A stretch of DNA of 58,060 bases, taken from the NCBI RefSeq assembly GCF_000003605.2, contig NW_003142307.1:298325-356384 (forward strand), given 5' to 3'. A program made the translations under genes and the position numbers. The notes under the pieces are model-generated. The model ran no database searches, had not been told where the DNA came from, and saw only the letters and a program-made list of their open reading frames with translations. Shown here one piece after another: positions 1-58,060 of the stretch; the first letter of the stretch is position 1; every line of letters begins with the position of its first letter. Source of the DNA: Saccoglossus kowalevskii. Its lineage: Eukaryota; Hemichordata; Enteropneusta; Harrimaniidae.

Positions 1-157
1 CTGGTTTGTGGTCTTTAATTCGGATGACTATGCCATGATTTCGACATCGAGCACATTTTGGTTTCGGCTTTCTTGTGACTGGCGAACGTTCCGCCGGCGG
101 TGTTGAAATTGCCAACTCATCAGCACCTTCGTAGTCCGAAGTCTCGTTTGAAGACAT
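1..157 (-). CDS. DM-domain (DMRT-like) transcription factor, 5' partial first coding exon
   Basis: Read on the minus strand from the ATG at 157-155, an open frame of 52 codons runs to the window edge. After a short acidic N-terminus (MSSNETSDYEGADEL) and a basic RKPKPK stretch comes KCARCRNHGIVIRIKDHK. This is the start of a DM domain: the CxxCxxH zinc-binding pattern followed by the H-K element that precedes the next zinc-binding Cys. DM-domain proteins are nuclear DNA-binding factors, many with roles in sex-specific differentiation or neural development. The rest of the domain lies off the left edge, so the DMRT subfamily cannot be assigned. The middle of the motif (IVIRIKDHK) departs from the common xVSxLKGHK form. 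The ATG was chosen because it opens the frame that carries the DM motif; a longer open frame on the same strand (28-243) is in a different frame and has no recognisable product. The gene is divergent from GASK1 copy 1. Confidence 0.85.
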   Translation of the reverse strand, partial: MSSNETSDYEGADELAISTPPAERSPVTRKPKPKCARCRNHGIVIRIKDHKP

Positions 158-342
158 TGGGGACAATCCGAAAGTAATGAATCTTTAAAACAATTACACT
201 GACAACTTAACAGTGGCGACACTGGCGTAAGCTGTGGTATCATGTAAATGTGTTAATCTGGTTTCGCGCGCCCGCGCCTATTTCAGAAACGTGATTGGTC
301 GACAGCTTCTAGACAAACTGATACAGAGTAGCAATTTTTTGG

Positions 343-350
343 TGACGTCA
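343..350. promoter_or_regulatory. CRE-like palindrome TGACGTCA upstream of the DM-domain gene
   Basis: A perfect 8-bp TGACGTCA palindrome (CREB/ATF full site) lies about 190 bp upstream of the start codon of the minus-strand DM-domain gene. Its position fits a proximal promoter element. No transcription start is visible, so function is inferred from the motif and position only. Confidence 0.35.
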
Positions 351-3130
351 GATTATTTTTACTTTTTGTTTACCTTTGTCAAGTTGCTGTTGAGTAATGC
401 ACGCGTCACTCGAAGATTATAATTTCTGACTACATAATCAGTATTATCTGCACAAAACGCTTCTAACTAAACATGATGCCAAACTCTGTTCTTGCAGTTT
501 GGGGACCACAGAAATGTTCGCTATGAATGGCCGATCAGTGGACAAGTCTCTGTTAAATATGCACTTCATTTTTTTTCCAGATCTGAAAATCATAAGTGGA
601 TCTTTTTCAAGATTTTCATCCAAAATTACCTCTCCCAACAACACTAAGAGAACAACTGAGCATGCTCAGAATAAATAATTATTCACTTTTTTCTTAAGAA
701 CAATTCTGTAACAGATTTCAATAAAACGTGACACATAGATGCTCTTGGATACTGACAGTTTTGGGTTGAAATCAATGTATCTTAATGACCTAATGTGTAT
801 ATTAATTGTCCAACAATCGAAAACTTTTCCTCCAATATTTCAACCGGTCATCAGACTTATCGAACATTGGTACATAGGTGCTTACTAATTTGCATAAATT
901 AACCAATTTATATGTGTTCCATTGGTCACAACACGGTTGTGGTGCCTCTGGATAATCCCAGATCTGATTACTCCAGAGTTGAAATCCACGCATGATCATG
1001 TGACCTCAATAATATGCATAACTGTAATATAGTATAATAGTACTGTTGCAGATAGGGAAATTCCATTGATGCTAAAATATCAAGTATATGGTCATTATTT
1101 CATTAAATATTTATAATTGTTAAACCACATTTACTTGGAGCCACCCTAATCAGTAGCGAATTAATATAGTCCGTATAGAACTCGACTGCGAGCAGTTAAC
1201 CTTATACTAGTAATCTTCTTTAACATTGGTTCGTGTATCAGTGTTCGTTCAAATCTTAAGGTTGTTGCTAGCCAATGGATTTCGTTTCACTGCGTTTTAC
1301 CTGAAAGGCGGTGTGTGAGGGCATACTTCAATTACTAGTACGTCAGCTGTTAGATTTTTGGCTGCTTTTCTGAGAATATTGATGGTGACAAATCTGTGTG
1401 TTTTACATTCATTTTTTAGTAGTTTGAACTGGCCCACATGTGTTTTATTGACCAGAATTCTGTTACATACATGTGGTTTCAACATTTTGGTCTGTTTTTG
1501 GAAAAAAAATCGCTCATTAACGTTGTCGCACCGCGCATGCGACATTTGAGTTATTAAACATTGATTTTCACACAATCCAACGTGCTCTTCTAATGCGTGC
1601 GTGTGTTGAATTGCAGCGTTCAATTGTTAAGTCATTGACCTCGGATCTCAGTATTTACGCAGATAGTGGCGATGGCGCAATAAATAGGACGTGTCTGTGG
1701 TAGGTATAGTTCTTGATTGTTCACTGTTTTTGCTTTTTTTTCCCTTGTGAGGGGATGTTTCTTTGTTCTTTGCAGTCACTGATGTGCAAACACAAAATAT
1801 TGCTACATACACGTTATATGTTACGGGGACACCTTGTAATATATAGAAAATTGTAGTCCATGGTAATTATTCATTATAACCAGACAAAGTACGGGCAAAC
1901 TATCCTTTCTCAATGATAGTTAACATAGCTGCGGATTGCGTGTGAAACTCAGCCTGAGATATCAGTATTTTATCATGTCATATTATTCATGGCTGGCATG
2001 AATTGGGTCAGTATGAACGGTACGTAAATCGACATTTCAATTAGCGATACAATACTTAGCTTTAATTAAATAAAACATAACAGAAAATGATAATTGTGAA
2101 TGTTGAGAAATATGTTGAAAGAAAGCGAACACTGCGCGTTATTATTTGATTAATATTAATTCTGCAACCGGAATTATCGAATGGCATTAAGACTGAGAAA
2201 TCAAGTCATAGTATTCAATTTGGTCATTTTTGTCATTTTTGCTTTATATTATCTTGTACTTTATTTATATTTTGCGTGACATGTCAAATTGAAGTTGAAG
2301 TTCATTCTACTAAAAGGGACTACTTGGTATAAATAAAATAAACTGAACTCGCCTGAATACAGAGTGTCTACTTATAAACCCATTACATTATATTACAGTT
2401 CTATACAATCTGCTTTATTTCATTTTACTTTTGTCGTACGTATTTTTGTTCGTGTCACGGTACCATATGCTGCCATGCCGCTTTGTTGATGTGTCTTTGT
2501 TGTCACAGTCCCTGTGGCGGTGTACATGCCTCATTGAGTTGGCCTACTGAACCACGCGCGGAAAAGTACTAGTATATGTGTGACCACGCCACCAACGGCG
2601 AGCAATGTCTAAGACAGCCTGAGTGAGGCCTTACCATTAAATACTTTCATAAATCTGGCCACTGATACTTGTGAAGTTTGATACATGTCGTAGAATAGGG
2701 AAATGTTTGTTTTTCTGTTTAAGAAGCATTATATAATACCTTTTGAACATATATCTTGTTGTATTGAATAACCTTAATACAAAAAAAAAAAATTAAAACT
2801 CATCATTTTTCAATTTTTCTTTGGACGAGAAACAAAACCGTTTAAAGACCAGATAATATAAGACTTTAGTTTCTCCAGGCTTGATAATTTTAAGTGCATT
2901 AGTGCAGATAGGCACAATTTTTGTGTGTGCATACTTGTGTGTTTGTTTCAATCAAATACCCGACCTGACCTCCAACCTCCGGAGACTCGCCGTGCTACAG
3001 TTTGCAACCATGTATAGCAATAGTCTGTTAGTTTGTTGCGAACGAGGGTGTCAATATATGGAGTTGTCTAGTCAGACCTGAGGAGAGGGTTATATTACGT
3101 AAACCCAGTTAATTATTTATAGAGTAGGCG
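351..3130. other. Intergenic DNA between the DM-domain gene and GASK1 copy 1
   Basis: No protein-coding exon, RNA gene or clear transposon was recognised here. Open frames are short, lack family motifs and are not flanked by convincing splice sites. The interval presumably holds the promoters of the two divergent flanking genes. Confidence 0.5.
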
Positions 3131-3139
3131 CGACTGACG

Positions 3140-3464
3140 ATACAGTGTGTTGAATGATGTGTTTGGTTTTCATACAGTCCGCGGGGAGATTTGATGTGTG
3201 AAGTACTATACGAACAGCCTGACAAGTCACCGAGAACCGAAAGAACTTCGGCAGCCGGTTCGGCACACTGGGTTAGCGGAAGTTGTACTCGTATTTAAAG
3301 CAGCACCGGCGACTGAATAGTACGAGGTCATGAAATGAAATCATGTACAGAACAGTGTACGTATAAAGATCGACGTTAATTGTCTCAGTATTGGAATAAA
3401 AGGAAATATTCGTCCAACTATTCGTAACGTCGGCGATTAATGAAAAATATCTACCTGATCAAAG
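3140..3464 (+). other. Probable non-coding first exon of GASK1 copy 1 (5' end approximate)
   Basis: A strong donor (ATCAAAG then GTGAGT at 3465) lies upstream of the acceptor at 6643-6645 that immediately precedes the start codon at 6650. Copy 2 has a matching donor context (GATCGAAG then GTGAGT at 12319). A TATA-like stretch (TTATTTATAG) lies around 3114-3123. The exon is inferred from this paired arrangement; the 5' end is a guess, and there is no direct evidence of transcription. Confidence 0.4.
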
Positions 3465-3682
3465 GTGAGTCAGTTTTCGCATGGGGTCAAATCGGGGTCA
3501 ACTACGGCGTTCAGTCGAACAAAAAGGGTGCCCCGTTCGATGACTGTAATTGGGCATTCGTTTCTGCATACAACATGCATCATACAAGTTACAGCAAACT
3601 GCAATTGAAAGGTTTTCATTACTAGAACAGACTTATAATATCTTTAAGTTATCGAGTAAAATTTACTATTATTTGATCTCGT

Positions 3683-4203
3683 TAGATCCGCTGTCAATCT
3701 TGTCGAGTGGAGCTTATGATATGAGTGATTGTCCGTCGTCCGCGTCAACTTTTTACTTTTTTGACTTCTTCTTTGAAACTACAAGTCTGAATGCTTTGAT
3801 ATTTTGTGTATATGTACCTTGAGTAGACATCTCTTAGATTTGTTCATTTCATGATGATATCGTCAATTTTCTAATTTTGGTGGATATTTTTGTCATTTTT
3901 GGTAAAAAGTGATATTTTCGACTTCTTGTTAAAAACCGCAAGTCCGATTGCTTTGATATTAGATATATAGGTACTACATGTGGGTCTCTCTCAGATTTGT
4001 TCATTTTGTGATGATATCTTTAATTCTCTAATTTTAATGATTTTGTTTGTCTTTATTGGTAAAAAGTGATATTTTCGACTTCTTGGAAAAACCAGAAGTC
4101 CGATTGCTTTGATATTAGATATATAGGTACTACATGTGGACATGACATATCTTCGGTTCTTTAATTGAAATGTGTATTGCTAACAGCGAAGCTATCTCAG
4201 CCG
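3683..4203 (+). repeat. Dispersed repeat family with ends like AGCTCCGCTGTTAGC, copy 1
   Basis: Its right end (TGCTAACAGCGAAGCTATCTC) is the reverse complement of the left ends at 11224 and 53203. The other end (GATCCGCTGTCAATCTTGTCGA, followed by TGATTGTCCGTCGTC) matches the opposite ends of those copies. The interior holds about three degenerate modules, each with a 'GTGATATTTTCGACTTCTTG' stretch followed by 'AGTCCGATTGCTTTGATATT'. It looks like a non-autonomous element with internal tandem duplication; no coding capacity is seen. Confidence 0.6.
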
Positions 4204-6292
4204 ACAGGCTGCTTGTTTAAATTCCCAATGTTGTCTGGATAGTAGCGATAATATGCATTTACCAGCACTTTTATTAGCAAACTTTACCTGTAATGTTATG
4301 CAAATATTGCATGAATTGTTAAAATGTCATGATGCACTTAGACCTCGTGGGTCAGCATACGGTTCATTTTTATAGCGATAAAATCCGACTTGTGATATAA
4401 ACTTTGACATCATGATTAATCTTATCTTATCTGCCCAAGTCAACATAAGAGTACACGGGGTTGGCAGGATAACCGGGTTAAAAGTCGCTTTATTCATGTT
4501 GATCAAAAAGGTACAAGACAATAACAACGCAGCACATACTAGTAGTCGATATGCATGTAACATACACTTTGCAACGCAGTGCACACATTGTATTTGCCAT
4601 GTTATAATTGGGTCAATGTAATATCTAAATAAAAAAAAATGAATTGCCACATCAGTGTATTACGTCACAGTCCCTCTATCTATGATGTAGTAACCATAGC
4701 AAGTAATTATGAAACACCAGTTTTCATCTCAGGTGTACATTAAATAGCACAACATAAAGGGTTGGGCATTTAAAATAACATATAGGGAGATGGAAGCGTA
4801 TGGCCAGGGTAATACTTTTCACAGTGTCTTATCTGTACGTTTTTATTTATCTTGAATGTCCTTCTTTCATGCATTTTCTTTCTCTGTGTCTAACTTGCAA
4901 CTTTTTTTTAAAGAAATTTTCCAGCCACCCCTAAATATAAGAAAAAGGCAACACAAATAGCCGGTAGCAATAAACAGTGTCCCATTTTGCGTCACGGTGG
5001 TCTACACGAAAACACATAACAGGGGACGAGATATTTTACCGTGTACACTGGATATTTCAGCCATATTTTGTGGAACTATGAACAAAATACCAGTCAATAC
5101 TTGATTTTGCTCGTTTACCTGGGAGCAATACTAAAACCGATTAATAACATACATTATTGAACATGACCAACTCAGATCTGGTAAATCGATTACCATACTT
5201 CCGGGTTTTTGTCATTTACATATTCTCGGCAGACGCGAGATCTCGAAATGCGTCTGCGTCAACTTGAAAATGTACTGTACATTTTGCGTCGTCGTCTTTA
5301 ATAGTACTAGAAAATATGCGTCTGCGTCAACTTGAAATAAAAAGTGCAAAGTCTCCTAGGGGGACTCATTTTGCGTCGATAACTTAAAAAGTGCAAGTTG
5401 CGTCGTCTACTAGGGGACCCGTTTGCGTCGACATCTTTGAAAATGAAAAGTCGTCGTCATCTAGAAATTAAGTGTTAGTGGCGACTACTACAACTCGTTT
5501 TGCGACAACTGCTAATTATTTAGCGACGACTGTGAATAAGTTTATAGCCATGTATACCGGGTGTATATAGTACCACATTGGTTTCCATGCATGTGTCATA
5601 GTGTTGTGTTGGTTGTGATATGTTAAGAGGCGCGCGATGCGTGTCTGTGGGTTGTTGTGGGGTGGTCGCTGGCTATCAAGTTAAGGAGAGTTGTCAAAAC
5701 TGTGTTGTCAAAAAGATCGAACCGATTTATTGCCCGTGTGTGATTGAAATTGGTTAAACAACTCCAGAAGTTTAAACTTTTTAGTCTGACGGGGTTCACA
5801 AAAAAAAATGTTCTATTCGGCAGCCCTGCCAGTAAACTATTACGACGTACGAAAGCGTGAAGTCCTCATCACACGCGCCCTATATACACTGGGGTACATA
5901 CCATACTATTTTTTGAAATATACACTCTTGCTTCCGCTAGGAAAGGGGGACGATTTTTTTCTCGCACGTTTTGGATGAATCCATTTCGAAATCGTCATGG
6001 TTTACCTAGTTACAACTTTATATATTTTTATATTTTCAGCGCCCTCTATTGTTTTCAGTTTGATCTGTGGTCGCCCGTCTATATATTCTATTCTAACAAT
6101 GACGCCCCAAAATCGCGTCTCCACAAAAGGGTGTTTCATTGGGACTCGTCACATGCAAAAATACAAGAAAACATTATATGAAAGTTTTCATAGCACAAAA
6201 AATTGAGAGTATCAAAATATAATGAACAAAACAAAACAAAACAAAAAGGAAAAGTACTTCACAGGGGTATGAATAAAAACACAGAAAAGCTT

Positions 6293-6455
6293 TTAAAGCG
6301 AGGGAGTCGTCACCTGCGCATGCACCAGATGGCCATAGCGTGTCATTGTTCACAAACAAGCGTCTACCTATGAGCCTTTGCGTTCAGCGAGTGTTGTTAT
6401 TGTTGCTTGGGACTCAATTCCCGCGCGTGCACAGGTGACGACCCTCCCGCTTTAA
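6293..6455 (-). mobile_element. TTAA-flanked MITE, family A, copy 1
   Basis: A 163-bp element bounded by TTAA on both sides, with inverted ends (AGCGAGGGAGTCGTCACCTG and the complement of AGCGGGAGGGTCGTCACCTG). The interior, read in reverse, matches the other four copies (GGGAATTGAGTCCCAAGC, then GCTCATAGGTAGACGC). TTAA target sites are typical of piggyBac-type transposons, so this is probably a non-autonomous piggyBac derivative. It sits about 190 bp upstream of the GASK1 copy 1 start codon. Confidence 0.75.
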
Positions 6456-6649
6456 AACAATGGATATTAGAAGTTCTCTTCAGATCTAACGGTAAGGAGC
6501 TCTATAGTTTACCAGAACCGTAACTAAAAGTTTCATGCCCTATATTGAGATTAGCTTTGAGGACATGGCAATCTGCCCGACTTGCTGATTACTGATGTAT
6601 ATCTTTCAGTATCTCTCATTCAGTCGTTTTCTGTTTTTGTTTCAGAAAG

Positions 6650-9600
6650 ATGGGGAATCGACGGAAATTGGTTTTAATGATACTACTGTCAGTGTTGACG
6701 CTTCTAGTATTGATGTATATACAAACACGCCCTCACAGTATCACTGTGGTGAAGGCTGGTAGCAGAATACAAATATCGCACATTGGTGGCGATCAGAGCA
6801 ATGATAATGCTCTCAATGATAGACATGGGTTGAACTTGAATGACGCAACAAACGAGAGATTCGCCATGACAACATTTGTAGCAGATGTGCCTGAGCGGGA
6901 AAAAAGCAATAATGACGCCTTAATAGCCGACAGTGGCGATAAGCTCGTAGAAATAGTCGGTAGAAACGTTACGAAAGATGATCGTACAACAGAGCCGAAC
7001 GTTGTGGGTAAGCCGACTCGCTCGCAACATACATCACGTGATGAGTATGACATCAGAGCACGTGATGATAACGCAGTTCCTTCATTGGATAATAACACTT
7101 ACCATGTGTCCAAACCTGGTATACTGTTGGATGAGGTCGTCAAAGATTCTAACGATTTCGAAAAACAAGTCGATATGATAGGAACTCGGCACCATGACGT
7201 CATAACGACCGTCGACGGTGCTCTAAATGTCAATATAGCAGGTGGACAAATCAATCCCGATCAAAACCTCCACCAAGACACCCCAGATAAGGAAGAAGAT
7301 GGCGGTCAGCAAGGAAACGACTTACATGTTTTGGACGTTGGGGAGATGGACAATGGCCAACAAACAGAAGACCATTTTAGAAAACAAGCTTCAAGAGAAT
7401 TTTTGGACCCGGATGTTAATAACGATCACATTGCCAGGGAGATTGTTGATTTAGATGAGTACAAAGAGAGGAGAGAAAATCAACAGAACAGACGCACGTA
7501 TGATTGGACGGTTCATATTCCTCGGTCACGTGGGTTCGCAGAGCCAGCTCGCACAGCCCTGTACAATAAGATTGAAGAAGATAGTGTGACGGAAACTGTA
7601 CCAACTGCCCCACCTGCTCCGAAGTGGCTGAACTCCATTACGGAAGGCGAATTTAAAACGCTCGTTAACGAGTTCGGAAATGATGATCTTCGTTTTGGGG
7701 ATGACTTTCCAGGGTGGTTTAGCCGTACAGATATCATTCGTATGGAGAAGCTGTCAACCAATGACGTCATTGATGCCTTTGAGAAAGAACATCACCCGCG
7801 ACTGCGTTTATTGATATTCAATAACACGGGTAGTGATCCCATCCAGGTGTTCGACGCTTGCACGGACCAGTGCGCCGTACAGAAGAGCATCGAAGACTGG
7901 TACGAGATTGTCGCGTTTCACTTAGATCGGGTGCTCGGGCTAAACCGGTCATTGCCGACGGTGGCTCGCATAATTACCGCCAAGCCTGGTTCAATTTTGT
8001 CGGCGGACAAACGCTTCAGCGATGGGTTGCCACGGCCCGTTATTTGGTGGGACCCTGATATCCAACACGGTGGAGAGTTCATGTTTGATCAGAATTCGCT
8101 TGATTTAAGCTGGACGGACTACCAGAGAGAGTTGCGGTATAAATGTAACTCACAGACAAAAACGTTGCGTGATTATCATTGCCGAACCAAGATTAAGAAC
8201 ATCGAGTGGAGTAAACTTGCGATGTTTGATTTTCTGTTGCAGGTAGTGATCACGATTTGTGTCAATCGGCAATATAATTGCACGCAAATGCGCATGCGCA
8301 TAGTTCATTCCAATATATGCGCGCGCGCATTTGTGTAGTTCATTATTTTAACAAAAGAATACTATATTTGTGTGCACAATGTTTAATACACTGTGAATCT
8401 CCACTCTTGGAAAAAAATCGTGAACATGGCCAAAACATTATCATGCAAGTATTTCAGGCTGAGTCGTCCTCCGTGTTCCAGAGTTTCGCATAATTATAGC
8501 ACTTGCTGCTACATTGAAACAAGACGTTTTTATTTGTAATTGAAGAACTATGATTAGTTGTCGGGGTGGGAGGTATTGGGTATACTAGTTCAGAATTTGT
8601 TAAGGTGTTCGAGTAAAATTTACTTTTTTGCTTATTATAATATCTTAAATCTCCAAATGTCAGATTCACGATCGGCTTGATAGGAACTGTTGCGGATATG
8701 ACGACGATGAGGGCGAACGATGCATGGTTAATGGGATGCATGACGAATGTGATGATGTTGACAAGCAGTACTTGGTCCACATCATGGCTCACAGATACGA
8801 TGCTACCAGGCTTGTCTTCATCGACAATGCTGGACACATGAAACGAAGCAAAGACCATTTAAATTTCAGACTTTTAAAAGGAATACAAGAGTAAGAATTC
8901 AGTTTAAAGCGGGAGGGTTGTCACCTGCGCACGCGCGGGAATTGAGTCCCAAGCGACGATAACAACACACGCTAAAAATGCAAAGGCTCATGGGTAGACG
9001 CCTGTTTGTAAACATTGACACGCTATGGCCATCTGACGCATGCGCAGTCGACGATTCCCCCGCTTTAATATACCTCAGATACAAATGGCTGCCCAGGTCT
9101 CGCTGACAGTGAGAGAACCATGAGACTTGTTTTTATCCTTCAAATAGTTTTCTAGTCTCTCCGTCATCGTGCTTAACTGTTCCCTTGATCTATGTAAATA
9201 CGGTATTTGGAACAGCAGACGCGAAGACGAATGAGAGCACTATCTGAGGGGTTGAACAAATCTCACGGCTCGCTCTCGCTTTTAACGAGATCTCGGCGTT
9301 CATTTGCATCTATTAATTATTTATTGTGATTTTGTAATAGCAAAATTATCTGTTATTGCAGCAAATCAGCTGACCATTCGACAGCCAGCCAAGTTTCTTC
9401 TGTTCTATGCATGGTCACTTTGTTGAGTGACCGTGTTCCAAGTTAAGCTTTGGTGTTATTCGGGAACATGCGGTTCCACTCGCTACACGCCACTCAACAC
9501 ACGCCTCGCTACGTTGCTAGTCAGTATTTATGCACACGTCACGCATCTACTGAGCATCTCGAAAAATAAAATACTCCTCGCTCATTCGCCAGTTTTGAAT

Positions 9601-10057
9601 TCCCTGCAATCACGTGATCTCAGACGATTCAATTAATTTCACGTTTACGGCATTTTCATTCAACCAATCAAATCCCCCCCCCCCTTACAAGTGTGGCAGC
9701 TAGTGGAGTTGTACACAGCGAGTGGTACGTCGAGAACATTCTAGGATAGTTTGATGCGAGACTGTTTATAGATGATGATCACACACATTCTGTGCAAATG
9801 TGTACAATTTAATTCTACCTCGCATTGTTTTTTTTACTTCAATTTTTAGATTTCCGGATAACTCTATACATATTCTAAGATCTGGCAAGTTTAGAGAAAT
9901 GATGAAGCGTTCACTCACTATTGATCGTTGGTTCTGGATTGCAGTCGGAGGAGAAGAAGGAGTTGGCACAATTATTGATAATCTTGAGGAACGAGTGAAG
10001 GCCTTGTTAGACTATATTGATTCGGATGAAAATATACAGATAGTGCCTGATTACTGA
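6650..10057 (+). CDS. GASK1/FAM198-family Golgi-associated kinase-like protein, copy 1 (three coding exons)
   Basis: Coding exons 6650-8242, 8664-8890 and 9850-10057 (intron phases 0 and 2) join into 675 residues. Residues about 6-24 form a hydrophobic signal anchor after MGNRRK, as in type II Golgi proteins. Residues about 40-325 are a hydrophilic, acidic stalk rich in N and D. The conserved domain starts near W326 and contains CTDQC, FHLDRVLGLNR, ITAKPGS, PVIWWDPD and FDFLLQ. Exon 2 begins IHDRLDRNCCGY, and carries LVFIDNAG. By analogy with the FAM20C/Four-jointed/FAM198 secretory-pathway kinase family, the Asp in HDRLDRN (D534 or D537) and D585 of FIDN are candidate catalytic and metal-binding residues. 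Kinase activity of GASK1 proteins is not established. The family assignment is from sequence character (human FAM198 proteins share HLDRVLGL, DRLDxNCCG and FIDN). The start has A at -3 and G at +4, 4 nt after an acceptor. Confidence 0.88.
8289..8300. promoter_or_regulatory. NRF1-like palindrome in intron 1 of GASK1 copy 1
   Basis: TGCGCATGCGCA is a perfect palindromic match to the NRF1 consensus, 47 bp after the exon 1 donor. A GCGCGCGC run follows about 20 bp later. The same core recurs inside family A MITE ends, so this may be a MITE remnant rather than a selected regulatory site. Confidence 0.25.
8904..9068 (+). mobile_element. TTAA-flanked MITE, family A, copy 2 (intron 2 of GASK1 copy 1)
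   Basis: A 165-bp element between TTAA duplications, with inverted ends AGCGGGAGGGTTGTCACCTG and the complement of AGCGGGGGAATCGTCGACTG. It lies 13 bp inside intron 2, directly after the exon 2 donor. The interior is like the other copies (GGAATTGAGTCCCAAGCGAC, CTGTTTGTAAACA). Confidence 0.8.
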
Positions 10058-10269
10058 GGTTGGGAGCATGGCTTCGAAATAGTACTACGGGGCTGACCTT
10101 TGCTGTACCTGGCTTCATTGACAGTTTATACCGAGCACAAGACAATAATGAACTTTCAATGACTCGTTGCCCTAACCTTAAAAGGTCTGATTATTTCAAA
10201 CATTTGAAGAATACGGCATTTCGCCGTTACCGTATAATATGCATGCTAAAGTAGTGTATACGTACTACT

Positions 10270-10425
10270 TTAAAGCGGAGGGGTCGTCACCTGCGCACGC
10301 GTGAGAATTGAGTCCCAAGCGACGCAACGCTAAAACGCGAAGGCTCATGGGTAGACGCTTGTTTGTAAACAGCGACATGCGATGGCCATCTATCGCATGC
10401 GCAGGTGACGACTCCTCAACTTTAA
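10270..10425 (+). mobile_element. TTAA-flanked MITE, family A, copy 3 (3' of GASK1 copy 1)
   Basis: A 156-bp copy with TTAA at both ends, inverted ends AGCGGAGGGGTCGTCACCTG and the complement of AGTTGAGGAGTCGTCACCTG, and the shared interior. It begins about 210 bp after the stop codon of GASK1 copy 1 and precedes the first AATAAA (10518-10523), so it may be transcribed within the 3' UTR. Confidence 0.78.
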
Positions 10426-10517
10426 CATTTTAATGCAACAAATCGTCAAAAACATTCCAGGAAAAAGTTTATTGGAGCTTCCAAATACGTCAAGTTGAAA
10501 TAACCATCAATATTCTC

Positions 10518-10523
10518 AATAAA
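10518..10523 (+). terminator. Candidate polyadenylation signal for GASK1 copy 1
   Basis: AATAAA lies 460 bp downstream of the stop codon; a second AATAAA occurs at 10644-10649. Either could end the transcript. No direct evidence distinguishes them. Confidence 0.35.
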
Positions 10524-11223
10524 ATCACGACATAGTTTACGTGGAAGCCAAGTGAGGGCGTCTTTTATACCCAGTCACTGCTTGAGCTGTAGCGTGAAAG
10601 TTTACTAAGAAGTAGATTTCTTCAACTAATTGCCAAGAATTTTAATAAAATGTGCAATATTTTGAATGGGTTTCCACACCCAAAATAGAACGTTTACGAT
10701 ACTGAGATGTGATTTATGTTCCATGTGGCATCGTGCTTCAATGCAAAGCAACTATATATCCAACTGTGATATATAAAAACGATTTCCAAGTTCTTTGTAA
10801 AAAAAAGTTTATTTCATTTCCAGCGTAAGCGGGCGCACAAGGTATGGGTCACTATACTTCATGTTTATCAGTATGTACTGGAGGCGATATGGAGAAACGT
10901 ATTTAACAAACATTTGGCCTGTATCGTTGCACACTAATTGTTCATATCAAAATACTTTGTCGAGTATTCACAATAAATCACATTTTCGTTTTCTAATTTA
11001 TTTGGATATTTTTGTGTTATATTCACCCGCCAAATCAGTATGTGATTACTTCTCATAGTTCGCAAAATGGAAGCCTCATCAACACATTCCGGCACTACAG
11101 TTCTTGAAAATCTTGCTTTCGTATTTATTTCATGAATATGCATTACTATTTTATAGCGTCACGACTGTGTATTCGTCTTAACATACTCTGAGATACAATA
11201 TATAGTAAACAAGCAACCTCTAG

Positions 11224-11601
11224 GCTGAGACAGCTCCGCTGTTAGCAATGCACATTTCAATTAAAGAACTGAAGGTATTATTAGAAAATGAACAATATGT
11301 ATATTACTAAAGCAATCAGACTTGCGGTTTTTAACAAGAAGTCGAAAATATCACTTTTTACCAAAAATGTATAAAATATTCATCACAATTAGAGAATTGA
11401 AGAAATGAACAAATCTGACCGAGGACTACTCCAAGAACTTATGTTTCAAAATATAAAACATTTGGTCTAACGGTTTTAAAGATGAAGACAAAAATGTAAA
11501 AAGTTGACGACAGACTACATGCTACAGACGCTGGACGACGACGGACAATCAGTAATATGAAGAGCTCCGCGTCATCGACTTTGTCGACAGCGGATCTAAC
11601 A
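11224..11601 (-). repeat. Dispersed repeat family with ends like AGCTCCGCTGTTAGC, copy 2
   Basis: A shorter relative of the element at 3683-4203, in opposite orientation. It starts GAGACAGCTCCGCTGTTAGC and ends near GTCGACAGCGGATC, with the interior stretches AATCAGACTTGCGG, AGAAGTCGAAAATATCAC and GACGACGGACAATCA. It has no coding capacity. Confidence 0.6.
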
Positions 11602-11787
11602 AAAATATATGTTTAAATGTAAAGGCTGTCACTTTGCTGAATGTCTACGAATCAAGTAATCAAAACACGTCGACTTCTGTGGGTTGCAGATATAGCAAGT
11701 CATGTTTGCACCATATTTTGCGATATGCTTAATTTCGCATTTCCATTGTTCACGTTTTATTTACGTATTAAAGTTATTGCAGGTGTA

Positions 11788-11795
11788 TGACGTCA
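11788..11795. promoter_or_regulatory. CRE-like palindrome TGACGTCA upstream of the probable first exon of GASK1 copy 2
   Basis: A full TGACGTCA site lies about 520 bp upstream of the donor at 12319. The segment 11780-12010 between them is locally GC-richer than its surroundings, as a promoter might be. The role is inferred from motif and position. Confidence 0.3.
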
Positions 11796-12099
11796 TTTTT
11801 ATGATCAACTCATGAATATTCATGACACATTGAACGTGATAAGGTTCCCGTCGCGCAATTCTAGTTCCGTTCGGCGTATAGACTCCGCAGAGCGTGGACG
11901 TTATCAACACGCCCATCCTCATTTGACACCAACGTTTCATTATGCGATTTGCCAAAGTCATCAAGTTCGTGACCGACAAGATAGAAACACACGGTTCCTG
12001 TTTAAGTCAATTTTCAATTAATGTTCAGTGAAACTCGCAAAGCAACGGACACTAATCGGCGTTAATGGAATGTCGAAATGCAACCTGATGATTGAATTT

Positions 12100-12318
12100 A
12101 ATCATGAAACGATGCCGACAAACGTTAATCGTATATCACTTAGGGCTCCCTGTTTTACGACATTGGAGTGTGTTCTATTGACACTGACATCGATAAGTCA
12201 GGTTGGAAAACCTGTCCTGTTTTTATTTTTTGGTCTTACGTATGTCTATTTCTGAACGGGAATAAGAAGTTGAATTCATTGAAGTCACTAATTTATAACT
12301 AAACCTATCCGATCGAAG
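12100..12318 (+). other. Probable non-coding first exon of GASK1 copy 2 (5' end approximate)
   Basis: It ends GATCGAAG before a strong donor GTGAGT (12319), mirroring the paralogous donor at 3465. The next acceptor upstream of the start codon is the TCTTTTTTTAG ending at 15041. The 5' end was not determined, and transcription is inferred only. Confidence 0.35.
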
Positions 12319-12612
12319 GTGAGTTCGTTCTCTTAAAACAAATGCTATTGAACCCTTAATGGAAATTTAACGGTCTTTACTCGATTATAACAACTGTGAT
12401 CTTTGAAATATAGAAATTCTTGCGCTAAGACAATTTTAGTCAATCATACTAAAGTACAATTATTTCCACGCGTATTTGTTATATGTTACTTGTTTTGTGC
12501 TTTAAATGATCCGTAAGTGCGAACCGGTGTCACAGAGCATTAAGGTGTTTTTATACACAAAACAATACACATTATAAAACAAAATACTATAACAAAATAT
12601 TTATGTGTAGCT

Positions 12613-12954
12613 AATAGACCATTTTCCGTACACTGCGAGAATCACGCGTTATGCGTGAAATCGAACGTAAAAACAGGACAAACAAAGGTCACAGCGTCGT
12701 AGTGGCGTCAAACATCGCGTGGGATTCAACAAACGCTTAATAATGTGCTGTCCACATTTGATGATAGGCAATTTCGATTAAGTGAGGGTATTCGAAAGCA
12801 ATATTCCTCTGTCGAAGATCGGCCGGTCGATGTGAGCTACGAAATAAAGAAATTCGAGTTCAAAATCAAATCGTTCGATTTTTGCGGCAGACGTTCGACG
12901 CGCGTCTTTCATGCACTCGCGAGATCTCGCAGTTGAACGGAAAATCACCTATTA
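12613..12954 (+). mobile_element. MITE-like element, family D, copy 1
   Basis: A roughly 340-bp element with inverted ends: AATAGACCATTTTCCGTACA at the left and the complement of AATAGGTGATTTTCCGTTCA at the right. An inverted, near-identical copy lies at 26600-26942. The interior includes GGTCACAGCGTCGTAGTGGC and ACATTTGATGATAGGCAATT. An internal open frame is conserved in both copies, but it is most simply the shared element sequence; no transposase motif is visible. Confidence 0.75.
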
Positions 12955-13429
12955 TTATTGTGTTATTTACTTTGTCATATAAATGAACTAAAGAGCAAAC
13001 TGCGATTTTCAGCTCGCATAAAAATTTCAGATTTAAAAGCTGAGTCCGAGATTATGCTGCCTCGCCTGCTCACATCTGGATCGGCTGATATAAAATGGAT
13101 TTCCAATTATTTAATCTAATCTCTAATCTGATTTTATTTCAAAAATTCAATTGGCGTCCTAACCATGTAGCTCCATTCGCCTGAAGTTTGAACAGTCGTC
13201 GTTAATAATATTGTTGGTAAAGATATACATAATTCCTATAAATCGCGCCCTCTAGTGACGGGACGCTTCCGTGACGTAAACATACATACATCGGTGAAGC
13301 AAATGTCGTTCTAATCGACAACTGTGTTTGGTTATGTAGTCGTTCGTCTTCTAGAATATAGTAAAATCTGTTACAAACATAAGCTGTAATGGTGGACGAC
13401 ATGGGCACTTTCAACGGCCTTCTGTCATC

Positions 13430-13830
13430 CGTATATCCTCGGGACGGAGCTACGTCACAAGACGTTCCGCGTTGCTAAGACGCGCACCACTGTACCACGT
13501 ATTTCTACGTGATCTGCGCGCGCTGCTGTGGTACGTCCAGCGAAGAGACTGTGAAAATAGCTAAATTCGAGAAAGCAACACAAACTCAATTTTGAAGTAA
13601 TCCTAAACAACCAAATTTATATATGTTGCACATGCAGATGTTCTCTTGTTACACTGTTCAGGGGAGTTTCAACAACCATCCCAAAGTACCGTTTCTGAAA
13701 GTTTTCGGTCTTTGTTTTCACCGTGATTGTTGNNNNNNNNNNNNNNNNNNNNNNNNNNNNNNNNNNNNNNNNNNNNNNNNNNCCAGGCGGTGAAAATGCC
13801 CGGATGTCCGCTCCTGAGGATAGGTTGTTG
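13430..13830 (+). repeat. Dispersed repeat (family I), copy 1, interrupted by an assembly gap
   Basis: Long stretches match 24575-24905 in the same orientation: GCGCACCACTGTACCACGTA, GAAAATAGCTAAATTCGAGA, TTACACTGTTCAGGGGAGT and CCCGGATGTCCGC. The copies are visibly diverged (roughly 75-80% by eye). No terminal repeats or coding region were recognised, so the class is unknown. Confidence 0.6.
13733..13782. other. Assembly gap (50 N)
   Basis: A run of exactly 50 N inside a dispersed repeat. The round number suggests a placeholder of unknown true size. Confidence 0.98.
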
Positions 13831-14527
13831 AGCACTCGGGCATTTCTGAGAAGTGCAAACTTTGAAAATGCATTCTATCAGAACATTCGGATTAATTTAC
13901 ATGACTGTATAAATTTAGGAAAAAGTATAATCTTCATATAATTTACTGTAGCGAAGATTTTATAAAAAAATAAAAATAAAACACAGTAATAACCTATAAA
14001 TCGAGTGTACAGGTCACCAGGATCTACGATTTCTGATACATGTTTAGAAAAGTGCAGTCACGTGGTGATTGCAAACATGATTCCTGAAAAACTCACACCC
14101 AAACAAAATTTGTAGAACAGTTTGTGCAAACAAAAATTTGACGGGATTTGACGTGTTTCAAAATATCCATGAACAGTTTCGGCAGTTTGTTAGAAAAATT
14201 ACACAAAACAAAGCCTGGAATTAATTTGCAGCAATTAGTTTTTTTTTTAATCACAGAAATAAAATACTAGTAGTCGAGGCTATATTGTAAAACCATTTAT
14301 TTTCACTGGAATTTAATTTTACTATTTTGATGTTTTGAGCAATTTCTGACTGGGTTTTGAATTCACGAACGTCACTAAGTTTTATTGTTATAATTTTATA
14401 TTATCACATGAATTTTATTTAGCGGTTTTACTTATCTGTAAAAACTGTGACTAAAAATACCTTTACAGTATATTATAATTACTGTACCACCATCAAGGAA
14501 GATATGTTTTTGCCGGTATACGTCTGT

Positions 14528-14582
14528 TGTTTTGTTTGTTTGTTTGTTTGTTTGTTTGTTGTCTGTCTGTCTGTCTGTCTGC
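14528..14582 (+). repeat. GTTT/GTCT microsatellite
   Basis: Seven or so GTTT units run directly into five GTCT units. It lies in the probable 5' UTR intron of GASK1 copy 2. Confidence 0.9.
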
Positions 14583-14820
14583 AGGATAAAAAAGTGATAG
14601 ATGGATTCTCATGATATTTTCAGAAGTGGCTGCCCTTGGAAAACTAAACTCTTATCGATTGGGATCTTGTTGTCTTAGAAACAAAAATGTTTTAATTTTA
14701 TTTATAGCAACTAGTGGTTTTATATATTTTGAGTTTGGCGGACCAATTTGAAGTTTAATGAACCAATTGTTTTATAAAGCATGGTATGACTCAACTCACG
14801 TCATAAACTTGTCTGTCTTG

Positions 14821-14922
14821 TTTGTCGGAGTATATGGTAGTAGGAATATAGGTTTGTCGGGATATATGTTTGTCGGAATATAGGGGTATCGGAATATAGA
14901 GTTGTCGGAATATAGAGCTGTC
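14821..14922 (+). repeat. Short degenerate tandem array, unit near TTGTCGGAATATAGAG
   Basis: About six units of 16-18 bp built on TGTCGGAATATAG, varying in length. They lie 140 bp before the acceptor of the GASK1 copy 2 coding exon 1. Confidence 0.75.
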
Positions 14923-15061
14923 TTAACCTTTTTAAGTAGCTGTGTTCATTTTTTCTACCGTTTCACAACTTTCATAAACATTTCTTTTGTATTTAGTTCA
15001 ACTCTTCTAATTCAGTCATGTTTCTCTCTCTCTTTTTTTAGAAAACACATGTTGAGGAAAG

Positions 15062-18000
15062 ATGGTAAATCTACGTAGACGGATGTTATTCGTTGCATTC
15101 GCCATGTTGGTGCCTTTGCTGTTCACTGTGTTGAACATTGATAAGGGAATAGAAATAACGCACATCGGGGTTGGTCAGAATAGTGATATTGCCCTCAATG
15201 GCAGATACGGCGAGTTTAGGGATGACACTATGAAAGTTGGATTTGACATTGCTGGACACACAAACAGAATTGCTGCAGATGCACCTGGGTACGAACACAG
15301 CACCAGTGACAATCGCGCAGCAGTTGACAGGGTGGACAAGCTAACACGAAACAGACAAGCCAACAGTAGCAATGCCACAATTATGAAAAGGGGGCATGCG
15401 ATGGTTCCGAGTGTTGTGGGTGAGTCTGAACACTCGCAGCACACGTCACTAAAGCAGCTGGACGTCAGAGCATTTGATGATGATACAATTATTCCTTCAT
15501 TAGTCGATAACTCTTCTTACATGACCAATCAGGAATCATTATCGCATGAGATCACAAATAGTTCTAATGCTTTCAAAAAACAGGTTGATCCGAGAGGAAA
15601 TCCTGGCATAACCCTCATTCGGAATGTTGATTTGCCAAGTGGGCAAAACAATCTGAAACAAAATCAAGATATTCACAGAAAGAAAGAGAATGGCGGTGGT
15701 CATGGATACAAGAGAAAAAATGATACAAGTAGAGAAGTTTTTGGCGTTGGAAAAGTAGACAATAATCTCCATGCAGAAGAACACGCTTCTAGGGCGGAAT
15801 TGTTGGACTCGGGTGTGAATAACGATCACACCGCCAGACAAATTGATAATTTACATGAGTATAATAAAGAAAGGTGGGGAAAACAACAGAAAGGTCGTGT
15901 GTACAGATTAAGTGAAACTCAACCGTATTCCGTGAATTGGTGGGACTTGATTACAGAGGGCGAATTCAAAATCCTCGTTGATGAGTTCGCAAATAAGGAT
16001 CTTCGTTTTGGAGATGAGTATCCAGAGTGGTTTAGTCGTACAGATATAATTTGCATGGAAAAGCTGTCTACAAATGATGTCATTGATGCTTTTGTGAAAA
16101 AAGATCACCCACGACTGCGTTTGTTGGTATTCAATAACACGGGTAGTGACCGACTATTGTCGTTTAAAAGATGCACGGACCAGTGCGGTATACAGAAGAG
16201 TACGAGGGACTGGTTCGAGATTGTTTCATTTCACCTGGATCGTGTGATCGGCTTGAAACGAGCATTGCCGGCAGTGGCTCGCATTATCACCGCCAAACCA
16301 GGTTCGGGCTTGTCGATGGACACACGTTTCAGCGATGGGTTGCCACGACCCGTTATTTGGTGGGACCCTGATATCAAGCATGGCGGAGAGTTCATGTTTG
16401 ATCAGAATTCGCTTGATTTAAGCTGGACGGACTACCAGAGAGAGTTGCGGTATAAATGTAACTCACAGACAAAAACGTTGCGTGATTATCATTGCCGAAC
16501 CAAGATTATGAACATCGAGTGGAGTAAACTGGCGATGTTTGATTTTATTTTGCAGGTAAGAAATATTTTATTTGGAGATGCAGTCTTTGGTAACTTGATG
16601 ATGTAAAGCGCGGTGGTCGTCGCGCAGCGCGTGTTCGAATTTCATTTAAATAAACAATGTATTTTACACGCGTTGTATACGTCGCTATGAGTCCCATATC
16701 GAACAGGACGCGGCACGACGACTGTCACCCTTTAAAAACATGTTGGTAACATTTAACAACGTATCAGATATATTGTAACCGACGGACGTGTAACATTTCT
16801 GGCTCCACTCATACCAAATACACAAATACATGTACTTTAAAGCGGGAGGGTCATCACCTGCGCACGCGCGGGAATTGAGTCCCAAGCGATGATAACAACA
16901 CGCGCTAAAAACTCATGGGTAGACGCTTGTTTGTAAACAATGACACGCGAGGACCACCTGACGCATGCGTAGGTGACGACTCCCCCCCGCTTCAAAGCGT
17001 TTACTCATGAGCGCGTGCGCAGGTGACCCGCTTTAATTAATTTATCCGGAATAACATAAATTTGTGTCAAACCAGAAATGACATATAATGCAACTCTGCA
17101 ATCTATTTGTCAATATAACTCCTATTTTCAGATTCACGATCGATTAGACAGAAACTGTTGTGGATATGACAGAGATGAAGGTGAAAATTGCGATTGGAGG
17201 CACGACGGTTGTGATGACATAAACAAACAGTTCCTGGTCCATATCATGGTTCATAAATATAGTGTATCAAGATTAGTCTTCATCGACAATGCTGGCAACC
17301 ACAAACGAAGTAGGGACCATTTGAATTATAGACATTTAAAAGGAATAACAGAGTAAGAAATCTCCTTTAATGTACTAGCATTAAAGGGCGGTAGTCGTCG
17401 TGCCACGCATGCGCGAGATATATGGGTCTCATATAAACAACGATAGCGACTTTGATTGTTGCGCAGAACAACGAGTACAAACGTTACCAAGCTTTAAAGT
17501 GTACACTTTAATTCGGTATTTTTTAGGTGATTGGAAAGTATCCAAAGAGTCACCGGCGGTAATTAGTGCAATTCGCGCCCAGATCTCATACTTGTGATTT
17601 CCTCTAGAAGAGCACATTGGATTGTGGGAAAATCGATGTTTATCAACACAAATGTCGCACATGCGCAGTGCGACGACCACAGTCTACTAGACTAGGCTGA
17701 GCACCCTAGAAACAAACAACACGCAGAACATATGATTTTTGCACACGATTGTACTTGGAAACAATTCTGTCCACCTGCAGTGACAAGATCCAGGGTGGAA
17801 ATCTAATTTACATGCACGTAATATTAACATAGAACACAGGTTTTGAACTCGAAACTACGTATTAAAGTGCACGTCGCTGATGTATGTAGACACACGCCCA
17901 GTTGCTCCATAATGCACCCCCAAAAAGACAGCTTAGATCCTGAATTGTTCGAGTTACGTACATAGGGTTACGAACATAGTTACGTACATATAGTTACGTA

Positions 18001-21000
18001 CATATAGTTACGTACATAGATTTACGACATAGAGTTACGTGCATAGATCTAGAGTTACGGACACATAGTTACGGACATAGAGTTACGGACATAGAGTTAC
18101 GTACATAGAGTTACGTACATAGAGTTACGGACATACAGTTACCAACATAGAGTTACCAACATAGAGTTACGTACTGTACATAGAGTTACGGACACAGAGT
18201 TACGTACAGTTACGTACATAAAGTTACGTACATAGAGTTACGTACATAGAATTACGTACATAGAGTTACGTACATAGTGTTACGGACATAGAGTTACGTA
18301 CATAGAGTTACGTACACATAGTTACGGACATAGAGTTACGTACATAGAGTTACCAACATAGAGTTACCAACAGAGAGTTACGTACTGTACATAGAGTTAC
18401 GGACACAGCGTTACGTACAGTTACGTATATAAAGTTACGTACATAGAGTTACGGACATAGGTTTACGTACATAGAGTTACGTACATAGAGTTACGAACAT
18501 AGTTACGTACATAGAGTTACGTACATAGAGATACCAACATAGAGTTACGTACTGTATATAGAGTTACGGACATATAGTTACATACATAGAGTTACGGACA
18601 TAGAGTTACGTACATGGAGTTACGGACATAGAGTTAATACATAGAGTTACCAACATAGAGTTACGTACTGTACATAGAGTTACGGACATAGACTTACGTA
18701 CATAGAGTTACGTACATAGAGTTACATACATAGAGTTACGGACACAGAGTTACGTACACAGAGTTACGAACATACAGTTACGTACATAGAGTTACGTACA
18801 TAGAGATACCAACATAGAGTTACGTACTGTACCTAGAGTTACGGACATAGAGTTACATACACAGAGATACCAACATAGAGTTACGTACATAGAGATACCA
18901 ACATAGAGTTACGGACAAAGAGTTACGGACATATAGTTGCGGACATAGAGTTAATACATAGAGTTACCAACATAGAGTTACGTACTGTACATAGAATTAC
19001 GGACATAGAGTTACCTACATAGAGTTACGGACACAGAGTTACGTACATACAGTTACGAAAATATCGACTTACACAAATTTCGAGTTAAGGGCAACATAAA
19101 TTTGTTGCTTTGCTTAAAGGGCGGTGGTCGTCGCGCTGCGCATGTGCGACATTTTGTTGATTTTCCCACAATCCAATGCGCTCTTCTAATGGAAATCACA
19201 AGTATGAAGTTTGACCTGGACGCGACTTACACTGATTACACTAAAGACTCCCTCGATACCTTTCAATCACCTAAAACACGCCCAGTTAAAGCTTAGTAAC
19301 GTCTCAGTTTGTACTCGTTGTTCTGCGCAACAGTCAAAGTCGCCATCTTTGTTTATATGAGAATTTATATATCTCGCGCATGCGTGGCGCGACGACAACC
19401 GCCCTTCCGTTTTACGTTTCTCGAACTCGAAGTTCAGTAACAGTTAATTGAAATTTTCCCCAGTGGGCACATCAAAGGAAACCTTCTACTTCATATCCGA
19501 CCTTTCCTGCACATACCATAAGGATGAAACAGTCGTAATCCAAGTGTGACAACAAATTACGATGATGAGAATTATCAGGGTGTGATTGATCGATGCATAA
19601 AACTCCCCCACTATGTTTGATTTCGGCCACGACAATGAGCGAGATGATATTGTGTCTTCTTTTCAGTCGCCAATTTTTGATTTCAGATGTTGTTCGCCCT
19701 TGATTTCCAATCAACACATCTTACCATATAATGGCTGTATTTAAAGATGCCAGTTGGATGAGATCACCTTTTAATCTAAAAAGTCGCATTTTGGTGATTA
19801 TTTCAAATTCCTAATAATGAATCTAAATTACTTTCTTGATTCGAAACATTTGGAAATGTACATAATTTTAATAAAGCAGAAATTTATCATACCAAATACG
19901 AATCATTTGTTTATTTGGTGTCAGGAATTCTGGCATCAAGAGGTATGAATTAAATAAAACATAGTTGAACTTTGGTGACCTTGCCCTTTGTTATATAATA
20001 TTATTCCCTTTATCATTGTATGTTTCAGTATGAATATGCATTGTCAAAATTAATTTTGAATACAAACAAGTTTTTCATTTGATAACTTTGAACTAAACAA
20101 AATTTCTATTAGCTTCAGATCTTGATAAAAGTTTGGCACCCAATTCATAAGAGTGCTTATATTGATTTTCTGACATCTTGTTTTCTGTAAATATTTTATA
20201 AATAGGTTTGCAAATGTGTATCAAACTGCAAAAAGAATGAGTTGGTTTTGAAACCCAGTATAGTATTCCCATGGTATGGGATACATTACCAAGGATATTA
20301 TTACAAGATAAATGATTTGCTTCATTGGACACATACAACAATGCATATTTCCACTGAGATCAGTGACCTTTGAATGTGTATCACCAGTGATCAGTCAAGT
20401 AGAAACTGTCAAAATATATTATCAGATTTTTTCAATTTGTGCATGATATTTCTATACAGGACATCTGTCGTTCATACTCAAGGAAGACTTTATACTGATG
20501 AATAAGGTGACCAAGTTTGATAAAGTTTGGAATAGAATTAGTAAAGTTATTGTGCACACAATAACAATTATTAACGACGACGACAACACCGGAAAGAAAT
20601 TTTCCCCTTAATATACATTTCCCTTCAATCTTTGATGTTACGGGCAAGGTAACAAAATGCATGTCATGTCTGCAGTAAATGGGGTTATATTTTACGTACA
20701 TCCAGGACAGGAGTATATAAAATGATTCACATAAAAACAAAACAAAGAAAGACGTGCAAATATAATAAGTTCCTTATGCAAAGTTATTTCTAGTCTTACA
20801 GCCAGTCCACAGAAATTCATAGATATGACAGGCATATATTGCAGTGATTTTTTTTTTTTTTTTTTTAAGATTTCCGGAGAACTCTATAAATATTCTAAGA
20901 TCTGGCAAGTTTAGAGAAATGATGAAGCGTTCACTCACTATTGACCGTTGGTTCTGGATTGCAGTCGGTGGAGAAGACGGAGTTGACACAATTATTGATA

Positions 21001-21077
21001 TTCTTGAGGAACGAGTGAAGGCCTTGTTAGACTATATTGATTCGAATGAAAATATACAGATAGTGTCTGATTACTGA
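15062..21077 (+). CDS. GASK1/FAM198-family Golgi-associated kinase-like protein, copy 2 (three coding exons)
   Basis: Coding exons 15062-16555, 17132-17352 and 20870-21077 (phases 0 and 2, as in copy 1) join into 640 residues. MVNLRRR is followed by a signal anchor at about 8-23, then a hydrophilic stalk. The conserved domain starts near W293 (WWDLITEGEFK) and keeps CTDQC, FHLDRVIGLKR, ITAKPGS, PVIWWDPD, FDFILQ, HDRLDRNCCGY (residues 500-510) and LVFIDNAG (candidate metal-binding Asp 550). Exon 2 encodes two residues fewer than in copy 1, in the Cys-rich loop. A 124-bp block at the end of exon 1 is identical to copy 1, and exon 3 differs at only about 9 of 208 positions, while the stalk is strongly diverged. 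Intron 2 is expanded to 3.5 kb by MITEs and a satellite. Expected location: Golgi lumen, type II topology. Enzymatic activity is unproven for this family. Confidence 0.87.
16603..16735 (+). mobile_element. Small MITE (family C), intron 1 of GASK1 copy 2
   Basis: A 133-bp palindromic-ended element: left end TAAAGCGCGGTGGTCGTCGC and right end complementary to TTAAAGGGTGACAGTCGTCG. It holds TATTTTACACGCGTTGTATA. A fragment with the same interior lies near 30110-30135. Its ends resemble family B and are distantly like family A, suggesting one related group. Confidence 0.65.
16837..17036 (+). mobile_element. TTAA-flanked MITE, family A, copy 4, with a duplicated right end
   Basis: The left end is TTAA then AGCGGGAGGGTCATCACCTG, with the usual interior (GGAATTGAGTCCCAAGCG, CTTGTTTGTAAACAATGAC). 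A first right end occurs near 16970-16994 (CTTCAAAG, decayed) and a second right-end sequence ends in TTTAA at 17036. This looks like a second terminal fragment joined to the first copy. It lies about 100 bp upstream of the exon 2 acceptor. Confidence 0.7.
17381..17684 (+). mobile_element. MITE family B, copy 1
   Basis: It starts with TTAA then AGGGCGGTAGTCGTCG and ends near GTGCGACGACCACAG, with an interior that is the reverse complement of 19114-19407 (for example ATTGTTGCGCAGAACAACGA and ACATTGGATTGTGGGAAAA). It sits about 30 bp after the exon 2 donor in intron 2 of GASK1 copy 2. The right end is truncated. Confidence 0.7.
17951..19060 (+). repeat. 14-bp satellite, unit near AGTTACGTACATAG
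   Basis: About 1.1 kb of tandem 14-bp units with common variants GTTACGGACATAGA and GTTACCAACATAGA, plus insertions of TACTGTACATAGAG that recur at intervals. This gives a higher-order pattern. It lies in intron 2 of GASK1 copy 2 between two inverted family B MITEs. The unit has the palindrome TACGTA. Confidence 0.92.
19114..19407 (-). mobile_element. MITE family B, copy 2 (inverted relative to copy 1)
   Basis: It starts with TTAA then AGGGCGGTGGTCGTCGCG and ends with GCGCGACGACAACCGCCCTT. The interior is the reverse complement of the copy at 17381. Both ends are better preserved than in copy 1. Confidence 0.72.
19410..20865 (+). other. Distal intron 2 of GASK1 copy 2
   Basis: Unique-looking AT-rich sequence with no recognised exon. 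A segment around 20575-20655 (ending in ACGGGCAAGGTAAC) resembles 24135-24215 and marks another diverged dispersed repeat. The intron ends in a T-rich run of about 19 bases just before the AAG acceptor of exon 3. Confidence 0.4.
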
Positions 21078-22860
21078 GGTTGGGAGAAGGAAGTAACATC
21101 ATTTATAGTCACCAAATTAAATTTGATTATCCAACAAAGATTGTTTTTTTGCTTTTCTGTTAACCTAGATAACAATTACTATAGTGGCACAGTCAGCTGG
21201 TATGCATGCAATAAGATTAATTCATTGATATTTACTATACTGGGGCCAACATCTTGAATATGGCTTAAATCTTTAAGAAACAAGTTGATAAACAGGTTTT
21301 CCTACAAAATCTCACACAGCCAAACAATTTTCTTGAATAACATTAAAGCTATCGCTAATGAAATATGACCATAATCCTTAGCAACACCTCACTTTACAGG
21401 AAGAATTTGCATTTTCCTTTAAGCCAAGATTCTTGTTCAACTGTAAGGCCGCCCACAAATTGCCTCCTGATTTGGATGACGATTTTGGTTTCTCCCGTAT
21501 ATTGAGTATCAGCAAATTAATTTCATTTAATATCATTTTACGATACGTAACTGTACATCATTATGTTAAGTATCGATACTACTAATAATTAATTGTAGAC
21601 ATATTTTTGATACAAAATAGAACATGGTTCCCATCAAGAAATGTTTGAAATAAGTTTTAAAAAAAAATGAAAATGGCCACCAGTCCGCCAATAAGATCAG
21701 ATGACGCAAACTATCACATGACCCATGCCGAGGACTTTCAGAAGCTGATGCTATGCTCTCTGACAAGGACAAGTTGAGTTCTTGGTTTGGGTTAAACTGT
21801 GAATAGAAATATTCATGTATCTTGCACATATACTTTACTTGAACCAAAAATAGACAACATGTAACAACTATGTACAAAATATGAGAAAAAGTTTTTTTTT
21901 ATTATTATTATTTTGGCATGGATTACAAGTGGAAAATAACTCAGTATACAGTTTTTTAACAAAGTATGAGGGGAGAATGTTATTAGTTAATAAAATTCTC
22001 TGTTATTTGGAAACCTTTGTTACATTAAAATACAATAAAAAGTTGCCCAAACTTGGAAAGAGGAGCGAGTTGAGACCCATATTGCTAAAAAAAATGAACA
22101 TTTAAAAAAAAAAAAATTCTCAAACACATGACCTAGTTTCGAATGTTCTTTTAAAATAAATTTTGCATAAAATTAACATACATGACATATACACAAATAA
22201 ATACTATTTGCATAAAATTAGCATGCATAATTGTCATTGGCTAATCTGGATTTGCATGTATAATGCAAATGATTATCTTCATAATTTAAAAAACAAACAA
22301 GTTTATGGCGATGACAGTTATTACAAAGATGTCATTCAGCAACAAAGACAAAATTCAAATTAGACAATGACAAAGTACCAATAGTAAATATAAATTTCTG
22401 TTCATATTGAATTTGATTTGGATTGTATTGTCCATTTCACTTCCAGTGACAAGTCAGAACAACATGGCTGGAAGTCAGCTATTCCTCCACATTTCCTAGA
22501 AACAGCCCCCCCCCCTCCCTTGATCCCAAAGAAGATTATCAGTTTTAAAGTCCTTAGAAAATTAAGTCTTTCTCTGCTGACAAAACTCTTCTATTTAAAT
22601 TTATAAAATTCAAAGCTTTTAACATTTCAAAACCACATATAAGGGGAAAACATTTGCTGACTTAGGGTGCCTTGTTCACCAACCAGTGACAATTGGCCGA
22701 TTGTCATTTGAATAATTTATGCAACATCGGTCTCAACCAATAATAATATAATATGCTGTACACCTGTCTAGTTTGATATTACATAGCTTCAATCATAAAA
22801 TGGATTTACAAAAATGGCAAACTGTTCTTTTTTTTTTAAATAAAATATTACAAACATGAT
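21078..22860. other. Convergent intergenic region between GASK1 copy 2 and Scribble
   Basis: The 3' UTRs of the two convergent genes must lie here. An ATTAAA at 21342-21347 is a weak candidate polyadenylation signal for GASK1 copy 2. Nothing else was recognised. The DNA is AT-rich, with several homopolymer runs. Confidence 0.4.
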
Positions 22861-22865
22861 TTATT
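22860..22865 (-). terminator. Candidate polyadenylation signal for Scribble
   Basis: AATAAA on the minus strand lies about 945 bp downstream of the stop codon at 23810, and overlaps the stop of the possible alternative exon 22861-22905. Another AATAAA on the same strand is at 23441-23446. Which one is used cannot be told. Confidence 0.3.
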
Positions 22866-22905
22866 TGCCAGCAGTATCAGTAACATCTTCCCACTCGTCC
22901 TCAGA
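22861..22905 (-). CDS. Possible alternative terminal exon of Scribble
   Basis: After a good acceptor (TTGAGTTTTAG) the minus strand reads SEDEWEDVTDTAGK and stop, an acidic, low-ambiguity peptide in otherwise non-coding sequence. It reads in phase 0. It would join in frame to a donor inside the last exon (AATATT then GTAAAC, exon end 23864), replacing the last 18 residues. It would also join directly to the exon at 25972-26150, which ends in phase 0. I do not recognise the peptide. It could also be chance. Confidence 0.35.
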   Translation of the reverse strand, partial: SEDEWEDVTDTAGK

Positions 22906-23809
22906 CTAAAACTCAATATAGTTAAAATTTCATTAGAACGCATTAATTTCAAACATCAGACACTGAAAGCAGTAATAAAAAGACAGTTGCAACATTCATC
23001 AAATATAGCAATGAATGAATTAAAAAAATTCACAGATAGTGGATTCGACAACTTGTCCAGTTCAGTAAAAAACTAATAACTGTACTAGAGTGATTACAAG
23101 GATTCAAATTAAAATACCATAAAAAATGATAATAGTGTTTTAGATCTTGAAACTACGATCCAACAAAGGGATCTTAAAAATTACAATACTGATTAAAATC
23201 TAAATGAGCACTTTTCCAAATATTACAATACTGTTGAACTATGACCTTCTCACCCACTGATCACAGAGAATTAAAAACAAAATACATTATCTAGAAGGAA
23301 AAAGGTCAAAGTTAAAGTTGAACTGCCAGTCTGTACAAAATAGTTTTCACAAGAAAAGTTTTACTACAAATTAATCCTTCAAGGCAAGTCTTTTTGCTTC
23401 TGATTTGTCATGGGTCAGATGCAAAGCAGAGACGTTTCATTTTATTCAGAACATTACAATACTTTGTACAAGAAACACTTTTTTTTTAAAAAACTACCAA
23501 AATGTCCGAGTAATACTCGTTACGTAACTAGAACAGAATTAGTGATGAAATGAAATATTATCTACATGAAACATGAACTATGACTGGTGGTCAACCAAAC
23601 AGCAAATGTGATTGGCTAATGAAATCACCAATCACATTCCATGTTACATAAGTTAAAACTAATAACCACATAAAAATAATTTACATATTAACTTTTGCCA
23701 ACAAATGGCAAGGTAATAAGACACCATGATACCAGACCAACCACCCACTGTCCCTCAAACTACACATTGCTACCTAAAACTAATAAATAATGTAACAAAA
23801 ATGGGCCGG

Positions 23810-23919
23810 CTAGGTCTTGCTTTTCATCTTTTTATCAATATACTGGTTTCTGTCACTGTTTACAATATTGTTTTTTATTTCTAATGCTTTGTCTTCAAAG
23901 GAGGAAGAACAGGTACTTC
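23810..23919 (-). CDS. SCRIB: Scribble terminal coding exon
   Basis: With the incoming G it reads GSTCSSSFEDKALEIKNNIV then NSDRNQYIDKKMKSKT and a TAG stop. Acceptor TTTTTGTTGCAG. The end is basic and carries no obvious PDZ-binding C-terminus. A donor-like GTAAAC inside the exon (after 23864) could lead to the alternative end at 22861-22905. Confidence 0.6.
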
Positions 23920-26900
23920 CTGCAACAAAAACAAAGAAATGCAACAATATTGGTAAAGTGCTTTTATGTAAAAATAGAAAAAAGTTAATGACAATGATTA
24001 TTACTACAAGCAAAACTAGACACACAAACTTTGAACTTGGCCAAGTATTTATATTAAATCAGAATATATAGTAAAATAAAAACAGTTGAATAAATATTTT
24101 TTGACTTATTGCACTAACAAGCCAGAGATAACATAACCGACGACAGACACGGCGGACAGAAACTTTCCTTTCCTATACCTTACCCTTCCTCATTTATGAT
24201 TCGGGCAAGGTAAAGGTGAATGTTTCGACAAGAATACCTAATGTATTCACAAAATCATTGCAGTTATCGCAACCACTGTCACATAGTGGGGATTGAACTA
24301 ACCCTGCACTGCTTAAGTGCAGACTTTGCCGTGTTCTTGTGATAACCTCATTATTATACATCGTTTTTCTACTTGTAGTACTAATTTAATGAGAGATGGC
24401 AGCTTAAAACATTTTACGCTGTGCAAAGGTTTACGGTCACCCTATAGCGATTATGTGTGTAATGTAAATAAAGAAAATTGTTGGAATGCCAGGTCAAAGA
24501 TGACTGTTAGTGAAGTTTTGGAATGAATGCAAATTTTCACAGAACAGTGAATTCTGTTGTTTTCAATTCCCACTTCTCAGAGACGGAGATACATCACAGA
24601 ACATTTAATGTTATTTAAAGGCGCACCACTGTACCATGTATTTCCATGGGCTCTGCTCAAGCTGCTGTGGAACACTGGTTGAAAAGCCGTCGAAAATAGC
24701 TAAATTCAAGAAAACAGCACTAACTCAACTTTGAGGTAACCCTGAGCAACCAGATTTATGTTGCACATGTGGGGGTAATTTTGTTACACTGTTCAGGAGA
24801 GTCTCAACAACTATCCCAATGTACTGTTTTCTGAGATTTTTTCGGCTTTTGCTTTCATCTGTGATGGTTGCCTAAAATACCTGGATGTCCGCCCCAAGAA
24901 TACTGACATTGTCGTTATAAGAAACTCCTACAGCGGGAAATTTAGAAATAGATTTTGTGGAACCAAAATATGCAAAACATAGTTGCACAACTCTCTCATT
25001 CTAAAAATAATAGCTATTAAAACTCACCACCACCGTCACTGTTATCTTCTATTTGTTGAACTTCTAGTATTTTCTGTTTTGTCGTCTCCATCTGGTGAAA
25101 AAAAGACCATTTGTTGAATTGATAGATAATGAACAAACAAAAAACTCACTATCAGGGCTTGTGATTGGGTGATGAAGTCACTATCAGGGCTTGTGATTGG
25201 GTGATGAAGTCACTATCAGGACTTGTGATTGGGTGATGAAGTCACTATCAGGACTTGTGATTGGGTGATGAAGTCACTATCAGGACTTGTGATTGGGTGA
25301 TGAAGTCACTATCAGGACTTGTGATTGGGTGATGAAGTCACTATCAGGACTTGTGATTGGGTGATGAAGTCACTATCAGGACTTGTGATTGGGTGATGAA
25401 GTCACTATCATGACTTGTGATTGGGTGATGAAGTCACTATCAGGACTTGTGATTGGGTGATGAAGTCACTATCAGGACTTGTGATTGGGTGATGAAGTCA
25501 CTATCAGGACTTGTGATTGGGTNNNNNNNNNNNNNNNNNNNNNNNNNNNNNNNNNNNNNNNNNNNNNNNNNNNNNNNNNNNNNNNNNNNNNNNNNNNNNN
25601 NNNNNNNNNNNNNNNNNNNNNNNNNNNNNNNNNNNNNNNNNNNNNNNNNNNNNNNNNNNNNNNNGGCTTGTGATTGGGTGATGAAGTCACTATCACGTCT
25701 TATGATTAGGTGATGAAGTCACTATCACGTCTTATGATTAGGTGATGAAGTCACTATCACGTCTTGTGATTGGGTGATGAAGTCACTATCAGGTCTTGTG
25801 ATTGGGTGATGAAGTCACTATCAGGACTTGTGATTGGGTGATGAAGTCACTATTAGGACTTTTGATTGGGTGATGTAGTCCCAATTTCATGACTTGCGAT
25901 CTGGTTAAATTATCATTTGACTATCTTGCTTATTAGTAGAATAACAATTAGAGGTGGTACGTACTTCGTACCTCGTGCTCAATCGTCGTTTCAACAACTT
26001 CTACTGTTCTTATAGACGGTTGTCCAGTTTTCTCATCAATGTACTCTTCAGTTTTTCGTGTTATTTTCTCGTCAATGACCTTTGACCGTTCTTTTCGCGT
26101 TGTTTCTCCGTCTCTGGCATTTATTACGAGTTTCATGTCTCTTTTATCACCTAATGAGATAAGTCAGTTATTTATTTTCATAATTGTACCTTTCATCGCT
26201 GCATCCCAAACTCTTTACTTTTTAAAATTTTAAACAAAGTTAGAGAAATTGTCGTCTGATCAAATAATTTATGAATACACAATCAAATCACATGTTGGGT
26301 CAGGGTAAATCGAGAATTTGAGTAGTGAAAATTTCTTTTCGATCTTCAGGAGTCTGTCGAGTGAAATCTTGTTTTCTCAATCGTCAAAACTATCACCAAG
26401 GACGTCACATTTTCAGGTTCTAATTAAAAATACTCTGGTTATCTCAGAAGAATATGTTATTTAATACAACAAGGACACTGATGTTTTTACAAGCACAAAT
26501 GACAGAAAGATCACACAGAACTGACAGTTTTGTGTTCACATCGAGATATTCAGTTGCCACAAAATTGTGTTCAACATGCCAACTAGCCAGGAACATTTGT
26601 AATAGGTGATTTTCCGAACAATTGCGAGATCTCGCGAGATGCATGAAAGACGCGCGTCGAACATCTGCTGCAGAAATCGAACGATTTGATTTTCAACTCG
26701 AATTTCTTTATTTCGTAGCTCACATCGACCGGCCGATCTTCGACAGAGGAATATTGCTTCCGAATACCCTCACTTAATCGAAATTGCCTATCATCAAATG
26801 TGGACAGCACATTATTAAGCGTTTGTTGAATCCCACGCGATGTTTGACGCCACTACGACGCTGTGACCTTTGTTTGTCCTGTTTTTACGTTCGATTTCAC

Positions 26901-29900
26901 GCATAACGCGTGATTCTCGCAGTGAACGGAAAATGGTCAATTATTTGTTATCTTTTGAGCATAGAACTGTAAAACTCAAGAAAACATATTGGCCTTTGTC
27001 TGAAATAATTGAACACCTTTTAGGACACTTTGAAAGAATATCATCAAATTTCTGGTGTCAGGTGAGCATCTGAGTTTACTAGAAGAATTGAATCTCATTA
27101 TGGCTCGGTGGGCAGGCACACGAATCATTATGACATCAACAGAGCCAAAAATAAATAGACCAATGTCCAGAGATGAATGCCTGCGAACTGAAATTAACCA
27201 ATGCAAAATAGACGAATGTCTGTGAATTGAAATGTACCAATGAGAAATAGACAAATGCCTGAGAACTGAAATCCAGCGAATATACTTTTTTTCCTATATT
27301 TCATATTAAACTCATCAAAAATCAGTGAAAATAAATTCCAAGCAAAACGCCCAAAAAGCCTTTTCAGCGAAAATTAATTCCAGCGAAAATAAAGTATTCC
27401 ACAGTAGACAAATGCATGCGAACTGAAATTAACCAATGCGAAATAGACGAATGCCTGCAAACTGAAATTAACCAATGCGAAAAAGACGAATGCCTGCGAA
27501 CTGAAATTAACCAATGCGAAATAGACGAATGCCTGCGAACTGAAATTAACCAATGCGAAATAGACGAATGTCTGCGAACTGAAATGTACCAATGAGAAAT
27601 AGACAAATGCCGGCGAACTGAAATTAACCAATGCGAAATAGACGAATGCCTGCAAACTGAAATTAACCAATGCGAAATAGACGAATGCCTGCGAACTGAA
27701 ATTAACCAATGCGAAATAGCGAATGCCTGCGAACTAAAATTAACCAATGCGAAATAGACGAATGCCTGCGAACTGAAATTAACTAATGCGAAATAGACGA
27801 ATGCCTGCGAACTGAAATTAACCAATGCGAAATAGACTAATGCCTACAAACTGAAATTAACCGATGCGAAATAGACGAATGCCTGCGAACTGAAATTAAC
27901 CAATGCAAAATAGACGAATGCCTGCAAACTGAAATTAACCAATGCAAAATAGACGAATGCCTGCGACTTGAAATGTACCAATGCGAAATAGACAAATGCC
28001 TGCGAACTGAAATTAACCAATACGAAATAGACGAATGCCTGCGAATTGAAATGTACCAATGCGAAATAGACAAATGCCTGCGAATTGAAATGTACCAATG
28101 CGAAATAGACAAATGCCTGTGAAAATCCAAGCAACAATACCCAACTATAATTCAAACAATCAATGTCAAAAGGCAATATTTACAAATCCGAGAACACACA
28201 GGGGACGCATAAACAAAACAAACAACACACTGTCAAATCGGTGAGAGAAATACATGGACCTCAAGGCACAAACCAAGAGGTGATGTCAGGTGTTTCGAAA
28301 AGAGTGAGCATATCCTGCTCCACATGTGGCAATCGCCATATATCTCTCTGAGTCACAATCGTGAATTTTAGGTCATGTGACTTAACACTCGTAAATTAAG
28401 TTACCTGAGTTTTTGCCATCAAGCATGGGTTCTGGTGTTTTTCTACCAGTACCAAAACTATTCAAACTAGATTGACTACTTTTTTTAATAATTTCTTGTG
28501 ACTTCGCTATCACCATCTGTGCCTTCATAGCGTCCTCGTCAAGAGATTTCATCCTATATAGAGATTTAAACAAAAAGCATTTCAATAAAAAAAATATTGT
28601 AATTGTATAATGAAAATCTAATACAAGTGAAATCTGCACAGTGAAAACAATCTCCAGTCTGTAAAATGAAACCGAAAACATGATACGAATGAAAAAAAAA
28701 AATGCATTAATGTCAGGAACAAATTATGGCAGACTGAACCTAATATTTCATTTCTGGAACATCATTATGTAAATGCAACAGAATCAAAGTAGTCGGTGAT
28801 AAAGGTATGAACCATGCATGGTGATCTACAATGAATATCTTTATCCTCGTCAATTCAACATCAACATCAAGCATCAACCAAACTTGTTCCGACCAATAGA
28901 ATCACATACATTGGTAACCATTGAAAGGTGGATTGGGGCAACACAAATGAACGATGTTATTGTATATTTTGAAAATCAGGGTACTTGTGTAGAATCGTTT
29001 AATTAAGCCATGGATCTAACTGAGACGAGTAATGGTAAAAACTGGCAATGAGTACATTTCAAACAATTGCACGAGATAACTGGTCGGAAAACAATAATAT
29101 GTAAATTACTTCCAATACTTGACTACGACCTAATAATAACAATGAGTCTTTTTTTTTTTTAGTTTTGATTATTTTTGTTTCACTTTTTTAAAAAATTTTA
29201 CTTCTGGCCTATAACACCCAGCACTTCAATATTTGCTAACAATTCTTAGAACTTCTTATGCTTTTGCACAGAAGTAACATAGCAGTTTTACGAACAATCA
29301 AAACTGGAGGGAATAGAACTGGATAAACATTGTAATAATATTTTTGTTTTCCGACCAGTTATTCTAGAAAGTTGGTTTGAAATGCATTCGCTGCCAGTTT
29401 TTATAATTGTTCAACATGATTGGAACCACAGTTGTAAAGGTCCACAAAATATGACCCTGGAGCCGCTAAATCACAGCTAGGTTATAGACCCATTAAAGAC
29501 GGCAAAAACAGGCAACACATAAAGCCTCTATATATAAAAAAAAAAACAGATGAACACAAATCATTATTTTCACAGATTCACTCATTTATAGGTTAGCGAA
29601 TTTTAACAGCCATGTCATTTTATAGATTGTTACTCAATGATTGATTAGCAAGAGCAAATGACAATTTAAGCTCCCATAAGTTAGTGATTATTTAACACAT
29701 CACATGACCAATAAACACAGTCACATGAGTGAAACAGTAGTTAGTGATTTGCAGTTTTACCTAGCAGCTCTCCATGCAGCTTTCTTTTCAGCTTGTAAGG
29801 CCCTCATTTCCGCAGGAGACAGCGACCTTTCACATTCTTCAGAGGTCACTGACGTCATACTACTATTACTCGGACTGACTGCACCTTCGTGTTTCAAGCG

Positions 29901-32900
29901 CTCAAAATACCTTTTTTCTGCTTTAGCCGTTCGCACTTCACTTGGCGTACTAGAGATTGAGCTAAAGCTACAAGAAATCAACGGTGCAGAGTTAGAAGCG
30001 GCAACGACTAGGACTGTTGCGCACACAAACATTGATTTACCACCTAGGCAGAATTGTTAGACACAAACTTATGCAAGAAATTTTCAGCAATCAAAGAGCA
30101 GTGGTCGTATTTTACACACGTTGTATACATCACATGGACGCTGTAACGAACATGAAACATTGCATCGACAAATAACTTTTAAATTCCAGAAGCCATGTCA
30201 CGAATGTTACTGATTTCATGCATCAGAATAAAAAAAAGATTTCTTTGCTTGTATCAGAAGTGCATCTTTAATAGCTGTACAAAATTATTAAACATTCCAT
30301 GTATGGTATACTGGATTATTAAAGATCAACTTATATTAATTTGGCTGCAGATACATTTGTCCTACTAATAGAACAAATACAGTTGAGCACATAATGTTTC
30401 AATTGAAGTTACTTGCAATTTATGCTGCAAAAAAAATTAAAAGTACAATAATTGGTGCAGGTTTCACACTACAGTAAGAATTTGTATTAAGATGCATCCA
30501 TCCACCAAAATAATTCTCTTTATTTGAAAAAAAAAAAAAACTTTTTGCAGGGGATGGCAAACTTTTATTTCGAGGTGTTATTTAATATACAAGAATATAT
30601 ACCCAAGCCTGGAGTTTCTGATTAGAATTTTAGTGAAAACATGATGTTTTGAAATCGCGGACTGATAAAATTAGAGTGAGTAGTCAGCTAGTTCAACTTC
30701 ATAGTTTCAATAGTATAGTAGTTTAATCAGCATTATTTTGGGAAATTTCATGACTGTGGGTTGTATTGATTTAAAAAAACTAGACAAATGATTCCTTTTA
30801 ATTTATGAAAATTTGGAGTACTTGTGAGGAATCTATACATGTAAAATATCCCTACTTTCAAGTTTTACATTGTCATTTATGGGCAGTTTGATTGTACCAT
30901 AATTGTGATACTTTTAGACATTTCACTTTGCTGGTTTAGTCGTTTTGATATTCAATTTGACGCTAAGTTTAAAGCAAAACTAAAATCTTATCACCCAGCA
31001 GTGCTCTTTAACAATATAGTGTAAGGTAAACTGAAAACTGTCTTCGAGAGTACCTTATCTACAAGGAACCAAGAATACACACCCATCACATGACTTGAAT
31101 GCCAGTAGCTGATTGGCTCTTACCTAGTTATAGATGCATTAAGGCTATCTCCAGATCTATTAAAGGAGTTGTCTTCATTCCTCTCACTGGGTGTCACTGG
31201 CGATTCTATATCCCTCTGATATCGTAAGAGTTCTTCCTGAGACATTGACATCATTTTTTTATCTTCCTCTTCTCTCATTTTCGCGAGATCCTCTTGGCTG
31301 ACTAATGCTATTTTTTTGGCTGAGATACAAAATCAGATTTAATAAGATTAGATCGCTGAGATACAAAATCAGATTTAATAAGATTAGATCGCTGAGATAC
31401 AAAATCAGATTTAATAAGATTAGATCGCCGAGATACAAAATCAGATTTAATAAGATTAGATCGCCGAGATACAAAATCAGATTTAATAAGATTAGATCGC
31501 CGAGATACAAAATCAGATTTAATAAGATTAGATCGCTGAGATACAAAATCAGATTTAATAAGATTAGACCGCTGAGATACAAAATCAGATTTAATAAGAT
31601 TAGATCGCTGAGATACAAAATCAGATTTAATAAGATTAGATCGCTGAGATACAAAATCAGATTTAATAAGATTAGATCGCTGAGATACAAAATCAGATTT
31701 AATAAGATTAGATCGCTGAGATACAAAATCAGATTTAATAAGATTAGATCGCCGAGATACAAAATCAGATTTAATAAGATTAGATCGCTGAGATACAAAA
31801 TCAGATTTAACAAGATTAGATCTCTCCCATGATGTGGAAAAATGTGCAGTTACAGTCTGGTTCACACACACTGCCAGAATAAGACATATTTTATCATATT
31901 AGTTTTGTTGACTCAAATTAATCTTTAATGCATGTATTCAAAAGTATTATAAAATAAATGTTAAACTTTGAAAAACAATTTAAAATTTTTGTTCTGGGTG
32001 TGGTAAAACTTTTTTTGGGGCCTCATAAGATTTCCTAAATATTTGACGTTTTGATTCTCGTCAAAATAATTAATCTGTTGGTGCCATATGAGGATGTATA
32101 ATCTAAACTTGTATGTTCTTTTTAAACTGTTATTGCGTAAGAAATCCATTTACAGAAATATTAGCTTTCACAGTTTAAGCACCGTTATCAAAATCTGTCA
32201 CCTTCAAAAAACAAAACTGCAGGGCTTTCCTGAAGATTTGGATCAGAAGACTCCATTCACAAAAGTCGGTGGCTGAATGATATTATTTCTCACACAATAG
32301 TCAGCCAAAAAGTCATAATGGACAAGAGTAGACAACTTATTATAACTGTGTTCATAGGAAAACTTTGATGTCAAATATGACCACCAAATATTCTTAGCTT
32401 TGTACATTTTTAATATTTTCACTACCAGACTTTCTTGCCCAATTTTTTTCGGCAGTTTTTTTCTTTTATTCTTCAATATTTCTGGAAATGAACCCTTATT
32501 TTGGAACAAACACACAAGTCAATTTTCAGTTTTCACTCAAAAAATTTTGATTTTCTGATGAAAAAATAGAAAAAGTGGTGAAAAGGTTTACACTGATCGA
32601 ATACAAAACAGCTGTGAAGATGAAGTGCATTATGGGATAGCAATGCTGAATTATAATAACCTTACCTTGTGTGTCAAGTGACTCTGGATGAACTTGTTGT
32701 TCTATTTTTTTCTCAAAATGTTTTTGTTTTTGTCTGAATGAAAATTTTTCTGGTATTGGGTCATTTTTGTTGTCAATTGGAGGCTGCAAAAAATTTACAA
32801 TAAAAATAAGCATGAGTGTTGGAAGTCATTCTTGTGTTTTGTGCATATTTATTATTTTTTTCAAAGGAAAGAAATTCCTGATTTTGCATGTACATGTACT

Positions 32901-35900
32901 ACGGCTAGGCATAATTAGAAATATTACATGGTACAAATTAATGTGTTCCCAGTATACAGGCTATACCAGACTGAATCTGATTAAAATCATAATCATAACT
33001 TTTCATTGGCCGGACAAAACTAATATCACAAGATTTAGCAAATCAGGGAAGAGCTTATTTTGTTACGACTTATCGCTTATTACTACAACTGACCAAATAC
33101 TCAAGTATCAGTGACCAGAGACCAGAACTTGCATTCTAGAAAGAAAGGCTCTAATTGGTTTGCATAGCTATTTGGTCAGATGTAGTGTAATTTCACAATC
33201 AGTGAAAAACGTGAAATTTTCAGTCAAATTTTCTCTGGGATCCTACAACACAGAGTGTCAGTGACTTTCAAAAAATTTGGTTTTTATACAGAATACCATA
33301 GGACATTTTTATCAGTGAAAATTAAATTGGTTTACAGTATTCAAAAGTGACACATACTGTTGAAAAAAAAACTGAAAGCAACTGGACCTGCCACTTGCAC
33401 ACGATTTTAATCAGATTGTACCACACTTTACAATGGCAGACACATCTGGTGCTAGCACTACGAATTGCACCTCGTTATGTTGGGAAGGGCTAACAATAAT
33501 CAGCCATAATACAATTATTTTTCAAAAAATAGAAATATGCCCGACTTTTACCACGCATAAATACTAGCACAAGCTTTAGTTTGTGTTGACCTTTTCTCAT
33601 GATATAATGTATACCAAACAGAGTGAAAACATAGCACATGAGACACAGAGTATCAGTGGAGGAGTTACCACGGTGACGCAGGCCACTCGTGTTAATCATT
33701 GATAATTATACCCCAAGAAAGGTTTCAGTGTTTTTACTGCATCAATCAATAATTTTCCCAGAGATAACTTTTAGTTGCTGAGTCTAGGAAATATTGTAAA
33801 CATTTCATTGCGAAATTTGATACCAGCAAAAATACAAGTACAAAGTCTGTCGTAGATATCCTCATGCATTTTCACGCTATTTCAATGATGAAAAATGTAA
33901 CTATGGCAGTCACAGATCCTACATCAAACCCTCTCTTTCTCCCCCCCTCCCTTAACACTCCCCATTCTTGACAGAACAGCAAGTAGAAAATCATTGTAAA
34001 GATAATTATACACAGATATGCAATATATATCAATAACAATTTGTTTGCAACTGTCGTTGGCTTGAGACATGGCTACTGAACAAATACAGCATGCATTTAG
34101 TTAGTATGTAGCATGCAAACAAATAAAAAACAAAAATGTGTTATTTAAAACCAAACGAACACATGCAACAAAAACAAAACATATGAATGTTGGTTATGCA
34201 ATAACTGTAAAATAAAAATGTCTTATTCCTGTCATAGGACTAAATGGCAACTGAAATTAACCTTGAACTTGTCCTGAATGTCACTACTAACCAGTTTGGA
34301 GGAGAGCGTGTCAAGGATGTGAATATTTAACTTAGAAAGGCGAGAGATGTGTCCACAACAGATAAGAGATAAGATTTAGATTTAAAGATAGGATTTAGGT
34401 GATTAATTAATGTTAGGAATGATCTCCACCAGTTCACATCACACTGTCAGATATATAGTTAAATTAGACTATTAATTGGAGGGATTCAAATTAATTCAGA
34501 AATTATAATACTATAATTTGAAGCCATGTAAATAAACCAAATAAAACGAAATGTACATTTTTATGTTCATGATGATTGAAAATGAATCTTTCTAATAGCA
34601 TTCAAAATCCATGTATTACTTCATTATTAACAAACCAAAAAAAAAAATTATAATTTATTTATGGTTATATAATAAATATTACTATACTGAAATAGAAACA
34701 TTAACTTTTCTATATGGTTGTAACATTGCTATATCTCACTGTATCTTATCTATTAAATCCAAATACATAAGTTTTAAAAATGATATGGTATTAACTGGTT
34801 TTTGATTTTACATTTTGGACATGTTACGTGCCGTACTGTTTCTGATATACTTTTTTTAACCATGTCATTTTTCACAATTAACCTACATAAATGTATTCTT
34901 TTTTTTTTTTTTTTTTAAATTTCAACCAAAACATTTACTGTAATGAGAAATTGTATTCATTTGGTCTGAATTAAACAATGATAATAATAATCGAAAAAAA
35001 TAAACAAAAATGTGCAAAATATTTTTAGAAGTTTCAAGCATTTCTCAGTCAGTCAATTAGATGTTTGAATAAGTATTACAAAATATTTGGGCCCTGCATT
35101 CTAAGAGTATAGTTCTCAGGAAAGTTGTACTTTACACTTTTTCAGCGATTTTCATACTGACAATAAAAATGAAAATGTTGAGAAAGTAAGATGTTAAGAA
35201 TAAGCGCAACCCACAAGAAAAACAAAACCTTATAAAATAATAATAAATCAAAGACCAAAAAAGCAATTGAGACAGAATCACCAGCACCAAAAGAAAAAAA
35301 GAAATTTAAAACCAAAAGAAACAGCTGCTAATAATCACCACCACCACGTTACAACGAGCTGTTATCACAGAGTACATATAGTGAGCAAAGACGCTATTGA
35401 TATCGTTACCTCTGGTGAAATAGGAGGGCTAAGTGATGACAATGTTGAGGCGGTGGACAGACGACTAATGCGCAAAGCTTCTTTACGAGCGTACTCTGGA
35501 TCGTCTTTCCAATATCCCGCGTATGAGGTACCGACCGGTCCCAGCAGCGGCCTGGCCGGTTTTGGCATGACGGGAGGTCCTTGTTTTCTCTGTATGCAGA
35601 TGAGTGATGAGGAGTGAAGTAACCAATGTATGAGATGATTTGTTGACAATGAACCAGAAAAATGCTTATAAAGGAGAAAATGTAAGCCAAATGGAGCAGC
35701 GATTTTAGAAAGAATGCCAGTGACCCACCCTATGTATATCATATCTTGTTGTACGAACAACTAATAATTTTTTGACATTATTTGTTTTGAATTTAACATG
35801 AACAAAATATAATAAAGATGCATATTTTTAAAATTAAAACAAAATTCAATAAATCGGATAAAAGCAATAAAGACCCACACTCAGACAAGATAATAATAAT

Positions 35901-38900
35901 TTTGTTGAAAAAGCAAACAAGTCAAATCAGTACATCTTAATACCTAACTTCTCATTGGCTGCACAAGACTAATATCACAAAATTTAGCCAATCAGTGAAT
36001 AGCAAAGTACTTTAAAATAAGGAGAATCAATCCCATCCATTTCAAACTCAAACATTACAAAAGAAAAACATCAGCGTCTCCAAAAACAGCAAATCCTCAA
36101 AACAATTTGATGTAAGATTCTCCAAAAATGTTCAAAGAGGGCGCTATTGAATTAGTCTATACATAGCTTCACATGCTTGATTTTAATAATGGGGGAGGGG
36201 AAGTTATTGGTATAGTACTAAAGTTACAGGTATGTTGTACCTCTGAATATTGAGGGAAATTGATGTTATCCGTCCTTATGAAAATATGGAATAACACAGC
36301 ATTATTAGACATGTAATTAGTGTAACAGTTTTTGAAACAAGACGGATATTATTTTTTATAATTACAATTACTATATATTAGATACACACAGTGATATTAA
36401 ACAGGTTAGAAATGATAATGTTTATGACAATTACTGAATTTGGATTCAGTTCAAAATCGAAACGACCTCTGCTTGGCAGCACACCACTGCAAACAATGCA
36501 TATTAATTAGCATAATTTGAAATCAATGTAGTTTTTTTTTTAGGTTACCTTGGCAAGTGGATCTTCTGTTCTTCGATGGTAAGTTCCATCCTGGTCAGAA
36601 AAAAGAAAGCGAGTAAGAAAGATGAAGAGAAACTAACAATGACTGCACTTCAATATACCGGTATACTGTATACTTTTGCTTGGAATTAATTTTCACTATT
36701 TTCGCTGAAGGAATGATTCCGTGAAAATAAAATCCAGCGAATACACCTTTTTTCCTATATTTTACATTCAACTTGTTGTAAATCAGTGAAAATAAATTCC
36801 ATACAAAACACCTAAAATGTCTTTTCAGCGAAAATTAATTCCAGCTAAAATAAAGTATTCTACAGTAGTAGCCAGACCATAGGCTTTTGAAAATAACCTG
36901 GGGGCTAATAATGACTTTCCTAAGCACTCTAAAATAAATGGTTCCCTAACTGCATTATTAAAATCTCTTCAAGATTGGATGAATTGGGAGAGTGATAATC
37001 AGCTTCTCGGAGTCTTGTTATGGGTGAGTGATAGGCGAGGAGTGATCACTTGTCTTAAAAAAACAAGGCCTGCCATGCATGTAACACCTTATCGACATCT
37101 ATTAATTTCCATGCACAATTATTTGAATAATGATCCATTTTTGACCAAATATCCATATATATATATACACAAACAATGTCAGTTGCAAGGGTCCCATATA
37201 CAGATGAGTCAAAATATATATTATATATGTTGAAAAAAACTGTTAACAAACTGCTCTCTGATTGGTCTGACTGTTAAGGGCTGGGTAGCCAATCATACGC
37301 AACTTTGTAAAAAGCTTCGTAATGACTCGCACCATATCGTCAACATGATGTGCTGCCACAATTGTAGCGCTTTAAAATGAAAACTTTTGAATCACAATAA
37401 ACAAGTCATTGTCAATGACACGTCCCCGTTCCGTTCATATTTGAGTGACATATACATTCAAAGCAGATCATGACCGAAATGCACCTGCATATGTACAACA
37501 CATTGTACTAAATCTGAACAAAATCCATCCATGCATGACTGAGATCCGGTTCCGGAATTGTGAAAATACGTGATTTTGATGCATTTTCGGCCTTAAAATG
37601 GCCATCATTCAGCTATTGTTAAACAGATCATGAAACAAATGCACATACATATTTGTGACATGATGTACTGTGTGTGTGAAGTTTGAACTCGATCAATCCA
37701 AACATATCTCAGATACAGATCCAGAACAGAATTCTTTAAAACAAAATGGCCGCCAGTCGGCCATTTCGAACCCGATCCAAAAAAAAAATGACGTGCATCA
37801 AGGTCCTATTATGTTTAATGTATGTACCAAATTTGAACAAAATCCGTCCATGCATAACTGAGATCCGGGTCCGGAATGGTGAAAATGTGTGATTTTGATG
37901 CATTTTCGGCCTTAAAATGGCCGCTATTCGGCTATCGTTAATCGGATCATGAAAAAAATGCATATGCATATGTCCCATATAATGTGTGATGTATGAGTGA
38001 AGTTTGAACTTAATCGGTCCATGCATGTTCGAGATACAGGTGATCACGGACGCACGCACGCACAGACGCACACAGGGCAAAAATAAGTCCCCGTTTTCGG
38101 ACTACGTCCGAACAGGGACTAAAAATGCACTCAACCTAATACTCACCAAATTCTCAGCGCTACTTCTATCGTCAAATTTCACAATCATTCCTCGGTCTGC
38201 CAATGCTTGGTGAAATGCATCCTGGGAAAGAGTGGAAACGCAACATCAAATGAAAAAAAACTTTTAGTTCAAACTTTTGACCTTTAACCCAAAGTAAACT
38301 TTGGTTTCCATTCACAATATACCCAAACTTTCTAAACTGTCTGAAAATGGGTCATTTACTCAGTATTTAAAATAAAGGCTACAGTGACTAAGCGTCAGAC
38401 TGTAATGTAAAATATTGTCAATAATCTATCACCAGAATGGAGCAAAAACAATGGCTTGTAACACAGTTACCGGTACTAGAACTTGAAGTGCTTGAAATAA
38501 GCGCCATTTGAAACAAAGTTGCTCAAATTTAACCACAAATAAGCGCCACCGTGACATGAAAGTGTAACAAAGTGGCGCCTAATTGAAGGCAAATACGGTA
38601 AACATGAATCATTGTTTTAAACGAAAATATCAAAGAAATTATAATAACTAAATAAAGAGAAGCAAAATGTTATTGCATAACAATTTTTATTGAACAACTC
38701 ATTGAGTTCCAGAGTAGAACAATATTTCACCTCCAGTCAAATTTTATTCATTTCTTTTCACAGTAATGTAGTATACCTCCAAGCCCCACCCTTCTCCGAC
38801 TATGTCTCCCTCACACGATTTATTTCATATGTTTTTATATCACAGTCCATCTTTAAAATAACAGCGAAATTATGCAACATCCCATAATAGTTTAGCCTAC

Positions 38901-41900
38901 CCCTTCTTTTTCTATCTTGATTGTATCTTCTTCTCTTTGACGTCGAAGCGCTTCCTACAATTCAAAATGAAAATAAAGTTTGAAAGTACGAACAAACAGG
39001 ACACAACACGCAGTACAACTAAAGCTGCAAGACAATTGACCTTCGACCCTTTCACCGCTATTGTCCACTTTCATCAATCTTCTCAAACAAAACAAATATG
39101 AAAGTTCAAAATTGAAGCAAATGTACATTTCAGCAAAATATTAGAATGATCATATTCAATCAGCTGGATGCATAACTGAATAAATCTTAATTCAGGAAAT
39201 CATGAATAAGTGAATTATCTGGACGAGAAAGGGTTAAAAGTTCAATGCACGCAGCTGTGCACAGAATATACAGCATCACGAGTGCTGACGCAGAGGAACA
39301 CGGCCAAGACTGTCTATCTGGGAAAGAGGTTATTTGGTACGTTCATACACCTCATATCCCATTCGGTGTTGTGTACAGCATACCAATCACAGAGACGACC
39401 AAATATGGTCACAAATACAAAATCTTACTAGAAATAAAACTCGCGTTATTGTAGAATAGTACTCAGTTCTTGAAACAGATCAAATGTGCATGACAAGCAC
39501 AAGCGACAAGGACAATTTTCACAGTGCATTGGCAGTGCTTTGTTGTTGTTTTTTTGCGATTTCTCAGAATCACAAAACGTTCATTGTCTGAACAAACCCT
39601 GTACAACATTATTTCAACTCCACAACGTTTATAAATATGTCAGTCTCGTAGGTTTGTGCGAGTTAAATACCTTCATGAATAATTCGGTCATGCTTTGTGA
39701 CATCACTTGAAACGAACTCCATTTCAGCTGTAATTTATTTTAACTGAGTTGGTTAATTTTTTTAAAGCGGGAAAAGGAATTTTCACTAGATTTTATTTTC
39801 GCTTCAGAAATAAATTTCAAGTGAAAAAAAGTGAGTATTCTATAGTATTTGAGGGTCAGCGTATTTTCCCCATTATTTACGAGAATCTGTTAAAAGTTCA
39901 GTGACCTTTAGTTATTTTGCTGCTTTTGAATTCGAGATGAGTTTCTGAGATGCAAATCTGCCGACGATAGTACGCAAGTCTTCTTGTATAACTATCTATC
40001 ACATACAGGAAATCCACAGAAAAATCTCTACATTCACATTGACATAGTGAGGTTATTAAAACCTTTTTGAAGCATATTAACCCTTAACGCTGGTCAATGT
40101 AAAAGTACATGAACTGGGAAAATTTGGGTTAATTCGTGCCCAGTGAAAAACTGATTGGAAAATACATTTTCATTATTTTGATGTACGCTAGGAGCTACCA
40201 ATAGTGAGCACAGGGTTACACTGAATACACAGTGAAGTGCAATTGATACGATAGACTGTTTCTCTGTGATACACAATATAACAGGTCATTTCCCATAACC
40301 CTTGACCTAGAGGTCGTACTTCCTTGTCACGCAAGAAAACAATTTTAAAGCTTTATACCAAATTTTTTCAAAACAATCTTGTATGTTTTCAGCTCAGAAA
40401 CAAATAATGGTGGAAAAAAATTCTGAGAAAATAAATTTATACGGGCAAACATTTTGTTGTAAGAAAAAATTACGACGAAGTTGAAGGCGAAGAGAGTTTA
40501 ACATGGAACCATATACCAGAAAGTGTTCCAGGATGTTTGACCTCTGCATCATGGAAGGAAATGAAACCCAAAATATATATTATGAGGTGACAACAGTACA
40601 AACAAAACCACAAGTTGGTCAAAACATGGAGTCAATAATGAAATTTGGTCCAAAATAAATTTTGAAAAAAAAATTTTTGCACGGCATTCAAACATTAAAA
40701 GTACAAATTTGATACGGAAGCCAACAATGTCAAGTGGTACATATGATTTAATTTGTTGATTGAAATGTGAACTTTCGTTTGTTCACAAATGATTAACGAT
40801 TAACACCGTCACAGCGCCATTTGCATACACTGCGCGAGGCACAATGTTGGCGAGAAGTTGCTTTGTTTGTAGTGACATCACAGCATGTCATTTATTTACA
40901 TGATAGTAGACCTATCAGGGAGGAGTAACGTGCAAGATGCCTAATATTTACAAAACACTTTTAATCAATGTAAACAAATACTACTCTCTGATTTTGACGA
41001 TGAACTCGTAAACACAAATATCAAATAAATGTCATTTCGTTGTATTTTACCTTCACGTAAGTCTGTGTGTAATATACGTAGTAAAAGAAGGAAAAATTAC
41101 GTCAGATCATGTTATTGAAATACGAACGACACCAACACTATACCAATGACTAAATTAAAAAAATAGTTGCATTCCTTATGACAGCTACTAAGATTGGGAG
41201 AGGGTACTACTGATGATGAGTGTAGTTTTGAAAGCACTCAGGATTGAGAGTTTCTGGAATCACAAAGGAGGTAATTTGCATGTCCAAATTGGTTTGGTAC
41301 AACATACGGTGCACTCACATGCAATACTGCAAGTCTATCTGGGATACATCACAGTTTGGAAGGTTAGAAAAGGGAGTAGGGGTGGGAAGGTAGGTGAGAG
41401 GAGGGATGCAGCAACTGTTCATCATGTGGCAGCATGTATTCTGAGGAGAAAGGGAGATTTTCTTGCATCATCAAAAATCATGCATGCATCAGTCAAGTGC
41501 TATAGTTTTAGCAATATGGAAATTGGTTCATACCAAGTATAGAATTGGTTCATACCAAATATAGAATTGGTTCATACCAAATATAGAATTGGTTCATACC
41601 AAATATGGGAATTGGTTCATACCAAATATGGGAATTGGTTCATACCAAATATGGGAATTGGTTCATACCAAATATGGGAATTGGTTCTTACCAAATATGG
41701 GAATTGGTTCGTACCAAATATGGGAATTAGTTCGTACCAAATATGGGAATTGGTTCATACCAAATATGGGAATTGGTTCATACCAAATATGGTAATTGGT
41801 TCATACCAAATATGGGATTGGCTCATACCAAATATGGGAATTGGTTCATACCAAATATGGGAATTGGTTCGTACCAAATATGGGAATTGGTTCGTACCAA

Positions 41901-44900
41901 ATATGGGAATTGGTTCATACCAAATATAGAATTGGCTCATACCAAACATAGAATTGGTTCATATCAAATATGGGAATTGGTTCATACCAATTATAGAATT
42001 GGCTCATACCAAATATGGAATTGGCTCATACCAAATATGGAATTGGCTCATACCAAATATGGATTTGGCTCATACCAAATATAGAATTGGTTCATACCAA
42101 ATATAGAATTGGCTCATACCAAATATAGAATTGGCTCATACCAAATATAGAATTGGCTCATACCAAATATAGAATTGGCTCATACCAAATATAGAATTGG
42201 CTCATACCAAATATAGAATTAGCTTATACCAAATATGGGAATTGGCTCATGCCAAACATGGAATTGACTCATACCAAACATGGAATTGGCTCATACCATA
42301 TATAGAATTGGCTCATACCATATATAGAATTGGCTCATACCAAATATGGCATTGGTTCACACCATATATGGCATTGGTTCACACCAAATATGGGAATTGG
42401 CTCATACCAAATATGGGAATTGGCTCATACCAAATATAGAATTGGCTCATACCAAATATGGGAATTGGTTCATACCAAATATGGAAATTGGTTCATACCA
42501 AATATGGAAATTGGTTCATACCAAATATGTGAATTGGTTCATACCAAATATGTGAATTGGTTCATACCAAATATGGGGAATTGGTTCATACCAAATATGG
42601 GAATTGGTTCATACCAAATATGGGAATTGGCTCATATCAAATATGGGAATTGGCTCATATCAAATATGGGAATTGGTTCATACCAAATATGGGAATTGGC
42701 TCATACCAAATATGGAATTGGCTCATACCAAATATAGAATTAGCTCATACCAAATATGGGAATTGGCTCATGCCAAACATGGAATTGGCTCATGCCAAAC
42801 ATGGAATTGGCTCATACCAAACATGGAATTGGCTCATACCAAATATAGAATTGGCTCATACCAAATATGGCATTGTCTCATACCAAATATGGGAATTGGC
42901 TCATACCAAATATGGGAATTGGCTCATACCAAATATAGAATTGGCTCATACCAAATATGGGAATTGGTTCATACCAAATATGGGAATTGGTTCATACCAA
43001 ATATGGGAATTGGCTCATACCAAATATAGTATTGGCTCATACCAAATATGGGAATTGGTTCATACCAAATATGGGAATTGGTTCATACCAAATATAGGAA
43101 TTGGCTCATACCAAACATGGGAATTGGCTCATACCAAATGTGGAATTGGGTAATAACAAACATGAGACATGTACCTATATAAAACAAATCATTTGACGAG
43201 TTGATGCTAACCATTTGGGGCAAACATGATCTGGTTTTAAAAAATTCTTCTTTCCCATTTTCCATGAAAACTTTATTTTTTTATTTTCAAAATGCTTTCC
43301 AGAAAACCCTGAATACTTCCAAAAGCTAAAGAGAAAAGACAGCTCTTACCAATTTTTTGAGATCTTCTCTTTCCCAAGTAGCAGACACCTCCCTCTGGAA
43401 GTCAGCATCCTATTTATAGAATAGCATGCAAATTATCAATTATACATGCAAATTACAACCTTTCACCTCTATCCCATGATTCCAAGTAAAGATGGCTGAA
43501 GTGCATGGTGTATTAAAGCCATATTGGAAATGAGAGTGTGCTCTAGAGTGAAAATACAGCGTGAGCTAAAAAGTAAATAAAAACTTTGCAACATCACATG
43601 CAAGACAAATATCACTGAACAAGCCCCAATTCACTGACACCTAGCACATGCTGAAAAAATATTTAAAAAATGTCATTTATAATTTTGGCCAGTACCAGGA
43701 GCCATGTAGCTGTTACTGTAGTGAACATAATCATCATGATTATAAGCCTGGCCATGGCGCCGCCACCTTTCCAACTCGATTTCTGGAGGAAAGAAACAGC
43801 ATGCAAATAAATGCTTGGCTGTGGATAGGAAAAACAAATTTGGAGCAGCCGTGATTAGTTTTCTGTATATAAAAGTTCGCAACTTTGCAAATATGGGAGT
43901 ATGGGAAAATCACGACATTTTGTAGTAGACTGGGGTTTTCTGACATTTCGTCTTGCGAATGTTCAAAAATTATCAAAACACAAAAACTGATCAGGGGTTT
44001 ATCCTGTGTGTCAAAACTTAGATTTTTATTTTGTCTAATTCTATGAAAAATATGGACCAGGGACAGACTGTAATTTAAACAATTTGTATTCTATACTGAG
44101 TGGAACTATTACAACGTCAATTTCTCATGTCGGCGATAATTTCATGGTATTCGTGGCGAATTCCGACTCCCAAAAATAACAAATATTTGTCTTTCGTGTT
44201 CATTTTTCTTGCTTTAACTTAAATATACATGTATACACTGGTACCTTAAGCAGATGAAACAGCCAAAATATTTGAAAACTTGACCTACACAGAATTGGAG
44301 TTTGCATAATGTGTGAATGAAATTCTTTGCACGTTTCTCGTCATCAAGTTGGTTGGAAAAAAAAGATATCATTAACGATTTATTCATGGTGAATGAAAAA
44401 GAAATCATGGTGTCAAAAAAATTGCTTTGCTTACTTCACACCTGGGCAATCACATGGACATAAAAATATATCATGGCTACTGACAGTTTTGTTTTTAATA
44501 TTGTCCAAAGTGACGTCTCCACATACGCAAGATATTTATTCTTGTACAAGTGTTTGCATTATTGAGGCTTGCTCACTCAAAGCAAAAAAAATCAAATGAT
44601 TCAGTATGATAATATTTGCCCCCAATGCCAGAAAATAACAACATGCAAACCCAGTCAAATGAACGGCTACAAATGAGAAAATAAAAATAAAAATAAATGC
44701 ATTCAAAAAAAGAGTTTCCACTAAATGTTCTCAGTCAAGGTGGTGCTCAGTACATGCAAATATTCATATTAAAACATTGGGGTCCAAAAAATGACACTCC
44801 AAGCGTTATAGCCAGTATAATGCACTACGGCCGTCGAGTCTGCACGTTGTATCAAGCCTTGAACAATGATAAGCATTACCAGTTATAATAGGCAAGAAAC

Positions 44901-47900
44901 AAGCAAATAATTCAGTTTGTGACGATAGTAATACTTGAATTTTGTGTATTTCTTAATAATTTTTACAGAATTCCTGGAAATATTCCGCAAGCTCAAATGA
45001 ATGATCTTGTCTTGGAGGAAATTTCATTTTAGTTTTTGCAGAGTCTTAACATAACATGAATTCCCTTTTCTTGCAATGTTGTACGTGTGATGCATTTCAG
45101 TTGAGAGATTGCGAATAATTTTGCCGGCAGATGGCCAAGAGAACCACTTTTTGTCCGAGTAAAGAAAGAAATAGGATGGGTCAATCAGCAGAAGAACAGT
45201 AAATGGAATGTCTGAGAGTAGGTTGGAGCAAACCTTATTCATTTGAGTGAAGAAATATCTCTTGAAAGAGGATGGGTCATCCTATTTTTTGTGCAGGAGA
45301 ACAGCTAGCATAACAGTGGATGGACATCAGAGATATTTTCATGCATGAAAAGAGAGAGGAGGGTGAAGCAAAACCAAACTTACCTGTTTCATAACGTGGA
45401 GATCTTCCTGTGATGTGTCTCTGTCTATTGAGCATATACTTTCTTGGCTTGTTCTGGTTGTTAATGGGTTGGAAATGACTCCAGCAGTACCGTGTAACTC
45501 AGCGACTTTGATGGGATCATACCCATCACATACTAAAACAATAAGTTTCTCTCCTGCACTGCGAAGTGAACGAACAGCTTCTGCGTGTGTGGCACCGAGT
45601 AAACTTTGATTATTCACCTGCAAATTGATTTAAGAAGTCATAAGATAATGTCATTTGTGTTTGGGTCACATGATAGCATTCAGGTCACATGGTAATGTTA
45701 AGATAATGTCATTTGTGTTTGGGTCACATGATAGCATTTAGGTCACATGGTAATGTTCAGGTCGTTTGGTCACGCTCAGCTCATAAGAAAACTGAATTAG
45801 TAATTGTTTCTTACCTCTAAAATTCTCATTCCTACTTTCAATCGTCCGTCTCGGCCTGCAGCTCCCTGTGAATTGACCTGCGAACGGTAAAATGCATGCA
45901 TGATCATGCTGCTCAAAACAGAAGACACTATTTTTTTTTTTTGCATCACTGGCATCCAGCGAATCATGTAAAACGATTATTTGCACTTTCCCGCAGTGAT
46001 GTACATGTGTGACATTGTTCAATAAAGTACAAAATCAACAATATGGGAAAATGGTTTGTTACTTCGTTACTATAGAAACGCAAGAGATGACAAGTACGTG
46101 TATGTACTGCATATGCGCAGCTGACTCTACAAAGGTCACAAAGGTCAAGCAGATATTTACTCCAGCGCATGTCGAGAGTTTATCGTATAGAAAGTTAACA
46201 CTGTTCATATCATCAATGCAGTTTTGATACTCTAAACGCATTCATTATTGACTAGCTTTCTTCATCTTTGCTGATACGTGTAATCCATGTGAACATAACA
46301 TCAGAACTCATTGTTTCCCTGCCAAGTTTGTGAAATTAAAACCCAGTGAAATTGCTCAATACATCGAAATAGTGAAATCAAATGTCACTGAATATAAATG
46401 GTTTATGGTATATGGGTCGTTCACCAATAAAAAAAAAAAGATTTGCTATGTTCTAAAAAACTTCATGATCAGTCACAGTCTATTTGAGCAATATACATTA
46501 ACATCATGAACACTCTGTCATTTCCGTGATCACAGAAACACTTTGCTGTTATTGAGCACAAATGATTGGAAAGGTATAGTAACTACCTTTGATATAAAGA
46601 TACCCTCGTCACTCTTGTCTAATGGGTTGCCAGGGTGACCTTTACTGTTGCCAGGGTGACCTTTACTGCCGCCACGGATACTAATTCCTAATTTGTCGCC
46701 TGGAGTCTTGTGAATATACACTTCCTATAGAAATAAACAAGCATTCATTATCATTCACATTTGTAGTACTATGCATTGAAACAAAATTTCTAGTCAGAAT
46801 AGTCTTCTAAGATTGTTTGTCCTCGTACTAGTATATTACTCTAACATGACAAAGAAACCGAAAATATGCCATACGGGAGTGTCTGCTCAAGTTATGCAAT
46901 GCGTCCATATCTACCATGCCTTGTATTTAGCTATTTATATGTTTTTAAAATATAAAACTTGTTACAAATATGGCAATTCAGCAATAGTATAGAGCAAAGC
47001 GCATTTTACCTCTAGTCCTTCCGGTGGTGGGTCGTGTCTTACTCGCAACACTATCCTTTGTCTGTTCTCGAGCAGTGCGGACACGGCAAACTGATGTGTC
47101 GCTGCCCTCATATCTTTGTTATTCACCTAGTAAACAAAAACAACAACAATTCAACATTTTTATGTTATATTTTATTTTTAGGAGCCAGCCAATCATAATT
47201 ATTATCTTGGTATGCAATGACAAACTTAATCAACCCTCTGAACGTCAAAGCAAACTTTCATAATATTTCACAGAATAAAGACCTCAGCAGTTGATGCGTT
47301 AAAATGATCCAAATATGAATATTTCTGATGAATATTTCTAAAAGTAAATTTACTTACCTCAAGTATTCTGTCGCCTATCCTGAGTGGCGTCTTAGCAGCA
47401 GCACCATCAGGCACAATCTGTTGATAAAAAAAAAATGTATAATCACACTGTTACAGGTACAGTAGGAAATAGCAGAAAGAGAAATTTTTATTGAAAAATA
47501 CTGTATTTGCTCTACTGTAAAATACTTAAACAATAAGCTTCTGCATAATAATTTTCGCTATTTTCGCTGAAGGAATGATTCAGTGAAATTAAATCCAGCG
47601 AAAATACTTTTTTTCCTATATTTTACATTCAACTCAGTGAAAATAAATTCTATATGAAACACCAAAAAAGTCTTTTCAGTGAAAATTAATTCCAGCTAAA
47701 ATAAAGTATTTTACAGTATTAGTTGCCCAAAGTTGTTTCTGTGGTCAAAGTAAGTAATATATTGATGACTCACTACACAGCATATGTGTTTTTTGGATTT
47801 ATAAGCGCATCTAATAGAGTAAATACGGTAAGCAAACATAGAACTACATTTACATACAATCGGTTTCAAAAAAGTACACAGAATGACAGGCTTGACTCTC

Positions 47901-50900
47901 CGTGAATAACGGCCAATAATTATCTTCCAACATTGTTTTGTAATTTAAGCAGAACAAAGTGCATTTGAAAGTTGAAAAGTCACATGTTCAAAATTAACAG
48001 GTACATGTGTATGTATTATGCTTTTCAAGATGGCCGACGTCACACAACAAGAATTGCAAAAATGAGCTCCCCAAGCTACTGTTAAAAAAATCCTGCTAAA
48101 CTTTGCTACAGGTTCACATAATAGTTGAAAAAAATTCTCTGAAAATGTTGAAATGTAAATAATTATGAACAGATAAATCTACACAAGACAAAATGTGTCA
48201 ATGTGCAAATCTAAACAAAGCAGAAAACAGATCAGTCATCTGTGAGAAAAAAAATACACGGTTGATGTTTCATACCTTTGATATAAATATTCCTGGCTCA
48301 TCTTGACCGAACGGATGACTTGAGTGGTCGCTACCGCCAACGATACTTAACCCAAGTGGACCGCCTTGTCGAACTAACACAACCTCCTGCGTGAGTAAAA
48401 TAAAACATTGAAAAATAAAGCTGATCACCACAGAAAGACAGTTCGCGGACTCATCATTAGCGTTTGCAAAGATACGTTGTCAGAAAATATTCTTGCAGTG
48501 GGAGCGATAAGATTACCTCTTCTTCGAAAACTGGCGTCTCAGGTTTCTCATCTTCATCCTCCTCGTCCTCCTCTTCCTCATCATCACCATTTTCGATATG
48601 ATTCACCATGGCAACCTCAACAGGTTGTGATTGTTTAACTGGTGGGGAAACAATAATATTAATGGTAAACGAAAAAAGAACATCAACATATGATGATCAA
48701 GCACAATCATCAATATATATAAATGTTTAGCTAAGCTCATGCAATTGCATGTTTACTGCATAGAAATGTTGCATACTGTAATATATTAAGAATGACAATT
48801 ATGCTAGGGAGTCAGTAGTTCATTGTAGTATGTTATGAATGACAATTGTGCTGGGGAGTCCGTAGATTTTGGGAGTACGGGCAGTCTGGAATAAAGCTTG
48901 GACGTGGCCACACGTGTTGCAACAGTGTTTGTCTTTATTGACTCACAAACATTACACATACCACAGAAAATGGTTCCCTCTTTTCATTACAAATTTTATT
49001 TATAGTCTGCACTTTGTCACAAAAAGACAAAAAAAGCCCAATTTTTTGTGTAAAAACTGAAAATTGACTCAAATTTTGTCTGTTGGCTCCAAACTAAGAG
49101 TTCATTTGAAGAATATATAAGAAAATAGTGCAGAAAAATTAGGGTAAGAACCTCTGGTGGTGGAACAGTAAATCAACCGATCAATTAACAATTTTTCAGC
49201 TGGGGCGATGTGCAAAAAAATTTGGCCGAGAAAGTCCGGTAGTGAAAAGATTAAAGTTAACAGCTATATAAAGCATGTATAAATGCGAAAGCGCTGCATG
49301 TTGGGAAGGATTATGTAATAAATTAGGTTCACAACATTAACGTAATGTATAAGGATGCATACATAATGAGCCGTCATGTCAGCAAGACTGCACAAACCAC
49401 ACAAGACAATAACTCACCTTGAATTTCGGGTTCTTTGACTTCAACAGACTCCCTCAATATCGTCAACGATATTTGATTTGATGATGTCAGTAAGGAAACG
49501 ACTTGATCGTGCCTGGCATCGGTCACATCAACGGAATTGATCTATCACAAGAAATTGAGAAAATTGCTCCGATTTAAAAAAAAAAATCGACAGTTTCATG
49601 CACTGGACACCACAACTTTCATAGTGATTGCTTGGAATTAGATTAACATATTTGGAAAAACTAAAAAAATTTAAAAATTACTTATTTTAAAGCGGGGGGA
49701 GTTGTCACCTGCATATGCGTCAGATGGCCATAGCATGTCATTGTTTACAAACAAGCGTCTGCCCATGAGCCTTTGCGTTTTTAGCGTGTGTTATCGTCGC
49801 TTGAGACTCAATTCCCACACGTGCACAGGTGACAACCCTCCCGCATTAACAATGGAAACATCTATGGTTTTGTCAAACATAGCTATCTTGTCTTTTGCTT
49901 AGCAGTTTGCGTCTACAAAACAAAGTTATCACCGTGAACAACGTTGTTTATACCTGTCATTTTATTTCACAGTCAAAGTGGCAATTTTTGCAAAAGGGCA
50001 TACTGTAGAATACTTTATTTTCGCTTGGAACTTATTTTCGCTGAAGGAATGATTCAGTAAAAATAAAATCCAGCGAATATAGCTTTTTCCCTATATTTTA
50101 CATTTAACTTGTCAAAAATCAGTGAAAATAAATTCCATACAAAACACTCAAAATGTCTTTTCAGCGAAACTTAATTCCAGCTAAAATAAAGTATTTTACA
50201 GTAGTACATATCAGATCTGACTTAGATGTACCCAATTATGATTTCTAGTAAAGATCTAAACACATTATGGTTTTTATGGTTGGAAAGAGAGGCATATATA
50301 AATGCGCGTAATGAGCCATTTCCAAGCATATCTGAGAAATATAGCTGCATGTTTACACAAGCAGGAAGAAAACAACATCATGCCCTTATTTGGAAAAATG
50401 TCGAACATTGGAGAACTGTGAGAATGATTGGACACTGATGAACTGGAAATAGAAATGTAACAAGCAATCAGTTAGGCTATACTTACTGCAATTATTTTGT
50501 CTCCTATTTGAAGTATGCCCTCAGTGTCAGCTTTACCACCTTCTGCAATTCTTGATATATAGATAGCCTGCAGAAACAAAAATAAATAAGATTCATTCAC
50601 AAAATAATCGCAAATGTGTAAGGATGGCCGCAGAAACGTGAATACCAGAAATAAGATTCATTCACAAAATAATCGCAAATGTGTAAGGATGGCCGCAGAA
50701 ACGTGAATACCAGAAATAAGATTCATTCACAAAATAATCGCAAATGTGTAAGGATGGCCGCAGAAACGTGAATACCAGAAATAAGATTCATTCACAAAAT
50801 AATCGCAAATGTGTAAGGATGGCCGCAGAAACGTGAATACCAGAAATAAGATTCATTCACAAAATAATCGCAAATGTGTAAGGATGGCCGCAGAAACGTG

Positions 50901-53900
50901 AATACCAGAAATAAGATTCATTCACAAAATAATCGCAAATGTGTCAGGATGGCCGCAGAAACGTGAATACCAGAAATAAGATTCATCCGAGTTACCAATA
51001 TAGCGTTACTACAATCACATGCGTGTCTCATTTACACTCAAAATAATCATAAATGTATTTAATGTAACAGTTAAAGAACCCGTGTCTCATCATTAGAATC
51101 ATCTCCTTACAGCAAATATTAGGGCTTGCTCTGTCACGAATTTGACCGACAGTTTGTGAATACCAATTCTGCACTTTGCTGTAACACAACTGCTTGGCTG
51201 GCTTAGCAATGAGATTTGAACTCCTAATCTTCCACATGCAAAGGCCAAACACTCTACACTATGAAGTTCCCCAACAGATATTATATACACTTCAAAAATC
51301 ACCAAAAATACATTTTTGGAAGATCAACTCTGAAATCTATACAGGCCAACTATATCTACAGATATATACAAGTTTAATAGCAATTGACTAAATATTAAAG
51401 GAGTTATCGTGCCTACAAGAAAGCTTACGATGACAACGATACTGGATGACAGAAATGTTACCACTACTATGACAAAAAAGTATTGGTGGATTGGGATGTT
51501 TTCATTTCATTTCAAGACGAGTAAATTAACATTAGATGTAAAGTAAATTAAATTAGTAAATGTCTTAACAATGTTGACCTATGATACTTTATTACGGTAA
51601 CAATATATTCCAGTTACTACTCTAACTTGATATCACTTACTTCATCATTTCCCCTGAACGGCGTTGATCCAGTGCCTCCAGCAATACTGAAACCCAAACC
51701 ACCTTTCTCATCACGATTCAGCGTGATGGTTAATTTCTAGAAAAATAACATAAAGATTATTTAGATATTACTTTTAATTAATCCTGTGACTTTGTCTTGA
51801 TTGATTGATTACCTTATTAAATCTGGAATTCAGGTAACAAATATTTATTTGACAAAAATTAAAAAATTTAAATCGTGTTTGAGCAGAACAATATAGATTG
51901 AGGACAAGAAACACAAACTTATATAACAAAATATGAGTATGAAGTAAGAGTATTAATTTATCAGAGAGAAAATGATCAACAGGCACAAGTAAACTAAGTT
52001 ACTGTAAAAGCATTTATATTTCACTGGCAATTCAAATTTTAAATTCAAAAATTTTCTACTTAAAAACTTTGTTTTATTGTAATTTGACATTTTTTACATG
52101 GATCTAATTAAAATTTCACTTATCAGTAAAAACTAAATTAAAATTTAGTGAATAATTAAATATTTAAATCAACCATAGTCAAATTTTTGTCATGACTAAA
52201 ATAAAACTTCATATGCAAATATGCCGTTAGTTTTTCAAAACACTTTCTGAATTCTAACATTTCTACAACGGATGGTGCAGATAATTTGTAAAATAACTCA
52301 CGTCCATTACAACCTGCACCTCTGGTTCCGGTGCAAATGAAACTTGACTTTTTTTCTCAACAGGTGGCTACAAGTTGAACAAAAAACATCCCGATCAGTT
52401 AGACTTTGCTTCATAACATAGACTCAATGGAGGATGCATAAATTTACATCCGTATCATTAATATCCGACTTACTTATGACCATGACCAACACCAATCCAT
52501 TCAAAAGTGCAGTTTTTCGACAAACAATTTCATTCTCACTGTTTCTGTAACTTTAACTTATTTTAGCTTAATATATACTTTATATTTATCACATAATTTT
52601 AAAATATTCAAATTTAGACTCTGAATTTGACAAAAGCTGTGCTGCGGCTATACGATATACGAGAGGAGGAAACTTTATCTGTAGCACTCTCGTTCATAGT
52701 ATTTTTCTGCTGTACTTCCAATGTACTCTGGAAAAATACTTGTCTAACATTAAAGTTATTGATTACGGTAAAACTTGAATAAACTAATGTCGCTAGACTC
52801 ACCGGTTCTTCAGAGGGTGTGTAAACTTCCCGAGACACAGCCATTCTGACGGTGTTACCACTCTTTCGAAGTGCATCAACAGCAATCAGATGGTCGGCAT
52901 TTAACAAATTTACATTATTTACCTGAAAAATAACAATCATAATAAAAGGTTAAACACATCCTTTACTTTAACATAACATGCAACATGCATGTTTTCACAA
53001 ATACTATTTGAACTGTCAAAATATCTTAACCTTTACACCACCAATCCACAAAATAGTCATGTTTATACAGTCTGCACTTTCCTTCAGACAATTGGGACAA
53101 AAATAGCGAAATATTTTGAGTAAAAAATGAAAATTTACTCAAATTTTGACTGTTTAATTCCAAAATTAGGGTTAATTCCCAGAAATAATGAAGAAAATAG
53201 ATAGCTGAGATAGCTCCGCTGTTAGCAATGTACATTTCAATTAAAGAACTGAAGATATCATCAGAAAATGAACAATATGTATCGTATCAAAGCAATCGGA
53301 CTTGCTGTTTTCAATAAGAATTCGAAAACGGCGCTTTTTACTAAAAATTACAAAAATATTCACCAAAATTAGAGGTACATATACACCAAGTATCAAAGCA
53401 TTGATGCTTGTAGTTTTCAAGAAGAAGTCAAAAAAGTAAAAAGTTTACACGGACGACGGATGCCAGACGATGGACAATCACTCATATAAGCTCTGCTCGA
53501 CAAAGTCAACAGCAGAGCTAAATAAAGTGCCGAAAAATTTGGGTGAGAAAGTCTATTAGTGAAAAGGTTTTTCTGGCATTAATTGTTTAATCAGTGAAAC
53601 ACAAACAAGAAAGCAGTAATTCAGCTTGGTTTATCCGTTTGTTAAATTGAACAGCATATGAATAAATTTTTCAAGTCATACTCACAGAAATCAGTTTATC
53701 TCCCATCCTCACACCAGCTTTAGCTGCGGGACCATCTTCGGCAACTCTGGATATAAATATACTCTAAAGACGAGAATAAATAAAACTAAAATTAGGAAAT
53801 ACTCAAAATATATGATAAGTGTGGGTTTGAAATTTTTGTATTTTGCAGGTAAAATCTGATCCAATGTTGTTAATGATGGTTATTGTGTACTTAACCAACA

Positions 53901-56900
53901 CTAACTTTGACTCGAGTGTATCTGATAACAGTGTACTGATCACTGTCAACAGTACTCTGGCAGTTACAGTAAAGTTTCACATTCAGGTAACAGGACACAT
54001 AACTATGCTATGCTATTCACCGTACATGAGTACACTGATTAAATTCCAAAAATGAAAATTCACATCACGATTAGTTTCATTCCCAATAACAAAGCAGGAA
54101 CAAAATTCATGTCATTCACAGTCCAGTCATGTGATGTTCATTTGTCAGGATAACAAAGAGTTGAGTGAAGTACTGTAAAGGGGGTAATTATTCACTGGGT
54201 TTTAATTTAGCTTATTTCGCTGAATGGAAAAATGCGCTAAATTAAAACACAGTGAATATGTGAAATTTAGCATAGAACACATTATCTAAATGACAAAACC
54301 GTGAATTTAAAACCCACTGAATATGCCTGAAATGGTAAATCAGTGAAATTTAAACCCAGTGAAAATTAGTCATTTTACAGTACCAGTCATCACAGAGAGA
54401 GCACATATTCGGTTGTTTGTAAACAAACAAACAATGCACTTCACACACGCTGTAAACGCCACGATGCCCATATAAGATACAACGCAATGCAATAAACTCG
54501 CTAGCATTATCATCCCTCAAGAGAACAAGCACTGGCATTATAAACAGCGCCCTCTATTGCCAGCTATCACACTCACCTCGTCATCTCCTTTGAATGGTGT
54601 TGACCCTTTGCCACCAGCTATGCTGATTCCCAGGCCACCAGCTTGCCGATGAATATTGATAATAACCTACAGAAATAAACACGGTGGTCAGAATTTGGGT
54701 TTTCATTTTAAAAGATAACTCTACCAATTGCCAAATTTGGTTCGGTTTACCTACCAGAGGTATACAGCAACATTACTACAATAAACACTGTATGACGACG
54801 AACATTTTTTTTAAACAAGTTATGATAACTGTTGAACTTGCAAATACAAATTTTATCAATTGGATGCTTGTGAATGTGGATGAAATTTCATGAAAGTAAG
54901 AAAGACACTTTCGTTTGAAGAATGGCCGTGAATGTTGTGGAAACATACAATGGATCAGTCGCTACAGCAAAATGTTAAAATTTCTTCATTTTGCCCGACT
55001 TGCGAAAAACACACAAATCTACCTCTCTCGACATTAAAAGTTTTACAGTTTTCTCTCACACAATTAATGCGCAATGTTCTTTTTAAGATTTAGTAAAATA
55101 CTCATGTCGATATACACATAGAGGTTTTCAGACATGTATGTTTGACAATGAGATTACAGCGTACACGGAAGTCCAAATTGTTCTCAATTTGAACCAGAAC
55201 ACACATACTGTGTGGATGGTTATTTGATCTAGTCTGCGATCTGAAAGTTAAACCTTGTTATAAATTAACATAAAGTAAGTATAGCTCTGAACTTGACGAC
55301 ACCATTTTATTGCCAGTTTATCGCCTTTTCTGCATAATATCACAGTAGGTCATCAAGATAGTAAAGGATGTGAATATAATTCCATCCTCATTTCAGCAGC
55401 AAAGTCCCATTGCAGAAAATCAGCAACTTCCAGTGGGTCTAATAACCAACCAGCTGTTCCCAGTAATGTACATGTGCGTAGATTTCAGTAATATCATCAA
55501 CATTACCCATTTTGGAAAACGCATAAAAAACATTTGGCAACTACTCTATAATAATAGTGCAATCTATTTCTATACTATGCTAGTTCTAGTACTAGACTTG
55601 GTGAATGACACAGTTACATATGGCTGGACATGAAGGTTAACCCAGATCCAAGGCCAACAGACAATATGTAAATGTTACCCACATATTATTTAAATATATG
55701 CAAATGATATGCAGATTTATGCAAACATTTGTAAGTAATCATATGTATGTGAATTATATGTAAATGAAATTTATACTTATGCAAACGATGATACGTTAAT
55801 TAATCAAATGCAAATATATGTAATAATTTAAGTTAGTAGCATGTATGCAAATCATATGCAGATTTATGTAAATTATTTATGCATAGGTCTTGGATCATTT
55901 TACTGAAAACATATAATTATGAATTGTTGTATACGCAACATGTCTTTTGCTAATTACTGAAATGAAATGAATGACAATGGAGTGCATGATGACGGCAATA
56001 ATGAAAAGATATCATAATATGGATGTGACAATGAATTTGAATTCGAAAGCAGACAGATAGGCAATTTTAGCATCAACTTTTAAAGTGACAATAGATGTGA
56101 TTTTTGTTTGTTTAAATAAAACAACATAAAGATGAGAAAATCTTAAGATATTTTGTTTTAGACACAAGACTAAAGTCATATAAAATGCGATGTGAAAACT
56201 AAGGGTCGAGTAGTCAGCCATTTGGTGGAAAAAAATTATGATGCACGACTCGCTATTGTGACACATTGGAACTTTACTGCTCTGACTGAAAGCATCTGTT
56301 GGACAGCAGTGTGTCATTACAGGTGCTATACTGGCACCATATTTGGAAAATCAGCCATAGTACATTAAGAGATAGAATCAAATGCAATTGCTGGAAACGA
56401 TAGTAGTCATGGAAACCATCAAAAATGTCCACGATCCGTAAGCAAAGGTGACACAAATTAGGCTAGGGTTAATTTAATTTTCTTATTTCTCGGGTTTCCA
56501 TGACCACTTTCCAAGGGTTCTTGTTTTCGGCAATTCCTTTGTACGCTTAGATAGAGAGACCATACACAGATTTTCAAATTCGTATAATAATTATGCGACC
56601 CATTTTGATCATATTTGGATGATTACATTCGATTACAAAACTAATCAGACCTTAAAATTCTTTCATCGTACATTACTGAATCCATATTAAGTTGAAAAAT
56701 TGGTTATTGAGACAAGATTTTGTGCAGACATACAGCTGTCCAAGATAAGCTCCTGTCTGTGTTCTGTATATTAAAATGAGCAGCAAATGGGGAAACAAGT
56801 TCTTCAGGATGAGAGGTAACTCACCACGCTACATTGTACAGTCTACATTCCCCAAGTGACAGAAGGAAATATGACAAATGCTACCAAATATGGAAACGGC

Positions 56901-57526
56901 TGATTAACCCCTAGAACGACCAAAGTCAAATTTTTACACAAACAAACCTGCTTTTTTATTTCAAAATTTTTAATCAAGATCTGTAGGTAATTGATGCAAC
57001 ATCGAAATTATAGAATGTCACTTAAAATTATGAAGAATTATGGACAAAAACTTGGGTGGAAAAAAATGTTGGCATATAATGAATTAAACAGTAAAACATC
57101 AGAATATGTGGCACTACTTCCACAAATACTAAACCTATCAGATGTACTAACAAATTCTGACACAGAACAGGTTTTGCAACATAATTAGTTATAGCAAATG
57201 TTTGGGAATGAAACAGTGAAGCTGATTGGTTGATATTTTCTAATGCATGACATATTAGCTGCAGTCAGCCAATGGGAGACAGTGAATAAATGCAAAATAA
57301 ACCTGAATAAATGAATAAATAAAAACAAAAGTTTAAGCCATTGCAGGATGAGATGAAATAAAGCCACCACCGTTATGATGAAAAATAGTGCAAAATGATA
57401 ACAGAAAAAGAGAGATACCTCGTCACTGTGGACATCGTACTTGGGAAATTGAGGGGTTAGTTTACGTCGCAAGGCTGATTTAGTCCCAGGGGAAGCCGGG
57501 GTTGTGGTGGTGACGGATGGATTATT
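23810..57526 (-). CDS. SCRIB: Scribble (LAP-family polarity scaffold), C-terminal 1013 residues in 27 exons; 5' partial
   Basis: Scribble is a cytoplasmic scaffold of the basolateral polarity module, with Dlg and Lgl. Exons in transcript order: 57526-57419, 54666-54577, 53763-53686, 52922-52803, 52367-52302, 51736-51641, 50567-50487, 49541-49418, 48638-48517, 48386-48276, 47417-47358, 47126-47010, 46724-46587, 45877-45815, 45617-45384, 43409-43350, 38954-38901, 38221-38147, 36590-36549, 35589-35410, 32783-32666, 31319-31124, 29967-29761, 28553-28405, 26150-25972, 25091-25028, 23919-23810. Every junction is GT-AG and phases agree throughout (3042 nt). Four PDZ domains (GLGI, GLGF, GLSI, LGIS carboxylate loops) and a tail matching vertebrate Scribble (RTAKAEKR, LSPAEMRALQAEKKAAWRAA, RMKSLDEDAMKAQMV) identify it rather than Erbin or Densin, which have one PDZ. 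The leucine-rich repeats lie beyond the right edge. Confidence 0.93.
24575..24905 (+). repeat. Dispersed repeat (family I), copy 2
   Basis: Same orientation and overall order as 13430-13830, without the gap: GGCGCACCACTGTACCATGT, GAAAATAGCTAAATTCAAGA, TTACACTGTTCAGGAGAGT and CCTGGATGTCCGCCCC. This copy shows what the 50-N gap at 13733 probably contains. Confidence 0.6.
25028..25091 (-). CDS. SCRIB: Scribble penultimate exon
   Basis: It reads METTKQKILEVQQIEDNSDG then G plus one base: phase 0 in, phase 1 out. Acceptor TTTTTCACCAG, donor GTGAGT. The peptide is not recognised; phase and splice sites are its support. Confidence 0.65.
25145..25879 (-). repeat. 31-bp minisatellite with an assembly gap
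   Basis: Units of 31 bp near GGACTTGTGATTGGGTGATG then AAGTCACTATCA, repeated before and after a 142-N gap (25523-25664). Left units are nearly identical; right units carry variants (CACGTCTTATGATTAGG). It lies in the intron between exons 26150-25972 and 25091-25028. Confidence 0.95.
25523..25664. other. Assembly gap (142 N) inside the 31-bp array
   Basis: The gap falls wholly within the tandem array, so it is an assembly failure on a repeat. Copy number is unknown. Confidence 0.98.
25972..26150 (-). CDS. SCRIB: Scribble C-terminal exon (EKTGQPSIRTVEVVETTIEHE)
   Basis: With the incoming G it reads GDKRDMKLVINARDGETTRK, then ERSKVIDEKITRKTEEYIDE and KTGQPSIRTVEVVETTIEHE. I do not recognise this part in vertebrate Scribble. 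Support comes from splice sites (CTCATTAG; GTACGA), phase fit (1 in, 0 out) and coding-like composition. It is probably an invertebrate-type tail extension. Confidence 0.75.
26600..26942 (-). mobile_element. MITE-like element, family D, copy 2
   Basis: An inverted, near-identical copy of 12613-12954, with the same inverted ends. It lies in the Scribble intron between exons 28553-28405 and 26150-25972. High similarity indicates recent activity. Confidence 0.75.
27157..28121 (-). repeat. 39-bp minisatellite in a Scribble intron
   Basis: About 20 units of 39 bp near AATAGACGAATGCCTGCGAA followed by CTGAAATTAACCAATGCGA, with a variant class ending CTGAAATGTACCAATG. It is interrupted at 27270-27406 by part of a family F element. 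It lies between exons 28553-28405 and 26150-25972. Being a multiple of three, it leaves several frames open without coding anything recognisable. Confidence 0.92.
27270..27406 (+). mobile_element. Family F MITE fragment within the 39-bp array
   Basis: CCAGCGAATATAC through AAATAAAGTATTCCACAGTA matches the right two thirds of the complete element at 50001-50204. The left third is missing and replaced by array sequence. Confidence 0.7.
28405..28553 (-). CDS. SCRIB: Scribble conserved tail exon (RMKSLDEDAMKAQMV)
   Basis: With two incoming bases it reads RMKSLDEDAMKAQMVIAKSQ, then EIIKKSSQSSLNSFGTGRKT and PEPMLDGKNS. The first 20 residues match the equivalent vertebrate element (RMKSLEQDALRAQMV). 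Phase 2 in, phase 1 out. Confidence 0.93.
29761..29967 (-). CDS. SCRIB: Scribble conserved tail exon (LSPAEMRALQAEKKAAWRAA)
   Basis: It encodes SFSSISSTPSEVRTAKAEKR, a Ser-rich stretch (SPSNSSMTSVTSEE), then RSLSPAEMRALQAEKKAAWR. RTAKAE(K/R)R and LSPAE(M/L)RAL(Q/E)AEK are near-identical to vertebrate Scribble. Basic/helical and likely coiled. Phase 2 in, phase 2 out. Confidence 0.94.
31124..31319 (-). CDS. SCRIB: Scribble conserved tail exon (ALVSQEDLAKM), acceptor supplied by a minisatellite unit
   Basis: With the incoming G it reads AKKIALVSQEDLAKMREEED, then KKMMSMSQEELLRYQRD and SERNEDNSFNRSGDSLNASI. ALVSQEDLAKMREEE corresponds to VSLVGADDLRKMQEEE in vertebrate Scribble. The acceptor TTTTGTATCTCAG is the end of the last unit of a 14-copy 36-bp array. 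The phase fit (1 in, 2 out) leaves this as the only acceptor that keeps the frame. Upstream units read GCG ATC TAA. Confidence 0.88.
31320..31828 (-). repeat. 36-bp minisatellite of tandem 3' splice-site modules in a Scribble intron
   Basis: Fourteen units of 36 bp. On the gene strand each unit has GATCTAATC (branch-point-like CTAAT), then about 28 nt to TTTTGTATCTCAG. By eye, ten unit ends keep CAG (one is the real acceptor) and four carry CGG (the unit ends at about 31427, 31463, 31499 and 31751). Since 36 is a multiple of three, two frames stay open across the array; these are not genes. Confidence 0.95.
32666..32783 (-). CDS. SCRIB: Scribble conserved tail exon (FSFRQKQKHFE)
   Basis: It encodes PPIDNKNDPIPEKFSFRQKQ then KHFEKKIEQQVHPESLDTQ. 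The PEKFSFRQKQKHFE core corresponds to the PEQLSFRERQKYFE element of vertebrate Scribble. Entry is in phase 0 and exit in phase 1 (single G), which fixes the reading phase of the next exon. Confidence 0.88.
32784..35409 (-). other. Scribble intron
   Basis: AT-rich, with many homopolymer tracts. No exon, RNA gene or repeat family was recognised in it. Confidence 0.5.
35410..35589 (-). CDS. SCRIB: Scribble Pro/Ser-rich exon
   Basis: A 60-codon exon, phase 0 on both sides, starting RKQGPPVMPKPARPLLGPVG, then TSYAGYWKDDPEYARKEALR and a Ser-rich end (SRLSTASTLSSLSPPISPE). The base composition is clearly GC-richer than the flanking introns, as expected for a coding exon. Pro-rich and Ser-rich stretches suggest a disordered, phosphorylatable segment. 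Confidence 0.8.
36549..36590 (-). CDS. SCRIB: Scribble micro-exon
   Basis: A 14-codon exon, phase 0 on both sides: DGTYHRRTEDPLAK. Acceptor CTGACCAG, donor GTAACC. It is short enough that inclusion may be regulated. Confidence 0.6.
36664..36867 (+). mobile_element. Family F MITE (TACTGTA ends), copy 2
   Basis: A 204-bp element beginning TACTGTA and ending TACAGTA, with the interior GCTGAAGGAATGATTC, AAATCCAGCGAATAC and TTCAGCGAAAATTAATTCC. It lies in a Scribble intron immediately upstream of the exon 36590-36549. Confidence 0.78.
37415..38120 (+). repeat. Dispersed element with GTCCCCGTT ends and internal tandem modules
   Basis: It opens with GACACGTCCCCGTTCCG and closes with AAGTCCCCGTTTTCGGACTA followed by CGTCCGAACAGGGACT, itself a hairpin-like end. 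In between, modules recur with CCATGCATGA/AACTGAGATCCGG, GATTTTGATGCATTTTCGGC and CTTAAAATGGCC. A CGCACGCACGCACAGACGCA stretch precedes the end. It ends 26 bp from the exon 38221-38147. Non-coding. Confidence 0.6.
38147..38221 (-). CDS. SCRIB: Scribble cassette-type exon
   Basis: A 25-codon exon, phase 0 on both sides: DAFHQALADRGMIVKFDDRS then SAENL. Acceptor TTTCCCAG, donor GTGAGT. The peptide is not recognised outside Scribble; the assignment rests on splice sites, phase and position. Confidence 0.65.
38901..38954 (-). CDS. SCRIB: Scribble short charged exon
   Basis: An 18-codon exon, phase 0 on both sides: EALRRQREEDTIKIEKEG. Acceptor TTGTAG, donor GTAGGC, the latter weaker than most others in this gene. 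It continues the charged helical segment of the preceding exon, and is a good cassette-exon candidate. Confidence 0.65.
38955..43349 (-). other. Large Scribble intron
   Basis: It contains the 22/23-bp array (41515-43150) and a decayed family F-like fragment near 39765-39850. The rest is AT-rich, with no recognised exon. Confidence 0.45.
41515..43150 (+). repeat. 22/23-bp satellite, unit near AATTGGTTCATACCAAATATGGG
   Basis: About 70 units. Two unit lengths (23 bp ending GGG and 22 bp ending AG or GG) and two base variants (GGTTC and GGCTC) alternate in blocks, giving a higher-order pattern. Several open frames cross it only because 66-69-bp multiples keep frame. It is located in a Scribble intron. 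Confidence 0.94.
43350..43409 (-). CDS. SCRIB: Scribble exon after PDZ4
   Basis: A 20-codon exon, phase 0 on both sides: DADFQREVSATWEREDLKKL. It is charged and probably helical. Acceptor AAATAG, donor GTAAGA. It is separated from the next exon by a 4.4-kb intron holding the 22/23-bp array. Confidence 0.75.
45384..46724 (-). CDS. SCRIB: Scribble PDZ4 (three exons) with an internal 7-residue duplication
   Basis: Exons 46724-46587 (EVYIHKTPGDKLGISIRGG... GIFISK), 45877-45815 (VNSQGAAGRDGRLKVGMRIL, E) and 45617-45384 (VNNQSLLGATHAEAVRSLRS...). In the first exon, SKGHPGN occurs twice in tandem. It is encoded by two perfect 21-bp copies (46626-46646 and 46647-46667) in the loop after the second strand, where vertebrate Scribble has one such stretch. 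The last exon runs past the PDZ into GVISNPLTTRTSQESICSID, which matches the conserved region after vertebrate PDZ4. Confidence 0.93.
45642..45757 (-). repeat. 58-bp tandem duplication in a Scribble intron
   Basis: Two near-identical 58-bp copies (AAGATAATGTCATTTGTGTT ... GGTCACATGGTAATGTT) lie directly outside the acceptor of the exon 45617-45384, starting about 25 bp from it. Confidence 0.85.
47010..48386 (-). CDS. SCRIB: Scribble PDZ3 (three exons)
   Basis: Exons 48386-48276 (EVVLVRQGGPLGLSIVGGSD, then HSSHPFGQDEPGIFISK), 47417-47358 (IVPDGAAAKTPLRIGDRILE) and 47126-47010 (VNNKDMRAATHQFAVSALLE...). GGSDHSSHPFG is a signature of Scribble PDZ3 conserved to vertebrates. His at alpha-B1 (ATHQ) is present. 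All three exons are phase 0 on both sides. Confidence 0.93.
47513..47719 (+). mobile_element. Family F MITE, copy 3
   Basis: Begins TACTGTAAAATAC and ends GTATTTTACAGTA, with the family interior (GCTGAAGGAATGATTCAGTG, TTCAGTGAAAATTAATTCC). Located in the intron between the first two PDZ3 exons. Confidence 0.78.
48517..48638 (-). CDS. SCRIB: Scribble acidic linker exon (PDZ2-PDZ3)
   Basis: It encodes KQSQPVEVAMVNHIENG, then an uninterrupted acidic run (DDEEEEDEEDEDE), then KPETPVFEEE. The acidic run is encoded by a GAG/GAT/GAC-rich stretch prone to length change. Entry is in phase 1 and exit in phase 0. Confidence 0.85.
49418..51736 (-). CDS. SCRIB: Scribble PDZ2 (three exons)
   Basis: Exons 51736-51641 (KLTITLNRDEKGGLGFSIAG...), 50567-50487 (AIYISRIAEGGKADTEGILQ, IGDKIIA) and 49541-49418 (INSVDVTDARHDQVVSLLTS...). 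The GGLGFSI loop and the His at alpha-B1 (ARHD) fit a class I PDZ. The third exon ends in phase 1. A 65-bp tandem array begins immediately outside the acceptor of the second exon. Confidence 0.92.
49687..49849 (-). mobile_element. TTAA-flanked MITE, family A, copy 5
   Basis: A 163-bp copy with TTAA at both ends and inverted ends AGCGGGGGGAGTTGTCACCT and the complement of TGCGGGAGGGTTGTCACCTG, in the same orientation as copy 1. It lies in the Scribble intron between the second and third PDZ2 exons, about 30 kb from the other copies. Confidence 0.8.
50001..50204 (+). mobile_element. Family F MITE, copy 4 (best-preserved ends)
   Basis: Inverted ends TACTGTAGAATACTTTATTT and the complement of TACTGTAAAATACTTTATTT, 204 bp in total. 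The interior contains GCTGAAGGAATGATTCAGTA and AAATCCAGCGAATATAG. Located in a PDZ2 intron of Scribble. Confidence 0.82.
50577..50985 (-). repeat. 65-bp minisatellite abutting a Scribble 3' splice site
   Basis: Six near-identical 65-bp units (landmark GGATGGCCGCAGAAACGTG at about 50621, 50686, 50751, 50816, 50881 and 50946). They begin right after the acceptor of exon 50567-50487. On the gene strand each unit ends GTTTCTGCGGCCATCC, resembling the real acceptor context GTTTCTGCAGGCTATC, but with CGG in place of CAG. Confidence 0.93.
52302..52367 (-). CDS. SCRIB: Scribble PDZ1-PDZ2 linker exon
   Basis: A 22-codon exon, phase 0 on both sides: PPVEKKSQVSFAPEPEVQVV then MD. Its length is a multiple of three, so skipping would keep the frame and shorten the spacing between PDZ1 and PDZ2. 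Confidence 0.8.
52803..54666 (-). CDS. SCRIB: Scribble PDZ1 (three exons)
   Basis: Exons 54666-54577, 53763-53686 and 52922-52803. They encode VIINIHRQAGGLGISIAGGK with GSTPFKGDDE, then SIFISRVAEDGPAAKAGVRM with GDKLIS, then VNNVNLLNADHLIAVDALRK. The GGLGISI loop binds the C-terminal carboxylate of ligands. His103 of the window protein (NADHLIA) is at the alpha-B1 position expected for a class I PDZ. Intron positions repeat in PDZ2-4, which indicates domain duplication with introns retained. The third exon continues into a linker ending TPSEEP. Confidence 0.92.
53203..53521 (-). repeat. Dispersed repeat family with ends like AGCTCCGCTGTTAGC, copy 3
   Basis: It begins GAGATAGCTCCGCTGTTAGC and ends CTGCTCGACAAAGTCAACAG then CAGAGCT. 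The interior matches 11224-11601 (AATCGGACTTGCTG, TTCGAAAACGGCGC, GACGACGGATGCC). It lies in a PDZ1 intron of Scribble, about 165 bp before the exon at 53686 in window coordinates. Confidence 0.6.
54171..54382 (+). mobile_element. MITE with TACTGTAAA ends (family G)
   Basis: A 212-bp element beginning TACTGTAAAGGGGGTAATTA and ending TTTTACAGTA, with an interior of repeated AAACCCAGTGAA / TTCACTGGGTTT motifs in both orientations. The TACTGTA ends are shared with family F but the interior differs, so they may be mobilised by the same source. A related fragment lies near 46325-46400. Confidence 0.7.
54667..57418 (-). other. Scribble intron with a cluster of ATGCAAAT octamers
   Basis: No exon was recognised. 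Three exact ATGCAAAT octamers (55698-55705, 55808-55815, 55845-55852) and several near matches fall within about 190 bp at 55690-55880. The stretch also looks like a degenerate low-complexity tract. Confidence 0.4.
57419..57526 (-). CDS. SCRIB: Scribble exon between LRR region and PDZ1
   Basis: A 36-codon exon in phase 0 on both sides: NNPSVTTTTPASPGTKSALR, then RKLTPQFPKYDVHSDE. It is Thr/Pro-rich linker sequence with no fold expected. The acceptor is CTATACAG and the donor GTATCT. It is the most N-terminal Scribble exon recognised in the window; a weak upstream candidate near 57970-58050 was not accepted. Confidence 0.7.
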
Positions 57527-58060
57527 CTGTATAGCAAAATGAACAATGGACAAGAGAAAAAAAAACACAGCCATGTAGCATGCGGTTGTAAACAAGACGA
57601 GATGGTTGCCATGACAACTGGATTACTCAAATGGAAGAATAAAATATAAGCGGGTAGATGTAGCAAGATGCAGAATAAAAAGCCTGTTTAATTACTATAC
57701 AGAACAGACACGAGAAAGACAGAAAGTATTTGGGGATGAATTAGCTGCTAAATGTAGAAACGCAAGCTACTGCTTCACCTCCCATATGGGACGCCCTCTA
57801 GTGACACACAATTACTTTTATTTTTAATAACACAGAATATATACAAGAACTCTGCCAAGAGTAATGTTTACGTTAAACTATCGACAGTCGTCACAAGAAA
57901 CGAGTTTTAATTTACAGTGAATACAGACGTACATTGTACGTAACTCATACTGACCACGACTTGATATGATGTGATGGGAAACAACGACTGTGAAGATTTA
58001 AGGTCTTTAAAAGTATGCACACTATTAACATATTGGTTCGTTGCCATTTTTATCTGCAAC

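Follow-up and report, generated by a model that had tools for sequence, protein, structure and literature searches.

Minisatellites that lie at exon-intron boundaries have been described in lancelets (Branchiostoma) as mirages, with examples in Adh3, BflGb6, BflGb9, troponin C, and PGBD5 (PMC3087553, PMC3902484). In the available text of these papers, unit sizes are 150-160 bp in BflGb6, 157 bp in BflGb9, and 10-72 bp in Adh3, with BflGb6 occurring as two haplotypes of 6 and 3 units (PMC3087553), and the repeats at PGBD5 splice sites measure 60 and 108 bp and vary in copy number between assemblies (PMC3902484). Adh3 data and RT-PCR of the globins suggest that regular splicing is undisturbed, though many of the repeats hold AG or GT signals (PMC3087553); likewise, the Adh and troponin C mirages are cited as being without aberrant mRNA, and the same was inferred for PGBD5 (PMC3902484). 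Since the available text mentions no NMD inhibition alongside the published RT-PCR, products that had decayed could have been missed. Elsewhere, internal tandem repeats have changed the exon/intron layout of recent human paralogs and have at times switched on cryptic splice sites (PMC2812944), and competition among acceptors is familiar from tandem NAGNAG sites (PMC3250501). A literature search covering titles and the starts of abstracts returned no description of a 3′ splice-site array of 14-copy order.

The locus described here was found in the acorn worm Saccoglossus kowalevskii, in a window of 58,060 nucleotides (the whole stretch of DNA analysed) with a G+C content of about 36% (mean of rows), taken from a draft assembly with 192 N bases. 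Its features, named in transcript orientation, are the following:

32666..32783, minus strand: preceding mapped coding exon, ending ACACAAG/GTAAGG and supplying the phase-1 G (from the sequence)
31320..32665, minus strand: host intron of 1346 nt, with an acceptor-like AG of high score standing alone before 32554
31319..31822, minus strand: tandem array of 14 x 36 bp, each unit with CTAAT, a T-rich stretch, and CAG or CGG (TRF and unit table)
31787..31822, minus strand: unit 1, at the left end of the array, with flank AGAGATCT against joint CAGCGATCT
31319..31354, minus strand: unit 14, which gives the real acceptor its AG, with a pyrimidine stretch and a branch-like CTAAT ahead of it; the unit's final base is also exon base 1
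31124..31319, minus strand: coding exon of 196 nt, phase 1 at its start, donor TAG/GTAAGA (from the sequence)

TRF placed the 36-bp array at 31319-31822 of the minus strand, with 14.0 head-to-tail copies, 98% matches, and zero indels, and a unit-by-unit table (n = 14) gave the consensus GATCTAATCTTATTAAATCTGATTTTGTATCTCAGC. Deviations from this consensus affect 6 of 504 bases and are every one A>G: a single change in unit 1, a single change in unit 8, and in units 2, 9, 10, and 11 a change that turns the terminal CAG into CGG. The unit ends accordingly read CAG in 10 of 14 cases and CGG in the other 4, and nine of the 13 extra (non-terminal) units retain CAG as duplicated splice signals. The A of the branch-like CTAAT sits 28 nt ahead of the final G of the unit, and the AG of unit 14 is the acceptor of the open 196-nt exon 31319-31124. 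The array stops at exon base 1 (31319) and runs no deeper into the exon, and one matching base can be chance. The near-identity of the units suggests an array that is young or homogenised. A first-pass annotation of this DNA had reported the 14 units with ten CAG and four CGG ends, the CTAAT with its spacing of about 28 nt, and the supply of the exon's acceptor by the last unit, all of which the unit table and TRF bear out; it was also right that an array is present and abuts the acceptor, and its array end at 31828 overshoots the actual one (31822) by 6 nt.

As far as the available text of the lancelet papers describes them, the mirages resemble this locus as minisatellites at an intron-exon boundary, with several copies bearing AG or GT and one authentic boundary at the array edge. 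The 36-bp unit falls within the 10-72 bp of Adh3, and the PGBD5 repeats are likewise described as abutting splice sites directly. Unlike the BflGb6 mirage, whose units include exon sequence, the present unit includes a single exon base, and it is present in 14 copies. Among the systems compared, the lancelet mirages come closest, differing in that the unit here is almost purely intronic and repeated 14 times; membership of that class is not claimed, since the boundary-spanning character rests on one base. The human paralog repeats likewise represent minisatellites that change gene structure, but they lie in segmental-duplication genes, and their available description contains no array of complete acceptor modules. 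Tandem NAGNAG acceptors share with the array the competition of more than one acceptor for one exon; their sites, however, are 3 nt apart and would share one branch point, whereas each AG of the 36-bp array has its own branch-like motif.

The identity of the host gene was approached through its other exons. The ORF 45339-45629, around exon 45617-45384, matches PDB chains of 'Protein scribble homolog' (E = 2.6e-11), three of its four PDB matches being scribble and the fourth a designed protein (0.00015). A Pfam scan of eight ORFs gave PDZ matches in three exon ORFs, all below the curated cut-off, and none for ORF 45339-45629 or for the ORF of the array exon; two more PDZ-like exon pieces were recognised by motif, near 51700 and 54636. 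These PDZ exons, all on the same strand, point to a Scribble-like gene, and exon 31319-31124 is presumably the conserved Scribble C-terminal segment, by analogy with the human protein. Within the PDZ exon starting at 46724, an in-frame 21-bp duplication (46626-46668) repeats Ser-Lys-Gly-His-Pro-Gly-Asn. Past the mapped 3′ end of the gene, two related FAM198-domain ORFs on the plus strand (6596-8338 and 15056-16606) look like a tandem gene duplicate. Near-identical ORF segments (WRQTSRGIQQTLNNV...) at 12703-12936 (plus strand) and 26583-26852 (minus strand, within a Scribble intron) are probably dispersed repeat copies.

When the reading frame is carried on from the phase-1 G, all 13 junctions to upstream units yield Ala-Ile-stop or Ala-Val-stop, and unit 14 alone stays open, in agreement with the first-pass annotation, where use of an upstream CAG was said to bring an immediate stop. 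The predicted product from each of these 13 ends thus carries a premature stop, a feature of an NMD-coupled poison acceptor. Two minus-strand frames of 196 aa each are open across the array; its inclusion in frame as a coding repeat was rejected, as the phase-1 G leads to a stop at all 13 upstream ends. Recursive splicing was also rejected, because CGATC or CGGTC, neither of them a 5′ splice site, comes directly after each unit end and makes a zero-length exon impossible. Masking of the decoys by RNA structure was unsupported: the stretch 31860-31124 (737 nt) folds less stably than every one of 20 shuffled versions (z +3.95), as would be expected of array RNA whose unit cannot pair with itself. 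As a check for a foreign or mobile source, 30 bases of the unit were sought in viral contigs, with no exact match; the test is weak, since near records may be omitted.

Acceptor strength was scored with a position matrix built from 14 other mapped acceptors of the gene, which is small and rough. With this matrix, the real acceptor (unit 14) scores 5.26, the upstream CAG units score 4.45 (eight of nine) or 5.81 (unit 7), and the CGG units score -0.15. The other acceptors range from -2.34 to 11.59 when each is left out in turn, and 10 of these 14 stand above the real array acceptor. Among the AGs of the gene region, arrays included, 121 of 1488 equal or exceed a plain unit in score. The AG before 32554 (TTTTTCTATTTTTTCATCAG), about 110 nt past the donor at 32666, reaches 10.19, well above the real acceptor, and reading on from it runs into a stop nine codons further. 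A 39-bp array (27405-28123, 18.5 copies, with a second block at 27171-27272) lies well inside a Scribble intron and accounts for 15 of the best 22 AGs listed for the intron 28404-26151 (scores of 5.1 to 11.4); its units, most of them higher-scoring as acceptors, adjoin no mapped exon. Acceptor-like sequence is common in this gene, and a score by itself is therefore no proof of use. The choice of the last unit is not deducible from sequence alone, because nine decoy CAG units score nearly as the real site does.

What the copying of an intron end would yield by default can be gauged from the rest of the gene. The last 36 nt of an intron commonly hold the branch point, the pyrimidine tract, and the AG together, and in nine of 14 other mapped introns a yTnAy motif lies 12-35 nt from the splice site, within the last 36 nt. 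A tandem copy of an intron end therefore tends to give full 3′ splice-site modules, and their presence is no evidence of design. One unit length in three is divisible by three by chance, and since 5756 of 11958 frames (48%) of random 36-mers from the gene region contain a stop, a stop after decoy use is roughly a coin toss for in-frame units.

For the placement test, seven intronic arrays of the gene were each placed at random within their own intron. Of 21 TRF rows, those with a unit of at least 20 bp and two or more copies qualified, and the 32-bp array, whose two rows flank an N gap, counted as one; rows that were exonic, of short unit, overlapping, or outside the gene were dropped. This 32-bp minisatellite (25146-25880) occupies most of an 880-nt intron, with the N gap at 25523-25664 inside it, and a 23-bp minisatellite (41513-43164, about 73 copies) sits midway in the 9.8 kb that separate mapped Scribble exons. 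The exon map is partial: a PDZ piece near 54636 is unmapped, the donor of exon 48386 is unplaced, and the 9.8-kb and 2.3-kb introns may hide further exons. Contact of the 36-bp array with its acceptor has P = 0.0012 in the 1346-nt intron, or about 0.008 after correction for seven arrays. A 65-bp array of the same gene (50584-50986, 6.2 copies) stops 16 nt short of acceptor 50567. Its P is about 0.025 (17/671) when the intron is started at a PDZ exon with its last base at about 51641, which fails correction for seven arrays, and 0.009 if that PDZ exon is ignored. The remaining five arrays gave P values from 0.30 to 0.82; for all arrays other than the 36-bp one, the incomplete exon map makes these values rough. 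The 65-bp unit itself resembles the adjoining acceptor boundary (GTTTCTGC-GGCCATC versus GTTTCTGCAGGCTATC), with the A of the AG missing, and their local alignment scores 22.5. As high a score arises in 121 of 5000 dinucleotide-shuffled units, in 128 of 4932 random stretches, and in 15 of 20000 simple shuffles of the boundary. We regard this resemblance as suggestive.

Taking the sequence evidence together, we consider it probable that the 36-bp array is a young, mostly neutral minisatellite that expanded out of the Scribble intron's 3′ end, and that the exon-proximal acceptor is used through exon definition. The unit comprises the 35 final bases of the intron and exon base 1, since the left flank reads AGAGATCT where the inner joints read CAGCGATCT; a duplication between two AG dinucleotides plus one substitution would give the observed joint. 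One tandem duplication of the intron end could have been followed by slippage or unequal exchange, with growth and homogenisation then amounting to ordinary minisatellite turnover. Under exon definition, recognition across the exon in a 1346-nt intron should favour the acceptor nearest the exon's donor; exon 31319-31124 retains its donor and its interior, so the last acceptor would be preferred. Any use of a decoy would end in an immediate stop and in removal by NMD, which would make it a tolerated leak and not a regulator; such leaky use perhaps occurs at some level. The young, mostly neutral minisatellite is supported by the abutment (P = 0.0012), the near-identical units, the 65-bp array near another acceptor, the modules and stops that a copied intron end yields by default, and the lancelet precedents. 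Against it stand the near-equal scores of the decoys, the single exon base in the repeat where the BflGb6 mirage has exon sequence, the published RT-PCR with no mention of blocked NMD in the available text, and the hint, from the AG-free units of the 65- and 58-bp arrays (both at most 25 nt from an acceptor), that upstream AGs can be harmful, which would make the array costly.

This last hint bears on a non-adaptive load, in which the decoys would be substantially used, long arrays would cut Scribble output, and purifying selection would keep the array short-lived. The near-equal acceptor scores of decoys and real site are in keeping with it, as are the other acceptor-adjoining arrays: the units of both the 65-bp array and a 58-bp pair (two copies, 45641-45757, 23 nt before acceptor 45617) are devoid of AG (probability by chance 0.054 and 0.078, respectively); the AG-free zone before acceptor 50567, next to the 65-bp array, measures 439 nt, the longest within 25000-57400. 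Upstream AGs could thus usually be purged near acceptors, and such purging, if real, counts against a harmless 36-bp array; however, the AG-free test covers two arrays only and was devised after they had been seen. The four CGG units could be decoys in the course of being lost, but all six changed bases are A>G and units 9-11 may reflect one event, so that the independent events number perhaps four, not enough to establish selection on the AG from the unit variants. The lancelet papers, in their available text, also report no aberrant mRNA (PMC3087553, PMC3902484). We regard a load of this kind as unlikely.

The first-pass annotation had favoured a tunable splicing sink, in which CAG units compete with the real acceptor, NMD destroys the decoy products, and the number of units sets the Scribble dose. 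The 13 stops at 13 upstream ends and the nine units that keep AG with scores near that of the real site fit this proposal, and array RNA less structured than its shuffles (z +3.95) probably leaves the sites accessible. Stops and modules are nonetheless the default expectation of a copied intron end, the real acceptor lies below 10 of 14 others, and the stronger AG at 32554 and the 39-bp array show similar acceptor-like decoys within the same gene; copy number bears no sign of selection, and for the lancelet mirages normal splicing is either reported or inferred in the available text (PMC3087553, PMC3902484). The sink is left without support and appears quite unlikely. Its extension to a copy-number-dependent ladder, in which every added unit would bring a branch point, tract, and AG leading to a stop, and minisatellite length would set the amount of full-length Scribble mRNA, varying between individuals or even cells, is very unlikely.

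There is also a small chance that the copy number is an assembly artefact, the true number of units being different or the array being present in one haplotype only. The draft state of the assembly (192 N), the gap at 25523-25664 within another minisatellite of the same gene, and the lancelet PGBD5 repeats, which number 2 versus 7 and 3 versus 6 copies between assemblies in the text available (PMC3902484), speak for such an error. The distinct unit variants, on the other hand, form an ordered pattern, and an array of 504 bp should be short enough for a single long Sanger read or long reads. Finally, a start of the exon elsewhere, with scanning from one branch point always selecting one fixed upstream unit (the first-pass annotation had named scanning to a fixed unit as an alternative), is scarcely credible: first-come rules favour early transcribed splice sites, but any of the 13 choices would end the protein two residues on and leave the C-terminal part missing from every transcript.

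Regulatory control of the Scribble-like gene by the 36-bp array is unsupported. If the last of ten near-identical acceptors is used cleanly, the locus would be a natural experiment in which branch point, tract, and AG are insufficient and exon context decides; if the decoys are used, the length of a minisatellite would be tied to the dose of a cell-polarity protein.
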